Shown one piece after another: positions 1 through 64,000 of a DNA stretch of 64,000 nt (position 1 is its first letter; every line of letters begins with the position of its first letter). Both the position numbers and the translations under genes were made by a program. The stretch lies in contig CAMVAJ010000001.1 in NCBI GenBank assembly GCA_947165425.1, positions 89,663 to 153,662 on the forward strand, read 5' to 3'. The notes under the pieces were generated by a model, which searched no databases, was not told the origin of the DNA, and saw only the letters and a list, made by a program, of their open reading frames with translations. Source of the stretch: an uncultured Clostridia bacterium. Its GTDB lineage: Bacteria > Bacillota > Clostridia > Christensenellales > Aristaeellaceae.

Positions 1-1377
1 GACACGGTCGACGCGGCGCCTGACGCCGGCCAGTTGATCGAGATGCTCCCGGAGGGGGAGGATACTGTGCCGGCCTTTGATGAGAGCGATCTGGACGACA
101 CGGTTCCTGCCTCCGATGCGGAGCTGGACGATACCGTGCCGCCGACGGGCGATTCAAAGCTGGAGGATACCGCGGAGGAAGACACGCTGGAGGAGGACAC
201 GGCGGAGGAGGAAGCTCCTGTTTACGAGGAGCACGTCATGCTGGACGATGACCCGGAGCAGGCGCACGGCGTGGCGTTGCTGGACGGAAACGATCAGAGC
301 CAGTATACGCCCTCCTACGGAAGTCCGTACTCCAAACCGGACGAAGGAATCAACTACTGGACCATGCCCATGGATATCACGGACGAGGATGCGGTATGGA
401 ACATGCTTATGCAGCCCATGACCGTACTGGATATCGGCGGCAAAAACGCCCAGCGCGCGCAGATCACTATCCGTTCAGAGCCGCACGAGAGCGCGGAGGG
501 CGTCGGTGTGGTGACCTGTGTCAGCCAGGGCGTGCACGTGCTGGCGCAGCAGGGGGACTGGACGCTGATCGAGTGCTATTCCTCCTCGTTCCATGACAGC
601 AAAGTCAAAGCCTGGAACCGGTTGGTCCAGGGCTGGGTCCCTTCAAAATATCTCAAGACGGTCAAGCCTGACGATAAAATGGGCATTGTCGTGGATAAAC
701 TGACCCAGCGCCTCTATCTGTTCATGGACGGCAAGCTGACTGCGACGCTGCTGGTCTCTACGGGTCTGCCGAACGCCAGACAGCCGTACAACGAGACGCG
801 CTCGGGCGAATTCATGATCGTCTCGGCTGTGGGCACTTTCAACAGCGATAATCTTGTCTGCGGCTATGCGCTGCGCTATAACAGCGGCGACCTTTTGCAC
901 GAGGTGCCCTATATCAAGGGCAGAGACGGAACCAAAAACTACGCCTCCGCGGAGAAAAAGCTCGGCACCCGCGCCAGTCACGGCTGTATCCGTACCCAGC
1001 GCAAAACCTATCCCAACGGGATCAACATGCGCTGGCTGTGGGATAACCGCAGGATGAACACAAAGCTGGTCATATGGGAGGACTGGCAGGGGAGGCAAAT
1101 TCTTCCGCCGTCGGACGACACGCTTCTGTACTACAATCCCAAGGGCGGGAACGCCTACCATTCCCACGAAACCTGCTATTCCGCGAAGGGCAAGACCTTC
1201 GAGCCCTTCACATACGGCGAGCTTGAGGATGAAGAGTTCAGAAAACTGGAGCGGTGCACCTTCTGCACCCCGCCGCTGCGGCTGGACGAGATCGCGGAGA
1301 TCAATCAGAATTACTATCCGGGCGGAGATCATCAGCCGGTCATCACGGAAGCCTGGGCCAAGCTGGGCCTGGATTGA
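1..1377 (+). CDS. L,D-transpeptidase (YkuD family) with acidic repetitive N-terminus, SH3-like segment and Cys-containing C-terminal tail; 5' end truncated by window
   Basis: Frame is open from base 1; YkuD signature ASHGCIRTQRKTYPNG; repeats of DDTVPA/EDTAEEDT at the N-terminus; C-terminal YYNPKGGNAYHSHETCYS...CTFC motif. Confidence 0.85.
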   Translation, partial: DTVDAAPDAGQLIEMLPEGEDTVPAFDESDLDDTVPASDAELDDTVPPTGDSKLEDTAEEDTLEEDTAEEEAPVYEEHVMLDDDPEQAHGVALLDGNDQSQYTPSYGSPYSKPDEGINYWTMPMDITDEDAVWNMLMQPMTVLDIGGKNAQRAQITIRSEPHESAEGVGVVTCVSQGVHVLAQQGDWTLIECYSSSFHDSKVKAWNRLVQGWVPSKYLKTVKPDDKMGIVVDKLTQRLYLFMDGKLTATLLVSTGLPNARQPYNETRSGEFMIVSAVGTFNSDNLVCGYALRYNSGDLLHEVPYIKGRDGTKNYASAEKKLGTRASHGCIRTQRKTYPNGINMRWLWDNRRMNTKLVIWEDWQGRQILPPSDDTLLYYNPKGGNAYHSHETCYSAKGKTFEPFTYGELEDEEFRKLERCTFCTPPLRLDEIAEINQNYYPGGDHQPVITEAWAKLGLD

Positions 1378-1457
1378 GGGCTTGGCTGCGGCCGCGCTTG
1401 CGCGGCAATGTGAGCAAACCCGTTCTGAGCATTGTAAAAAACAGAGATTGAACAGCT

Positions 1458-2165
1458 ATGAACACGGTTGACATTGTAATCCTGATCATTGTAGGGCTGA
1501 GTGTCCTCTTTGGCCTGTACAGAGGATTCGTCTCCTCTGTGTTTTCAACGGGCGGATCGCTGATCGCGTTTGGCGGCTCTTTCTTCCTCTACCCAAAGCT
1601 TGCCGCGCTGATCCAGTCCAACCCGTCGCTTCAGCGGACCCTGCTGAGCTATACGGACGCGGAGCGCCGACTCGGCGATTTGAGCCTGGGCCTGAAAAAG
1701 GTCGCAGACCTGACCCAGGGCGAGATTTCACAGATTGTCGAGCGCGCCAATCTGCCTTCTGTTTTCGGCAAGCTTCTCCGATCCAACCTGGAAAACGAGA
1801 TCTTCACGGGAATCGACAGCGTGACGGACTATGTCAGCGAAACCATCGTTTCCGCGTGCATCAACATTCTCTGCTTTATCGCGGCGTTTGTCATCATCTA
1901 TCTGGCCCTGTCCCTGCTGATGAGTCTGATCCGGGCGATCGTCAAGCTGCCGGTGCTCAAGCAGATGGACGCGGTGCTGGGCGGGCTTTTCGGAATTCTG
2001 CGCGGCGTACTCTTTGTCTATGTGCTCTTCACGCTGGTGCCGATGGTGGAGACGATCGTGCCGTTGGATGCGGTGACGAGGCTGATGGCGGAATCCCATC
2101 TGGCAAATCTGTTTTCCTCCGGCGCGCTGATTACCGCCATCATGAACGGCAGCCTGTTTGGCTGA
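1458..2165 (+). CDS. CvpA family membrane protein
   Basis: MNTVDIVILIIVGLSVLFGLYRGFVSSV N-terminus and multiple TM helices, typical of CvpA. Confidence 0.8.
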   Translation: MNTVDIVILIIVGLSVLFGLYRGFVSSVFSTGGSLIAFGGSFFLYPKLAALIQSNPSLQRTLLSYTDAERRLGDLSLGLKKVADLTQGEISQIVERANLPSVFGKLLRSNLENEIFTGIDSVTDYVSETIVSACINILCFIAAFVIIYLALSLLMSLIRAIVKLPVLKQMDAVLGGLFGILRGVLFVYVLFTLVPMVETIVPLDAVTRLMAESHLANLFSSGALITAIMNGSLFG

Positions 2166-2217
2166 CTCCTGGAATATGCAAAGCAGTTCGGTTAGATTGG
2201 ACGATGGAGGAGAAGCC

Positions 2218-2625
2218 ATGGCGGACATTCATCGCAAGGCGGTTGAGCAGGTCATCCACGCCAGCCTGGAGGAGGAAGCGGAGGTCTGCGGCTATCTGCA
2301 TGTGCACGAGGACGCGGTGACACGGGTTCAATTGCTTCTGCCCGATGACACGACCCTTTCCAGGCTGAGCGAGCTATTCAAGGTTTTTGGGGATGCCACG
2401 CGGATTCGTATCCTCTATGTGCTGTTTGAGGAGGAGGTCTGCGTCTGCGATATCGCGACGCTGCTGGGCATGACGCAGAGCGCCGTCTCGCATCAGCTGC
2501 GCGTACTCAAGCAGGCGAGACTGATCAAAAGCCGCCGCGAAGGAAAGACCGTTTTCTACTCCCTGTCGGACGACCATGTGCGAACGCTCCTGTCGAACGG
2601 CACGGAGCATATTGAGGAAGAATAG
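2218..2625 (+). CDS. ArsR/SmtB family metalloregulator (CadC/CzrA-like)
   Basis: wHTH FGDATRIRILYVLFEEEVCVCDIATLLGMTQSAVSHQLRVLKQARLIKSRREGKTVFYSL; ATG at 2218 preceded by GGAG. Confidence 0.85.
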   Translation: MADIHRKAVEQVIHASLEEEAEVCGYLHVHEDAVTRVQLLLPDDTTLSRLSELFKVFGDATRIRILYVLFEEEVCVCDIATLLGMTQSAVSHQLRVLKQARLIKSRREGKTVFYSLSDDHVRTLLSNGTEHIEEE

Positions 2626-2718
2626 TTGATCATCGGGCGCGTTTCACAGAGCGCGGCGGGGACTCAACAGCGTTTCTTTTTTGTGACATAAGCCCTTTTC
2701 TTTCGAGGGTTTGTGTGA

Positions 2719-2724
2719 TATAAT
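2719..2724 (+). promoter_or_regulatory. Probable -10 element (TATAAT) for the fba gene
   Basis: TGTGATATAAT upstream of an aggagg RBS and ATG 2759; no clear -35. Confidence 0.4.
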
Positions 2725-2758
2725 CGTTTCAGTCCCAAAATCGAAGGAGGTAATTCCC

Positions 2759-3724
2759 ATGGCCATCGTCACCACTACCGAGATGTTCCGCAAGGCTTAT
2801 GAGGGCGGTTATGCCATCGGTGCTTTCAATGTCAACAACATGGAGATCGTCCAGGGCATCACCGAGGCCGCCAAAATGGAGAACGCGCCGGTGATCCTGC
2901 AGGTCAGCAAGGGCGCCCGTGCCTATGCCAACCACACCTATCTGGTGAAGCTGGTGGAGGCGGCGGTCATCGAGACAGATCTGCCCATCGCGCTGCACCT
3001 GGATCACGGCCCCGATTTCGAGACCTGCAAGAACTGCATTGACGGCGGTTTCTCCTCTGTCATGATCGACAAGAGCGGTCTGCCCTTCGAGGAGAATGTC
3101 CGGATTACCAAGCAGGTTGTTGAGTACGCGCATGACCACGGCGTGGTCGTCGAGGCTGAGCTGGGAACCCTGGCCGGCGTCGAGGACGATGTGAAGGTCT
3201 CCGCCGAGGATTCCTCCTATACGCATCCGGACGAGGTTGAGGAGTTCGTGACCCGCACGGGCTGCGACTCTCTGGCCATCGCCATCGGCACCTCCCACGG
3301 CGCTTATAAGTTCAAGCCCGAGCAGTGCACCCGCAACGCCGACGGCATCCTGGTGCCCCCGCCGCTGCGCTTCGACGTGCTGGAGGAGGTCTCCAAGCGT
3401 CTGCCCGGCTTCCCGATCGTGCTGCACGGCTCCTCCAGCGTTCCGCAGGAGTTCGTCAAGATCATCAACGAGAACGGCGGCGCGCTGCCGGACGCGGTGG
3501 GCATCCCCGAGGAGCAGCTCCGCAAGGCCGCTTCCATGGCTGTCTGCAAGATTAACATCGACTCCGACCTGCGCCTGGCCTTCACCGCGATGATCCGCAA
3601 GCACTTCAACGAGCATCCGGATCATTTCGATCCCCGTCAGTACCTCACCGAAGCTCGCGCCGCGCTGCGTGACATGGTTCGCCATAAGATCGTGGACGTG
3701 CTGGGCTGCAACGGCAAGGCCTGA
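2759..3724 (+). CDS. fba: Class II fructose-1,6-bisphosphate aldolase
   Basis: HLDHGPDFETCKNCIDGGFSSVMIDKS and VLHGSSSVPQEF motifs; GGAGG RBS before ATG 2759. Confidence 0.9.
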   Translation: MAIVTTTEMFRKAYEGGYAIGAFNVNNMEIVQGITEAAKMENAPVILQVSKGARAYANHTYLVKLVEAAVIETDLPIALHLDHGPDFETCKNCIDGGFSSVMIDKSGLPFEENVRITKQVVEYAHDHGVVVEAELGTLAGVEDDVKVSAEDSSYTHPDEVEEFVTRTGCDSLAIAIGTSHGAYKFKPEQCTRNADGILVPPPLRFDVLEEVSKRLPGFPIVLHGSSSVPQEFVKIINENGGALPDAVGIPEEQLRKAASMAVCKINIDSDLRLAFTAMIRKHFNEHPDHFDPRQYLTEARAALRDMVRHKIVDVLGCNGKA

Positions 3725-3763
3725 TCGCGTTCATCCCGGGATACTTAACAATTGTCCAGAACT

Positions 3764-3798
3764 GAAAGCCGCACTCTCCGATGGAGGGCGCGGCTTTC
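3764..3798 (+). terminator. Stem-loop after fba
   Basis: GAAAGCCGC...GCGGCTTTC inverted repeat with extended CTCTCC/GGAGGG pairing; weak T-tract. Confidence 0.55.
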
Positions 3799-3858
3799 AG
3801 AAAACATACGGCTTCACAGCCTTTGTGGATCAGTTTGCGCTTTGAATGGGGAAGACCG

Positions 3859-4596
3859 ATGAACCGGAATGAATTCTATGATGCCAAGAGCATTACAGCG
3901 CTGGATATCAATCTGGCCTGGGCGACGCTCGAACTGCTGACCGACGATGTGGAGGATATCCAGCTCCTGATCTCCGGAAACGAGGAAGATGTGGACGAGC
4001 TGAAGGTCAGCGTGAACGACGGCAAATTAACCATCGAGCAGCCTGCCTATGGCCTGACGACACATATCACCATGGTGCGGTGGATGCAGGTTATGCTGCG
4101 TCTGCCCAGCGTGTGGAAGGGGGTCATCGAGGCCTCCACGGTCGCGGGCCCGCTGCGCGCCAGAGGCCTGACCGGCTCGGATCTGACCCTGACCACCGTC
4201 TCGGGAGATCTGCTGGCCTCGGATTTGAGCGCGATTGTCATGCACGTCCGAACGGTTACCGGCTGTCTTACGCTGCGCACAGCGGGCGCTGAGACGCTCA
4301 AGGCGCGCACGGTCTCCGGCGATTTCCGCTTAAGCGAGGGCGATTTCCGGAAGATCACCGTCAATGGCGTCAGCTCCGATCTTCGGATCGACCTTGCCAC
4401 GGTTTTTGAGCAGATGGATGCCACGACGGTCGCGGGCGATATTATGATCTACGCGCCCACCCGGGAGGCAAATATCAGCCTCCGAAGCGCAACGGGAAGA
4501 CTTCGCACCAGTGAGGTGTCTATCACAGACGAGGGCCCGGTTTTAAATGTGGTGACGGTGTCCGGGAACCTGACGGTGTCCGGGAAGAACCTGTAA
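3859..4596 (+). CDS. DUF4097-type beta-strand repeat protein
   Basis: Repeating pattern (ARTVSGDFRLSEGDF, TVAGDIMI, SATGRLRTSEVSI, TVSGNLTVSG) typical of DUF4097/adhesin-like beta-helix proteins. Confidence 0.65.
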   Translation: MNRNEFYDAKSITALDINLAWATLELLTDDVEDIQLLISGNEEDVDELKVSVNDGKLTIEQPAYGLTTHITMVRWMQVMLRLPSVWKGVIEASTVAGPLRARGLTGSDLTLTTVSGDLLASDLSAIVMHVRTVTGCLTLRTAGAETLKARTVSGDFRLSEGDFRKITVNGVSSDLRIDLATVFEQMDATTVAGDIMIYAPTREANISLRSATGRLRTSEVSITDEGPVLNVVTVSGNLTVSGKNL

Positions 4597-4634
4597 GAAA
4601 TTAATAATCAAGTCTTTACTTGGAGGTTACAGCG

Positions 4635-4976
4635 ATGGCAAGGCCCAACTTCGGAGGATTCGGCGGAGGCGCCAACATGCAGCAGCTGATGCGACAGGCG
4701 CAGAAGATGCAGCAGCAGATGACGGATATGCAGCAAAAGCTCGAGGAGAAATCCTACGAGGCGGCCAGCGGAGGCGGCATGGTGAAGGTCACGGTCAGCG
4801 GCAAGCGCGAAATCACCGCGGTCAGCATCGATCCGCAGGTAATTGATCCCGACGACAACGAGATGCTTGAGGATCTGATCAAAGCGGCTGTGAATGAAGC
4901 GCTGCGCAAGCTGGACGAGGATCGCGAATCCTCGATGGGGAAGATGCTGCCCACCGGCATGGGAGGTCTTTTCTGA
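4635..4976 (+). CDS. YbaB/EbfC family nucleoid-associated protein
   Basis: NMQQLMRQAQKMQQQMTDMQQKLEEKSYEAASGGGMVKVTVSGKREITAVSIDPQVI; adjacent to recR. Confidence 0.92.
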   Translation: MARPNFGGFGGGANMQQLMRQAQKMQQQMTDMQQKLEEKSYEAASGGGMVKVTVSGKREITAVSIDPQVIDPDDNEMLEDLIKAAVNEALRKLDEDRESSMGKMLPTGMGGLF

Positions 4977-4979
4977 GCC

Positions 4980-5579
4980 ATGGCGGGAAGCATTGAACCC
5001 ATTGCGAATATGACGGCCGCGCTGAGCCACCTGCCCGGCATCGGCCCCAAGAGCGCGCAGCGTCTCGCGTACCATATTGCGACCATGCCGCTGGAAGAGG
5101 TTCGCAATCTTGCGACAACGATTTGGCAGAGCCGCAAGAATATCCGTTTCTGCCAAAAATGCGGCAACTACACCACCGGCGAGCTCTGTGAAATCTGTGC
5201 GGACGATAGGAGAAGCACGGAGCAGATCTGCGTGGTTCGTGATCCGCGCGACGTATCGGCCATCGAACGGATGCATGAATTCCAGGGCGTCTATCACGTC
5301 CTGCAGGGAACGCTCTCGCCGATGGACGGGGTCGGGCCTGAGGATATCCGCATTCGGGAGCTGATGGAACGTCTGCGGGAGAATCACGTTCAGGAGGTCA
5401 TCCTGGCCACCAACCCGGATGTGGAAGGCGAGGCGACGGCAACCTATATCGCCCGGCTGATCAAGCCGATGGGAATCCGGGTGACCCGGATCGCGCACGG
5501 CATTCCGGTGGGCGCGGATCTGGAATACGCAGATGAGGTCACGCTCTCCCGCGCGATGGAGGGCCGGCGTGAGATGTGA
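4980..5579 (+). CDS. recR: Recombination mediator RecR
   Basis: [19 protein letters not shown], zinc finger [16 protein letters not shown], Toprim domain [18 protein letters not shown]. Confidence 0.95.
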
Positions 5580-5605
5580 TGGCCATCAAAAGAAGGGAAT
5601 GACGA

Positions 5606-6859
5606 ATGTCGGAGCGCACGCTTGAGCTGGCTATATTGACAGTGGCGGTTGGCCTGATCGCTGTCGCTTTTATCCTTCTGCTCGTGCTCCTGCGGCGGTA
5701 TGCAGGGCTTTCGGCACAGAATCAGCGGCTGGAAACGCTGATCAATCAGGTTGCTGACGAGCTTCTCGACGCAATGGACGCCAGACAGCAGGAAACCCGC
5801 GAAAGCCTCCGGGACGCGCTCAGCCAGCAGGCTCAGCTCAACCAGGCGGTATCCGCTGAGCTGACTGCCATGATCGAGACGGCGCGACAGCTCGACGCCC
5901 GCATGGAGCAGCTCCGCCAGGGCATGCACGCGATTCGCCAGGAGAACAGCCAGCAGCTGACAGAGATGAGGCAGACGGTGGACGAGAAGCTCTCAGAGTC
6001 TCTGGACCGCCGTCTTACCCAGAGCTTTGACCAGATCAGCAGGCGCCTGGAGGCCGTCTGGCGCGGACTGGGGGAAATGCAGACGCTGGCCGCGGGCGTG
6101 GGCGATTTGAAGAAAATGCTGACCAACGTCAAGACGCGCGGCGTTTGGGGCGAGATTCAGCTTGGCGCGCTGCTCGAGGAGATGCTCTCCCCTGAACAAT
6201 ACACGCTGAACGCCTGTGTGAAGGCCGGCAGCCAGGAGCGCGTTGAGTTTGCGATCCGGCTCCCGGGCCGGGATGGAAGCGAGATCCTGCTGCCGATTGA
6301 CAGCAAATTCCCACAGGAGGATTATCTGCGCCTGCAGGAGGCAGTGGACCGGGGAGATACGGCCGCGGCGGACGCCTGCCGGAAAGCCCTCAGCCAGCGC
6401 ATCCGGAGCGAGGCGAAGCGCATTGCCTCGAAATACATTCTGCCGCCCGCCACAACCGATTTCGCGGTGATGTTTCTTCCGATCGAGGGACTGTATGCGG
6501 AGGCGGTTCGCGAGAGCGGCCTGACTGAGGAGCTTCAGCGAACCTATCGCGTGACGGTCGCCGGTCCGACCACCCTCTCCGCGCTGCTCAACGCGCTGCA
6601 GATGGGATTCCGGACGCTGGCCATCGAGCAGCGCTCCGGGGAGGTTTGGCGCTTGCTCGGAGAGGTCAAGGAGGATTTCGGCCGATTCGCGGAGAACCTG
6701 GAGAAGACAAGGCTGCGGCTGCAGCAGGCGAGCGATTCCATTGACAGCGCGGTCTCGCGGACGCAGTCCATTCGCCGCAGACTCAGCGCGGTTGAGTCAG
6801 AAGCTTTACCCCAAACCTATCCGTCAGATGATGCGCAGAAGGAGACACATGATGCGTGA
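5606..6859 (+). CDS. rmuC: DNA recombination protein RmuC
   Basis: N-terminal TM, coiled coil, RmuC core (RGVWGEIQLGALLEEML, LPIDSKFPQEDYLRL, FLPIEGLYAEAV). Confidence 0.92.
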   Translation: MSERTLELAILTVAVGLIAVAFILLLVLLRRYAGLSAQNQRLETLINQVADELLDAMDARQQETRESLRDALSQQAQLNQAVSAELTAMIETARQLDARMEQLRQGMHAIRQENSQQLTEMRQTVDEKLSESLDRRLTQSFDQISRRLEAVWRGLGEMQTLAAGVGDLKKMLTNVKTRGVWGEIQLGALLEEMLSPEQYTLNACVKAGSQERVEFAIRLPGRDGSEILLPIDSKFPQEDYLRLQEAVDRGDTAAADACRKALSQRIRSEAKRIASKYILPPATTDFAVMFLPIEGLYAEAVRESGLTEELQRTYRVTVAGPTTLSALLNALQMGFRTLAIEQRSGEVWRLLGEVKEDFGRFAENLEKTRLRLQQASDSIDSAVSRTQSIRRRLSAVESEALPQTYPSDDAQKETHDA

Positions 6860-8312
6860 ATTGCTTTCGCTCATCAATTTCGACAATCAGACCAGCCGAT
6901 CCGTAGCGCGGAAGCTTCGGGCTGAAGGGTATTTTTGCCTCGTCGGCGCGGCGGACTCCTCGGCGGAACAGTCCCTGGACGGTGAGATCAAGGGCCTTGT
7001 GCTGTGCGGAGGATCCACGGGCCAGCCGATTGCGATCCCTAATTTGCCGGATTATCTCTCCTCCGGGCTGCCGCTGCTCGCGCTGGGCGACGCGGCGCTG
7101 ACACTGTGCCGCTACTGGAATGGGGAGACCGCTCCGTTCTCGGACCAGCCCCAGGCCGTGCAGATCGCTTTTGACCGAAACGATCCGCTGGTGGGGAAGA
7201 TTGACCAGAGCGAGCGGTATTTGCCCGCGCCCACCGAAATGCGTCCCGGTTCAAATTGCCGTGTCATCGCCACCTGCAATGATCACGTTCTCGGCATCGC
7301 GTCCGCAGAGTCTCCCGTCTTCGCGCTGGCGTTTCAGGTGGAGAACAACGATCCGGACGGGGCGTACATCCTCGTGCAGTTTGCGGACCAGATCTGCCGC
7401 TGTACGCCCTGGTGGAGCGAGAGCGCCTACATCGATATGGCGGTTGAGGAGATCCGCATGGCGGCCGAGGGTGGAGACGGCTTATGCGCCATTTCGGGCG
7501 GAATTGACAGCGCGGTGTGCGCTGCGCTGGGCGCGAAGGCGTTGGGTGACCGCATGTACTGCCTGTTTGTCGATACCGGTCTTCTCCGGATCGGCGAAGC
7601 CGACGATGCAATCCGGAACATCCAGACCATCCCCGGCCTGCGCGTCCTCCGCGTGGATGCGCGGGAGGAATTCCTGCAGGCGCTGGAGGGCGTCAGTGAT
7701 CCGGCTGAAAAGCAGCTCATTGTCTACTCCCGGCTGCGCGCGCATATGCGGCATCAGGTCAGTCAAATGGAGAATGTCCGGGTCATTCTGCAGGGAACCA
7801 ACTATTCAGATGTGTTTGGCCGCAACATCTCCTTGAAAACAGAGCTGCCCTCGGCGCGTGTGAGGCTCTTGGAGCCGGTGAGGTATCTCTTCAAGGATGA
7901 GATCCGTCGCATCGGGGAAGCGCTTGGACTGCCTGAGAGCTTATGCCATCGCCAGCCTTTTCCCTCGGCGGGTCTTGCGCAGCGCATCTATTCAGCCATC
8001 ACGGCGGAACGTCTGCGGATCCTGGGGGAGGCCGATCAGATCCTTCGCGAGGAGATCGAGGGCGGAGGCTACAATAAAAGGCTGTGGCAGTATTATGCCA
8101 TGATGGCGGATGACCCAATCCCCGGAGACAACGGCTATATCGTGCTGCTGCGCGCGGTGCAGGCCATGGAAAGCGGCGCGGTATCGGCCCGTCTGCCTGC
8201 GGATGTCGTCGAGCGGATCGCCTCGCGCATCCTTAAGAGCGAGCCGCAGGTGCGGCGCGTTCTGTATGACCTGACTCCGTCTCACACCTATGGGCGCGTC
8301 GAATGGGGCTGA
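6849..8312 (+). CDS. GMP synthase (GuaA)-like protein with degenerate glutamine amidotransferase domain
   Basis: PP-loop SGGIDSAV, LFVDTGLLRIGEAD, LQGTNYSDVFG, RQPFPSAGLA, C-terminal VLYDLTPSHTYGRVEWG; GATase nucleophile-elbow Cys absent; RBS spacing slightly favours ATG 6852 over 6849. Confidence 0.82.
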   Translation: MMRELLSLINFDNQTSRSVARKLRAEGYFCLVGAADSSAEQSLDGEIKGLVLCGGSTGQPIAIPNLPDYLSSGLPLLALGDAALTLCRYWNGETAPFSDQPQAVQIAFDRNDPLVGKIDQSERYLPAPTEMRPGSNCRVIATCNDHVLGIASAESPVFALAFQVENNDPDGAYILVQFADQICRCTPWWSESAYIDMAVEEIRMAAEGGDGLCAISGGIDSAVCAALGAKALGDRMYCLFVDTGLLRIGEADDAIRNIQTIPGLRVLRVDAREEFLQALEGVSDPAEKQLIVYSRLRAHMRHQVSQMENVRVILQGTNYSDVFGRNISLKTELPSARVRLLEPVRYLFKDEIRRIGEALGLPESLCHRQPFPSAGLAQRIYSAITAERLRILGEADQILREEIEGGGYNKRLWQYYAMMADDPIPGDNGYIVLLRAVQAMESGAVSARLPADVVERIASRILKSEPQVRRVLYDLTPSHTYGRVEWG

Positions 8313-8420
8313 CAACGAATTCTTTTGGCGGGGCATCGAAGCAAAAGCAGGAAAAACCAAAAGAAAAGCGAAAGATATTACTCGGCCGGAGAGCCGTGAA
8401 ATAAAACGGAGGTGCAATCA

Positions 8421-9425
8421 ATGAAAAAGCTCATCGTCCTTGTCCTGGCGCTTGCCATGTCTCTGTCGATCTTCTCCGTTCAGGCGGATACGACGACCAA
8501 GACGCCTTCCATCTGCATCGTTGTCGCCGGCACCCTTGGCGACCGCTCCTTCTACGATTCCGCCAACGAGGGCATTGAGAAGCTTGCGGCTGACTTTGGC
8601 ACGGAGACGAACGTGATCGAGTGCAAGGAAGACGGCTCGCTCTATGAGAACGCGCTGTTTGAGGCCGCGGAACGCTATGATATCATCGCGGCGGTCGGCT
8701 GGCAGTTCTTTGATGCGCTGGCGGATGAGAACGGCGTGCTTGCCGCTTACCCGGACAAGAAATTCCTCTTCATCGATAACGCCCTGGATGCGATCCCGGC
8801 GAATCTGATGTGCATCACCTATGCCCAGAACGAGGGCTCCTTCCTGGCCGGCTATGTTGCGGCCTCTCTCTCCAAGACGGGGGCTGTCGGCGTCGTGGGC
8901 GGCGAGAACGCGGCGACGATCAACGACTTCATCGTCGGCTATGAGGCGGGCGCCAAGTACATTAATCCGAACGCGGTTGTGAAGCGTCAGTATGCCAATA
9001 CCTACGAGGACCCCGCGAAGGGCAAGGAGTGCGCGCTGGCTCTGTACAACGATGGGTGCGACGTGGTCTTTGCGGTGGCCGGCAAAACCGGCGAGGGCGT
9101 CTTCGAGGCCGCCAAAGAGGCCGATAAGCTGGCGGTTGGCGTCGACGGCGATCAGAAGTACATCGATCCGGACCGGATCATCTGCTCGATGGTGAAGCGT
9201 GTCGGCCAGTCTATCTACGACGTGGTCGCCAATCCCGACACCTTCTTCAAGGGCGGCGAGGTCTGGAACGCGGATATGGAGACCGGCTATATCGATGTCG
9301 TCTACGGAACAGAGGATATGCCGCAGCAGGTATCCGATGCGCTCAAGGACGAGGTCGAGACCATCAAGGCCAAGATCATCTCCGGCGATATCATCGTCCC
9401 GACAGCCTTTGCAACCGAGGAGTAA
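8421..9425 (+). CDS. BMP family ABC transporter substrate-binding protein (nucleoside type)
   Basis: BMP family features (GDRSFYDSANEGIEKL, AQNEGSFLAGYVAA, VGVDGDQKYIDPD); followed by BMP-type ATPase and two permeases. Confidence 0.85.
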   Translation: MKKLIVLVLALAMSLSIFSVQADTTTKTPSICIVVAGTLGDRSFYDSANEGIEKLAADFGTETNVIECKEDGSLYENALFEAAERYDIIAAVGWQFFDALADENGVLAAYPDKKFLFIDNALDAIPANLMCITYAQNEGSFLAGYVAASLSKTGAVGVVGGENAATINDFIVGYEAGAKYINPNAVVKRQYANTYEDPAKGKECALALYNDGCDVVFAVAGKTGEGVFEAAKEADKLAVGVDGDQKYIDPDRIICSMVKRVGQSIYDVVANPDTFFKGGEVWNADMETGYIDVVYGTEDMPQQVSDALKDEVETIKAKIISGDIIVPTAFATEE

Positions 9426-9431
9426 ACCATT

Positions 9432-9477
9432 ACAGGCGTCGCAGCCCCAATTCGTGGCTGCGACGCCTGTGTTTTTT
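9432..9477 (+). terminator. Intrinsic terminator after the BMP substrate-binding protein gene
   Basis: 15-bp stem ACAGGCGTCGCAGCC/GGCTGCGACGCCTGT followed by GTTTTTT. Confidence 0.9.
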
Positions 9478-9569
9478 ATTGCCGCCTATGGTCAAAACAG
9501 CCCAAATGTGATAGGATAGGACCATGCAATCAGGATTCCTTTGCTCAGTGTGAGAGGAGTGAGTCAGGC

Positions 9570-11114
9570 TTGTCCGAAATACAGCATCCGCCGATCGTTC
9601 AGTTTTCACATGTCAGCATGCAGTTTCCGGGAGTGCTTGCCAACGACGACGTTACCCTGGACATCCGCCAGGGGGAGGTCTTTGCGCTGGTGGGCGAGAA
9701 TGGCGCCGGCAAATCAACGCTGATGAATATCCTCTATGGTCTGAACACGCCGACCAGCGGGACCGTCAGCGTCAAGGGCAAGCCTGTGGATGAATTCTCG
9801 CCCAGCGCGGCGATCGCGCGCGGCATCGGCATGGTGCATCAGCACTTCATGCTGGTGCCTTCCTTCACGGTCGCGCAGAACATCGTCCTTGGCGACGAGC
9901 CGCGCAAAGGGCTTTTTTATGATTTTGCCAGAACAGATCAGATCGTGGAGGAGCTGGTCCGCGAGTACGGGCTGAAGGTCAACGCCCGGGATCGGGTGGA
10001 GGATATCAGCGTGGGCCTCCAGCAGCGTGTGGAGATCCTCAAAACCCTTCACCGCGGCGCGGATGTGCTGATCCTGGACGAACCGACCGCGGTGCTCACC
10101 CCCCAGGAAACCGATGAGCTTTTTGATGTCATCCGGCGCATCGTCAGGGAAAAGGCTATGACGGTCATCATTATCACGCATAAGCTCTATGAGGTCATGG
10201 CGATCTCTGACCGGGTCGGCGTGATGCGCAGAGGCCAGCTGGTCGGGGTCAGCGAAACAAAGGATGTCAACGAACGGATCCTCGCGTCGATGATGGTGGG
10301 CAAGGATGTCCTGCTGGAGGATCTGGACCGGATCGACGACCACGATGACACGACCGCCATCGAGGTGGAGAACCTGCAGGTTATGGACAATCGGGGTCTT
10401 CCGGCGGTCAGAGGCCTGAGCCTGCACGTCGAGCGCGGCGAAGTACTGGGAATCGCCGGAGTGGAAGGGAACGGACAGAGCGAGCTCATCGAGGCCATTA
10501 CCGGGATGCGCCCGATTCGCGGCGGCACGGTGCGGATCCAGGGCAAGGATATTCGCGGCATGACCACGGGGGAGATTCGGGCGCTCGGCTTGGCCCATGT
10601 GCCTGAAGACCGGCTTTCCACGGGCGTCTCGGCGCAATCGGATATCACAGACAACCTGATCGTGGGCAAGGAGAAGCTGCCGCAATTCTCTCGCGGCAGG
10701 ATCCATCTGCGAAAGCGGAGCATGCGCGCATACGCGCAGCAGCTCTTTGACCGCTACGATATCCGAGGCGCCGGGGTAGACTCGCTGGTCGGCTCGCTCT
10801 CCGGCGGCAATATGCAGAAAGTTGTGCTGGCGCGCGAGTTCTCCTTTGATACGCCTGTGCTCATCATCTCACAGCCGACGCGCGGCGTGGATATCGGCGC
10901 GATGGATTTCATCCATAGACAGATCATGGAGAAACGGAACGCCTCCTGCGCGATCCTGCTGGTCAGCGCCGACCTGGATGAGCTGTACCGCCTGTCCGAC
11001 CGGCTTGTGACCATCTTTGAGGGGAGGATCACGGGAGAGTTTAAGCCCAAGGAAATTGGCAAACAGGAGATCAGCCACTATATGACGGGTGGCGGAAGGG
11101 AGGAGCAGGCATGA
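9570..11114 (+). CDS. Nucleoside-type ABC transporter ATP-binding protein (two NBDs); TTG start
   Basis: Two ABC cassettes (GENGAGKSTLMNILYGL; GIAGVEGNGQSELIEAI; LSGGNMQKVVLAREF), YufO/RbsA-like. Confidence 0.88.
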   Translation: MSEIQHPPIVQFSHVSMQFPGVLANDDVTLDIRQGEVFALVGENGAGKSTLMNILYGLNTPTSGTVSVKGKPVDEFSPSAAIARGIGMVHQHFMLVPSFTVAQNIVLGDEPRKGLFYDFARTDQIVEELVREYGLKVNARDRVEDISVGLQQRVEILKTLHRGADVLILDEPTAVLTPQETDELFDVIRRIVREKAMTVIIITHKLYEVMAISDRVGVMRRGQLVGVSETKDVNERILASMMVGKDVLLEDLDRIDDHDDTTAIEVENLQVMDNRGLPAVRGLSLHVERGEVLGIAGVEGNGQSELIEAITGMRPIRGGTVRIQGKDIRGMTTGEIRALGLAHVPEDRLSTGVSAQSDITDNLIVGKEKLPQFSRGRIHLRKRSMRAYAQQLFDRYDIRGAGVDSLVGSLSGGNMQKVVLAREFSFDTPVLIISQPTRGVDIGAMDFIHRQIMEKRNASCAILLVSADLDELYRLSDRLVTIFEGRITGEFKPKEIGKQEISHYMTGGGREEQA

Positions 11115-12175
11115 AAAGCAAAGAGCGGCAGCAGTATCTGCTCTCGCTTGCGATCAGCGTGATCCTTGCGCTGATGGTCGGCGCGTTGATCATGCTCGCC
11201 ACCGGCCACAATCCGCTGGAGGGGTACGGAGCGCTCGTCAAAGGTGCTTTCGGCACCCGACGCGCCTGGGGCAACACGCTGTACAAATCCTTCCAGCTCT
11301 GCATCACCGGCCTGGCGACGGCCATCGCTTCGAGCGCGGGGATCTTTAACGTCGGCGGCGAGGGCCAAATGTATCTCGGCGCTTTGGCTTCATGCTATCT
11401 GGGCGCCCGCCTCACGGGCGTGTCCCCGTGGCTGGCGCTGCCGGTCTGCTTCCTGGCGGCCATCCTCTCCGGCGCGGTTTATGCGTGGATCCCGGCGGTG
11501 CTGAAGGTCAAGCTCAAGATCAACGAAGTGATCACCACCATCCTGATGAACTCCATCGCGATCTATTTCTGCTCGTATATGGCAAACGGCCCGCTGAAGA
11601 CGATGGAGCGCGGCGTGAATACGGGAACGGACGCCATCGACAAGCTGTTCCGGTTCAACCGGCTGATTCCTGGCTCGAACCTTTCGGAAACCGTATTCTG
11701 GATCGCTGGGATCTCCCTCCTGGTCTGGTATTTGATGAGCGCCACCACCACAGGATATGAAATGCGCCTGACGGGCCAGAATGAACGCTTCGCGCGCTTT
11801 GTCGGCCTGAAGGCGGATCGCCTGGGCATTGCGGGCATGCTCATCTCCGGCGCGATGTGCGGCGCGCTGGGCATGTTTGAGTGCTTCGCACTGCAGAATC
11901 GCTTTAAGCCAGACTTCTCCAGCGAGTTCTACTTCGACGGCATGCTGGTCGCGATGATCATGCGCTACAAGCCCTTTGGCATTATCCTGATGAGCTTCTT
12001 CTTCGGCGCGCTGAAGATGGGCGCAACCGGGATGCAGTCCCAGACCGGGATCTCCTCCGAGCTGATTTTGATCGTGCAGTCGATCATTATCTTCTTCATG
12101 GCGGCTGAGCAGGGGGTCGTCGCCCGCCTTCAGCTGCGAAAGACGCGGCGCGAGCCGATCTCAAAGGGGGGCTGA
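11111..12175 (+). CDS. Nucleoside-type ABC transporter permease (YufP-like)
   Basis: Multi-TM; GIFNVGGEGQMYLGA motif; overlaps the ATPase stop codon. Confidence 0.85.
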   Translation: MKSKERQQYLLSLAISVILALMVGALIMLATGHNPLEGYGALVKGAFGTRRAWGNTLYKSFQLCITGLATAIASSAGIFNVGGEGQMYLGALASCYLGARLTGVSPWLALPVCFLAAILSGAVYAWIPAVLKVKLKINEVITTILMNSIAIYFCSYMANGPLKTMERGVNTGTDAIDKLFRFNRLIPGSNLSETVFWIAGISLLVWYLMSATTTGYEMRLTGQNERFARFVGLKADRLGIAGMLISGAMCGALGMFECFALQNRFKPDFSSEFYFDGMLVAMIMRYKPFGIILMSFFFGALKMGATGMQSQTGISSELILIVQSIIIFFMAAEQGVVARLQLRKTRREPISKGG

Positions 12176-12177
12176 AT

Positions 12178-13080
12178 ATGGACTGGAGCAGTGTTTTCAA
12201 CGCCGGCACCCTGATGAACACCTTCAATACGGCGACGATTGTCATTCTGGCCGGCCTCGGATGTCTCATGACCGAGCAGGCCGGCATGATGAACATCGGC
12301 ATTGACGGGATGATGACGGTGGGCGCCTTTGTCGCCGCGGTTGCCTCCTGGGCCTTTAACTCCTGGGTGATAGGGCTGCTCTGTGCCGTGCTGGCAGGCT
12401 TGCTCACGGGGCTCTTCTATGGCGTCATGGTCGTCCGATATCACAGCGACGAGTTCATTATCGGCGTCGCGTTCAATATTTTCGCCGTTGCGCTGACCAC
12501 CTTTCTTCTCCGCACCGTTCTGTCCCAGAGCGGCTCCTTCCATCCCGCATCGGGCACGGTGCAGAATCTGCCGTATCTGTCCTTCGGCAAAATCGGCGGC
12601 AGTGATATCAACATCTCGCTGATGGTTCCACTGAGCTGGCTGCTGGTGGTGATCGCGCAGGTGTTTATCTACAAGACGCCGGCCGGATTCTGGCTCCATG
12701 CGTCCGGAGAGCATCCGGAGTCTCTGCGCTCGGTCGGACGGAATCCTGAAAAAATGAAGTACATCGGCTCGGTGATCTGCGGTGTGCTGTGCGGCCTTTC
12801 GGGCGCCTATCTGTCGATCGGATACCTCTCCACCTTTACGGAGGGCATGTCCGCGGAGCGCGGCTATGTGGCGGTGGCATGCGTCATCTTTGGCCGCTCC
12901 AACCCGGTGCGCGTATTTCTCGCGGCGCTGCTGTTCGGCTTCATTGACGCGGCGGGCATGCGTATGCAGGGCGTGATCCCGCCGACGCTCACAGCGACCT
13001 TCCCGTATGTCGGGACCATTCTGATGATGGTGCTGCTCGCGCTTCGCAACCAGGCCAAAAAACGCGGAAAGCGCGTTTAA
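12178..13080 (+). CDS. Nucleoside-type ABC transporter permease (YufQ-like)
   Basis: Multi-TM; EQAGMMNIGIDGMMTVGAF, ERGYVAVACVIFGR motifs; directly follows first permease. Confidence 0.85.
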   Translation: MDWSSVFNAGTLMNTFNTATIVILAGLGCLMTEQAGMMNIGIDGMMTVGAFVAAVASWAFNSWVIGLLCAVLAGLLTGLFYGVMVVRYHSDEFIIGVAFNIFAVALTTFLLRTVLSQSGSFHPASGTVQNLPYLSFGKIGGSDINISLMVPLSWLLVVIAQVFIYKTPAGFWLHASGEHPESLRSVGRNPEKMKYIGSVICGVLCGLSGAYLSIGYLSTFTEGMSAERGYVAVACVIFGRSNPVRVFLAALLFGFIDAAGMRMQGVIPPTLTATFPYVGTILMMVLLALRNQAKKRGKRV

Positions 13081-13096
13081 ACGTTTGCTAATCAGT

Positions 13097-13137
13097 CACT
13101 GTATGCTGGCATGATCCCCGCAGCATACAGTGTTTTT
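13097..13137 (+). terminator. Intrinsic terminator of ABC transporter operon
   Basis: CACTGTATGCTG...CAGCATACAGTG stem followed by TTTTTAT. Confidence 0.88.
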
Positions 13138-13184
13138 ATGTCATGGAATATGCCAATCCTGAGGACAAAAGCATGATGCCGCGC

Positions 13185-13213
13185 TTGACGAAAGAATGCT
13201 TCTGTGGTAGGAT
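13185..13213 (+). promoter_or_regulatory. Sigma-A-type promoter for dprA
   Basis: TTGACG - 17 nt - TAGGAT. Confidence 0.6.
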
Positions 13214-13271
13214 ACCGCCGGTGTCTTGAAGCTGTTTTTCTTAAGGAAAACACAAACGTTCAGAATGGAGC

Positions 13272-14387
13272 GTGGATGCTTTGCTGTACAGCCGTGAGGA
13301 CGCCTGCCGCGCCTGGCTGATGTATGCCCGGTGTAGAACGGAGCATCTGACAAGACTCCTGTCGGACTTTGAATCGACAGAGGAGATCTACGACCGGACC
13401 TGCCGCGACGGTGGAAAGACGATCAGCGCTTATCTGCCGCCTGCAGCCGTGAAGCGTCTGGTTCAATTCGCGTCGAGGGATCAGATGCATCAGATGCTGC
13501 TCACCATGCGCAAGCTGGATATGGGCATTCTCTCCTCACAGGACGCGGCCTATTCAGACGCCCTTCGCTCCATCAACGATCCACCGCCGTTTCTGTTCTA
13601 CCGCGGCGAAACCGCGCTGATGTCAGGCAAATGTCTGACGGTGATTGGATCGCGGAAAGCGTCGCCCAAGGGAATCGCCTACTGCGAACAGCTCTGCGAG
13701 GAACTCAGCAATTGCGGCATTGTGATTGTCAGCGGCCTGGCCGTCGGCATTGATACCGCGGCGCACGAGGGAAGCCTGCGGGGAAGAACCCCCTGCATCG
13801 GCGTGATGGCGTGCGGCATGGATCTGGACTATCCAACCGCCTCCGCCCAATTGCGAGAGGATATCCTGCGTTCCGGCGGGCTTCTGCTGAGCGAGATGCC
13901 GCCGGGACAGGGGATATTCCGGGGAAGCTTTCAGTCGAGAAACCGGATTCTTTCAGGGCTGAGCCGCGGCGTGGTCATGATAGAGGCCCGCATCCGCTCT
14001 GGCAGTATGATGACGGTCCACCATGCGCTCGATCAGGGGCGAGAGGTATTCGCCTTCCCCGGCGAGCCGGGAACCACATGGTCGGAGGGCGCGCACCAGC
14101 TGATACGCGAGGGCGCGCGCTACTTTGTCAGCGCGTCGGATCTGCTGGAGGATTTGGGTTGGGAAAAGCCCGAGTCGGAAGAAGCTTTGACGCCGGAAAC
14201 GGAAAAACCAGGGATATCACCGGAAATGCACAGCATTCTGACGGTGCTTCACCGGGGCGAGAAAGGATTTGACGAGCTCGCGCTGGAAACCGGTCTCGAT
14301 ATTCCCGTGCTGACAGCCTCGCTCTCGATGCTGCAGATGTTTGGCTATATCAGAGCCCTGCCCGGCAAGAGCTACTGCGTGATTTAA
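13272..14387 (+). CDS. dprA: DNA-processing protein DprA; GTG start
   Basis: LTVIGSRKASPKG, IVIVSGLAVGIDTAAHEGSL, SGSMMTVHHALDQGREVFAFPG. Confidence 0.92.
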   Translation: MDALLYSREDACRAWLMYARCRTEHLTRLLSDFESTEEIYDRTCRDGGKTISAYLPPAAVKRLVQFASRDQMHQMLLTMRKLDMGILSSQDAAYSDALRSINDPPPFLFYRGETALMSGKCLTVIGSRKASPKGIAYCEQLCEELSNCGIVIVSGLAVGIDTAAHEGSLRGRTPCIGVMACGMDLDYPTASAQLREDILRSGGLLLSEMPPGQGIFRGSFQSRNRILSGLSRGVVMIEARIRSGSMMTVHHALDQGREVFAFPGEPGTTWSEGAHQLIREGARYFVSASDLLEDLGWEKPESEEALTPETEKPGISPEMHSILTVLHRGEKGFDELALETGLDIPVLTASLSMLQMFGYIRALPGKSYCVI

Positions 14388-14478
14388 AAACGACGGAATC
14401 TCATGATCTGAGTGTATCATATCATATCCTGTATTTCAGACATGCAATCGATGTCAATCTTCGGAGGATAGAAAGCAA

Positions 14479-16626
14479 ATGCCAGCATCATCCAAGCAAA
14501 AACTGATTATCGTGGAGTCCCCCGCCAAAGCACGGGCAATCAGCCGCTTCCTCGGGAGCGGATACAAGGTCGAGGCCTCCCAGGGCCATGTTTGCGATCT
14601 GCCCAAATCGCAAATCGGGGTGGATATCGAACATGATTTTGAGCCGAAATATATCACCATTCGGGGACGCGGCGAAATTCTGGCCAGGATCCGCAAGGAG
14701 GCCAAAAATGCCGCGAAAATCTATCTCGCGACAGACCCTGACCGTGAAGGCGAGGCGATCTCATGGCATCTCGCGCATGCGCTCTCGATTCCGGAGAACG
14801 CGGTGTGCCGCGTCGAGTTCCATGAGGTGACCAAAAACGCGGTCAAGAACGCTGTGAAATCGCCCCGTCAGATCAATCTCGACCTTGTGGACGCGCAGCA
14901 GGCGAGACGCGTGCTGGACCGTTTGGTAGGCTATAAAATCAGTCCGCTGCTCTGGGCCAAGATCAGCCGCGGACTGTCCGCCGGGCGCGTACAGTCGGTG
15001 GCGACCCGCATGGTGGTGTCGCGCGAGGAGGAGATTGAGGCTTTTATTCCGGAGGAATACTGGGATATTTCCGCCACCGCGCAAGCAAAGGCCGGCAAGG
15101 CGAAGACCGGATTCAAGGTGCGGATGGTCTCGATTGACGACAAGAAGCTTCCGCTCGCCAACGGCGAGGAGGCGGATGCTGCGGTGAAGCGCCTGAAAAG
15201 CGCGGCGCTCAAGGTTTCCGGGATCAAGAAGGGGGAGAAGCGGAAATCGCCCGCGGCTCCGTTTACGACCTCCAGCCTCCAGCAGGAAGCGGGACGCAAG
15301 CTGAATTTTTCCACATCGAAAACGATGCAGATTGTTCAGCAACTGTATGAAGGCATTGACCTGGCAGGGGAGGGGACGCAGGGCCTCGTCACCTACATCC
15401 GTACCGATTCCGTCAGGATTTCAGACGAAGCGATGGCCGCGCTTCGGGAGTACATTCCATCCAACTATGGGCCGGAGCTTCTGTCGGAAACGCCGCAGAT
15501 CTACAAGGGACGATCCAACGCCCAGGATGCGCATGAAGCCATTCGCCCCACAAGCGTGCTGCGGACGCCGGAGCAGATCAAGGACAGCCTCACCAAAGAC
15601 CAGTATAATCTCTACCGTCTGATTTATCTGCGCTTTGTGGCCAGCCAGATGAAGCAGGCGGTATACGAAACGCTGACCGCTGATATCGAGGGCGACGGCA
15701 TTCAGCTCCGTTTCTATGGGGAGCACAAGGTTTTCCCCGGATTCACGCTGGTTTACGAGGAGAGCATGGACGACGTGAGCGACCAGGCTGCGGAATCCAA
15801 ATTCCCGCAGATTAGCGTCGGGGATGAAATCAGCCTCACGGATGTTGCCTCCGAGCAGCATTTTACGCAGCCGCCGCCCCGCTATACTGAGGCGAGTCTG
15901 GTCCGCGCTATGGAGGAGAAGGGAATCGGGCGTCCTTCCACCTATGCGCCGACGATCTCCACCATTATGAACCGAGGCTATGTGATTAAGGAGAAAAAAC
16001 GCCTGATCCCAACGGATCTGGGCCGAATGATCAACGCCCTGATGGAAAAGTACTTCTCGGATATCGTTGATCTCGATTTCACCGCGGATATGGAGAATCA
16101 GCTTGACGAGATTGAGGAGGGCAAGCGCCCCTGGAAAGAGGTCATCCGGGAGTTCTATCCGCATTTTGCCGCGGATCTCGCCGTTGCGGAGAGCGAGATC
16201 GAAAAGGTTGAGATCAGCGACGAGCCAAGCGATATTCCCTGTGATAAATGCGGCGCGATGATGGTTTATAAAAATGGGCGCTTTGGAAAATTCCTGGCCT
16301 GTCCGAATTTCCCGACCTGCCGCAACACGAAACCGGTTGTGAACTATCTGGCTGCGCCCTGCCCGAACTGCGGCGGCAGACTGATGGAGAAGATGTCCCG
16401 CAAATCCAAACGCAGGTTCTTTGGCTGCGAGAACTTCCCGACCTGCAGCTTTGTGAGCTGGGACGAGCCTGTTGCGGAGCGCTGCGAGAAGTGCGGCAGC
16501 TACATGGTCAAAAAGTACGGCCGAAAAGGCGAAATGTGGCGCGTGTGCACCAATGAAACATGCCGAAATCGCGTAGAGATCACGAGCGTGGAGAGAGGGG
16601 AAATCGACGACGATGCCGACGAGTAA
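14479..16626 (+). CDS. topA: DNA topoisomerase I
   Basis: [28 protein letters not shown], active-site region [15 protein letters not shown]-terminal Cys4 zinc fingers. Confidence 0.95.
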
Positions 16627-17971
16627 GCCCCAGGCGTATGTGATTGGCGCAGGACTGGCCGGCTCGGAGGCGGCATGGCAGCTCGCGCAGCGCGGCGTAT
16701 CGGTCACGCTGTATGAGATGAAACCTCAGACCTATTCTCCGGCCCACCATTCGCCGCTTTTTGCGGAACTCGTCTGCTCCAACTCCCTTCGCTCTGACAG
16801 ATTGACCAATGCGGTCGGCCTGCTGAAGGAGGAAATGCGGCTGTTTGGCTCGCTTGTGATGGCGGCGGCGGATCGTGCGCGCGTCCCCGCGGGCGGAGCA
16901 TTGGCGGTGGACCGCACGCAGTTTTCCGAATACATTACATCGTCTCTGGAACAGCATCCGAATGTCACGATATGCCGCCAGGAGGTCACAGCGATACCGG
17001 ACGGCCCCGTGATTATCGCGACAGGTCCTCTGACCTCTGAGCCCCTGGCGGAGGCCATCGCAGGGCTTCCGGGCCTGGAGACGCTGCACTTCTTTGACGC
17101 GGCCGCGCCGATCGTGACGGCGGATTCCATCGATATGGGGAAGGTTTTCCGCCAGTCGCGTTACGACCGGGGGAGCGATTATCTGAACTGTCCGATGGAC
17201 GAGGAGACCTATCACCGTTTTGTGGATGAACTGCTGAACGCGGAGACGGCTCCGATCCATGGCTTTGAAGAGAACATGGTTTTTGAGGGCTGTATGCCGG
17301 TCGAGTCCATGGCGAGACGGGGGAGGATGTCCCTCGCTTTCGGCCCGCTCAAGCCGGTCGGCTTGATTGACCCCAAGACCGGCAAGGAGCCCTATGCTGT
17401 CGTTCAGCTGCGCCAGGACAACGAGTCCGGTACGCTGTTCAACCTGGTCGGATTCCAAACGAGGCTGAAGTTCCCTGAGCAGAAGCGCGTGTTTGGCATC
17501 ATTCCGGGCCTTGAAAACGCGGAATTTGCCCGATACGGCGTGATGCATCGCAATACCTTTTTGCATTCGCCCGGTTTTTTGAACGCCAACTTTGAAATGA
17601 TATCCCGGCCAATGTGCTACTTCGCGGGTCAAATGACAGGGGTCGAGGGATACGTGGAGAGCGCGGCCAGCGGCCTTGTGGCCGGCATGTCCCTCGCCTC
17701 GCAGCTGACGGGAAGCGCCATGCCCGAACTGTCGGGCATCACAGAGCTCGGCGCAATGGGGCGTTATGTCTCCACGCCCAATCAGCGCTTCCAGCCCATG
17801 AACTGCGCGTTTGGCCTGCTGGATCCGCTGCCGGTGGATAAAGAGCATAAGCGCATACGGAAAAAAGCGGATCGGTATCAGGCAATCAGCGAGCGCTCGC
17901 TGGCCTATCTGAGACAGATTCAACCGTCGCTGGGGATACAAGGTCCGGCGGAATCCGGACAGGAGGAGTGA
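16613..17971 (+). CDS. trmFO: Methylenetetrahydrofolate--tRNA-(uracil-5-)-methyltransferase
   Basis: FAD motif [51 protein letters not shown]; between topA and hslV. Confidence 0.95.
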
Positions 17972-17974
17972 ATC

Positions 17975-18511
17975 ATGAGTCAATTCAAAGGAACGACCAT
18001 CTGCGCCGTGCGCCGCAACGGTGAAACCGCGATCGCCGGCGACGGTCAGATCACCATGGGGGAGTCTGTGGTATTCAAATCCAACGCGCGCAAGGTTCGC
18101 CGCCTTTATGACGGCAAGGTCGTGATCGGATTTGCGGGAAACGTTTCGGACGCTTTCGCGCTGAGCGAAAAATTCGAGGAAAAGCTGACGAAATGCGGCG
18201 GAAACCTTGAGAGAGCCGCCGTTGAGCTTGCCCAATTATGGCGCAGCGATCACGGGATGCGTCAGCTTGAATCCCTGATGATCGCGGCGGACAAGAGCAC
18301 GCTCCTGATGCTGAGCGGAACCGGCGAGGTAATCGATCCCGACGGCGGCGTGGTGGCGATTGGCTCCGGCGGAAACTACGCCCTGGCCGCCGCCCGGGCG
18401 CTGATGGAGAACACCGATCTGAGCGCGCACGATATTGCGGAAAAGGCGCTGAAGATCGCTTCGTCAATCTGCGTATATACCAATGATCATATCATTGTCG
18501 AGGATGTCTGA
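17975..18511 (+). CDS. hslV: ATP-dependent protease subunit HslV
   Basis: [39 protein letters not shown]; precedes hslU. Confidence 0.95.
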
Positions 18512-18528
18512 GAAAGGAGCGGTGCAAA

Positions 18529-19896
18529 ATGGCAGAATTGACCCCGAGACAGGTTGTGCGGGAGCTCGACCGCTTCATCATCGGTCAGGACGAGGCGAAG
18601 AAAATGGTCGCTATCGCCCTGCGCAACCGCTATCGCCGCTCCCAGGTGGACGAGACGCTGAGGGACGAGATCAGCCCGAAAAACATTCTGATGATTGGCC
18701 CGACCGGCGTGGGCAAGACTGAGATTGCGCGCAGACTGGCTAAGCTTGCGTCCGCGCCCTTTGTCAAGGTCGAAGCGACAAAGTTCACCGAGGTGGGCTA
18801 TGTGGGCCGGGATGTGGACTCCATCGTCCGCGATCTGGTCGAGAACGCCATCCGCATGGTCCGCGAGGAGCACGGAAAGCGCGTCGAAACACGCGCGAAG
18901 GTGCTGGCGGAAGATAAGCTGGTAACGCTTCTGACCTCGCCCAAGCAGAAGCCGGCCGGCAATCCGCTGGACTTTCTGCTCGGGCGCAAGCAGGCAGAGC
19001 CGGAGCCGAGTGCCGAGGAGCAGAGCCAGATCAGGCTGAAGCGGGAGGAAGTCCGGCAGAAGCTGATGCGCGGAGAGCTGGAGAACCAGGAGCTGGAGGT
19101 CGAGGTTGAGGAGTCGGCTCCGCAGCTTGAGGTCGGCGGGAACGCGATTAATCTCGGCGATGTGATGGGCGGTATGATGCCGCGCCGCACCAAAATGCGC
19201 AAGGTGCGCGTGCACGAAGCCCGAAAGATCCTTGAGCAGCAGGAGAAGGATAAACTGATCGACGAGGACGCTGTCAACGAGGAGGCGCTCCGCAGAGCGG
19301 AACAGAACGGGATCGTATTTATCGACGAGATAGATAAGATTGCGGCGTCTTCCTCCGGGCATGGACCGGATGTCAGCCGGGAGGGTGTTCAACGCGACAT
19401 CCTGCCGATTGTCGAAGGCTCCACCGTCAATACAAAGTATGGTCCGGTGAAGACGGATTACATGCTCTTCATTGCGGCCGGCGCCTTCCATGTCTCAAAG
19501 GTGACGGATTTGATCCCGGAGCTTCAGGGGCGTTTCCCTGTCCGGGTTCAGCTGAACAGCCTGACCAAAGAGGATTTCCAGAAAATCCTGACCCAGCCGG
19601 ACAACGCGCTGACCAGACAGTATCAGGCCCTTCTGGCAGTCGATCGGGTGATGCTTCACTTCGAGGATTCGGCGATCGAGGCGATTGCGGAGGCGGCCTG
19701 GAACGCGAACGAGCACGCCGAGGACATTGGCGCCAGACGGCTTCATGCGATTTTCGAGCAGGTGCTGGAAGACATTTCCTTCAACGCCTGCGATGAGAAC
19801 ATGCCGCCGTTTGAGCTGGTGATCGACCGTGACTATGTGGTCGCACATCTGAGCGGCGAGAACAAACCGACAGATTTCAGAAAATACATAATCTGA
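18529..19896 (+). CDS. hslU: ATP-dependent protease ATPase subunit HslU
   Basis: [63 protein letters not shown]. Confidence 0.95.
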
Positions 19897-19898
19897 AT

Positions 19899-19943
19899 AA
19901 CAGCAGCGCTGCACAGGATCAAAGTATGCAGCGCTGCTGTTTA
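19899..19943 (+). terminator. Intrinsic terminator of hslU operon
   Basis: AACAGCAGCGCTGCA...TGCAGCGCTGCTGTT 15-bp stem followed by short T run. Confidence 0.75.
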
Positions 19944-19955
19944 ATGACAAAACAC

Positions 19956-19984
19956 TTGATTTTTAGGGAAATATCTGTTACAAT
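19956..19984 (+). promoter_or_regulatory. Sigma-A-type promoter upstream of structured leader
   Basis: TTGATT - 17 nt - TACAAT. Confidence 0.65.
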
Positions 19985-19990
19985 TTTATT

Positions 19991-20260
19991 GCGCAAAGAT
20001 GCGAGCGGGGGAGTCCTATACTCGACTGGTCGTGCGCATGGAAAAAAGGATCAGTGATCAGGCCTTGTCAGCTGTTTCCGCTCGCAGTAACAGAAACGAA
20101 TGATGACAAGCAAATGGATCCGATTAAATGATTTTCTTCAGAAAGCCCTTCCTTCAGATAAGCTCTCACAGCAAGCTGCAGAATGAGTTGAGTGTGCAAG
20201 GGGAAGGGCTTATACATCCAGACACAACTATTCGCTAAACCATAGTTTTACGAATAGTTG
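19991..20260 (+). ncRNA. Candidate structured leader/ncRNA upstream of tyrosine recombinase (unassigned family)
   Basis: Own promoter; complementary segments TGCGAGCGG/CCGCTCGCA, CTTGTCA/TGACAAG, AAGCCCTTCC/GGAAGGGCTT, AACTATTCG/CGAATAGTT; no convincing ORF. Confidence 0.5.
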
Positions 20261-20298
20261 GGCACCCAAAGACAAGGAAAAGGGGCGTCAGAGACTCG

Positions 20299-21621
20299 AT
20301 GACACTTGCTGGCGGCAAATCAGCCTATCGTGTTCAGGTTGATCAGGAACGTATTCTTCAGATTCGAGAAATCAGCAGAGAACTTCCGCAGGCCTGCGGC
20401 GATTTTCTCCGATACATCGCCATCACGACCGGAACCTTTACGCGCTTGGCCTATGCGATCGATCTGAAAACCTTTTTTCAGTTTCTTCACCGGGAGCGCG
20501 TTCATTTTGCGGATAAACCGCCGGTCCTTTTGACAGACGATGATCTGGCCAGGCTCACGGCTTCCGATCTGGTCGCTTTCACGGAGTATCTCACATACTA
20601 TGTCAACGAGGACGAGTCCGGACGCAACGCGGGACGAACCTTCGAGAATCATGAGGTGGCCATCAAACGAAAGCTCTGCTCCATCCGCGCTTTTTACGAG
20701 TATCTCTTTCAGCAGGAGCGCATTCCCGCGAATGTGACGCAGCTTGTGCCCTTGCCGCAGATTCACGAAAAACCGATTCTCAGACTCTCGCGTACCGAGA
20801 TGGAAAAGCTGCTTCATGTGGCGGAGACCGGCGAAAGCCTGACGGACCATCAGCGCGCTTACCAGGCTTTGACGGCGAACCGCGATTATGCGCTGCTGAT
20901 GCTTTTTCTCGGCACGGGAATCCGTGTTTCGGAATGTGTCGCCATCAATCTGACCGATGTGGATTTTGACGAAAAAGCGTTTGTGGTCACTCGCAAGGGC
21001 GGCAATCAAATGATTCTCTATATGCCGGATGAAGTCGTGGACGCGATGCGGATCTACTATGACGAGCGTATCAAAATTGAAACGATGCCGGGTCATGAGG
21101 AGGCGTTTTTTCTCTCGATGCAAAAGCGCCGCCTGACGCAGCGCGCGATTCAAAATCTGGTCAAAAAATACGCAAAAATAGCGGCTCCCTTGAAGAGCCG
21201 CATCAGCCCGCATAAGCTCCGCTCGACCTTCGCCACCAATCTGTACCAGGAGACAAGCGATATCTATCTGGTGGCGAATGTGCTTGGACACGCCTCTGTC
21301 GATACGACAAGAAAGCACTATGCAGACATGACCATTGAGGATCGCAGAAAAGCCGCGAAAAGAGTCCGTTTAACTGAAAGCGCGGAACAGACACTAGAGG
21401 TATCAGACAAGGCGGTATTCAAACAGCGCGTTCCAGCCTCGGCGTTTGAGAATAATCCCTCTGAACAGGTATCGAAAACAGCAAATGAGCCGCCCGCGGC
21501 TAAGATAGAGCCGCAAAACGATGCTGCGGATGGGGCCAAGCCGGATTCGCCGCCGGCAAGACACCGCCGTCTCGGCCGAAAACTGTGGACGGATGAGGAC
21601 ACAAGCGAAACGGAATCCTGA
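20299..21621 (+). CDS. Tyrosine-type recombinase/integrase (XerC/D-like) with charged C-terminal extension
   Basis: Catalytic GTGIRVSE, TRKGG, HKLRSTFATNL, LGHASVDTTRKHY. Confidence 0.9.
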   Translation: MTLAGGKSAYRVQVDQERILQIREISRELPQACGDFLRYIAITTGTFTRLAYAIDLKTFFQFLHRERVHFADKPPVLLTDDDLARLTASDLVAFTEYLTYYVNEDESGRNAGRTFENHEVAIKRKLCSIRAFYEYLFQQERIPANVTQLVPLPQIHEKPILRLSRTEMEKLLHVAETGESLTDHQRAYQALTANRDYALLMLFLGTGIRVSECVAINLTDVDFDEKAFVVTRKGGNQMILYMPDEVVDAMRIYYDERIKIETMPGHEEAFFLSMQKRRLTQRAIQNLVKKYAKIAAPLKSRISPHKLRSTFATNLYQETSDIYLVANVLGHASVDTTRKHYADMTIEDRRKAAKRVRLTESAEQTLEVSDKAVFKQRVPASAFENNPSEQVSKTANEPPAAKIEPQNDAADGAKPDSPPARHRRLGRKLWTDEDTSETES

Positions 21622-21628
21622 TCGTTTG

Positions 21629-22246
21629 TCACAGGTTGTCCAGATAAGCGCGCACTATGCTGATGCACTGCTCCCAGCTCATGCGCGACGAGTCGATACA
21701 GAGATCATAGTCATCGGCGCACTGCCAGTCCCGGCCTGTGAAATACTTATAGTAGTCTCCCCTGCGCTTGTCGATCTCCTGTATGCGCTTTTCCGCCTCC
21801 TGATTTGTCAGGCCGAACATGCTCATGACGGTTCGGATGCAAACCTTTCTCGGCGCATGGATATAAACCTTCAGCACATGAGGTTCGTCTTTCAGGATAT
21901 AGTTGGCGCACCGGCCGACAATCACGCAATTCTCGCTGGCCGCCAGTCTTCTTATGATCTTGGCCTGATAGCGAAACAGGTTTTCGTTCGAGATAAAGTC
22001 GTCGCGGTCAGGCGGAATCACCTTTCCGTCAAAGACATCCTTTGCGATACGGAACAGGCGGGATTTCCGTGCGGTTTCGTCCGCTTTCGCGAACAGCTCT
22101 TCGCTGATGCCGCTCTCATCCGCCGCGAGCTGCAGCAGATCCCGATCGTAATAGGACCAGCCAAGCTCCTCCGCCAGCATCTTCCCCATGGTTTTTCCGC
22201 CGCTCCCGTATCCTCTTGCGATCGTAATGACATGATGATCTGCCAT
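21629..22246 (-). CDS. Cytidylate kinase-like family protein
   Basis: MADHHVITIARGYGSGGKTMGKMLAEELGWSYYDRDLLQLAADESG. Confidence 0.85.
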   Translation of the reverse strand: MADHHVITIARGYGSGGKTMGKMLAEELGWSYYDRDLLQLAADESGISEELFAKADETARKSRLFRIAKDVFDGKVIPPDRDDFISNENLFRYQAKIIRRLAASENCVIVGRCANYILKDEPHVLKVYIHAPRKVCIRTVMSMFGLTNQEAEKRIQEIDKRRGDYYKYFTGRDWQCADDYDLCIDSSRMSWEQCISIVRAYLDNL

Positions 22247-22273
22247 GGTCACTCCCCCATTCTTTGTAAGCTT

Positions 22274-22302
22274 ATTATACACAGATTTGTCGGACTTTTC
22301 AA
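22274..22302 (-). promoter_or_regulatory. Sigma-A-type promoter of the cytidylate kinase-like gene
   Basis: Minus strand TTGAAA - 17 nt - TATAAT. Confidence 0.75.
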
Positions 22303-22371
22303 CCATAAACTACATATCCACATGGATTCGTGAAAGCATCGGAAAAGCAGCTTACAGAATCCACAGAAAAA

Positions 22372-22407
22372 CGGGCTGAGCAAAACATATTCGTCTTGCT
22401 CAGCCCG
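22372..22407 (-). terminator. Intrinsic terminator downstream of ftsH
   Basis: Minus strand CGGGCTGAGCAA...TTGCTCAGCCCG followed by TTTTTC. Confidence 0.88.
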
Positions 22408-22521
22408 CTGTGAATATTCTGGGATATTCGGAAAGAATCTGTGGATAAACCGCCTGTCAACGGTGGACCAGGCGGTTGAATACTGTGGATTGATGTGTAA
22501 AACCGGCTGAAAGCTGTGGAT

Positions 22522-24414
22522 TCATATGTTGACTTCGTCCACAGTGTCTGAAGGCGTTGCCGACGTTTCTTCCTCCGGTTCCGGGAGAGCTGTGGATTCC
22601 TTCTGCAGGATGTCCATAAACTCCTCGCCCGTGATTGTCTCTTTTTCAAGGAGATAGGATGCCAATTCGTGCAGCTTGGCCTGATCATTCTTCAGGATGC
22701 TTAGCGCTTTTTCGTGGGCATTCTTGATGATCAGCATTACCTCGTTGTCGATGCGGGTCGAGGTCTGCTCGGAGCATGCCAGAGACGTGTCTCCCCCGAG
22801 ATACATGTTGTTGACGGTGGAGAGCGCGATCATTCCAAATTCATCGCTCATGCCGAGGCGCGTGACCATGGTTCTGGCGAGCTTTGTGGCCTGCTCGATA
22901 TCGTTCGCGGCCCCGGAGGTGACCTGGCCGAAGATCAGCTCCTCCGCCGCGCGGCCGGCCGTCAGCGTGGCGATCTTGTTGAGAATCTCATCCCTGGACA
23001 TGAGATAATGCTCGTTCTCGTCCACCTGCATGGTATAGCCGAGCGCGCCGGATGTGCGCGGAATAATGGTAATCTTGTGCACCGGCGCGGAATGGCTCTG
23101 GCGGGCCGCCACCAGCGCGTGGCCGATCTCGTGATAGGATACGACTTTTTTCTCTTCCGGGCTGATGACCGCGTTTTTGCGCTGATAGCCAGCCAGGACC
23201 GTCTCAATAGCCTCCTCCAGATCGCGCTGCTCCACCTTAGCGCGGCCCTCTTTGACCGCCAAGAGCGCGCCCTCATTGATGATGTTGGCCAGTTCAGCGC
23301 CCGACGTGCCGGAGGTTGCCAGGGCGATGGCCCGATAGTCGATGTTCTCGGAGGTGCGCACATCCTTTGCGTGAACGCGCAGGATTGCCTCGCGCCCCGC
23401 CAAATCCGGGAGCTCGACAGGCACCCGGCGGTCGAAGCGGCCAGGCCTCAGAAGCGCCTGATCCAGGCTCTCGGGCCTGTTGGTGGCAGCCAGAATGACA
23501 ACGCCCTTGGAACTGTCAAAGCCGTCCATCTCGGTGAGCAGCTGGTTGAGCGTCTGCTCGCGCTCGTCATTCCCGCCGATCATGGTCCCATCGCGTTTTT
23601 TGCCGATGGCGTCGATCTCGTCAATAAACACGATGCACGGCGCTTTCTCCTGGGCCTGTTTGAAAAGGTCGCGCACGCGGGCCGCGCCCATGCCGACAAA
23701 CATCTCGACAAACTCAGAGCCGGAGATCGAGAAGAACGGCACGTTCGCCTCCCCCGCCACAGCCTGTGCAAGCAGAGTTTTGCCTGTTCCGGGCGTGCCC
23801 ACGAGCAGAGCGCCCTTGGGCAGCTTCGCGCCGATCTGCTTATACTTTTCGGGCTCATGCAGGAAATCCACGATCTCTTTGAGGGCCGCTTTGGCTTCGT
23901 CCTCCCCCGCCACGTCAGCAAAGGTTTTGCCGGTCTGCGCGGCGACATAAACCTTCGCGTTGCTCTTGCCGAAGGACATGGCGCCCGCGCCGCCCATGTT
24001 TTTGGTGAACTGGCGCATCAAAAGCTGACCAATCGCTACAGCCAGCACCAGCGGCAGGATCCAGGAGAGCAGGAACGAAATGAATGGGCTTGCCTCCTGC
24101 GGGATGACCCTGGTAAACTCGATGCCGCTGTTGTAGAGCAGCGCGATCAGATTGGGATCATCCATCATACCGGTCTGGAAGATGCGCGCCTGGCCGCCAA
24201 CTTCCGCTGAGAACGTGATCAGATTGTTCTCAATCTGAACCTGCTTTACAGCCCCGCTCGAGATCATGTTCAAAAAGTCGGAATAGGAGGCTTGCGTGAT
24301 CTGCTGCTGGGAGATCTGAGGAATCAAAAGAAAATTGATAAGCAGAATGACCAACAGCACGATCAGATAGTAAAAGATAAATGGTTTCTTTGGCGGTGTG
24401 ATTTCTGTCTTCAA
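22522..24414 (-). CDS. ftsH: ATP-dependent zinc metalloprotease FtsH
   Basis: Two N-terminal TMs, Walker [22 protein letters not shown] region, HEIGH zinc site. Confidence 0.95.
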
Positions 24415-24501
24415 ATTCGATCATCTCCGTTCGCTGATCAATGGGGTTACCGTATCGCGGGTATCTGTTATAAACCGTTTTCTAAATGAAAATCCCTTGT
24501 C

Positions 24502-24529
24502 ATTATAGTATAATCAACTGAAATGGCAA
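24502..24529 (-). promoter_or_regulatory. Sigma-A-type promoter of ftsH
   Basis: Minus strand TTGCCA - 16 nt - TATAAT. Confidence 0.65.
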
Positions 24530-24558
24530 GGGCGGGCATGTGTCTTTTTTATGAATTA

Positions 24559-25026
24559 TCACAAGATCCGTAGGTTCCAATCAACTGCGGACGTCAGCAC
24601 GCGCGCGAAAGCCTCCAAGCCCTCCTGATCCACTTTACTGAAGCGGTTGAGAATCGGGCTGTCAATATCCATCACGCCAATCAGACGCTGACCGTCCCAA
24701 AGAGGCATGACAATCTCGCTCCTGGACGCGCTGTCACAGGCAATGTGCCCCGGGAAGGCGTGGACATCCTCCACGACAATCGTTGCCTTCCTGGAGACGG
24801 ATGTGCCGCAGACGCCCTTCCCCACCGGGATGACCATGCAGGCGGGCTTCCCCTGGAATGGGCCGAGCAAAAGCTGGCCGCCCTCAAGGAAATAGAAGCC
24901 TGCCCAGTTGATCTGTTCAAGCGAATCCCAGAGAAGGGCTGCTGCGTTCGAGAAGAGCGTCAGGGGGTAGGCACAATCCTCGGCGAGGGAGTCCATTTGT
25001 CTGCAGAGAAGGCCATAATCAGTCAC
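24559..25026 (-). CDS. GAF domain protein, probable free methionine-(R)-sulfoxide reductase
   Basis: NWAGFYFLEGGQLLLGPFQGKPACMVIPVGKGVCGTS...DVHAFPGHIACDSASRSEIVMPL, fRMsr-type Cys arrangement. Confidence 0.85.
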   Translation of the reverse strand: MTDYGLLCRQMDSLAEDCAYPLTLFSNAAALLWDSLEQINWAGFYFLEGGQLLLGPFQGKPACMVIPVGKGVCGTSVSRKATIVVEDVHAFPGHIACDSASRSEIVMPLWDGQRLIGVMDIDSPILNRFSKVDQEGLEAFARVLTSAVDWNLRIL

Positions 25027-25038
25027 GGCGGCTTTTCC

Positions 25039-25644
25039 TCACTTCATCATGCGGTACAGTGAAATCACCTTGCCAAGAATCGTCACTTCAGGGACGATGA
25101 TGGGTTCCATGACCGGGTTCTCCGGCTGCAGGCGGAAATGACCGTTCTCTTTATAGAAACGCTTGACGGTCGCGCTGTCATCAATCATGGCCACGACAAT
25201 CTCCCCGTTGTTGGCCTCCACCTGCTGATGCACAACGATGAAATCTCCGTCCAGGATACCGGCGTTAATCATGCTGTCGCCATGCACCTGGAGGATAAAG
25301 TGCGAGCCCTCCCCTACCATGGCGGTGGGCAGCTGGATGAACTCGTCCAGATTCTCCTCCGCCAGGATCGGAATCCCGGCGGTGACATGACCGATGAGCG
25401 GCACTGAAACGGAGGAATCATTCGGCGTCACGCCGGAAACCTCCATGGCGCGGGGCTTCATGGCGTCCCGATGAATCAGGCCTTTCTTTTCCAGCCGCTG
25501 CAGATGACCGTGTACTGTAGACGTGGATTTCAGGCCGACGGCAGCACCGATTTCGCGTACAGACGGCGGATAGCCCCGGGTCTGAATCACGCTGCGAATA
25601 TAGTCCAAAATACGCTGCTGGTTGTCTCCGCGGGGACGTTGCAT
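25039..25644 (-). CDS. lexA: LexA repressor
   Basis: N-terminal wHTH; Ala-Gly cleavage site HVTAGIP; Ser GDSMINAGI; Lys [13 protein letters not shown]. Confidence 0.94.
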
Positions 25645-25660
25645 GCGATCACACCCTTTG

Positions 25661-25674
25661 CAAACAATTGTTCG
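25661..25674 (-). promoter_or_regulatory. LexA operator (Cheo-box-like) upstream of lexA
   Basis: Minus strand CGAACAATTGTTTG, near match to the Gram-positive SOS box, 17 bp upstream of the lexA start. Confidence 0.7.
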
Positions 25675-25784
25675 CTTTATTTTAACATAAGTTTGGAAAG
25701 ATTGCAATTGACCGGATGTTAAATGAAACAGTATTCCATAACATGTGGGTATTTATATCATAGAATCATATCCAACGTATTAAA

Positions 25785-25816
25785 AGCTCTTGCAAATCCA
25801 TTGATCTACAAGAGCT
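25785..25816 (-). terminator. Terminator downstream of tRNA-Arg
   Basis: Minus strand AGCTCTTG...CAAGAGCT followed by TTTT. Confidence 0.6.
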
Positions 25817-25824
25817 CTCTTGTG

Positions 25825-25898
25825 TACGCCCGGCAGGAGTCGAACCTGTGGCCTACAGAGTCGGAGTCTGTCACTCTATCCATCTGAGCTACGGGCGC
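25825..25898 (-). tRNA. tRNA-Arg (anticodon CCG), no encoded CCA
   Basis: Minus strand GCGCCCGTAGCTCAGATGGATAGAGTGACAGACTCCGAGTCTGTAGGCCACAGGTTCGACTCCTGCCGGGCGTA folds as a cloverleaf with CTCCGAG anticodon loop. Confidence 0.93.
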
Positions 25899-26117
25899 TC
25901 AACAAATGATAAAATAGCACAAGCAGCGCGGATTGTCAAGGGCTTATGCGTATTTTGAAAATAAAAACCAACCTGACGGCGGCTTGTTTTTTCAGTAAAA
26001 TTCACGAGGAGACACTTGTGTTTTAAAGCAATGTTTGTTATACTTCATTTAGCGTATGAGCTGAAAAGGGGTTCGCGAGGCGATTTCGTTGCGCCCCGCC
26101 GGAGGAGGATTCATCAG

Positions 26118-27848
26118 ATGGCTGATTTTAATAGCATGACCGTATTGGAACTGCGAAAATATGCGCGGGAGCACGGCGTCACCATAGGCGCAGGCAAAAG
26201 CAAGGCGGACATTGTCGCGCTTTTAATGGACGCGGAAGGCGTGCAGTCTGCGGAGCCGGCGAATGACAGCCCTGCCGAAGCGGCGCCGGCGCAGGAGCCG
26301 GTCAAACGCGCCGGCGCAAGCTTTATGGCGGCCTGGCACAACCCGGCAGGACGGTATGCCGCTCCCCAGCGTGGCGCAGGCGGGAACCGGCCTCAACGGC
26401 CAACCTTTTCAACCGGGCTGACGGAGCATGCGAATAAGCAGCGTATGCCCGCCTCTCCCCGCTTTGGCCCGGGCGCTTTGGCTGCCAATGAAAACACCAC
26501 CGAGGATACCTATACGCCCGCACCGCGGACGGTACGGAGCTGGGGACCCGACGAGAGCGAGATCGAGTCCCCTCAGATGGGCGTTTCCGCTACTCCGCCG
26601 GTGCTTGAACGAACGACACAGCAGGCGCCTGATCGCTATCCTTCGCCTGTCCGGGGCGACAATGCTCCCCGGCGGGAAGATCAGCAGGATCTATTTACCC
26701 CCGAGGAGCTGAAGGACGGCCTCGGCATCATGGAGATGCACCCGGATGGGTACGCCTTCCTCCGCGTGAATGGGCTTAGTCCCTCGGCCAACGATATCTA
26801 CATTGCCCCTGCGCAGATTAAGCGCTATCAGCTTCGCCCCGGCGATCTGATCAGCGGCAAGGTGCGTCCTCAGCGGGAGGGAGACCGTTTTGCCTCCATG
26901 ATGACGGTTCAGGCGGTCAACCAGATCCCGGTTGAATCGCTGGCGTCCCGCCCCGCGTTTGACAGCATGACGGCAATCTATCCGAATCGTCCCATTAATC
27001 TTACCCCCTCGGACAGCCGTCAGCGCAACACGCGAATTCTGGATATGGTCGCTCCGATCGGCTTCGGCCAGCGCGCGCTGGTGCTCTGCCAGCCTGACAC
27101 GGGCAAGGCGCCTTTCCTGAGAGACTTGGCCAATACGATTGTTGCGAACCATCCCAACACGAAGGTGTTCATTGTGCTCCTGGACGAGAATCCGGAGGAC
27201 GTGACGCTTTTCCGGGATACGGCCCAGTGCCCCATTTACGCCACGACCTTCGACCAGCTGCCTGAAAACCACCTCCGTCTGAGCGAGCTTGCGCTTGAAC
27301 GCGCGGAGCGCCTTGTGGAGGAAGGCAAGGACGTCGTGCTGATGGTGGACAGTCTGACAAGACTGGCCAAGAGCTACTCCATCGCTGCGGCACAGCAGGG
27401 AAAGGCAACGCCGGGCGCAATCAACCCGTCCAGTCTCTACAGAGCACGCCGTCTTTTCGGAGCGGCACGGGCGCTGCGTGAAGGCGGAAGCCTGACCATC
27501 CTGGGATGCATCAATGTGACCGCGCCCGGAAAACAGGATAACAGCATCATCGAGGAATTCCGGGAGGCGGCCAACTGCGTAATCACGCTCGACAGTACGC
27601 TGGCCCGCGCCGGAGTGAGGCCGACCATTTCCTTCCACCAGAGCGGAACCAAACGTTTCGACGGCTTTGTGAGCGATACCCGGAAGGAAGGACTGCGGAT
27701 CCTCCGCAAAGAATTCAGCGGGCTCACAGACGCGGCCGCGATCAAGCAGCTGAACGAGCTGGCAAACCTGGTTCCGGATAACGACACGCTGTTTGACCGG
27801 CTTCCGGAGTGGATGGCGATGCTGGGCGGCGTGAAGGAGACCAACTGA
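26118..27848 (+). CDS. rho: Transcription termination factor Rho homologue with divergent ATPase motifs and long disordered insertion
   Basis: Rho_N (TVLELRKYAREHG), RNA-binding core (GIMEMHPDGYAFLRVN...NDIYIAPAQIKRYQLRPGDLISGKVRP), ATPase domain (VVLMVDSLTRLAKSY, RRLFGAARALREGGSLTI). Confidence 0.9.
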   Translation: MADFNSMTVLELRKYAREHGVTIGAGKSKADIVALLMDAEGVQSAEPANDSPAEAAPAQEPVKRAGASFMAAWHNPAGRYAAPQRGAGGNRPQRPTFSTGLTEHANKQRMPASPRFGPGALAANENTTEDTYTPAPRTVRSWGPDESEIESPQMGVSATPPVLERTTQQAPDRYPSPVRGDNAPRREDQQDLFTPEELKDGLGIMEMHPDGYAFLRVNGLSPSANDIYIAPAQIKRYQLRPGDLISGKVRPQREGDRFASMMTVQAVNQIPVESLASRPAFDSMTAIYPNRPINLTPSDSRQRNTRILDMVAPIGFGQRALVLCQPDTGKAPFLRDLANTIVANHPNTKVFIVLLDENPEDVTLFRDTAQCPIYATTFDQLPENHLRLSELALERAERLVEEGKDVVLMVDSLTRLAKSYSIAAAQQGKATPGAINPSSLYRARRLFGAARALREGGSLTILGCINVTAPGKQDNSIIEEFREAANCVITLDSTLARAGVRPTISFHQSGTKRFDGFVSDTRKEGLRILRKEFSGLTDAAAIKQLNELANLVPDNDTLFDRLPEWMAMLGGVKETN

Positions 27849-27859
27849 ATCAAACAAGA

Positions 27860-27890
27860 CCCCGTCAGAGCATCATCGACTCTGACGGGG
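27860..27890. terminator. Stem-loop between convergent rho and khpA
   Basis: CCCCGTCAGAG...CTCTGACGGGG; T-richer flanks on both sides. Confidence 0.7.
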
Positions 27891-27897
27891 TTCCTGT

Positions 27898-28212
27898 TTA
27901 GATTGTGTCGTCCTCTTCATCATCCGGAGCGGAAGCGAAGTCCTCGTCCTCATCCGGATCGGCTCCCATCATGGAATCGATGGGCCTCTGAATCTCCACA
28001 AAAACATGTGCGCCGTCCTTGGGTGTGGCTGCGCGAATCACTGTACGGATCGCTTTCGCGATGCGGCCTTGCTTGCCGATCACTTTGCCCATGTCCTCTT
28101 CAGCGACATTCAGTTCAAGAATGGTGCCCTCGGGACCCTCGGTTTTCTGCACGCGCACCTGTTCGGGGTGATCCACCAAGGACTGTGCCACAAAAGTGAG
28201 CAATTCCTGCAT
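27898..28212 (-). CDS. KH domain RNA-binding protein (KhpA/YlqC) with acidic C-terminal extension
   Basis: MQELLTFVAQSLVDHPEQVRV..., GKVIGKQGRIAKAIRTVIRA KH motif; adjacent to rpsP. Confidence 0.9.
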   Translation of the reverse strand: MQELLTFVAQSLVDHPEQVRVQKTEGPEGTILELNVAEEDMGKVIGKQGRIAKAIRTVIRAATPKDGAHVFVEIQRPIDSMMGADPDEDEDFASAPDDEEDDTI

Positions 28213-28248
28213 GGATTCTCCTTTCCGGGTCAAGCCCTGCGCGCGTGA

Positions 28249-28494
28249 TTACTTCTCGATGATACCGGTCTTGCGAAGAAGCACGCGTACAGTCTCGGTG
28301 GGCTGAGCGCCGTTGCCGAGCCAATAGGCGGCACGCTCGCCGTCGATCTTGATCTCAGCCGGCTTCTCCATCGGATTGTAGTAGCCGATCTGCTCGATGA
28401 AGCGGCCGTCACGGGGGCTGCGCTCATCCGCGATGACGACACGGTAGAAAGGCTTTTTCTTCATACCCATTCTCTTCAGACGAATTTTAACCAT
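28249..28494 (-). CDS. rpsP: 30S ribosomal protein S16
   Basis: [41 protein letters not shown]. Confidence 0.96.
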
Positions 28495-28555
28495 GGTAAG
28501 TGTCCTCCTTAAGCTGTTTGCTGTTTTTTTATTGAGACCGCCTTGGCGGGATCAA

Positions 28556-29884
28556 TCATTTTTTCAGGCCGCGCATCATGGCGCGCATCTTTTTGGAGCC
28601 TTTCATGCCCTGCATCTGCTTCATCATCTGCTTCGCCTGATCGAACTGACGAATCAGGACATTGACGTCCTGTACCGACGTGCCGGATCCGGCGGCGATG
28701 CGCTTCCGGCGCGAAGCGTTGAGAATGCCGGGGTTGCGCCGTTCCTTCGGCGTCATGGATCGGATGATGGCTTCGGGCTTTTTCATCGCGTCGTCATCGA
28801 TATCGATATTCTTGCCGGAGAGGCCCGGAATCATATCCATCATCGAACGCAATCCGCCCATTTTTTTCATGGACTGCATCTGATCCAGGAAATCCTCGAG
28901 CGTCAGCTCCGCCGTCTTCGTCTTGTTGGCCAGGGCATCCATGTCCTTCTCGTTGAAGGCTTCCTGGGCCTTGTCAATCAGAGAGAGAACGTCGCCCATG
29001 CCAAGGATGCGGCTTGCCATACGGTCGGGGTAGAAGGGCTCGATATCGGTCAGCTTCTCCCCAACGCCGCTGAACTTAATGGGCTTGCCGGTTACCTGAC
29101 GAACGGAGAGCGCGGCGCCGCCGCGGGTATCGCCATCCAGCTTTGTGAGAATGACGCCGTCGACGGAGAGCTTCTCGTTGAAGGCGGTCGCCACATTGAC
29201 GGCGTCCTGACCCGTCATCGCGTCGACGACCAGCAGAATCTCCTGCGGCTTCAGCGCGGTTTTGATCCGGTCGAGCTCGTCCATCAGCTCCGTATCGATA
29301 TGCAGACGGCCCGCTGTATCGATGATCAGCACATCGCAGCCGAAGTATCTCGCTTGCTGTACCGCTTCCTGGGCGGTTTTGACCGGATCCTGCGTCCCGT
29401 TCTGATAGACCCTTGCGCCGACCTGCTCGCCGACCACCTGCAGCTGCTTGATCGCGGCGGGGCGATAGATATCACAGGCGGCCAGCATGGGCTTTTTACC
29501 CTGTTTAATCAGCCATCCGGCTAATTTGGCGGCCATGGTGGTTTTGCCGGCGCCCTGCAGACCGCAGAGCATATAGATGGTCGGCACAGAGGAAGACCAG
29601 GTCAGCTTTGAGATGCCTCCGCCCATTAAGGCGGTCATCTCTTCGTTGACAATCTTGATCACCTGCTGACCGGGCGTGAGGGAAGACAGAACCTCCTGGC
29701 CGTTGCACTTCTCGGTGACGCGTTTGATAAAGTCTTTTGCAACGGCATAGTTAACGTCGGCTTCCAGAAGCGCCATGCGGACTTCGCGCATGCCTTCCTT
29801 GACATCCTGTTCAGAGAGACGGCCTTTGCCCGTCATTTTTTTCAGCGCGTTCTGCAGTTTTGCGCTCAAGCCTTCAAAGGCCAT
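28556..29884 (-). CDS. ffh: Signal recognition particle protein Ffh
   Basis: MAFEGLSAKLQNALKKM; GLQGAGKTTMAAKLAGWL; DTAGRLHID; Met-rich M domain. Confidence 0.96.
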   Translation of the reverse strand: MAFEGLSAKLQNALKKMTGKGRLSEQDVKEGMREVRMALLEADVNYAVAKDFIKRVTEKCNGQEVLSSLTPGQQVIKIVNEEMTALMGGGISKLTWSSSVPTIYMLCGLQGAGKTTMAAKLAGWLIKQGKKPMLAACDIYRPAAIKQLQVVGEQVGARVYQNGTQDPVKTAQEAVQQARYFGCDVLIIDTAGRLHIDTELMDELDRIKTALKPQEILLVVDAMTGQDAVNVATAFNEKLSVDGVILTKLDGDTRGGAALSVRQVTGKPIKFSGVGEKLTDIEPFYPDRMASRILGMGDVLSLIDKAQEAFNEKDMDALANKTKTAELTLEDFLDQMQSMKKMGGLRSMMDMIPGLSGKNIDIDDDAMKKPEAIIRSMTPKERRNPGILNASRRKRIAAGSGTSVQDVNVLIRQFDQAKQMMKQMQGMKGSKKMRAMMRGLKK

Positions 29885-29917
29885 TTTTTCCTCCTGTTCA
29901 CCGCCAGAGTGAAGAAA

Positions 29918-30304
29918 TCATGATGATTCTTCCTGATCCATCGAGGTTTCCCGGGCGATCATTGTATTGATAAGTTCCAGCGCCTGAGTTGTGTCTCCCG
30001 CTTTGAGCGCATTGGCGCACCGGACAAGCTCCATCTCCATATCGCTGAATCGTTTCGCGAGGTGCAGCTTTGCCTCCATGGACCGCATCTTTTCGCCCGA
30101 GCGCGAGATCATTTCATGGATCGCCTGCCGGCTGACGCCCTCCATCGAAGCGATCTCGGTTACGGACAGATCCTCCTCGCAATACTGGGAGAGCTTCTCA
30201 CGCTGTGCATCCGTCAGCAGCGGACCATAGAAGGAACTGAGCCATGCCAGCTCGACCTTCTCATCCAACTCTCTGTGCATTCGTGCGTCCTCCATGTCAA
30301 GCAA
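29918..30304 (-). CDS. YlxM family helix-turn-helix protein
   Basis: FYGPLLTDAQREKLSQYCEEDLSVTEIASMEGVSRQAIHEMI; upstream of ffh. Confidence 0.9.
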   Translation of the reverse strand: MLDMEDARMHRELDEKVELAWLSSFYGPLLTDAQREKLSQYCEEDLSVTEIASMEGVSRQAIHEMISRSGEKMRSMEAKLHLAKRFSDMEMELVRCANALKAGDTTQALELINTMIARETSMDQEESS

Positions 30305-30435
30305 AACCGCTTGACGGAGATAGTATACTCATATTCTTGGGCTTGTCAAGCAAAAAACCTTGCCTTAAGCGATGAATTCTCACAAAAAGAGACGTGGAAC
30401 CACGCCCCTTCACAAAGCTATTGGATCACGGCGGA

Positions 30436-31005
30436 TCAATCCAGAGAATGGACCACCTCGTCGATGGCTTTTGCGGCGGCCTCGCCCGCCTCGCTGACGC
30501 GCTGCGTCTGCTCATCGACGATTTGCTGCATCTCGCGCAGCGCTTCTTCCGCGCGCTGCTCCGGGAGCACCAGCGCAGGCGTCTCCTCAGGCTTGTTTCC
30601 CTTCTCCTCGCCGTGAAGCACAAGCTGCGGCTCGGCTTCAGCTGGCTGATCCTCGGCAGAATCCGAGTCGTTAGCCGTCTCAGGCTTCACGTCCAGTTGC
30701 AGGGTCGGCACACTCTCATTGGACGACTGGGCCTTGATCCGGTCGCTGCGCATCTGCTTAAGCTGTTCCGTGATGATGGACACCTGCTTCAGCTGTTCCT
30801 CCAGCTCGGGCGGGAAGGAGGCTCCCTCCTGCCAGAGCTGATAGGCTTTCTGACCAAAGCCGTCCAGGATCTCCTTCCGCTGATTGCTCAGATTCATCTC
30901 AGCGACACGATACTGCGTACTGCTCGCAAGGCTGGATGCTGCGCTGCCAATGGCCTCCATACCCTTCATGACAGCGCTTTTGACCGAGTTCCCAATACCT
31001 GCCAT
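30436..31005 (-). CDS. Hypothetical protein, predicted coiled-coil with acidic linker
   Basis: 190-codon ORF with good start context (GTAGGAGGTAGATACCCATG) and heptad-like composition. Confidence 0.6.
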   Translation of the reverse strand: MAGIGNSVKSAVMKGMEAIGSAASSLASSTQYRVAEMNLSNQRKEILDGFGQKAYQLWQEGASFPPELEEQLKQVSIITEQLKQMRSDRIKAQSSNESVPTLQLDVKPETANDSDSAEDQPAEAEPQLVLHGEEKGNKPEETPALVLPEQRAEEALREMQQIVDEQTQRVSEAGEAAAKAIDEVVHSLD

Positions 31006-31039
31006 GGGTATCTACCTCCTACAAACCAATTTCTGTTTC

Positions 31040-31912
31040 TTACCATCTGGCGCGAAGCGCGCCGGGAAGAATCTCAAAATCCGCCTCGTCCATCGATACG
31101 ATTTCACCGTCAAGCTGGATTCGCATCCCCTTGGAACGAATGCAGACGTGCCGACAGAGCTGATGCTTTGTAATCTTGAAATCAAGAATTTTCGCTCTCA
31201 TCAGACCGGGAAGATAACGAGGGATTGACCTGCGGTCAACCGCCTCCACCTGAACCAGATCCAGCATGCCGTCCGACATGTCGGCGGCGGGGCAGATGGG
31301 AATTCCACCGCCGATGTATCGGCCGTTGGCGACGGAGAGAATCAGGACTTTCTCGTCATGAAAAGCGCCGCCGTCCACGGAAAGCTGCACTTGAATCGGC
31401 TCGTTCCCGCGGATGGCCGAAATCAGCCCCATCAGGTAGGGCATCAGGCCGCGCATACGCTGCTTGTATCGCTCCGCCTGATCCAGCACGGAGACGTCAA
31501 AGCCGGTTCCGCAGACATTCATGAACAGTCTGTCGTTGACGCGGCCGACATCCATCTTCCTCGGAGGATGATCCAGCAGATGGCGGAGGGCCTTGACGGG
31601 TTCCTTCGGGATGCCCATGGTCTTGATCAGGTCGTTTCCCGTCCCCGCGGGGATCACGCCCATGGCCGTTTCAGTTCCCAGGATGCCTTCCGCAACTTCA
31701 TGGTTGGTCCCGTCTCCGCTGACCGAGATCACCGTTTCCGAGCCGGCCGCAGCGGCCTCCTGCGCAAGCCGCCTCGCGTGCCCCACTTGCTCGGAGTGCA
31801 GAAAGACTGCCGAGAGGTTCAGGCTGTCAACAGCTTCCTTGAGCTTTTGCTCAACCTCGAGTGCGTGCCCGCCGCCTGCGCAGGGATTGACAATAAATGT
31901 ATACTGTGCCAT
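31040..31912 (-). CDS. Diacylglycerol/lipid kinase family protein (YegS/BmrU-like)
   Basis: TFIVNPCAGGGHALEVEQKL; ISVSGDGTNHEVAEGI; GVIPAGTGNDLIKTM. Confidence 0.92.
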   Translation of the reverse strand: MAQYTFIVNPCAGGGHALEVEQKLKEAVDSLNLSAVFLHSEQVGHARRLAQEAAAAGSETVISVSGDGTNHEVAEGILGTETAMGVIPAGTGNDLIKTMGIPKEPVKALRHLLDHPPRKMDVGRVNDRLFMNVCGTGFDVSVLDQAERYKQRMRGLMPYLMGLISAIRGNEPIQVQLSVDGGAFHDEKVLILSVANGRYIGGGIPICPAADMSDGMLDLVQVEAVDRRSIPRYLPGLMRAKILDFKITKHQLCRHVCIRSKGMRIQLDGEIVSMDEADFEILPGALRARW

Positions 31913-31969
31913 CTTCCCTCTTCAAACACCGGCACCCGGCCCAAAGCCGGATGCCGGTTTGTGATCAGG

Positions 31970-32914
31970 TCACTTCGCCAGAATCTTGCTGGCAATGGAT
32001 TCTCCATCCAGACCATATTCCTTCAGGAGATCGGCGGGCTTTCCGCTCTGCCCGAAGACATCGTCAATGCCGATCTTCTGGAAGGTGAAGGCACCTTTTC
32101 CGCAGATGGCATCCGCAACGGCGTCGCCCAGGCCGCCGATGACGGAGTGCTCTTCGACAGTGAAGACGTGACCCGTTTTGAGCGCCCAGGCCAGCGCGAG
32201 TTCCTTGTCAAAGGGCTTGATGGTATGGAAGTGTACAAGCGCCGCGTCCACTCCCTGCTCCTGCAGACGCTGGACAGCCTCGAGCGTGTGTTCGAGCATG
32301 ATGCCGCAGGTGAAGATCACGCAATCCTTGCCTTCCTTGATGACCTGTCCCTTGCCGACCTCGAAGGGGCGAGCTTCATAAACAGGCGAGGCCAGGCGCG
32401 CGGTGCGGATGTAGACCGGGCCATCGATCTCGGCGGCGGCCTCAACGCACTGATAGCACTCATTCGCATCGCTGGGCGCGAAGACCGTCATGTTCGGCAA
32501 AACGCGCATCAGCGCCAGGTCTTCGATGGCCTGATGGGAGCCGCCGTCCTCGCCAAGGGTGATGCCCGCGTGGGAGAAGCCGAACTTTACGTTGAACTTC
32601 GGATAGCAGACGCCGTTGCGGATCTGATCATAGCTGCGGCCGGCAAAAACCGCGAACGTGGAGCAAAAGGGAATCAGGCCCATCGTACTCATGCCGGCAG
32701 CTATGTCCACCATATTGGCCTCGGCGATGCCGCAGTCATAATGACGCGCCGGGAAAGCCTTCTGGAAGGCGTTGGTCATCGTCGCCTGCGCCAGATCGGC
32801 GTCCAGCACGACCACCTTCTCGTTCTTCTCCCCCAGCTTGACGAGCGCTTTGCCGTAGGCGACACGGACGGATTCCTTCTCCCCCGTCGGAATTGCTTTG
32901 ATATTGCTAGACAT
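31970..32914 (-). CDS. Transketolase, C-terminal subunit
   Basis: AYGKALVKLGEKNEKVVVLDADLAQATMT; split TK, pyrimidine-binding and C-terminal domains. Confidence 0.92.
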   Translation of the reverse strand: MSSNIKAIPTGEKESVRVAYGKALVKLGEKNEKVVVLDADLAQATMTNAFQKAFPARHYDCGIAEANMVDIAAGMSTMGLIPFCSTFAVFAGRSYDQIRNGVCYPKFNVKFGFSHAGITLGEDGGSHQAIEDLALMRVLPNMTVFAPSDANECYQCVEAAAEIDGPVYIRTARLASPVYEARPFEVGKGQVIKEGKDCVIFTCGIMLEHTLEAVQRLQEQGVDAALVHFHTIKPFDKELALAWALKTGHVFTVEEHSVIGGLGDAVADAICGKGAFTFQKIGIDDVFGQSGKPADLLKEYGLDGESIASKILAK

Positions 32915-32917
32915 GGC

Positions 32918-33733
32918 TCAATCCTCCAATTCTTTCAGCGCCTGCGCGGCCTGCTCGTTGTTCGGGGCCTTTCCGTGCCAGCCAACCTGTCCCTCCATGA
33001 AGGAAACGCCCTTGCCCTTCAGGGTCTGAAGCAGGATAAACCGGGGTTTGCCGGGGCACGCGGGCGCGCGGAGGGCATCCAGCACCTGCTGCATATCGTT
33101 GCCGTCCTTGACCTCGATCATATCGTATCCGAAGGCCTGGAATTTCGCCCAGACATCGCCCAGAGACATGACCTGATCATTCGTGCCGTCGATCTGCATA
33201 CCGTTATGGTCCAGGATGACCGTCAGGTTATCCAGCTTATAGTGCGCGGCAGCCATGGAGGCCTCCCACACCAGACCCTCGTCGCTCTCGCCGTCGCCGA
33301 TCATGGTGTAGACATGACACGGATTCCCGGTGTGCTTGGCGCCCAGCGCCATGCCAACCGCGATGGAGATGCCCTGTCCGAGCGAACCGGTGGAGGCATC
33401 CACACCGGGGCATTTCTTGATGTCCGGATGGCCCTGCAGAATCCCGTGAAGCTGACGGAACTTGTCAAACTCTTCGCGGCCGAAGAACCCGCGCTCGCAG
33501 AGGGTGCCATAGAGCGCCGGAGCGGCGTGACCTTTGGAGAGCACGAAGCGATCCCGATTCGGGTTCTTATCATCAGCCGGATCGACGCCCTTCATCACGT
33601 CAAAATAGAGCGCCACCAGTGCGTCCGTGCAGGATAAAGATCCGCCCGGGTGGCCTGCGCCGGCCTTGTTTGTCATGATGATAATGTCTCGGCGAACCTG
33701 TTTCGCCACCTTTTCCAGTTCACGTACTTCCAT
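32918..33733 (-). CDS. Transketolase, N-terminal subunit
   Basis: AGAGHPGGSLSCTDALVALYF; TPP motif GDGESDEGLVWEA. Confidence 0.92.
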   Translation of the reverse strand: MEVRELEKVAKQVRRDIIIMTNKAGAGHPGGSLSCTDALVALYFDVMKGVDPADDKNPNRDRFVLSKGHAAPALYGTLCERGFFGREEFDKFRQLHGILQGHPDIKKCPGVDASTGSLGQGISIAVGMALGAKHTGNPCHVYTMIGDGESDEGLVWEASMAAAHYKLDNLTVILDHNGMQIDGTNDQVMSLGDVWAKFQAFGYDMIEVKDGNDMQQVLDALRAPACPGKPRFILLQTLKGKGVSFMEGQVGWHGKAPNNEQAAQALKELED

Positions 33734-33787
33734 GGGGACAACCTCCTTATTTCACGTTCAGGGTATAACGTCCTGCCACTGAGGTCA

Positions 33788-33816
33788 ATTATAGAATTGG
33801 GAATTCGCTTTGTCAA
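33788..33816 (-). promoter_or_regulatory. Consensus sigma-A promoter of the transketolase pair
   Basis: Minus strand TTGACA - 17 nt - TATAAT. Confidence 0.88.
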
Positions 33817-33819
33817 GAA

Positions 33820-35070
33820 TCACAGCGAAATTGTGCCGCCTTTTGCCATGTGATCCAGCGCCATCGCGAGCGCGAGTCTGCCGTGCCCATAGGTCAGACT
33901 CCCCTGCATGTAGGCGGTGTACGGCGGACGCATAGGGCCGTCTGCGCTGAGCTCAATCGAAGCACCTGGAACGAAGGTGCCGGCAGCCATGACGACCTGA
34001 TCCTCATAGCCTGGCATGTCCCAGGGCTCGGGGAGCGCCATGGAGTCGACGGGTGAGGCGGACTGGATCCCCTGGCAAAAGCGGACCAGGCGCTCCGGTG
34101 TTTCAAACTGAATAGCCTGAATGATATCAGCCCGCGGCTCTGTCGACGGCGGGATGGTTGGGATTTCCAGATTCTCAAAGACCCTGGCTGTCAGGCAGGC
34201 GGTTTTGAGCGCCTGAGCGACGGTGTGCGGCGTCATGAAAAGACCCTGATAATAGAGCTGATACCCGGCGGCATAGGAGCCGAGCTCACGCCCCAGCCCC
34301 GGCGCGGTGAGCCTCCATGCGACGCGGTCCACAGCCTCCTGTGTTCCGCAGATGTAGCCGCCCGTCGGCGCGAGTCCGCCGCCGGGGTTCTTGATCAGGC
34401 TCCCGACACAGACATCCGCGCCCCAATGGGTGGGCTCCGAGTCGCGGACGAACTCGCCGTAGCAATTGTCAACCATCAGGCGAATGCGAGGATACTTCTC
34501 ATGGAGCAGTTTCGCCAGCGGTGCGAAGGCTTCCGGCATCAGCGAGGGCCGCAGCGCGTAGCCGCGGCTGCGCTGTGCGATCACAAGGCTTGTGTTGGGC
34601 CGGATCGCCCGCTCGACGGCCTCCAGATCAATGGCGCCGTCATCCGAGAGGGGGACCTCGCTGTATTCGACCCCGTATTCCCGCAGCGAGCCGGGCGGCG
34701 GGACCTCCCCCTTGTGTCCCAGAATCCCGATGAGCGTGTCATAGGGCGTGCCGGTGGCGGAGAGGATGTGCTCGCCGGGTTTGGTAAGTCCGAACAATGT
34801 CAGAGACAGCGCTGCGGTACCGCTGGCCACAGAGGGTCGAACCAGCGCCGCCTCCGTCCCAAAGAGATCGGCGTAGATTGCCTCGAGCGTGTCGCGCCCG
34901 ATGTCGTCATAACCATATCCCGCTGTCGGCGCAAAATGACGAACAGCAACGCCGTGATCGCTGAAGGATTTCAGCACTTTTGCGGTCAGACGGTACTCTT
35001 TCTGATCAATGGATGCAAAGAGCGGCTGCAGGTCGTGCTCCGCCTGTTCGATGCGTTCTTTTGACGTCAT
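33820..35070 (-). CDS. Methionine gamma-lyase family / aluminium-resistance-like PLP protein
   Basis: HFAPTAGYGYDDIGRDTLEAIYADLFGTEAALVRP; PLP region VGSLIKNPGGGLAPTGGYI. Confidence 0.88.
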   Translation of the reverse strand: MTSKERIEQAEHDLQPLFASIDQKEYRLTAKVLKSFSDHGVAVRHFAPTAGYGYDDIGRDTLEAIYADLFGTEAALVRPSVASGTAALSLTLFGLTKPGEHILSATGTPYDTLIGILGHKGEVPPPGSLREYGVEYSEVPLSDDGAIDLEAVERAIRPNTSLVIAQRSRGYALRPSLMPEAFAPLAKLLHEKYPRIRLMVDNCYGEFVRDSEPTHWGADVCVGSLIKNPGGGLAPTGGYICGTQEAVDRVAWRLTAPGLGRELGSYAAGYQLYYQGLFMTPHTVAQALKTACLTARVFENLEIPTIPPSTEPRADIIQAIQFETPERLVRFCQGIQSASPVDSMALPEPWDMPGYEDQVVMAAGTFVPGASIELSADGPMRPPYTAYMQGSLTYGHGRLALAMALDHMAKGGTISL

Positions 35071-35981
35071 GAGGGTTCCTCCGTGAATACTTTGATGGTG
35101 TTCTCCAGCGCGTCCGGCTGATCCGCCTGGATCCAGGTCGTATCTGCCTCTCTCCTGAACCAGGTGAGCTGCCGCTTGGCATAGTGCCTCGATGCCTGCT
35201 TGATGGCGTCCACAGCCGATTCGAGCGGAAAGCCGTCGGTGATACATGGAATCAGTTCTTTATACCCGATCGCCTTCATGGACTGATGGTTCGCGGTCAG
35301 TCCGCGCTGCAGCAGCATGCTGACCTCATCGGGAAGTCCGTCCGCCATCATCTGATCCACGCGCTGATTTACGCGCTGATAGAGGCTTTCCCGGGGCATA
35401 TTCAGCACCACGCACCGGCTCGGGAAGGGCGCGGGCGATGGGCTCTGGGGCTGCCGGGAGAAGGGAACGCCGGTCAAACGGCCGACCTCAAGCGCCCGTA
35501 TGACGCGGCGGCGGTCGTTGACGTGGAGGCGCGCCGCGGTCTCCGGATCCGCCTCAGCCAGCATGGCGTGCAGGCTCTCCGAATCCAGCTGCTCAAGCTC
35601 TCCGCGCAGCGCTTCATCCCCGCTGATCATGCCCATCGACATGGGCTGGCGCAGCGCCCGAAGATAAAAGCCGGTACCGCCAACCAGGAGCGCCCGCTTG
35701 CCGCGGCGCTGGATGCCGCGGATGACCTTGCTGGCATCCTCTACCCATTGCGCGACAGAGTAGGTATCCGACGGGTCGACGATGTCAAGCATGTGATGCG
35801 GGGCGACGGCCCTCTCCTCGGCGGTCGGCTTCGCGGTGCCGATATCCATATCGCGGTAGATCTGCATGGAGTCCATGCAAACGATCTCGGCGTCGAAACG
35901 CCTAGCAATGGCCAGAGACAGCGCTGTTTTTCCGCAGGCGGTCGGCCCTGTCAGTATCCAGATGGTTTTCTGATCGCTCAT
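35067..35981 (-). CDS. miaA: tRNA dimethylallyltransferase
   Basis: ILTGPTACGKTALSLAIA; DSMQIYRDMDIGTAKP; FYLRAL. Confidence 0.95.
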   Translation of the reverse strand: MSDQKTIWILTGPTACGKTALSLAIARRFDAEIVCMDSMQIYRDMDIGTAKPTAEERAVAPHHMLDIVDPSDTYSVAQWVEDASKVIRGIQRRGKRALLVGGTGFYLRALRQPMSMGMISGDEALRGELEQLDSESLHAMLAEADPETAARLHVNDRRRVIRALEVGRLTGVPFSRQPQSPSPAPFPSRCVVLNMPRESLYQRVNQRVDQMMADGLPDEVSMLLQRGLTANHQSMKAIGYKELIPCITDGFPLESAVDAIKQASRHYAKRQLTWFRREADTTWIQADQPDALENTIKVFTEEPS

Positions 35982-35985
35982 ATGC

Positions 35986-37929
35986 TCAATCCTGTATTCG
36001 CTTGAATTTGCGTTCAAGCTCCGTCCTGGAGATGGATACCACCAGCGGACGGCCGTGCGGACAGGTCGGTGTCACTTTTTGCTCGATCATCTGCTCGACC
36101 AGCGAGCGGATGTCCGCTTCGCTGAGGTCTTCGCCGCCCTTCACCGCGTGCTTGCAGGCGGTCTGGAGAATCTGGCTGCGGCGGCGCTCGAGGCTGAACG
36201 AGAGTCGCTCCGAGCTGAGCTGATCCAATACCTCATGAAGATAGGCGGCGGTCTGAGGCTGACCTAAGATCATCGGAATCGCACGGACCGCAAGCTCGTG
36301 CTCGCCGAAAAGCTCGATTTCAAACCCGATTCTTTTCAGAAGCTCCTCGTTCTCGTTCAGTGTCTGGATCTCCCGCTTCGTCACCGGGACAATCAGCGGA
36401 ACCAGAAGCTCCTGCCCGGCCTGCTGCGTGTCGTAGGCCTTCATCATACGCTCATAGAGCAACCGTTCATGGACCGCGTGCTGATCGATGATCATCAAAT
36501 GGTCGGCATACTCAACAAGGATGTAGGTTTTCATTACGACGCCGATGATGCGCATTGGTGGCTTTTCATCTGCGAGAAACGATTGTTCCTGAACGACAGG
36601 AGGCTGAGCGTGGTCTTGCTGCGCCGAATCGCCGGTCTCAGCGCTGGAGGCTGGGTCTTTGGGCGCCGATGGGATCGCCGGCTGTGGAAGTGTCGGCGTC
36701 CGTACAAATGAATCCGCTTGCTGCGTCCTCAGTATCGCGGTGCCGCCGATCGGCGCACGCGGTTCGGAATGCTCAAAAAGTACCGGAGTCGGTTTTGATG
36801 CGGTGCTTTGCTCGCTTTTGACGGCCAAATCCTGCTGCTGACGGGCCAGCGGCTCGGCGGACGCCTCAACGCGAACGGGTATCGACGGCTTGGAAGGCTC
36901 GGAGACAAGCGACATCGGGACCGGGTGCTCAAAGGCATCCCGGTCCTGAAGCGCTTCCCGAATAAGCGTATCAACCGCCTCGGCTACGCCTCGCTCATTC
37001 TGGAAGCGGACCTCCAGCTTGTTCGGATGGACGTTGACGTCGACTGCCTCATACGGCATCGTGAGATGCAGGACGCAAGTGGGAAACTTGCCGATCATCA
37101 CGCGCTCGCGGCAGGCCTCCTCCACCGCGGTGGAGAGCAGTGACGAGCGGGTATAGCGTCCGTTGATAAAGAAGGACTGATTCGCTCGGTTGCCTCGGCC
37201 GCTTTCGCCGATGCCAACGTAACCGTTCAGCAGGATGCCGCCCTGATTGCCCTTCACTTCCCGCATGCTTTTGAGCATCTCGGAACCATAAACCTCGAAT
37301 ACGGCCGACGAGAGCTTTCCGTCTCCCGCAGAGCGGTAGACGGTTTTGCCCTGGTTGATCAGGCGGAAGGAGATATCCGGCCGGGACAGGATCAGGCGCA
37401 TCATCAGATCGGTGACATAGCCGGCTTCTGTCACCGGCTTTTTCAGAAACTTCAATCGGACAGGCACGTTGCTGAAAAGATCCCGAACGATGAATGTGGT
37501 CCCCTGCGCGCAGGCGGACTCATCGATGGATAGGATCTGGCCGCCCTCGTTGACAACCTTGATGCCTGTGTCCTCATCCGCGGTTCTTGTGGTGCAGGTG
37601 ACACGGCTGACCGCGGCGATGGATGCAAGCGCCTCTCCGCGGAAGCCCAGCGTGTCGATCGCGGCCAGATCCTTCTCGCCGCTGATTTTGCTGGTCGCGT
37701 GACGCTCAAACGCCATGCGGATGTCTCGTGTCGGAATTCCAGAGCCGTTATCTGTCACGCGGATATAGGTGATGCCGCCGTCCCGGATCTCCACCGTGAC
37801 AGCGCTCGCGCCTGCGTCCAGACTGTTTTCCACCAGCTCCTTGATCGCGGCGGCCGGTCTCTCCACGACCTCCCCTGCCGCGATCTTGCCGATGATCTCA
37901 TCAGAAAGCTTTCGGATTGCGCTCGGCAT
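35986..37929 (-). CDS. mutL: DNA mismatch repair protein MutL
   Basis: IRKLSDEIIGKIAAGEVVERPAAAIKELVENSLDAGA; DNGSGIP; GFRGEAL; C-terminal CPHGRP. Confidence 0.96.
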   Translation of the reverse strand: MPSAIRKLSDEIIGKIAAGEVVERPAAAIKELVENSLDAGASAVTVEIRDGGITYIRVTDNGSGIPTRDIRMAFERHATSKISGEKDLAAIDTLGFRGEALASIAAVSRVTCTTRTADEDTGIKVVNEGGQILSIDESACAQGTTFIVRDLFSNVPVRLKFLKKPVTEAGYVTDLMMRLILSRPDISFRLINQGKTVYRSAGDGKLSSAVFEVYGSEMLKSMREVKGNQGGILLNGYVGIGESGRGNRANQSFFINGRYTRSSLLSTAVEEACRERVMIGKFPTCVLHLTMPYEAVDVNVHPNKLEVRFQNERGVAEAVDTLIREALQDRDAFEHPVPMSLVSEPSKPSIPVRVEASAEPLARQQQDLAVKSEQSTASKPTPVLFEHSEPRAPIGGTAILRTQQADSFVRTPTLPQPAIPSAPKDPASSAETGDSAQQDHAQPPVVQEQSFLADEKPPMRIIGVVMKTYILVEYADHLMIIDQHAVHERLLYERMMKAYDTQQAGQELLVPLIVPVTKREIQTLNENEELLKRIGFEIELFGEHELAVRAIPMILGQPQTAAYLHEVLDQLSSERLSFSLERRRSQILQTACKHAVKGGEDLSEADIRSLVEQMIEQKVTPTCPHGRPLVVSISRTELERKFKRIQD

Positions 37930-37946
37930 CGATTCATCACCTGTTT

Positions 37947-40583
37947 TCACAATTTGCGCGCTTTCTCCCGGAGAAGAAACAACTGATTGATGGCGTCCAT
38001 CGGCGTCAGCGCGTTTACGTCCAGCGCTTTCAGCTCGTCAATTAGCTCGGTCTGCTTATAGCTGAACAAATCCAGCTGCTGGTTTTTCTCATCGGCCTTC
38101 TCCTCGCCGAGAATGCTCTTGCCGATCTGATTCCCGCCGATCTCGCTGACCTCCAGATGCGCCTGGATCTCATGCGCGCGCATCACAACCTCGTTTGGAA
38201 CGCCGGCCAGGCGCGCCACATATACGCCATAGCTCTTGTCCGCACCCCCGCGCTCCACCCGGCGAAGAAAGATCACGCTGTCGCCGTGCTCCTTCACCAG
38301 CACGCGGTAGTTGCGTACGCCCTGCAGATGACCTTCGAGCTCCGAGAGCTCATGATAGTGTGTCGCGAACAGGGTCTTGGCGCCGCAACGGTTGAGCAGA
38401 TACTCTACGACAGCCCACGCGATTGCGAGGCCGTCGAACGTGGAGGTGCCGCGGCCGATCTCATCTAAAATAATCAGAGAATTTGGCGTTGCGCTTCTGA
38501 GAATATTGGCCGTCTCGGACATTTCAACCATGAAGGTTGACTGTCCGCTGGCCAGATCGTCCGATGCGCCGATTCTGGTAAAGATGCGATCCATCACGGG
38601 AAGTTTCGCGGACTGCGCCGGGACAAAGGAACCGATCTGCGCCATCAGCGCGATCAGCGCAACCTGGCGCATGTAGGTCGATTTGCCGGCCATGTTCGGA
38701 CCCGTAAGAATCATCATGCGGGCGTCGGAGGCGTTCATCAATGTGTCGTTAGGCACAAAGCTGTCCTCATTCAGGGAGACCTCCACCACGGGATGCCGCC
38801 CGCCGATGATCTCCAAGGTACCGTCCTCGGAAATCTCTGGCCGTACATAGTGATGCGCGATCGCGGTTTGGGCCAATGACTGCAACGCATCCAGCGTTTT
38901 CAGCTGCTGTGCCGTCTGCTGGATTCTGGCGATTTGGGCCAGGAGCTTTTCCCGGATCTCGCTGAACAGCTGCTGTTCGAGCCGCACAGCCTGCTCCTGC
39001 GCACCGACGATTTTGGTCTCCAGCTCCTTCAGTTCCGGCGTGACATATCGCTCCGCGTTGGCGAGGGTCTGCCTGCGGATATAGCGCTCTGGAACCATGT
39101 CCAAATAGGATTTGGTGACCTCTATATAATACCCGAATACACGGTTGTACTGGATGCGCAGATTTCGTATGCCTGTCTCGTCGCGCTCGCGCTGCTCCAT
39201 CTCGAGAACCCATTTTTTCCCGTCTGTCGCGGCGGAACGGTACTCGTCCAGCTGAGCGGAGTACCCGTCGCGGATGATGCCGCCATCCGTGATGGTGATG
39301 GGCGGTTCTGGATGAATCGCGCTTTCCAGCAGCTGGCAGATATCATGCAGCGGATCCATTTTGCTGCGGATCTCGGCAAGCAGTGCCGCGCTGGCGGATC
39401 CCAGCATGCTTTGGATGCCCGGAATGCGTTCCATGGAGTGCATCAGCGCCAGACAGTCCCGCGCGTTCAGTGTCCGATAGGAGACCTTGCTCAACAGGCG
39501 CTCGATATCATAGACTTCTTTCAGCTCGGTGGCGAGCGTCATGGTCAGAATGTGCTGTCGCGTCAATTCCTCCACGGCGTCCAGCCTGGTCTGAATCGCG
39601 CCCGAATCCAGCAGCGGCTCCTCCAGCCAGCTGCGCAGAAGGCGCCCGCCCATGGCCGTCGAGGTCTGATCAAGCAGCCAGAGCAGGGAGCCCCTTCGGG
39701 TGTGGCCCCGCAGGCTTTCCGTCAGCTCCAGGTTGCGGCGTGTGGCTCGGTCCAGCAGCATGACCTGACGTCCCATGTCCAGGCGCAGCGCGGTGATATG
39801 CTCCAGGGATTGCTTCTGCGTCGTGTTGAGATACTTCATCAGCGCCCCGGCGGCGCAGGCGGCGGCGCGGTAGTCCTCCGCCAGGCCGAGGGCGGTCAGA
39901 TCAGTCAGGTGAAAATGGTCACAGAGGGCCTCTGACGCGTTCTGGAAGCTGAACCATGCCGCCGGCTGCTCGGAGGAGAAGATCGAGGTCTGCCCCGCCG
40001 CGTCGCGCAGCAGGGTCAGATTGTTCGTAATCATCTCCTTGGGGGCGAGGCGTGTGATTTCATCTGGCAGCTTTTGCGGCTCCGCGAGTTCCCGCACGGC
40101 AAACTCGCCGGTTGAGACGTCAACCCATGCAAGACCGGTCAGATTTCCCTTAAAGCAGACGCAGAGAAGATACTGCTGCACCCGTTCGTCGAGCATGCCG
40201 GGGTCGTTGATGGTGCCCGGTGTAAAGATTCGGACAATATCGCGGGCAACGAGCCCTTTGGCGGTAGCCGGATCCTCCATCTGCTCGCAGACCGCCACCT
40301 TGTAGCCCTGAGACAGCAGCCGCTCAAGGTAGGTATTCAGCGCATGGTAGGGAACGCCGCACATCGGTGCGCGCTCCTCCATCCCACAGTCGCGTCCGGT
40401 CAGCGTCAGTTCAAGAACGTGGGACGCGGTGAGCGCGTCCTCAAAAAACATCTCGTAGAAATCACCCAGCCTGTACATCAGGATGCTGTCCTGATGCTCC
40501 GCCTTGATGGTAAGGTACTGCTTCATCATCGGCGTCACCTTGGCCATCAGCTCAGCCAGGTTTTTTCGGGTATCCATCTCCAT
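37947..40583 (-). CDS. mutS: DNA mismatch repair protein MutS
   Basis: MMKQYLTIKAEHQDSILMYRLGDFYEMFFEDA; TGPNMAGKSTYMRQVALIALMAQIGSFVPA. Confidence 0.96.
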   Translation of the reverse strand: MEMDTRKNLAELMAKVTPMMKQYLTIKAEHQDSILMYRLGDFYEMFFEDALTASHVLELTLTGRDCGMEERAPMCGVPYHALNTYLERLLSQGYKVAVCEQMEDPATAKGLVARDIVRIFTPGTINDPGMLDERVQQYLLCVCFKGNLTGLAWVDVSTGEFAVRELAEPQKLPDEITRLAPKEMITNNLTLLRDAAGQTSIFSSEQPAAWFSFQNASEALCDHFHLTDLTALGLAEDYRAAACAAGALMKYLNTTQKQSLEHITALRLDMGRQVMLLDRATRRNLELTESLRGHTRRGSLLWLLDQTSTAMGGRLLRSWLEEPLLDSGAIQTRLDAVEELTRQHILTMTLATELKEVYDIERLLSKVSYRTLNARDCLALMHSMERIPGIQSMLGSASAALLAEIRSKMDPLHDICQLLESAIHPEPPITITDGGIIRDGYSAQLDEYRSAATDGKKWVLEMEQRERDETGIRNLRIQYNRVFGYYIEVTKSYLDMVPERYIRRQTLANAERYVTPELKELETKIVGAQEQAVRLEQQLFSEIREKLLAQIARIQQTAQQLKTLDALQSLAQTAIAHHYVRPEISEDGTLEIIGGRHPVVEVSLNEDSFVPNDTLMNASDARMMILTGPNMAGKSTYMRQVALIALMAQIGSFVPAQSAKLPVMDRIFTRIGASDDLASGQSTFMVEMSETANILRSATPNSLIILDEIGRGTSTFDGLAIAWAVVEYLLNRCGAKTLFATHYHELSELEGHLQGVRNYRVLVKEHGDSVIFLRRVERGGADKSYGVYVARLAGVPNEVVMRAHEIQAHLEVSEIGGNQIGKSILGEEKADEKNQQLDLFSYKQTELIDELKALDVNALTPMDAINQLFLLREKARKL

Positions 40584-40646
40584 CCAAATCACCTCACGCG
40601 GCGGCAAATCCATTTTCCGCCGCACCTGCGCAGTTGATAGGTTTAG

Positions 40647-42050
40647 CTACGCAAGCTGTATACGTTCACCCAACAGCGTGTTGTTTTTCTGCCCCGTGAT
40701 TCGGACGGATACAATCTGCCCGATATCCGTCTCGTCGCCAGTAAAGGTGATCGAAATCCCGTGCTCGCCTTTCCCGGAGACCTGACGGTCAGACCGCTTT
40801 GACAATCCCTCGACCAATACGCGCTCTGTCTGATCCATGAAGCGGGCCATCCTTTCGCGCTGCCTTTTTTCCTGCAGCGCGATCAGGCGCTGGATCCGGG
40901 CTGTGCTGATTTCGCCCGGGATCTGTCCTGGCAGCCCCGCGGCTCTCGTCCCCGTGCGCGGCGAATAGATGAATGTGAAGGCGGAGTCATATCCAACCTC
41001 ATCGACCAGAGACAGCGTATCCTCAAACTGCGCTTCCGTCTCCCCCGGATATCCGACGATGATGTCCGTGGAGAGGCCGATCCCCGGCACCGCCTCGCGG
41101 AGCGATCGGACACGGTTCAGATAGACCTCTCTGGTGTATTGCCGGTTCATCTGTCGAAGGATCTCATTGTTCCCGGACTGTACCGGAAGGTGAAACTGAG
41201 GCAACACATGGCGGCAGTCCGCCATGGCCTGGATCAGCTCGTCCGAGAGATCCTTGGGATGGGAGGTCATGAAGCGGATCCGCTCTATCCCCAGCGCGTC
41301 GATTTCGCGCAGCAGCGTCGGGAAATCGGTTCCGGAGCCCTTTCCGTAGCTGTTGACGTTTTGCCCCAGCAGCATGATCTCCTTCACGCCGCTGTCCTTC
41401 AGGCCCTGAGCCTCGCGGAGAATATCCTCCATGCGCCGGGAGCGCTCTCTGCCTCTGACATAGGGGACAATGCAATAGGAACAGAAGTTGTCACAGCCGT
41501 ACATAATGGTCAGATACGCGGCGTCGCGGCGAAGCCTGCGCACCGGCAGACCCTCCGCGATGCTGTCTTCCTCCTCCACGTCGACCAAAGGCCGCCGCTG
41601 CTCAATCGCACGTGCAAAAAGCTCAGGGAAGCGATACAGATTCGAGGTGCCGAAGGCGAGGTCCACAAAGCGGTATTGCTTCATCAGCTTCTCCGCCATG
41701 CCGGGCTCCTGGACCATGCATCCGCATACGCCGATCATCAGATTGGGGCGCTGCTTGCGCACTTCCTTCAGCCATGTCACATTCCCCAGCGCGCGGCGTT
41801 CCGCGTTGTCCCTGACGCAACAGGTGTTGAAGAGCACAAAATCCGCTTCCTCGCGAGCCTCTGCCGGCTGGAGACCCATTTCCTCGAGCATGCCGGCAAG
41901 CTTTTCACTGTCATGCGCGTTCATCTGACAGCCGTAGGTGACGATGTGGTAGGTGCGTGGACGCTCCTTCATGTCCCGCACCTGCGCCATCCAGCTGCGC
42001 TGTTCTTCGATCTGGACAGGCGTGACCTGCACATTGTTGCGCTCCGCCAT
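40647..42050 (-). CDS. miaB: tRNA-2-methylthio-N6-dimethylallyladenosine synthase
   Basis: TYGCQMNAHDSEKLAGML; radical SAM CDNFCSYC; TRAM domain. Confidence 0.95.
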   Translation of the reverse strand: MAERNNVQVTPVQIEEQRSWMAQVRDMKERPRTYHIVTYGCQMNAHDSEKLAGMLEEMGLQPAEAREEADFVLFNTCCVRDNAERRALGNVTWLKEVRKQRPNLMIGVCGCMVQEPGMAEKLMKQYRFVDLAFGTSNLYRFPELFARAIEQRRPLVDVEEEDSIAEGLPVRRLRRDAAYLTIMYGCDNFCSYCIVPYVRGRERSRRMEDILREAQGLKDSGVKEIMLLGQNVNSYGKGSGTDFPTLLREIDALGIERIRFMTSHPKDLSDELIQAMADCRHVLPQFHLPVQSGNNEILRQMNRQYTREVYLNRVRSLREAVPGIGLSTDIIVGYPGETEAQFEDTLSLVDEVGYDSAFTFIYSPRTGTRAAGLPGQIPGEISTARIQRLIALQEKRQRERMARFMDQTERVLVEGLSKRSDRQVSGKGEHGISITFTGDETDIGQIVSVRITGQKNNTLLGERIQLA

Positions 42051-42063
42051 GGTCTGACTCCTT

Positions 42064-43224
42064 CTATGCTTCAACTTTTGAGCGTTTTTTGCTCTGCTCC
42101 ATCATCTCCCGAAGGGAGATCCGCGTCCGTCTGCGCGTCATTTCGATCAGTCCGAGGCTGGTATAGCCGTGGATCACCGTCTTTTCCCGATCCTGCGCAA
42201 ACGCTTCCCGAAGCGCGGTCAGGACCGCCTCGCGATCCCGCTCCTCCGTCATATCGATCATATCGATGATCAAAATGCCGCCCAGCGCGCGCAGGCGAAC
42301 CTGCCGTGCGATCTCCGCGCAGGCTTCCCGGTTGACCTTTGTCAGGTTTTGCTCCATGCGCTGCTTCCCGGTGAACTTGGCCGTGTTTACGTCGATGACG
42401 GTCAGCGCTTCACACTCGTCGATGACAAGATTTGCGCCGCTTTTCAGCCAAACCCTTCTCTGCATCGCCTCGTGAAGCTTCTCAGGTACGCCTGCGGTCT
42501 GAAGCGGATCGGCTTCAACCAGCCGGACCGGACACATCGATCCAACCGCTTCCACAATGGAGGGATCGTCTGTGATGACGGCGTCCACCCCACGCGGGAG
42601 ATAGTCCTTCATGAGATTCTCCAGCATGGCATCCTTCTCCGACAAGAGAACGGCGCCGACGGGCGCGGCGGAGGCGGCTTTGGAGAGCTGCTGCCAGGTA
42701 TGCTGCAGCTGCGCGATCTCAGCATCGACTGCATCAGACTCCGCGGTTTGACACGCGGTCCGCATCACCAGGCCGAATTGCCCGGCAGCTCTCTCCCGGC
42801 CCCATTGACGCCACCGGTCGGCGCATGGGGCCTCCATTTTCGCCGACGCGCCGACGAAACGGTTCATCGGCATGTACAGGACATATTCGCCCTTGAGCGC
42901 ACAATCGCGGCTCAGAAAGGCGCCCTTCTCGCCGTGCGCCTCCCTTATGATCTGAACAAGCACGCGGTCGCCTGAGCGGAGACGCGCCTCCCCATGAAAG
43001 CTGTCGCTTTTCTCCTTCAGCGGAAGAAACCCATTCCTCTCCTCGCCGATGGAGACGAAGGCGGCATCCATCCCGGAGATGACCCGCTCAACCCGGCCCA
43101 GAACGAGATCTCCGGCACTGCGCACTGTAGAGTCCTTTCCCCGCATATACTCGCAGAGCCGGCCGTTCTCCATCACGGCGATCTCACGGGGCGATGCGCG
43201 GCTGACAAGTATCTCCCGCATCAC
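42064..43224 (-). CDS. Rne/Rng family ribonuclease
   Basis: LGRVERVISGMDAAFVSIGEERNGFL; DECEALTVIDVNTAKFTG; GGILIIDMIDM. Confidence 0.92.
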   Translation of the reverse strand: MMREILVSRASPREIAVMENGRLCEYMRGKDSTVRSAGDLVLGRVERVISGMDAAFVSIGEERNGFLPLKEKSDSFHGEARLRSGDRVLVQIIREAHGEKGAFLSRDCALKGEYVLYMPMNRFVGASAKMEAPCADRWRQWGRERAAGQFGLVMRTACQTAESDAVDAEIAQLQHTWQQLSKAASAAPVGAVLLSEKDAMLENLMKDYLPRGVDAVITDDPSIVEAVGSMCPVRLVEADPLQTAGVPEKLHEAMQRRVWLKSGANLVIDECEALTVIDVNTAKFTGKQRMEQNLTKVNREACAEIARQVRLRALGGILIIDMIDMTEERDREAVLTALREAFAQDREKTVIHGYTSLGLIEMTRRRTRISLREMMEQSKKRSKVEA

Positions 43225-43895
43225 AGGTCCTCCAGCGGGACGCGGCGACCGGAAGCGTCGGTCCCCAACAGCGCCGTCCTGATGATCCGGCAGCGGCCCG
43301 GTTCAAGTCCAGCAAAGGCATAGAGCGTTGTCAGGAGCATGGCGGGTTTGCAGCTCTCCCGCTCTGTCAGCGCCAGCTCCGCAAACAGTCCGTCGTCCTC
43401 TACCCTCAGGTCGTAAATCAGCGGACGAATATCACAGGGCTTGATGCCGCTCTTGGTTTTGCGGTCCGTGATGATTTCGGTCTGTTCAAGATAGGCTGAG
43501 AGCTTCTCCTCAATGAGCTTTCTGTCTCCGTCCGGCAGGGCAATATGATACCGCGCCGCGCTTACCATGGACATGGTCGCGGGGTGGGTATCCTCGATCA
43601 GTCTGGCGGAGGTCAGCTGCATCTCGGGCGGGAGCGCCGCGTTGAGTCTGGTCATGAATTCCTCGGGTTCGATCTCGCCTGCCAATGAGACCTCCATGAT
43701 CTCCCGCTGCCCGACCGCGCCCACCGAGAGCGCGGAGGCAAAGGTCAGCAGCATATGGGGGTTGAATCCCTTGGAATAATCCGCCGGGATGCCGCTGCGC
43801 CGCAGGGCGCGCTGCATCGCGCGGAGAATATCGAGATGTCCAATGTGCCGGATGCGTTCATCCTTGCGAAATGTGGCCAGCATCCGCAATGGCAC
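43221..43895 (-). CDS. TIGR03936-type radical SAM-associated protein (DUF2344)
   Basis: RMLATFRKDERIRHIGHLDILRAMQRALRRSGIPADYSKGFNPHMLLTFA. Confidence 0.9.
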   Translation of the reverse strand: MPLRMLATFRKDERIRHIGHLDILRAMQRALRRSGIPADYSKGFNPHMLLTFASALSVGAVGQREIMEVSLAGEIEPEEFMTRLNAALPPEMQLTSARLIEDTHPATMSMVSAARYHIALPDGDRKLIEEKLSAYLEQTEIITDRKTKSGIKPCDIRPLIYDLRVEDDGLFAELALTERESCKPAMLLTTLYAFAGLEPGRCRIIRTALLGTDASGRRVPLEDL

Positions 43896-45741
43896 ACACC
43901 CCCTTCCATCTGTTCAGACCGCAGCCGTTGCAGCCTTGACGGCAGTCCCTGGTGGTCTTCTCCTGAAGCGCCTTTTCGTATTCATGCCACAGAAAGCGGC
44001 GGTCGATGCCGCTGTCGATAATCTCCCACGGCAGCCGCTCGTCCTTTTCGCGGCGGCGGTAGGCGTACCACTCCGGATCAAGACCTGCGATTTCAAAGGC
44101 TTTCATCCAGCGCTCAAAGGAGAAGACGTCGCTCCAGCCGTCGAGAATGCAGCCGAGATCCGCCGCGGCCCGAAGGACGCTCCCAATCCGACGGTCTCCG
44201 CGAGAAAAGCACGCCTCGAGATAGCTCAGCTCCGGCGTATGATAGTTGAAATTCACGCCTTTTACGCCGCGAAACTTTTCTTTCAGGTAGGCCTGCTTGG
44301 CCTTCAGCGTCTCCTGCGTATCCTGCGGCTCCCACTGGAACGGGGTGACGGGCTTGGGTACAAAGCTTGAGGCCGAAACGGTGACGCGCAGGCCCTTGGC
44401 CCGCTTGTCTTTCGGAACCGAGAAGTAACAGCGAACGACCTTCTGCGCCAGATCGACGATGCCGTCCAGGTCTTCGTAGGTCTCGGTCGGCAGGCCAATC
44501 ATGAAATAGAGCTTGACAGAGGACCAGCCGCCCATGAAAGCGTCGGTCACCTTCTCGATCAGATCCGCTTCCGTCACGCCCTTGTTGATCACATCGCGCA
44601 GGCGCTGGGTTCCCGCCTCCGGTGCAAAAGTCAGAGAGGTCTTCTTGGCTTTCTGCGTCTCCTCAAGGGACTCTTTCAGCACGCTGTCGATTCTCAGGGA
44701 AGGCAGCGAAATACTCACCCGCTCCTTCGACATGTCGCGCATCAGGGCGCGAATCAGCTCAGGCAGACAGGTATAGTCGCCGGAGGAGAGGCTGGAGAGG
44801 GAGATCTCCTCATAGCCGGTTGCGCGCTCCAAATCCATCGCGAGGCTGCGCAGCGTCTCCAGGCTGCGCTCACGGACCGGCCGGTAAATCATGCCCGCCT
44901 GGCAGAATCGGCATCCGCGCGTACAGCCGCGCATGATTTCCAGCATGATCCGGTCAAATACCACTTCCGTGTACGGAACCGGAAAGCTGCGCGGATAGTA
45001 AGCGCCGTCGAGATCCGTCACAACGCAGCGCGGAACGGAAGCGGGCGCCTCGGGACAATTGGGAACGATCTCTGTCACGGTGCCGTCGTCCGCGTAGCGC
45101 ACGTCGTACAGGCTCGGCACATAGACACCGTGGATGCCGGCCAGTTTTTTAAACAGGGTTTCCCTGGGCTCGCCGCTGGGCTTCCAGTCGCGAACCGCTG
45201 CGGTGACCTCCAGCGTAACCTCCTCGCCGTCTCCGATCATGAACGCGTCGATAAAATCCGCAAGCGGCTCAGGATTGAAAGCACAGGGTCCCCCGGCGAC
45301 CACAATCGGTTCATCCCGCCCGCGTTCGGAGGCCAGCTCCGTGACGTTCCCCAGGCGCAGCATGGCGATGATGTTGGAATAGCTCATCTCATACTGCAGC
45401 GTGAAACCGATCATGTCAAAGTCACACAGCGGCATCCGGCTCTCCATCGAGAAGAGCGGCACGTGCTCTTTCTCCATCAGCTCTTTCATGTCCAGCCAGG
45501 GCATGAAAAAACGCTCGCACAGCTGATCCGGTTCCTGGTTGACAAGGCCGTAGAGAATCTTCATGCCGAGGTGGCTCATGCCGACTTCATAGGTGTCCGG
45601 GAAACAGAAACCATAGTGCAGCCTGACACTGTCCCATGGCTTTCGGATGGCGTTCATCTCGCCGCCCGTATAGCGCGGTGCTTTCTGAACCTGCTCCAGC
45701 ATCGCTTCGATTCTTTCGTTCATCAAACGGTAGTCTGCCAC
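43858..45741 (-). CDS. TIGR03960-type B12-binding domain radical SAM protein; probable GTG start
   Basis: FCFPDTYEVGMSHLGMKILYGLVN; radical SAM GCTRGCRFCQAG; AGGAGA RBS before GTG 45741. Confidence 0.9.
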   Translation of the reverse strand: MADYRLMNERIEAMLEQVQKAPRYTGGEMNAIRKPWDSVRLHYGFCFPDTYEVGMSHLGMKILYGLVNQEPDQLCERFFMPWLDMKELMEKEHVPLFSMESRMPLCDFDMIGFTLQYEMSYSNIIAMLRLGNVTELASERGRDEPIVVAGGPCAFNPEPLADFIDAFMIGDGEEVTLEVTAAVRDWKPSGEPRETLFKKLAGIHGVYVPSLYDVRYADDGTVTEIVPNCPEAPASVPRCVVTDLDGAYYPRSFPVPYTEVVFDRIMLEIMRGCTRGCRFCQAGMIYRPVRERSLETLRSLAMDLERATGYEEISLSSLSSGDYTCLPELIRALMRDMSKERVSISLPSLRIDSVLKESLEETQKAKKTSLTFAPEAGTQRLRDVINKGVTEADLIEKVTDAFMGGWSSVKLYFMIGLPTETYEDLDGIVDLAQKVVRCYFSVPKDKRAKGLRVTVSASSFVPKPVTPFQWEPQDTQETLKAKQAYLKEKFRGVKGVNFNYHTPELSYLEACFSRGDRRIGSVLRAAADLGCILDGWSDVFSFERWMKAFEIAGLDPEWYAYRRREKDERLPWEIIDSGIDRRFLWHEYEKALQEKTTRDCRQGCNGCGLNRWKGVCAIADAGHISQG

Positions 45742-45784
45742 GTTTGTATCTCCTTGCGGTTTTGCTGCCCAAACGATCCGAGGA

Positions 45785-46684
45785 TCAGTCATAGCCCAGG
45801 TTCTTGAGATCCTCTTTCCGGTTTCGCCAGTCCGGGCGGACCTTTACCCACAGCTTCAGATTCACGTGCGTGCCGAGTAGCCGCTCGATCTCGCGGCGCG
45901 CGTCGGTTCCGATCTCCCGGAGCATCGCGCCGCCGCGTCCGATGATGATGCCCTTATGCGTGTCCTTCTCGCAGTAGAGGGTCGCATCGATCTCGGTCAG
46001 CCCTTCGCGGGCATCCTGAATCCGCATCATTTCCACGCCGATGCCATGGGGCACCTCGTCGCGCAGGTGCCGCAGCGCCTGCTCCCGTATCAGCTCCGCG
46101 CACAGAAGACGCTCGGGCTGATCGGTAATGGCGTCGTCCGGGAAATACTTCGGTCCCTCCGGCAGAACGCGAATCAGCTCGCACTTCAGCTCCTCCAGCC
46201 CGTCGCCGGTTTTCGCGCTGACCGGGATGATGGCGTCGAAGCCCTTTCCGTTGAAGCGGGCCATTTCGGCGAGCAGCGCTTCGCGGGGTTTGAGATCGAT
46301 CTTGTTCAGGACGAGCAGCTTGGGGCCATGCTGCGCGGCCATCTCGTCCGCGATCTTGAGATCGCGCTCGGTCACGTTCGACGCATCCACCAGGACGACC
46401 AGGGCGTCCATCCCGTCCAGCGCGTCCTTGACGGCTTTCATCATATAGTCGCCGAGCTGTGTTCTCGGCTGGTGAATGCCGGGCGTATCCAAAAAAACGA
46501 TCTGGCTGTCATCGCTGGTCAGAATGCCCATCAGGCGGTTGCGGGTTGTCTGAGGACGCGGGGAGACGATGGCGATCTTCTCGCCGATCATGGCGTTCAT
46601 CAGCGTGGACTTTCCGACGTTGGGGCGGCCCACAATGGTCACAAAGCCTGAGTGAAAGGCGGGCTTATTGGGCTGGTTTGTCAT
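45785..46684 (-). CDS. era: GTPase Era
   Basis: GRPNVGKSTLMNAMIGEKIAIVSPRPQTTRNRLMGI; KH domain KGIIIGRGGAMLREIGTDARREIE. Confidence 0.96.
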   Translation of the reverse strand: MTNQPNKPAFHSGFVTIVGRPNVGKSTLMNAMIGEKIAIVSPRPQTTRNRLMGILTSDDSQIVFLDTPGIHQPRTQLGDYMMKAVKDALDGMDALVVLVDASNVTERDLKIADEMAAQHGPKLLVLNKIDLKPREALLAEMARFNGKGFDAIIPVSAKTGDGLEELKCELIRVLPEGPKYFPDDAITDQPERLLCAELIREQALRHLRDEVPHGIGVEMMRIQDAREGLTEIDATLYCEKDTHKGIIIGRGGAMLREIGTDARREIERLLGTHVNLKLWVKVRPDWRNRKEDLKNLGYD

Positions 46685-46700
46685 GAAGCAGACTCCTCGT

Positions 46701-47600
46701 TCAATGATCTGTTTGCGGTAATTCATTGGGGCCGAATCCATGGGGCAGCAGCGTGGAGAGGGGCGCCTCCTCCACGTGATCCCCCCAGGTCACAAGAACA
46801 CGGATGCCGGGCGCGAACTCGTTCAGCACCTGACGGCATGCACCGCACGGCCACGGCGCGGCGTCATAAGCCGCGATGGCGATGGCTGTAAAAGACGTCG
46901 CGCCTTCGCTGACAGCCTTGAATACCGCGGTTCGCTCCGCGCAGTTTGTCAGACCGTAGGAGGCGTTCTCAATATTGCAGCCGGTGAAGACGCGCCCGTC
47001 ATCGGCCAGGATCGCAGCCCCGACCGCGTAATGAGAATAGGGGCAATAGCTGCGCTTCAGCATCTCTCTGGCCATCTGCAGGAGCGTCTCATCCGGGATC
47101 TGCGTATCATCGCGGCCGATGCCGATTTCAGACAGAATCTTTTCCTCCATCTCACGCATCCTTCTCTTGTCGTCATCCTCGATGTGGTCATAGCCGAAAA
47201 GGTGGCAGAGCCCGTGCACCAGGAGATAGGCTGCCTCCCGCTGAGGACTGTGCCCATATTCCTTCGCCTGCGAGAGAATGTGCTCTGTCGAGATGATTAG
47301 ATCGCCCAGCGCGCAGGCGCCGGTTTCATCGTCGTAATTCATCTGCAGATGCTTTGGCGCGTTTCCTGCCGTCCGGCCCGCAGGATAGGTATTCAGCGGG
47401 AAGGAGAGCACATCCGTCGCTTTGTCGATGCCGCGGTAAGCGCGGTTGATCTCCCGGATCGCCTCGTCGCTGCAGAGCCGGATATCGACAGAGCATGGGA
47501 GCGTAACGCCCTCGCACCTCAATGCGGTATCCGCGGCATGCTGCATCAGGGACGTCAGCCAGGTATCCGCGGCGCTGTCAAGCTGCCAGTTCAGGATCAT
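46701..47600 (-). CDS. Fused YbeY endoribonuclease - cytidine deaminase
   Basis: N-terminal YbeY HGLCHLFGYDH; C-terminal Cdd GCNIENASYGLTNCAERTA and PCGACRQVLNEF in one uninterrupted 299-aa frame. Confidence 0.9.
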   Translation of the reverse strand: MILNWQLDSAADTWLTSLMQHAADTALRCEGVTLPCSVDIRLCSDEAIREINRAYRGIDKATDVLSFPLNTYPAGRTAGNAPKHLQMNYDDETGACALGDLIISTEHILSQAKEYGHSPQREAAYLLVHGLCHLFGYDHIEDDDKRRMREMEEKILSEIGIGRDDTQIPDETLLQMAREMLKRSYCPYSHYAVGAAILADDGRVFTGCNIENASYGLTNCAERTAVFKAVSEGATSFTAIAIAAYDAAPWPCGACRQVLNEFAPGIRVLVTWGDHVEEAPLSTLLPHGFGPNELPQTDH

Positions 47601-49884
47601 TCCTTTTCCTCCCGTGGAGACGCGCCGCCGTTGTTTTCCTCACTTGGGTGCGCTGCTTCTGGTTCGCTGCCTTCCTCGGCTGCGGGCGACTCGCTGCGCT
47701 CCTCCACCTCGGACATGAAAGCGCCCCGCTTCGGGATTTCTGTCTTGGGATACTCGATCCGCTCGTGGAAAGCGCCGTTGAGAACCTTGTTAAAGGCTTC
47801 GCAGATCCCGTCGATATCGCGAAGACTCAGCGGACAGTTGCTGAGCTGTCCGTCTTCCAGCTTGCCGCGCACAAGCCGCTCGATGGCCTCCTGAATGCTT
47901 TGCGGCGTATGGGTCGGCATGGAGCGAACGGCCGCTTCGATGGTGTCGGCCAGCATGACGATCGCCGCCTCCTTGGTGGAAGGGCGCGGGCCTGCGTAGC
48001 GGAAATCGGCGATGTCGACCGGTTTTCCGTCGGACATCTGCAGCGCCTTGTGATAGAAGAACATGGTCGGGGTATCGCCGTGATGCTCCTGGATGATCTG
48101 CTGGATCTCGATCGGGAGGCGATACTTCTGTGCCAGCTGAACGCCGTCCTTGGTGTGCGAGGTGATGATGGCTGCGGCGACATAGGGGTCCGGCACATCC
48201 AGCGGGTTGTCCCCCACCTGGTTTTCCTTAAAGTACTGGGGCCGCTTGAGCTTTCCGACGTCGTGGAAATAGGCGCCGGTCCGGGCCAGAATCGGGTTTG
48301 CGCCGATCCTCTCCGCAGCCGCCTCTGCCAGATTCGCCACAATGATGGCGTGATGGTACGTGCCAGAAGCCTCCAGCAGGAGCCTGCGCAGAAGCGGATG
48401 GTTCGGATTCGCCAGCTCAAGCAGCTTGCTCGGCGTGGCGAGGTTGAAGACGGACTCGAAGACCGGCTGCAATCCCACCGAGATGATGCCGGCGATGATC
48501 CCGCCCGCGAGCGCATAGAGCGCTTCGGGAGCCAGAACAGAATAGTTGATGGACGTCATCAGACCCAATACGATCAGGCAGACAATATTGATGACGCCAA
48601 CAAGCGCGCCGCAGACCATGGTGCGCAGACGCTGAGGCCGTCCGTGCAGGAAGAAAACGGAGAAGCATCCGCCGATCAGAAGCATCAGCAGTGTGCTGAT
48701 CAGCTGAGCCTGGCTGGTGGCGCTGTCGCCGGCGGCCAGGCCGGTGAGCAGAACGCCCATGGTCACGGTGGCCGGCAGACCTGCCTTCCAGCCTAAAAGC
48801 ACCGTCGCGAGCATGCTTGCCAGAACCAGCGGCGCAAAGTAAACCTGCATCAGCTTAACCGCCACCGCACAGAGCGCCGTGGAGATCGCGATCACCGAGA
48901 CCATGACGGCGGTCTTGCGGGGCTCATGCAGCGCCTCGGGCAGGAGAAGCCGCAGCAGCAGCGCGAGAATCGCAACGGCCATGGCCGTCAGAATCAGGAC
49001 GCCGCCATAGGCGGAGAGATCGACCTTCTCATCCTGCAGCAGGCCCAGCGCCCGGACAACCTCGTATTGGTTCTGCCGGATGATCTCTCCCGTGCGGATG
49101 ATGTTTTGCCCCTGAAGGTAAACGACCGGCTCCACCGCGTCCATGGCGCGCTGGCGGGCTGCGTCCGTCGCGTCCTGATCGATCACTAAGTTTGGCTGAA
49201 GCGCGGCAGTCAGCACCGTTGTAAGCACATTCTGGTTCAGGGAGATATCGACGCGATAGCCGACGATCTGCCGGATCGTGCTGTTCGCCTCGCTGACGCG
49301 TCCCTCGCGGATGCCGGTGTTCAAAGAATTTTGAACGGCCGTTGTGACGGTTGAGATCATGGTCTCAATGTCGGCGGATTCGGCGCGAAGGAGCGTAATG
49401 ATCTGATATCGGCTCAGCGTGATCGTATTGAGCAGCGTCTGAGCGTACTGCAGCTCCTCGTCCGAGAAGGTCCGCGTGCGGACCGAATCGGGCGTGTCGT
49501 CCTCGTTCCGCAGCGTGAGGCCGTACTGCTGCACTTTGCGCAGATCATCGAATATCTGAGAGAGCGTGGTCAGCACCATGTCGGAAACGCCCTCGTTGAG
49601 ACGATAGCTTGGCTCCACGGCGTTGGCGGCCGTTCGCTTGGCGTCCTGCGTGGCGATTTCATCGACCACGTCCTTCGTCGCCGCGATGGTCTGGCGGGAG
49701 ATGCTGCCGACGGTCAGGGCATACCGCTCCGGCGCGCACGCGAGCGAGAGGGTAAGCGAAAGAATGATCCAGCCCAGGAGGAGGATCCAGCAGCATCTCG
49801 CCGAGGCGGTATGAAACCATGATTTCAATCTCGACAGCAAAGCGGTGTTCTTGCCCTTGGCTCGCTTTCCTCGCTCAGGTTTAC

Positions 49885-49888
<4 letters not shown>
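47597..49888 (-). CDS. 7TM-HD family phosphohydrolase (PgpH/YqfF-like)
   Basis: Extracellular 7TMR-HDED region, multiple TMs, HD motif SGTYHHAIIVANLAEAAAERIGAN...ARTGAYFHDVGKLKRP. Confidence 0.92.
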
Positions 49889-50892
<1,004 letters not shown>

Positions 50893-51097
50893 TGCGCTTT
50901 ATTTGCCTCGCCGGTGAAGGCTCGACAGCGCATTTGATTCCAGATAAATGATAGCAGGAAGTCGGGAAATGTCAAGCGTTTCATCATCCGCCAGGGGCAG
51001 CCGCGGACGAGCGGCGGACCTCTTGATAAGGCGGGGACCCATCCTGAGAAAAAGCCAGGATCTACAGACAGAAGAATGCCGGTTTCAATTTTGGTTT

Positions 51098-51131
51098 TCG
51101 GATTGACAATCCGATTTGTCTGCGGTATTCT
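51098..51131 (+). promoter_or_regulatory. Sigma-A promoter with palindrome covering the -35 element
   Basis: TCGGAT-TGACA-ATCCGA palindrome; TTGACA - 17 nt - TATTCT. Confidence 0.65.
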
Positions 51132-51205
51132 TCTCTCTGTTAAAATACTGTGGAATTCATTTTCTCAGATATACGGAATCCAGTACAACAAATGAGGAGG
51201 CACTT

Positions 51206-52714
51206 ATGCTTTCACGTGTAACTGCGCTGCTGCTGATTCTCTGCCTTGCTCTGCTTATTCCCGGGCAGATGACCGCGGCGGAAGGATCTCCTGTGATGGC
51301 CGGATTTGACGAGGCGTCCTCCGGCCACGACTGGAACAATAACCGTTTCTTCCTCATGATGGAGGAAAAGACTGGGCAATCATTTCAATACAGGCAGTTT
51401 AAAGACGCGGCGGAGTATACGCAATGGAAAGCCGGCCTTGCGCCTGGCGCCGACCTGCCTGCCGTCCTGTTCAAGGCGGCGCTCACCGATGCGGAAACCG
51501 TGAGGCTCTATGAAAACGGTGTTCTGATGGATATGAAACCGCTGCTGGCGGAGCACGCGCCGAATCTGTGGGCGCTGCTGCAGGCTAATCCGGCCGTCAT
51601 GCAGGCCGTCACCCTGCCGGACGGGGCCATCGCCGCGCTGCCGATGATCGATCCGATGCCGAGCAATAACCTGATCTGGATCAATCAGAGATGGCTGACG
51701 GTGCTCAATCTGGAGATGCCCACAACCATCGAGGCGCTCACCGACGTGCTTCGCGCATTCAAAACACAGGATCCCAATCGAAACGGCCGGGCGGACGAGA
51801 TTCCGATGACCTTTACCGGCCTGTGGGACCTCAGGTTCCTGCAGCACGCGTTCGGCTTGATCATGAACGACCGATATCTCGGCACGGATGACAGCGGGAC
51901 CTGTGTCTCGCTGCTGACAGACGCCCGAAACCGCGCCTTCCTGACGTGGCTTGCGCAGCTCTGGTCCGAGGAGCTGATCGACCGGAACGGCTTTACCTCC
52001 GGCGATACCCTCCGAAAAATCACAGACACCAACGCGACGGTGCCCTACGGCGTGGTGTTCGGGCCCACCGCGCTCCAGCTCCTCCCCGCCTCGGCGGCAG
52101 ACAGTTTTGTGCCGCTGGAGCCGCTGGCCTTTGAGGGGAAAACGGTCTATCGCTCTCTGCTGGGCCCCATGACCAAGGGAACCTTTGCGATCACGACGGC
52201 CTGTGCGGATCCGGCGGCGATGCTTGAATGGATTGATTTCCTCTACACGGAGGAGGGCTGCTATCTCTCCCGGGCCGGACAAAAGGACATCGATTACGAG
52301 GTCCACGAGGATGGCACCTGGTCCTGGCTGTACAGCGCGGAGGATGTGATGAACATCGTGATGACGGAGGACACCATCGCGGACGGGAGCGCCACACCCG
52401 GCTATGTCTCTCCGAGCTATCAGCTGGCCTTTGACGACGACGCGACCCATCGGCAGCTGGAGCGCATCTATGCGCTGGCGTCCAAATCCGTTGAACCGAT
52501 TCCCCAAATTTATCTCACGGACGAAGAACGAGAGAAATTCGACGCCATCTGGCCGGCGATCTCGGAATACTGCGAGACCCAGATGACCTGGTTCATCACC
52601 GGAGATCAGAAGCTGGATGATGATACCTGGAATGCGTTCTGTCAGAAAGCGCGGGAACTGGGCATCGATGAGATCGCGGCCATCTATCAGAGCGCGCTGC
52701 ATCGTGCGCAATAA
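51206..52714 (+). CDS. Extracellular solute-binding protein (family 1-like), not next to permease genes
   Basis: Signal peptide; SBP-like features (DPNRNGRADEIPMTFTG, WIDFLYTEEGCYLSRAGQKDIDYEVHEDGTW); AGGAGG RBS. Confidence 0.75.
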   Translation: MLSRVTALLLILCLALLIPGQMTAAEGSPVMAGFDEASSGHDWNNNRFFLMMEEKTGQSFQYRQFKDAAEYTQWKAGLAPGADLPAVLFKAALTDAETVRLYENGVLMDMKPLLAEHAPNLWALLQANPAVMQAVTLPDGAIAALPMIDPMPSNNLIWINQRWLTVLNLEMPTTIEALTDVLRAFKTQDPNRNGRADEIPMTFTGLWDLRFLQHAFGLIMNDRYLGTDDSGTCVSLLTDARNRAFLTWLAQLWSEELIDRNGFTSGDTLRKITDTNATVPYGVVFGPTALQLLPASAADSFVPLEPLAFEGKTVYRSLLGPMTKGTFAITTACADPAAMLEWIDFLYTEEGCYLSRAGQKDIDYEVHEDGTWSWLYSAEDVMNIVMTEDTIADGSATPGYVSPSYQLAFDDDATHRQLERIYALASKSVEPIPQIYLTDEEREKFDAIWPAISEYCETQMTWFITGDQKLDDDTWNAFCQKARELGIDEIAAIYQSALHRAQ

Positions 52715-52760
52715 ACCTGTACACCCTGAACATTGAAAGCCTGAATGGGAGGAACTTACC

Positions 52761-54041
52761 GTGAATCAGTACGAAAGCCTGGCCCGGCATATGAAGGACG
52801 CCGACGTGCAGAAGCAGCTTGCCTGGCTGTACGGCGCAGACGAGAAGCAGCTTGTCATGCAGACGGAGCGCTATATCAGCATCCTGAAGCGCCATGAACA
52901 GCGCTACAGCGCCGAGGCCCCGGTCGCGCTGATATCGGCGCCAGGACGCTGCGAAGTCGGCGGAAACCACACCGATCACAATCGCGGGCGCGTATTGGCG
53001 GCTTCGGTCAATCTGGATACGCTGGCGGCGGTCTCCCCTCGCAGCGACATGACGGTCCGCCTGGCCTCGGAGGGCTATCGCCCCATCACGGTCTCCCTCG
53101 ATCACCTCGAAAAAAGGGAAGACGAGACAGGCAGGACGGCCGCGCTGATCCGCGGCGTCGCCTTCCGCATGCGCGAGCTTGGATACGCGATCGGCGGATT
53201 TGACGCGGAAGTCACGTCCACGGTCGCCTCCGGCAGCGGCTTGAGTTCCTCCGCCGCTTTTGAGGTGCTGATCTCGGCGATCTTTGACAAGCTTTATAAC
53301 CGTTTTGATATGACAGGGATCACACGTGCAAAGATCGGTCAGTTTGCGGAGAACGTCTACTTTGGAAAGCCCTCCGGTCTGCTGGACCAATCCGCCTGCG
53401 CCTACGGCGGCCTGGTGGCGGTTGATTTCCGCGAAGACGATCCCGAGGTTCAGCCGCTGTCCTATGATTTCGCGGAAAAGGGATACTCCCTCGTGGTGGT
53501 CTCCGCCGGAGGCAGCCATGCGAACCTGACGGACGATTACGCCGCAATCCCCAAAGAGATGCGGGAAGTCGCCTCTCTGCTGGGCGCGTCGTATTTGCGG
53601 GAGGTTGATCCGCTTGTGTTTGAGGCCTCCATCGGAAAGCTCAGGGGCAAGACAAGCGACCGGGCGATTCTCCGGGCTATTCACTTCTTCGACGAGAACG
53701 ACCGTGTGCCGCGGCAGGTTAAAGCGCTCAAAAACGATGATCTGAAAACCTTCTTCGAGGAGATCATCGCAAGCGGCCGCTCCTCGTATATGTATCTCCA
53801 GAACGTTTACGTCGATGCGACCCAGGAAAACCTCTGTCTGGCGCTGGCGCTCGCGGAGCGAACGCTCAGGGACAAGGGCGCGTGGCGCGTACACGGCGGC
53901 GGCTTCGCCGGCACGACCCTGAATTTTGTGCCCTTCGACCTGCTCCCCCGCTTTGTGTCTGTGATGGAGGACGCATTCGGAGCGTCCTGCTGTCATGTGC
54001 TGAATATTCGGCCGGTCGGAGCCTATGCGCTCGAAGTGTAA
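52761..54041 (+). CDS. Galactokinase (GHMP kinase) variant
   Basis: APGRCEVGGNHTDHNRG; TVASGSGLSSSAAFEVLI; HGGGFAGTTLNF. Confidence 0.85.
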   Translation: MNQYESLARHMKDADVQKQLAWLYGADEKQLVMQTERYISILKRHEQRYSAEAPVALISAPGRCEVGGNHTDHNRGRVLAASVNLDTLAAVSPRSDMTVRLASEGYRPITVSLDHLEKREDETGRTAALIRGVAFRMRELGYAIGGFDAEVTSTVASGSGLSSSAAFEVLISAIFDKLYNRFDMTGITRAKIGQFAENVYFGKPSGLLDQSACAYGGLVAVDFREDDPEVQPLSYDFAEKGYSLVVVSAGGSHANLTDDYAAIPKEMREVASLLGASYLREVDPLVFEASIGKLRGKTSDRAILRAIHFFDENDRVPRQVKALKNDDLKTFFEEIIASGRSSYMYLQNVYVDATQENLCLALALAERTLRDKGAWRVHGGGFAGTTLNFVPFDLLPRFVSVMEDAFGASCCHVLNIRPVGAYALEV

Positions 54042-54082
54042 TCAGAAAAAACGCTCTTTTGTGAAAAAGATCATTCTATTGT

Positions 54083-55939
54083 TTGGAGATGATGGGCATG
54101 CCGCCAGGAGGAGGTCCGCGCGGGGGCAAATTCCTGACTGATGAAGAACTCGAGAACAAGCCAAAAGTGACGGCTGCGCTGATCAAGCGCGTCCTGAGCT
54201 ACCTCAAACCCTATATCCCTCAACTGTCGCTGGTGCTGCTCTGCATCGTTGTCAGCGCGGTTTGCTCGCTCTTGCCCTCGATCCTGACAGGCCGGATCGT
54301 GGATGTCCTGACCGGCATGGATCTGGGCGGCTGGATCGGAGGCGGTCTGTCCGCGCTGATCAAGCTGATCCTGCTCTCCCTGGGGCTGACGCTGGTGGCC
54401 AGCCTGATCGGGGTTGGCGACAGCTACCTCAACAGCTGGATCGCGCAGCATATCGCCTACGATATGCGCAACCAGATGTACCGCCATCTGCAGAAGATGA
54501 GCCAGCGCTTTTTTACCACGGTCAGCCAGGGCGATATCATCACCCGCATGACCTCAGATATCTCCGGCGTGGAGAGTGTGGTCACCAGCACCTTTTCGCA
54601 GATCCTGTCCAACAGCATCACACTGGTGGTAGCCTTGGTGGCCATGTTCCAGAAGAACTGGATCTTGGCGCTGGTGGGCCTGGTCATCGTCCCCCTGTTC
54701 ACCCTGCCGACGCGGCTCGCGGGGCGGACGCGCTGGAAGCTGGCGCGCGAAGCGCAGGAGTGCAACGACGAGATCAACGGGATTCTGAACGAGACGCTCT
54801 CTGTCTCCGGCCAGCTGCTGGTCAAGCTCTTTGGGCGTGAGAAGGACGAGTTCAGCCGCTACCAGGACGCCAACGGCCGGATGATCCGGCTGAACATCCG
54901 GGAGAGAATGGCGGGCCGCTGGTTCTTTGTGGTTCTCTCCACGTTTACCACCATCGGCCCGATGCTGCTGTATCTGGTCGGCGGCTATCTGATGATGGAG
55001 CGCGGCGCCGCGCTGACGGTCGGCGACATCACCGTGCTTGTGGCGCTGCTCGGGCGGCTCTACGGCCCTGTCAACAGCCTCCTGAACATTCAGGTTGACT
55101 GGATCCGCTCCATGGCCATGTTTACCCGGATCTTTGAGTATTTCGACATGCCTGTCGAGATCGAGGACAAGCCTGATGCCGTCGTGCCCAAGTCCTTCAA
55201 GGGCGAGGTCTCCTTTGAGCATGTCGACTTTGCCTATGAGCCCAGCCGCATGATTCTGAAGGACATCTCCTTCAAGCTCTCGGCGGGCCGTTCCATCGCC
55301 ATCGTGGGGCCGTCCGGCAGCGGAAAATCCACCATCGTCAATCTGATTCCCCGGCTGTGGGACGTCTCCAGCGGCATGGTGCGCTTCGACGGAGTGGATG
55401 TGAGAGACCTGCAGCTGCACGCGCTCAGAGGCGCCGTGGGTGTCGTCACGCAGGAAACCTACCTGTTCAACGGCACGATCCGCGAGAACCTGCGCTATGC
55501 GCGGGAGGATGCCACGGAGGAGGAGATGATCGCCGCCTGCAAGAAGGCCAATATCTATGACTTCATTTGCAGGCAGCCGGACGGGCTGGATACCATGGTC
55601 GGCAACCGCGGCCTGAAGCTCTCCGGCGGCGAAAAGCAGCGCATCTCCATTGCGCGGGTGCTCCTGAAGGATCCGGCGCTCCTGATCTTCGACGAGGCAA
55701 CCTCCGCGCTGGATTCCATCTCAGAGGCGGCCATCCAGGAGGCCATTGATCCGCTGATCGATGAACGCACGTCCATCCTGATTGCGCACCGGCTCTCGAC
55801 GATCCTTGCCGCCGATGAAATCCTGGTGGTCCGGGACGGTCAGATTGTTGAGCGCGGCCAGCATCAGGACCTGGTTCACACCGGAGGAACATACCAGGAG
55901 CTCTACGAGACCCAGTTCAAAAAAGCTTTACCCCAGTAG
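54083..55939 (+). CDS. ABC transporter ATP-binding/permease (exporter type)
   Basis: 6-TM domain + NBD with GPSGSGKSTIVNLIPRLWD, LSGGEKQRISIARVLLKDPALLIFDEATSALDS. Confidence 0.92.
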   Translation: MEMMGMPPGGGPRGGKFLTDEELENKPKVTAALIKRVLSYLKPYIPQLSLVLLCIVVSAVCSLLPSILTGRIVDVLTGMDLGGWIGGGLSALIKLILLSLGLTLVASLIGVGDSYLNSWIAQHIAYDMRNQMYRHLQKMSQRFFTTVSQGDIITRMTSDISGVESVVTSTFSQILSNSITLVVALVAMFQKNWILALVGLVIVPLFTLPTRLAGRTRWKLAREAQECNDEINGILNETLSVSGQLLVKLFGREKDEFSRYQDANGRMIRLNIRERMAGRWFFVVLSTFTTIGPMLLYLVGGYLMMERGAALTVGDITVLVALLGRLYGPVNSLLNIQVDWIRSMAMFTRIFEYFDMPVEIEDKPDAVVPKSFKGEVSFEHVDFAYEPSRMILKDISFKLSAGRSIAIVGPSGSGKSTIVNLIPRLWDVSSGMVRFDGVDVRDLQLHALRGAVGVVTQETYLFNGTIRENLRYAREDATEEEMIAACKKANIYDFICRQPDGLDTMVGNRGLKLSGGEKQRISIARVLLKDPALLIFDEATSALDSISEAAIQEAIDPLIDERTSILIAHRLSTILAADEILVVRDGQIVERGQHQDLVHTGGTYQELYETQFKKALPQ

Positions 55940-55962
55940 ACAATCGATCAGACGCATATGCT

Positions 55963-55997
55963 AAAAGCCCGCGGTTTATGCCGCAGGCTTTTCTTTT
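55963..55997 (+). terminator. Intrinsic terminator after ABC exporter
   Basis: AAAAGCC-C-GCGG...CCGC-A-GGCTTTT followed by CTTTT. Confidence 0.8.
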
Positions 55998-56130
55998 AGT
56001 GTTTATAATAATTGAACAGCAATTGTGGTGCCAAATTGGTACAAGATGCAGAAAGTACACAAGTTCAGGCATTTGGGAGGGTGGCAGAAGGAGATGAGTA
56101 CAAGATTGGTACAAGCTGTCGAAAAGAAAA

Positions 56131-56156
56131 GGAGTGATCCCTTTCGGAATCACCCC
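56131..56156 (-). terminator. Stem-loop on minus strand downstream of the rubrerythrin remnant
   Basis: Minus strand GGGGTGATTCCGAAAGGGATCACTCC followed by TTTTCTTTTC. Confidence 0.7.
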
Positions 56157-56172
56157 TTGAAAACGCTTGAAA

Positions 56173-56229
56173 TTACTTCCCGAAATACCGCTTCAGCAGG
56201 CCAGCAAACGCCTTGCCGTGACGGGCTTC
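56173..56229 (-). pseudogene. 3'-terminal remnant of a rubrerythrin gene
   Basis: Minus strand reads EARHGKAFAGLLKRYFGK*, identical in 18/18 residues to the C-terminus of the intact rubrerythrin at 56667-57209. Confidence 0.85.
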
Positions 56230-56652
56230 TCAATTGGTGACTCTGCTTTTTCGCTGTTTCGCCGCAAACCAGATCAGCGATATGAGCAACAGGACTGCTG
56301 TCAATCCCACTCCAATGACGCACTCCAGCCATGCAACAGCACGGCCTTCCACATCATCTGCGATATAGTGGAAATACAGCCAGGATGATTGCTGAAGGGT
56401 ACAAAACGTAACTGCGATGTGCAAAACTCCCAGCGAAATCAGCTGCCACCATCGTTTGCTTGCTCTCATATTCAGCAGGAACAGCAGCATGTGCAATGGA
56501 GGCATTAGCGCCATGATGAGCGGAGCACCGCCACGATACAGCAGGCATACGGAAAGCAGAGCCAGATTTGCGGCGCACGCCAAAGGAAATAACCACTTCT
56601 GCTCCATGTACATCCACTCTCCAATGGAAATAGGGGCAGTGCGCCATAGCAT
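56230..56652 (-). CDS. Hypothetical small membrane protein
   Basis: Up to 140 codons, about 4 hydrophobic segments; start uncertain (MYMEQKW or MEQKW internal). Confidence 0.55.
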   Translation of the reverse strand: MLWRTAPISIGEWMYMEQKWLFPLACAANLALLSVCLLYRGGAPLIMALMPPLHMLLFLLNMRASKRWWQLISLGVLHIAVTFCTLQQSSWLYFHYIADDVEGRAVAWLECVIGVGLTAVLLLISLIWFAAKQRKSRVTN

Positions 56653-56666
56653 ACTGCCCCTTTATC

Positions 56667-57209
56667 TTACTTCCCAAAATACCTCTTCAGCAGTCCCGCA
56701 AAGGCCTTTCCATGCCTCGCCTCGTCGCGCCCAATTTCATGCACGATGTCATGGATGGCGTCGAGGTTCAGGGCCTTGGCCTTCTTGGCCAGGTCGGCGC
56801 GGCCCTGGGTGGCGCCGTATTCGGCGTCCGCGCGGAGCTCAAGGTTCTTCTTGGTGCTGTCCGTCAGCACTTCACCGAGCAGCTCGGCGAAGTGAGCGGC
56901 ATGCCAGGCTTCCTCCATGGCGGCCTTTTCAAAGAAGGCGCCAACCTCGGGATAGCCCTCGCGGATGGCAACCCGGCTCATAGCCAGATACATGCCGACC
57001 TCGCTGCACTCTCCGTTGAACATCTCGCGGAGACCCGCCTTGATGTCCTCCGGCGCATCGCTGGCGACACCGACAACGTGCTCGGCAGCCCATACCTTCT
57101 CGCCTTCCTGCGCCTGGAACTTCGAGGCCGGCGCTTTGCAAACCGGGCACTTTTCCGGGGGCTGCTCGCCCTCATACACATAGCCGCATACACTGCAAAC
57201 CCATTTCAT
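56667..57209 (-). CDS. Reverse rubrerythrin / NADH peroxidase (N-terminal rubredoxin-like domain)
   Basis: N-terminal CSVCGYVYEGEQPPEKCPVCKAP then ferritin-like FNGECSEVGMYLAMSRVA...EIGRDEARHGKAF. Confidence 0.93.
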   Translation of the reverse strand: MKWVCSVCGYVYEGEQPPEKCPVCKAPASKFQAQEGEKVWAAEHVVGVASDAPEDIKAGLREMFNGECSEVGMYLAMSRVAIREGYPEVGAFFEKAAMEEAWHAAHFAELLGEVLTDSTKKNLELRADAEYGATQGRADLAKKAKALNLDAIHDIVHEIGRDEARHGKAFAGLLKRYFGK

Positions 57210-57451
57210 GGTGATATCCTCCTTTATTTTTCGACCGATTGAGATGGATCGGTCCGATGTCTGCAGTATACATGATTTTCAGCCAAAAGGGAAGTCAAAA
57301 ATGAATTTTCGATTTTCTTTCAGGAGACGAGCGGGAACAGATCTATTTTTCTTTTGCAGACTGGTTTTTCTCTATAAACTGTGGTACAATCAGTTCACCG
57401 CATGGAAACAGGCTCGATGCGGTGATTTTTGTGCAAATTCAAAGGAGGATC

Positions 57452-57799
57452 ATGATGCAGCTGTTTGTACTTGTACTCAACAACACGGAGCAGCTTGAGC
57501 CGTTGTTTGAAAAAATGCTTGAACGCGACTTCCGCGGCGCGACCGTTCTGGATTCCACCGGGATGATGCGGGTTCTGTCGGACGGTGAGAATGTGGATCT
57601 GCCGATGCTGGGCCTGCTCCGGCATATGTATACGCCGGAGCGCAAGGCCTCCAAGACAGTTTTCATCGTTCTGAAGGATGAGCAGGTTTCCGAGCTCTCA
57701 GAATTGATCGACGAGGTGACGGGCGGCCTCGACAAGCCCAATACCGGCATCGCTTTCTCCATGCCGCTCAGCTTCGTGAAGGGATGGGGCAAGAAATGA
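57452..57799 (+). CDS. Small PII-like (ferredoxin-like fold) protein, putative regulator of the adjacent antiporter
   Basis: MQLFVLVLNNTEQLEPLFEKMLERDFRGATVLDSTGMMRVL ... KTVFIVLKDEQVSELSELIDEVTGGLDKPNTGIAFSMPL resembles PII-like order; ATGA overlap with antiporter gene. Confidence 0.55.
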   Translation: MMQLFVLVLNNTEQLEPLFEKMLERDFRGATVLDSTGMMRVLSDGENVDLPMLGLLRHMYTPERKASKTVFIVLKDEQVSELSELIDEVTGGLDKPNTGIAFSMPLSFVKGWGKK

Positions 57800-58977
57800 G
57801 TCAGTATCCATTGCTCGCGCTTGCCGCCGCGCTGGCGGTCGGCCTGCTGATGAGCCGTATTATCCGCTATCTGCATCTTCCGAATGTGACCGGGTATCTG
57901 ATTGGCGGTCTTCTGCTGGGGCCGGTTCTCGGCGTGCTGGACGTGACGACTACCTCCTCGCTCAACGTGATCAGCGACGTTGCCCTCGGCTTTATCGCCT
58001 ACTCCATCGGCGCGGAATTCAAGCTGAGCTATCTGAAGGATATCGGCGTGAAGCCGGTGGTCATCACATGCTTTGAGAGCGTGTTTGCGTCGCTCTTCGT
58101 ATTCCTGGCGCTATGGGCTATGGGACAGCCGCTGCCGATGTGCCTGATGCTGGGCGCGATTGCCGCGGCCACCGCCCCGGCGGCAACCCTGATGGTAATC
58201 CGCCAGTATCGCGCCGACGGGCCGGTTTGCCGCATGCTGCTTCCGGTCGTCGCGATGGACGACGCGACGGGCCTGATGCTCTACGCAATTCTGTCCAAGC
58301 TGGCCCTCTCCCTGGATAATCCGGAGCTGACCCCGAATCTGGTCAACCTGCTGCTCCTTCCGCTGCTGCAGATCGTGGAATCCCTGGCTGTGGGCGTTGC
58401 CATCGGCTTCCTGCTGTCCTTTGTGCTTCGCTTTTTCCACTCCCGCGGCAACAAGCTCGCGCTCACGCTGACAGCGGTCTTCCTGGGCGTCGGGCTCTCC
58501 AGCGCAAGCCTTCTGAACCTGTCCAGCCTGCTGGTCTGCATGATGATCGGCGCGACGATGGTCAATGTTTATCCCAAATACGAGTCCATGCTGGAGGTTT
58601 CCGACCGGTTTACGCCGCCGCTTTTCATGCTCTTCTTCGTGCTGTCTGGCGCCGCGCTGGATTTCTCGGTGCTGATGACGGTCGGCCTGGCCGGCGTTGC
58701 GTATGTGGTGGTGCGCGTGATTGGCAAAGTCTGCGGTGCGACCCTTGGCGCTGTCATCGAGAAGTGTGACAAGCATATTATCAAGTATTTGGGTCTGACG
58801 CTGGTGCCGCAGGCGGGCGTTGCGATCGGTATGGCGCGGCTGGCGCTCCAGGACCTCCCCGCGTATGGCGCGCAGATCAACGCCATCGTGCTCGCCGGAA
58901 CGCTGATCTACGAGCTCACCGGTCCGGTCATCACCAAGATCGCCCTTACCAAGGCCGGAGAGATCGGCAAAGCCTGA
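57796..58977 (+). CDS. Cation:proton antiporter (CPA2/KefB-like)
   Basis: LHLPNVTGYLIGGLLLGP; PVVAMDDATGLMLYAIL; ~12 TM segments. Confidence 0.88.
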   Translation: MSQYPLLALAAALAVGLLMSRIIRYLHLPNVTGYLIGGLLLGPVLGVLDVTTTSSLNVISDVALGFIAYSIGAEFKLSYLKDIGVKPVVITCFESVFASLFVFLALWAMGQPLPMCLMLGAIAAATAPAATLMVIRQYRADGPVCRMLLPVVAMDDATGLMLYAILSKLALSLDNPELTPNLVNLLLLPLLQIVESLAVGVAIGFLLSFVLRFFHSRGNKLALTLTAVFLGVGLSSASLLNLSSLLVCMMIGATMVNVYPKYESMLEVSDRFTPPLFMLFFVLSGAALDFSVLMTVGLAGVAYVVVRVIGKVCGATLGAVIEKCDKHIIKYLGLTLVPQAGVAIGMARLALQDLPAYGAQINAIVLAGTLIYELTGPVITKIALTKAGEIGKA

Positions 58978-59057
58978 CGCATTCATGGTTGCGGCGCCGC
59001 CATAAAGATGGTATAATTCATCAAGTTGATCCCGATTAGGCGCAAGGAGGAATCATC

Positions 59058-59576
59058 ATGGCAGCAAAGAAAGTCGGAGTCCTGATCAAGGAAGCCCGTA
59101 CAGCAGCCGGCATGACCCAGGAGCAGCTGGCCCGGAAGGTCGCGGGCGTTTCCGCCGCGGATGTCGGACGCGTGGAGCGCGGTGAAGCGGACTTTACGCA
59201 GGCGCAGCTCAAGCTGATCGCCAAAGCGCTCGGCGTCACCCAGGCATCATTGATCAACGCGCCCAAGAACCTCGGCAAAACGGCCTCCGGCGCGAAAAAG
59301 CCAGCTTCTTCAACGGCCGCAAAGAAGCCTGCCGCCGCTTCCGCCTCCCCCAAGACGCCCGCGAACGCCAACAGCACCATGAAGGTGACGGCGGCTGAGC
59401 GCAAGCTTGTCGAGAGCTACCGTGCCGCCTCCTCGGACGCCAAGAAAGCCGCAGCGAAGATTCTCAAGGGCGAGTGCGAGAACCTGCTCGACCAGATCAA
59501 CAACAAGACGCCTGACGTTGCCGACATGGTTTCCGATTTCCTCGGCGGCGCGCTGGGGCAGCTGTTCAACAAATAA
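59058..59576 (+). CDS. XRE-family helix-turn-helix protein with Ala/Lys-rich linker
   Basis: LIKEARTAAGMTQEQLARKVAGVSAADVGRVERGEADFTQAQLKLIAKALGV. Confidence 0.82.
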   Translation: MAAKKVGVLIKEARTAAGMTQEQLARKVAGVSAADVGRVERGEADFTQAQLKLIAKALGVTQASLINAPKNLGKTASGAKKPASSTAAKKPAAASASPKTPANANSTMKVTAAERKLVESYRAASSDAKKAAAKILKGECENLLDQINNKTPDVADMVSDFLGGALGQLFNK

Positions 59577-59628
59577 GCGAGGCCATTGCACCTAATCAAC
59601 CAAGTAATCGCAATCCGGAGGTATTTTC

Positions 59629-59649
59629 ATGTGGCTTTGTCCCCCGTGA
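59629..59649 (+). CDS. Putative 6-codon leader peptide MWLCPP* upstream of prfC
   Basis: CCGGAGGTATTTTC-ATG TGG CTT TGT CCC CCG TGA-C; good SD spacing; 51 nt before prfC ATG. Confidence 0.55.
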   Translation: MWLCPP

Positions 59650-59700
59650 CGTATTCTCCTGCTCAGCTTTCAAACCAAGACCAATAAGGAGGAAACGCCA

Positions 59701-61325
59701 TGTTGCCACAGCAGGGCACTGCTGAATATCAAGCTCTTCTGCATGAAGAGGTGGAGAAACGACGTACCTTTGCCATTATCTCACACCCAGACGCCGGGAA
59801 AACCACATTGACGGAGAAGCTGCTGCTCTACGGCGGCGCGATCCGCTCCGCCGGGAGCGTCAAGGCACGCAAGACCGACAAGCACGCCACATCCGACTGG
59901 ATGGAAATCGAAAAGCAGCGCGGCATTTCGGTCACCTCCTCTGCGATGCAGTTTGAGTATGACGGCTTCAAGATCAACATTCTGGATACGCCCGGACACC
60001 AGGACTTCTCCGAGGACACATACCGCGTGCTCGTGGCGGCGGATGCCGCCGTGATGCTCATTGACGCCGCGAAGGGCGTCGAGGCGCAGACGATCAAGCT
60101 CTTCAAGGTCTGCCGGATGCGGAATATCCCGATCTTTACCTTTGTGAATAAGATGGACCGCGCCGCGAAGGATCCTTTTTCGCTCATGCAGGAGCTGGAG
60201 GATGTGCTGGGGATCCGGTCCTGCCCGATCAACTGGCCGATCGGCATCGACGGAGATTTCCAGGGCGTCTGCCATCTGGACAACCGGACGGTGGAGCTCT
60301 ACGGCGGCGGGGATCACGGCAAGCGCATGGTCGAAAAGACCGTGATTTCACTGGACTCTCCGGAGCTTTCCGCGGTTCTGGCAGAGGGCTACCGTACCCG
60401 GCTGCAGGAGGAGATGGAGCTGCTGGAGGCCGGCGAGCCCTTCAACCTGGAGGCCGTGCGCGCCGGTGAGCTGACGCCGCTCTTCTTCGGCTCGGCGGTG
60501 ACAAATTTCGGCGTGGAACCATTCCTGGAGCGCTTCCTGCGCTACACGCCGCCGCCCCTCCCCCGGCAGAGCGATCAGGGTGAAATCGGCCCCGAGGAGC
60601 CCTATTTCTCCGGCTTTGTCTTTAAGATCCAGGCGAACATGAACCCCGCCCACCGCGATCGTCTCGCCTTCATGCGGATCGTGTCCGGCGCCTTTGAGAA
60701 AGGCATGGAAGTCTGGCACTCCGGCACCAACAAACCCGTCGCGCTCAAGCAGCCGCAGCAGTTCATGGCGGACGAGCGGGAGGCGGTGGAGGAGGCCTTC
60801 GCGGGCGACATCATCGGCCTGTTCGACCCGGGCATCTATCAGCTCGGCGACACCCTGTCCTCCGGGCCCAAGCTTCATTATGAGAACATCCCGGTCTTTG
60901 CGCCGGAATTCTTCAATCGAGTGCGCCCGAAGGATTCCATGAAGCGCAAGCAGTTCCAGAAGGGAATCAACCAGCTGGCCGAGGAGGGCGCGATTCAGAC
61001 GTTCCTGCGCACCGAGACCGGCCGCGAGGAGTTCCTGGTGGGCGTCGTGGGCGTGCTGCAGTTTGAAGTGCTGGAGCACCGTCTCCGCACGGAGTATCAG
61101 GCCGAGCTTGTGATGGAGTCCATGCCGTTCCGGCATGTGCGCTGGGTCGTCTCGACACCCAAGCCGGTGGAGGAGCTCAAGCTCACCTCCACCTCCGGGC
61201 GTGCCAAGGACAGCCGGGGCAGAGATGTCCTTCTCTTTGAGAACGAGTGGTCCATACGGCTGGCGTGCGAGAATAACGAGGGCTTGATCCTCGCCGAGAC
61301 CGCGAGCCGCAAGGTGGACGAATGA
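59701..61325 (+). CDS. prfC: Peptide chain release factor 3
   Basis: AIISHPDAGKTTLTEKLLLYGGAIRSAGSVKARK; DTPGHQDFSEDTYRVL; ATG begins at 59700/59701 after AAGGAGGA. Confidence 0.95.
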
Positions 61326-61379
61326 GGTTTTTACCGGGTTTATCCTTATCGTAAAGCTTGCTGACGGGAGTGATCGTTT

Positions 61380-63170
61380 TTGAGACAGCAGTTAATCGAC
61401 CTGCGCAAGGCCATGTCCGAGCATCATGTTGACTGGGTGATTGTCCTGACGGATGATTTTCACGCGTCCGAGTATGCGGGAGACCATTTTAAGTGTAGGG
61501 CGTATGTGTCCGGCTTCACCGGAAGCGCTGGCACCCTGCTGGTCGGGCAGGAGTGGGCCGGTCTGTGGACGGACGGCCGCTATTTTCTCCAGGCCGCCCG
61601 CCAGCTGGCAGGTACCGGCATCGACCTGATGAAGATGGCCGAGCCGGGCGTCCCGACCATGAACGAGTATCTCAGCGAGAATCTGAAGTTGGGACAGACG
61701 GTCGCCTTTGACGGACGGACCTTCCCCCAGGCGCGGATGCGGCAGATTGCGAGGATCATTGAAAAGGCCGGCGCCCATCAGCGCGGCGATCTCGACCTTG
61801 TGGGTGAAATCTGGACTGACCGCCCTGCGCTGTCCGCCGAGCCGGTATGGGAGCTGGATGTCAAGTATGCCGGCAAATCCCGCGCCGAGAAGCTGGCGCA
61901 GATCAGGCTTTCGCTACAGGATGCGGATGCCGACTGGCTGATTCTTGGCTCGCTGATGGATGTCTGCTGGCTGACAAACCTGCGCGGTAACGACGTTCAC
62001 TGCACCCCGGTCGTACTGTCCTATTTCGCCCTCTCGCAAAAGGAGGCCGTGCTGTTCGTAAATCCGGCCGTGCTGTCCGATGAAATCAGACACAATCTGA
62101 ATCGGGACGGGGTCCGCGTCCTCCCCTACGACGAGATTACCACCTTTGTTCGCGCACTTCCGCCGGACGCGAAGGTGATGATGGACAGCAATTCGGTCAA
62201 CAGCCTGATCTGGAGCGCTGCGGAGAGCGCGGGCGTGAAGATACTGGATCGCACAGATCCGACTCGCCTTCCCAAGGCTGCGAAAAACGAGGTTGAAGTT
62301 GCCAATTTCCGGGAAGCGCATCTGAAGGACGGCGTCGCGGTCACGCGGCTGATCTACTGGCTGAAGACGCAGGTCGGGCAGATCGAAATGGACGAGCTCT
62401 CCGTGGCGCGCAAGCTGGTTTCCCTCCGCAAGGAGCAGGAAGGCTATCTCGGCGAGAGCTTTGAGCCGATCATCGGGTACGGACCTCACGGCGCAATCAT
62501 CCATTACAGCGCCACGCCGGAGACCAACGTCCCCATCGAGGCAAAGTCCTTCCTCCTGGCCGATACGGGCGGACACTATCTGGAGGGGACCACGGACATT
62601 ACGCGAACCATCGCGATGGGTCCGCTCACCCGGGAGGAGAAGGAGATGTACACCCGCGTTCTGATGGGGCATCTCCGCCTTGGCGCGGCGGTTTTCAAGC
62701 ATGGCGCGACGGGCATGGCCATCGATTATCTCGCGCACTCCGCCCTGTGGGAAATCAATATGGATTACAACCATGGGACCGGTCACGGCGTGGGCTATGT
62801 CCTCAGCGTACATGAAGGCCCTCAGTCTTTCTTCTGGCGCAGCCGGGACGGCAAACCCGGTGCGGTACTGGAACCCGGGATGATCACGAGCGATGAGCCG
62901 GGCGTCTACCTGGAGGGCAAATTCGGCATCCGCCTCGAGAACCTGACCGTCGTATGCGACGGCGTGACAAACGAGTATGGCCGTTTCCTGCACCTGGAGT
63001 ATCTGACCATGGTGCCATTCGATCTGGACGCGGTCGTTCCGGAGCTCATGTCGAGCCGGGATATCCAGCTGCTCAACGCCTATCATCAGCAAGTCCGGGA
63101 GCATATTCTTCCGCGTCTTCGCGATGAAGGGGAGCGGAATTGGCTGACTCAAGCAACGCGGGCTATTTGA
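61380..63170 (+). CDS. Aminopeptidase P family protein (M24); TTG start
   Basis: Creatinase N domain (GFTGSAGTLLVGQEWAGLWTDGRYFLQA); metal-site motifs DTGGHYLEGTTDITRT, HGTGHGVGY, MITSDEPGVY. Confidence 0.92.
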   Translation: MRQQLIDLRKAMSEHHVDWVIVLTDDFHASEYAGDHFKCRAYVSGFTGSAGTLLVGQEWAGLWTDGRYFLQAARQLAGTGIDLMKMAEPGVPTMNEYLSENLKLGQTVAFDGRTFPQARMRQIARIIEKAGAHQRGDLDLVGEIWTDRPALSAEPVWELDVKYAGKSRAEKLAQIRLSLQDADADWLILGSLMDVCWLTNLRGNDVHCTPVVLSYFALSQKEAVLFVNPAVLSDEIRHNLNRDGVRVLPYDEITTFVRALPPDAKVMMDSNSVNSLIWSAAESAGVKILDRTDPTRLPKAAKNEVEVANFREAHLKDGVAVTRLIYWLKTQVGQIEMDELSVARKLVSLRKEQEGYLGESFEPIIGYGPHGAIIHYSATPETNVPIEAKSFLLADTGGHYLEGTTDITRTIAMGPLTREEKEMYTRVLMGHLRLGAAVFKHGATGMAIDYLAHSALWEINMDYNHGTGHGVGYVLSVHEGPQSFFWRSRDGKPGAVLEPGMITSDEPGVYLEGKFGIRLENLTVVCDGVTNEYGRFLHLEYLTMVPFDLDAVVPELMSSRDIQLLNAYHQQVREHILPRLRDEGERNWLTQATRAI

Positions 63171-63193
63171 TCGAAAGCGGGTGACGTGCAAAC

Positions 63194-63910
63194 ATGCGCA
63201 AAGGCGAGGAAACCAGAAATGAATTCCTGCAGATTGCGGAACGCTTGTTCTGCGCGCAGGGTTACGAGGAGACGAGTATCCAGAATATCCTGGACGCGGC
63301 GCATGGCAGCAAAGGCGGATTCTATCATCACTTTGTGAGCAAAGAGGACGTCCTCCGCCAGCTCTGCGAACGCCGCGCGGCGTCCTCCGCGGAGCGTACC
63401 GCGCAGGAGATTGCCGACGGGCAGCTTGCCCCGCTGGATCAGCTGAGCCTGGTGCTTGGCCGCGCAATGCCCATTCACCGCGAAGATCTGAGCTTTATGT
63501 GTATGATGATGCCGATCCTGGATCGCAAGGAAGGCATGACGGTTCGCTTGGCCTTTCAGGAGGCGATGATCGAAGTCTATCTCCCGCTCTTGCAAAAAGC
63601 CGTTCAGAGATGCGTGGATGAGTCGCTCATTTTTCCGGTCTCGTCGGATGTTGAAAAGCCGGTCCTGATCCTTCTTCAATTCTGCTGGGCTGAGGCGGCC
63701 GCGCATCTGATCAGCGACGCGCGCGGAGGAAACCTGACGGACGCGGGCATTCTGCTGGATATTCTGACCGTGTATCGGAAATCTGTCGAAGCGCTTCTGA
63801 ACACACCCTATGGCTTCATCGACCTGATGCCGCTCAGCGACTGGACCGCCTTCGCCGAGGAGGCCTGCCGCAGGATGTTTGTCAGCGCCAAAACCTCGCG
63901 GTGGGGCTGA
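63194..63910 (+). CDS. TetR/AcrR family transcriptional regulator
   Basis: N-terminal HTH RNEFLQIAERLFCAQGYEETSIQNILDAAHGSKGGFYHHFVSKEDVL. Confidence 0.9.
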   Translation: MRKGEETRNEFLQIAERLFCAQGYEETSIQNILDAAHGSKGGFYHHFVSKEDVLRQLCERRAASSAERTAQEIADGQLAPLDQLSLVLGRAMPIHREDLSFMCMMMPILDRKEGMTVRLAFQEAMIEVYLPLLQKAVQRCVDESLIFPVSSDVEKPVLILLQFCWAEAAAHLISDARGGNLTDAGILLDILTVYRKSVEALLNTPYGFIDLMPLSDWTAFAEEACRRMFVSAKTSRWG

Positions 63911-63945
63911 GGTTTGCTTCAGAGTAACGTAAAACGCCGGCTGTG

Positions 63946-64000
63946 TGATATGCTCCCCCTGAAGTAGACACTGGAAAAACACAAACCAGTGGACTTCGGG
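63946..64000. repeat. Imperfect inverted repeat cut by the window end; possible IS terminus or terminator
   Basis: CCC-tGAAGT-aga-CACTGG aaaaacacaaa CCAGTG-g-ACTTC-GGG; begins TGATATGCTCCC. Confidence 0.4.

Follow-up and report, generated by a model that had tools for sequence, protein, structure and literature searches.

The locus at positions 6849-8312 of the window (the whole stretch of 64,000 nucleotides that was analysed) raises the question of what a GMP synthase-like protein does when residues for both glutamine hydrolysis and XMP handling are gone. The coding sequence, which like all its features lies on the + strand, encodes a 487-residue GuaA paralogue, P0001, assigned from its translation, profile scores, alignment and structural model as a putative pseudo-GMP synthetase. 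The ATG at 6849 (or 6852) is a likelier start than the mechanically assigned TTG at 6741, and from there the coding sequence overlaps the last 11 bases of rmuC. Solved GMP synthases align end to end with P0001 (3tqi, E = 8e-63; 7sbc, 5e-61), and identity to GuaA is about 30-35% over the full length. Scored with the NCBIfam models NF000848, TIGR00884 and TIGR00888, P0001 stays below every GuaA equivalog cut-off, reaching 278 bits for the whole protein (cut-off 400), 225 bits for the C-terminal part (cut-off 339) and 18 bits for the GATase part (cut-off 172). Matches to NAD synthase, LarE and other PP-loop families are weaker than that to GuaA (42.5 and 33.6 versus 278 bits). An AlphaFold2 (AF2) model computed from P0001 and 46 homologues has a mean pLDDT of 88 and a pTM of 0.87, and every one of its best Foldseek matches is a GMP synthase (TM about 0.75-0.83), indicating a GMP synthase fold. 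End-to-end alignment and fold bear out the original prediction of a GuaA paralogue; judged from its sequence, P0001 is a full-length, fast-evolving homologue of GuaA, and its clade is a variant of this known family. An Rfam search of window positions 1-20000 gave no match.

The GATase-like domain comprises residues 1-190 (6849-7418), and alignment and model indicate that its glutaminase triad is dead. The former nucleophile elbow reads PLLALGDAALT (residues 74-84, 7068-7100), with Gly80 (7086-7088) in place of the catalytic Cys, and the former FHPEV segment reads QVENNDPDG (residues 163-171, 7335-7361), with Gln163 in place of the triad His. The motifs first quoted for these segments, PLLALGDAAL and FALAFQVENN, lie at residues 74-83 and 158-167. 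The description of the His as lost was correct, but the motif losses are less complete than originally worded, as the Glu of the His-Pro-Glu motif is still present (E165) and so is that of the C-terminal EWE motif (E485). The Cys-His-Glu triad of GuaA is therefore represented by Gly80, Gln163 and Glu165, and with both the nucleophile and the His gone, P0001 is predicted to be unable to hydrolyse glutamine. When 50 paralogues were aligned with 51 full-length and 10 short GuaA sequences, 49 of the paralogues had Gly in the Cys column, two still had the triad His and all retained Glu165. The dead GATase domain itself is retained in 50/50 paralogues, although GATase-free GuaA occurs in the same genomes. 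Besides Gly80, clade-specific residues of the domain are Arg123 (7215-7217; 48/50), Asn167 (43/50) and Asp168 (50/50), and this conservation, combined with universal retention, points to a retained use of the domain.

In the ATPPase domain the pyrophosphate-binding PP-loop SGGIDSAV (residues 216-223, 7494-7517) is intact, and QGTNYSD (residues 315-321, 7791-7811), whose Asp321 corresponds to Pf Asp371, the conserved ATPPase helix LEPVRYLFKDEIR (residues 341-353, 7869-7907) and the segment RQPFPSAGLAQR (residues 368-379, 7950-7985) are all kept; the last includes RQPFPSAGLA (368-377), which like the PP-loop had been correctly located. P0001 thus keeps the PP-loop, Asp321, Lys288, Lys349, Arg353, Arg379 and Arg435. 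At the acceptor (XMP) site, Gln289 (7713-7715) occupies the position of Mj Arg102 and E. coli Arg308, the reader of the xanthine O6 in GMP synthases (PMC10526850). The lid (residues 322-340, 7812-7868) is degenerate, lacks IK(S/T)HHN and has low pLDDT at 326-329; we confirmed both the reported lid replacement ISLKTELPSARV (326-337) and the C-terminal tail SHTYGRVEWG (residues 478-487, 8280-8309), in which Ser478 stands for the XMP-phosphate Lys (Mj Lys302). The loop that reads GVMGDxRTY in GMP synthases is shortened (8106-8138) and has lost the trans Arg, which contacts the XMP phosphate in those enzymes (PMC10526850). Among Mj Arg102, Arg249, Lys302 and Glu308, only Glu308 is kept (Glu485); Arg470, at the position of Mj Arg294, is also kept. 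None of the 50 paralogues has HHN anywhere in its sequence and just three have the trans Arg. The loss of the nucleophile and of the XMP-handling elements, as first proposed, is supported, and a shifted Cys or HHN was rejected given the counts in the alignment.

Published mutants indicate what these losses would entail. Mutants of the lid Lys, His or Asn, and of Lys547, Glu553 and Arg539 (the equivalents of Lys302, Glu308 and Arg294), form little or no GMP even with ammonium, while Plasmodium lid-His mutants retain tight binding of ATP and XMP but do not react (PMC10526850). With the lid Lys/His/His/Asn missing from P0001, together with the Arg that reads O6, the trans Arg and the tail Lys, XMP adenylation should not be possible, and we infer that neither glutamine nor ammonia would let the protein work as a normal GMP synthase.

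Of the 60 genomes of the same GTDB family (G000-G059), 41 carry the paralogue, and so do five genomes from a second family of the order. All 50 paralogues fall on one side of a branch with an SH-aLRT of 99, and in a careful tree of 71 rows the phylogeny suggested at the outset sets them apart from canonical GuaA as a clade with support of 100/99. P0001, with Gly for Cys, no HHN lid and Asp168, belongs to this single clade. A search of the class and phylum with the paralogue-specific pattern ExNDPDG, found in 27 of the 50 members and in no canonical sequence, revealed no member outside the order; besides the window's own genome, five genomes matched, one being G046 of the same family and the other four giving matches that were not GuaA-like. 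As the pattern covers just 27/50 members, absence outside the order is provisional. Candidates on viral contigs scored as ordinary guaA, with no clear paralogue as judged by score, and in a wider scan of genome contigs the retained loci among the matches listed were canonical guaA. Four of the 12 genomes of its own genus, not all of which are complete, have the paralogue, and the two-contig genomes G231 and G331 lack it, which makes it an accessory gene among relatives that are mostly draft genomes. Eight deep members of the clade (e.g., L022, L025) keep the equivalents of Arg102, Lys302 and Glu308 without the lid and so resemble the lid-His mutants that bind ATP and XMP. Ligand binding without catalysis is thus a plausible ancestral state, and by this analogy the deep members suggest how a pseudoenzyme may have begun; the window's lineage is further along, with XMP contacts lost too.

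Members of the clade share a mean pairwise identity of 0.36. Its best conserved elements include the PP-loop (0.65), the LFKDEVR helix (0.65) and the RQPF segment (0.63), whereas the lid (0.12), the trans-Arg loop (0.11) and the C-tail (0.18), with identities of 0.61-0.87 in canonical GuaA, are among the least conserved; the lowest values for any 15 consecutive residues are found for the stretches starting at 324-326. In the window's near clade, where QGTNYSD is fully conserved (1.0), the lid, the trans-Arg loop and the tail have values of 0.22, 0.19 and 0.35. Such variability suggests that the clade abandoned the acceptor site, and a shared replacement is not apparent. Arg24, Glu165, Asp168, Phe178, Gly217, Lys288 and Pro343 are invariant in a 42-member alignment. 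The PP-loop Asp is kept in 44 of 50 paralogues, including P0001, and 47 are acidic at the position of Pf Asp371; the six losses of the PP-loop Asp correspond to about six changes on the tree, and the open reading frames stay intact. Between G000 and G010 the paralogues are 55% identical and the guaA products 86%, with dN of 0.40 versus 0.08 (about fivefold), and dN/dS is about 0.25-0.35 in close paralogue pairs. Across about 40 genera and two families, the open frames of the listed members have no internal stops. By these measures the paralogue is evolving fast under purifying selection.

The canonical guaA that the original prediction had proposed to look for is present in the window's genome, on contig C61, with the Cys, HPE, IKSHHNVGGLP and KPPASVEWE, so that the paralogue is not the sole guaA. 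It groups with the guaA of congeners, which identifies it as native and rules out contamination. The genome also has an IMP dehydrogenase and a short PP-loop-only GuaA (L003 1447-2427, G000:C41) with lid and tail motifs present. Many genomes of the order have, in addition to full-length guaA, a short form of this kind that lacks the GATase domain and has intact acceptor motifs, and one of these (L071, G028:C102) is close to full guaA. The IMP dehydrogenases (G000:C22 and relatives) form two score classes, of about 600-667 and about 340-366 bits (cut-off 481), and the class often differs between genera of the family.

Four canonical-type GuaA proteins carry the Cys to Gly change and keep the lid, trans Arg and tail: L239 (from G242), L240 (G115), L210 (G103) and L144 (JAAYGG010000003.1, Bacillota bacterium AS09scLD_203). 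They are probably natural NH3-dependent GMP synthases, a type that apparently arose more than once. Since their XMP site is intact, loss of the glutaminase does not entail loss of the XMP site, and the second loss in the paralogue is a separate event. A few genomes (G046, G030 and G043) show the paralogue only, as does G040, whose paralogue has lost its PP-loop. Assembly gaps are the likelier cause of the paralogue-only genomes, as these are many-contig drafts in which guaA often lies at contig ends, and as the G040 protein has no PP-loop.

Downstream of the paralogue, 19 of the 51 loci have a GNAT-like gene (about 275 aa; for example L250 3129-3962 (-) and G000:C28:26118-26918), which is directly adjacent in 18 of them. 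This gene is near-universal in the family, including genomes without the paralogue, so the adjacency shows no dependence and a functional link was rejected. Upstream, a MazG-like gene is found in 13 of the 51 loci (directly in 12), a CHAP/peptidoglycan-binding gene lies directly adjacent in 12, and in G036 an IMP dehydrogenase gene directly precedes the paralogue. The neighbours at the window locus are rmuC upstream and a BMP-type ABC transporter downstream (8412-13080), whose genes encode a substrate-binding protein of that type (Pfam Bmp), an ABC ATPase and two permease-like proteins; neither neighbour is conserved beside the paralogue in relatives, and both were set aside. Nucleotide-related neighbours vary among lineages and are absent at the window locus.

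We consider it about an even bet that P0001 is a pseudo-GMP synthetase, an ATP-binding, dimeric, non-synthesising protein in which the old glutaminase pocket has been reused for a ligand or partner. A duplicated full-length GuaA without Cys and His could, on its sequence, no longer hydrolyse glutamine, and XMP adenylation would have been lost with the lid, the O6 Arg, the trans Arg and the tail Lys. ATP would still be bound and dimerisation would proceed through the C-terminal domain, while the former pocket (Gly80, Arg123, Glu165, Asn167 and Asp168) may take another small ligand or partner. It is tempting to speculate that ATP and pocket together form a sensor of nucleotide or nitrogen state or a regulatory partner, possibly of the cell's true GMP synthases. 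What counts against a pseudo-GMP synthetase is that a pure scaffold would need neither the PP-loop Asp nor the acidic residue at Pf Asp371, both of which most members keep. A broader proposal is that a whole GMP synthetase has turned into a nucleotide-binding sensor or regulator within a single order of uncultured bacteria (apparently Clostridia), its pocket reading a new ligand and its PP-loop domain reading ATP, with an output through the true GMP synthase or purine traffic; it is tentative and clearly the less probable of the two. The original prediction had instead envisaged a glutamine-independent ATP-pyrophosphatase acting on another nucleotide or nucleoside. Such a PP-loop ligase or amidase would use ATP to adenylate a new acceptor for attack by free NH3 or another nucleophile, and the kept ATP-site residues, the full conservation of QGTNYSD in the near clade and the MazG-like and IMP dehydrogenase genes directly upstream in some loci are in its favour. 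It should, however, show a newly conserved acceptor site, and we saw none: the acceptor elements are among the least conserved and vary even in the near clade, and the PP-loop Asp was lost repeatedly. The proposed activity is therefore unsupported, and a pseudoenzyme fits better than a new synthetase. P0001, with its PP-loop intact, may still be catalytic, and we regard an enzyme with a new acceptor as the less likely reading.

The two remaining explanations are less likely than either a pseudoenzyme or a new-acceptor enzyme. An ammonia-dependent isozyme that still converts XMP to GMP would agree with the full-length homology to GuaA, with the paralogue-only genomes and with the occurrence in the same order of L239, L240 and L210, which show that loss of the glutaminase alone is tolerated. 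Yet single mutants at several of the lid, trans Arg, tail and O6-reading positions lost in P0001 have little or no activity even when NH4Cl is supplied (PMC10526850), a canonical guaA is present in the same genome, and the paralogue-only drafts are better explained by assembly gaps; we therefore hold this isozyme to be very improbable. A decaying duplicate with no present function would agree with the fast evolution, the recurrent losses of the PP-loop Asp and the patchy presence within the genus, but the uninterrupted frames across genera and families, a dN/dS of about 0.3 and the seven invariant residues make decay improbable as well. A pseudo-GMP synthetase remains our preferred reading.

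About a dozen paralogues exceed the 400-bit NCBIfam cut-off for GMP synthase without the Cys and lid (e.g., G029:C16, G050:C106, G047:C161). Automatic annotation would call them GMP synthase, and misannotation in public genomes is likely. Widespread within one family of uncultured bacteria, the clade offers a natural series, from members with ATP and XMP contacts kept, through those with the ATP site only, to those with neither, which could show which parts of an amidotransferase outlast catalysis. In the literature searched, with subscription journals mostly outside its scope, no GuaA pseudoenzyme was described. Among the closest known systems is GuaA itself, with which P0001 shares the order of GATase, PP-loop ATPPase and dimerisation domains, the PP-loop and the fold (TM about 0.8). 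It differs from GuaA both at the glutaminase, where the triad Cys and His are missing, and at the acceptor site, which has neither the IK(S/T)HHN lid nor the Arg that reads O6, the trans Arg or the tail Lys. The Cys to Gly GuaA proteins L239, L240, L210 and L144 have the same dead glutaminase, but their XMP site and lid are intact and the paralogue clade does not include them. PP-loop-only GMP synthase subunit B (the archaeal two-subunit type, and the short GuaA L003) shares the ATPPase and dimer domains; L003 keeps the lid KAHHNVGGLP, the trans Arg and KPVATIEWE, whereas the paralogue retains a dead GATase domain and has no acceptor site. Human carbamoyl phosphate synthetase CPS1 likewise retains its GATase domain despite loss of the Cys and uses free ammonia (PMC4655335). 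CPS1 (Cys to Ser) keeps its synthetase chemistry, however, whereas the paralogue has lost the acceptor site too, and the synthetase halves of the two proteins belong to different families.

Follow-up and report, generated by a model that had tools for sequence, protein, structure and literature searches.

The rho gene of the window

The window, the whole stretch of 64,000 nucleotides analyzed here, carries on its forward strand an ORF with an ATG start (26118–27848) that codes a 576-residue Rho homolog. Note that a TTG codon is found upstream in frame at position 26016 and that initiation there would add 34 residues. The protein scores 349 bits with the NF006886 model, above its cut-off of 315, and 345 bits with TIGR00767, well below the cut-off of 509. 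Its score with NF041509 (paralog_Rho2, a short Rho paralog) is 279.6 bits and falls below the curated cut-off of 628. The Pfam matches are Rho_RNA_bind (PF07497, 1.7e-24) and ATP-synt_ab, with no Rho_N match at 1e-3. The amino terminus features a Rho_N-like segment (26118–26240; MTVLELRKYAREHGV...GKSKADIVALL) that is common to relatives and agrees with the starts of their ORFs. It is followed by a low-complexity linker of ~150 residues (26241–26714), presumed to be disordered, whose length varies widely among relatives. The linker carries the short motif AWHNP (26331–26345). Motifs of this type are present in 73 of 81 altered Rhos of the family, in 9 of its 23 intact ones and in none of 58 Rhos from outside the family, an association that follows the tree, the counts not being independent. 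The motif is a lead for a putative binding partner. Note that some canonical Rhos of the family (e.g., L020, L011, L017) have very long amino-terminal extensions, their ORFs coding ~900–1110 residues, with visible repeats in L020. The core begins with the primary RNA-binding (OB) domain (26715–26925), where F64, R66 and Y80 are kept while F62 and Y110 are replaced by Y and F, respectively (the numbering is that of E. coli Rho throughout, whose sequence from NC_000913 was the alignment reference). The fold of the core is predicted to be intact: its AlphaFold2 model, built with 35 relatives, has a pLDDT of 89.5 and a pTM of 0.88, and the closest structure in the PDB is that of E. coli Rho (8q3p; TM 0.91, 34% identity).

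The gene is flanked upstream by tRNA-Arg and lexA and downstream by khpA and ffh, all on the opposite strand (the neighbor names given here are a reading of the sequences, not annotation). The neighbors in the window's genus differ from those in two canonical (L176, L169) and three altered (L078, L101, L104) relatives, in which rho lies downstream of the same genes. These include an mtaB/miaB-like gene, a HIT-family gene and a conserved gene of ~340 codons directly upstream of rho. Their presence in canonical and altered relatives alike points to vertical inheritance.

The second canonical rho that the initial annotation proposed to look for was not found in the whole genome (2.57 Mb, 126 contigs, 97.8% complete). 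Two further weak matches cover the ATPase core only and are adjacent on one contig with rotary-ATPase-type genes. The relatives also have one rho each by profile search. An artefact, be it an assembly error, contamination or a canonical second rho absent from the bin, is hardly credible. The bin is fragmented, has 3.8% contamination and includes a contig (C96 of G000, the window genome) that codes a second full NusG (L297), foreign-looking in sequence compared with the NusG typical of the genus, which is coded on C73 (L322), and that is probably a contaminant. Against this, rho sits on a long contig, groups with the Rhos of the window's genus, and independent assemblies from this and from neighboring genera show the same substitution pattern. 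Moreover, assembly error is made very unlikely by the sister genus g52, where altered Rhos (GKA, E211V, R212T, R353G, R366K) are coded in two single-contig genomes of 3.39 and 3.56 Mb.

Substitutions at the ATP site

The P-loop CQPDTGKA (27087–27110) differs from that of E. coli Rho by the exchange of K181 for D (27096–27098) and of T185 for A (27108–27110), so that the Walker A signature GK[TS] reads GKA, while K184 is kept (27105–27107). K181 and T185 contact the phosphates of the nucleotide, T185 contacting the beta-phosphate (PMC11829017). In the next conserved segment (27186–27191) the catalytic glutamate E211 is present (27186–27188) and is followed by N (27189–27191) in place of the arginine valve R212 (roles known from published structures, PMC8828861). 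The Walker B aspartate D265 (27348–27350) and R269 are kept. The Q-loop (AAQQGKATPGAIN; 27387–27425) retains K283 and has A for G288. The following segment (27513–27533) combines the R-loop, with K326 kept, and the change of L320, a residue of the bicyclomycin pocket (PMC8828861), to N. R353, which forms with W381 the switch between open and closed rings (PMC11829017), is replaced by G (27612–27614) and W381 by R, and the arginine finger R366 (PMC11829017) is a K (27651–27653). The initial annotation had described a Rho homolog with ATPase-site substitutions, and every residue that it named is borne out by the alignment (K181D, T185A, R212N, R353G, R366K; K184 and E211 kept). It had also held Walker B and the RNA-binding core to be well conserved; the Walker B aspartate and the RNA-binding core are kept. 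Changes outside its list are L320N, P297A, R272K, R347S, G339A and W381R.

These positions were compared between 72 canonical Rhos (from relatives of the same order, Atribacterota, Bacteroidota, Armatimonadota, an actinobacterium and E. coli) and 44 members of the altered clade. Ninety-eight core columns are invariant in the canonical set (at least 97% identity of the residue), of which the clade keeps 77% on average. Retention is 0% for K181 and R212 (0/44 each), L320, G288, G339 and P297. It is 2% for R272, 25% for R366, 39% for E211 and 52% for T185. K184 (95%), D265 (100%) and P180, E214, R66, F64, D78, G310 and G311 (98–100%) are in turn highly retained. Because the changed positions are mostly near-invariant in the canonical Rhos and assemblies made independently show the pattern again, the substitutions of the window Rho exceed, as judged by alignment, the ordinary variation whose demonstration would have spoken against the initial annotation. 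Read with the published residue roles (PMC8828861, PMC11829017), these retention figures place the losses mainly at the ATP site and at the elements that control it, with the RNA-binding face and many residues of the fold kept.

The window Rho shares with the Rhos of E. coli, T. maritima and M. tuberculosis the OB domain, the RecA core, the Q- and R-loops, the predicted fold and a single-copy chromosomal gene. It departs from them at the arginine valve, the Walker A threonine, K181, the R353/W381 switch and the arginine finger, and some of its relatives additionally lack the catalytic glutamate.

Repeated residue loss and retention of the gene

The history of these changes was followed by parsimony on a maximum-likelihood tree of 113 Rhos, calculated by a quick search with the trait columns left out. 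The minimum numbers of state changes, which are counted without direction, are 15 for GK[TS], 9 for E211, 14 for R366, 4 for R212, 5 for R353 and 1 for D265. In the window's genus, GKA is found in G000, G003, G005 and G007, and G010 has E211A and R366H. Their congeners G004, G009 and G011 retain GKT, E211 and R366, and their Rhos may be active. Other combinations are GKR with E211V (L101) and GKA with E211V and R366K (L082). The P-loop is strongly divergent in G001 (PPETPCTD), G008 (PETHHRAF) and G021 (PSRMNENE), and the P-loop lysine itself is gone in G001, G008 and genus g8. Read from alignment and tree, the loss of ATPase residues in the family is clade-wide, stepwise and repeated. Outside the family, a full-length Rho from another family of the order (L056, G043) has the P-loop DPT, E211Q and R366M, apparently an independent loss.

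The gene itself is kept. Profile searches detect Rho in 187 of 201 family genomes and in every one of the 104 with a completeness of 90% or more and a contamination of 5% or less. The named loci of the clade are from Clostridia MAGs, many of them from rumen and gut. In genus g8 a Rho match is found in 8 of 8 genomes searched, at only 1e-27 to 1e-48; one of these very divergent proteins (L055, G018) has an open frame and the AWHNP motif. A relative within the order (G047, 96% complete) gives no Rho match, possibly a true absence.

Selection on the ATPase domain was estimated from pairs with dS of 0.1–1, distant pairs being saturated and set aside. Close g52-type pairs (G193, G213, G101, G164, L082, L092, L102, L088) have dN of 0.003–0.061 and dS of 0.17–0.91. 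The resulting dN/dS values are 0.010–0.069, in Rhos that lack E211, R353 and R366 and mostly also T185. The g52-type Rhos, which represent the most strongly altered sister group, are under strong purifying selection and are not decaying. More distant pairs without E211 give ~0.13 to 0.38, with dS near saturation. In the window's genus, where few values are usable (0.20–0.44), Rho constraint looks weaker than in g52. Median Rho identity there is 0.52, against 0.77 for UvrA, 0.80 for SecA and 0.74 for PolC, the corresponding values in canonical genomes being 0.66, 0.71, 0.66 and 0.58. Rho thus evolves fast in the window's genus, by relaxed or altered selection.

This rate agrees with the view that Rho is under relaxed selection and heading for loss, as in other Bacillota without rho. 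The absence of rho from some Bacilli lineages (PMC13323073) and the disappearance of even the P-loop lysine in G001, G008 and genus g8 fit the same view. It is nevertheless improbable, since all high-quality family genomes keep rho, reading frames are intact, dN/dS is 0.01–0.07 in sister lineages that retain even fewer of the catalytic residues, and loss is focused on the ATP site with D265 and the RNA-binding residues staying. The contention of the initial annotation that the substitutions are not random decay is upheld by the predicted fold, the kept RNA-binding core and the very strong purifying selection in the sister lineage. A gene that is retained while its motor residues are repeatedly lost is an experiment of nature on which parts of Rho are required.

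Possible functions of the altered Rho

In E. coli Rho, E211A abolishes hydrolysis and leaves ATP binding and oligomerization intact; the equivalent E386A of M. tuberculosis Rho, likewise dead for hydrolysis, keeps ATP and RNA binding and hexamers and loses unwinding and transcript release, and termination requires ATP hydrolysis in both species (PMC4499133). By analogy with these mutants, the g52-type Rhos are expected to form rings that bind RNA but have no motor. The same residue is lost in many relatives of the window Rho. Unlike the hydrolysis-dead laboratory mutants, however, the altered state is here natural, repeated and fixed in species, and the window Rho itself keeps this glutamate.

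The account that we consider moderately probable is that the window Rho is a fold-intact RNA-binding protein whose motor has been dismantled and in which another function is kept. The inherited single-copy rho of the family would have had its ATP-hydrolysis machinery taken apart stepwise, the rest of the protein being conserved. Loss of R212, of K181 (the lysine contacting the gamma-phosphate) and of the R353 ring switch would have come first and clade-wide. The Walker A threonine (A in the window), the catalytic glutamate (V, M, F, A or Q elsewhere) and the arginine finger (K, H) would then have been lost lineage by lineage. The altered Rho would still form a ring and bind pyrimidine-rich RNA through the primary site. 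ATP would be hydrolyzed very slowly or not at all and perhaps be bound as a fixed, structural ligand, which fits the retention of K184 and D265. RecA-type hexamer subunits that bind nucleotide without hydrolysis are known in the non-catalytic alpha subunits of F1-ATPase (PF00006 fold). Window-type Rhos may do likewise; F1, in contrast, alternates alpha with catalytic beta subunits, and Rho here is a single type of subunit.

The slow or non-hydrolyzing Rho suggested by the initial annotation stands as the best reading, in the form of a prediction. The window protein is expected to have strongly reduced hydrolysis, perhaps not zero, because K184, E211, D265 and R269 are kept. The same four residues, together with the conservative change of R366 to K, are compatible with a Rho that is still active through a rewired site, in which the lysine would serve as finger, substitutes would replace valve and switch, and RNA-dependent hydrolysis would proceed slowly via E211, K184 and D265. 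The congeners with GKT, E211 and R366 are in line with it, and the clade-wide losses of R212, K181 and R353 may precede the loss of activity. We regard this alternative as rather unlikely, given that T185A removes the beta-phosphate contact (PMC11829017) and that relatives lacking E211, T185 and R366 together are strongly selected, hydrolysis apparently not being what is kept.

How Rho ends transcription is debated between an ATP motor that pulls RNA from RNA polymerase and inactivation of the polymerase by Rho binding, and a stand-by model features polymerase-bound Rho that acts allosterically (PMC8964686). The dismantled-motor account would give the altered Rho the role of a non-translocating clamp on nascent RNA or of an RNA-polymerase-bound allosteric stand-by factor, with the amino-terminal extension and its AWHNP motif as docking site. 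A further, tentative step is that strong selection maintains this lineage without ATP hydrolysis as such a static clamp or allosteric factor in dozens of species from the gut, where it possibly still ends transcription motor-free. No firm biochemical precedent was found for a terminator that dispenses with hydrolysis, and the open-access literature searched yielded no report of Rho lineages that are ATPase-deficient by nature. "Rho present" in a genome survey need not equal Rho-dependent termination.

Bacilli without rho have a relaxed purine bias of their genes (PMC13323073). Sense-strand purine content was therefore used as a gauge of Rho surveillance, with conflicting results. Its mean is 0.520 in 14 intact and 0.504 in 49 altered genomes (p 0.0006, uncorrected for relatedness). 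Matched orthologs differ little between intact and altered genomes (polC, p 0.08; secA, p 0.09; uvrA, p 0.84), and the two single-contig altered genomes have values of 0.523 and 0.528, above one intact genome at 0.511. The purine bias of the family is weak from the outset.

The KOW stretch FGR-TPVEL of NusG reads GREQLVDL or similar in the window's genus (L313–L322). We take this stretch to be part of the contact surface with Rho and S10. This gives no ground for a general co-evolution of Rho and NusG, other altered genera keeping a more usual KOW form.

A changed response of the clade to bicyclomycin, also raised by the initial annotation, is plausible in view of the clade-wide loss of R212, K181 and L320 and of the resistance of M. 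tuberculosis Rho, which is accounted for by a Met in the place of L320 (PMC8828861). The M. tuberculosis protein, naturally resistant, resembles the window Rho in the change at this position and in having an amino-terminal insertion, but its catalytic residues are intact and it works as a true motor (PMC8828861, PMC4499133). Residues of the bicyclomycin site can vanish across whole lineages.
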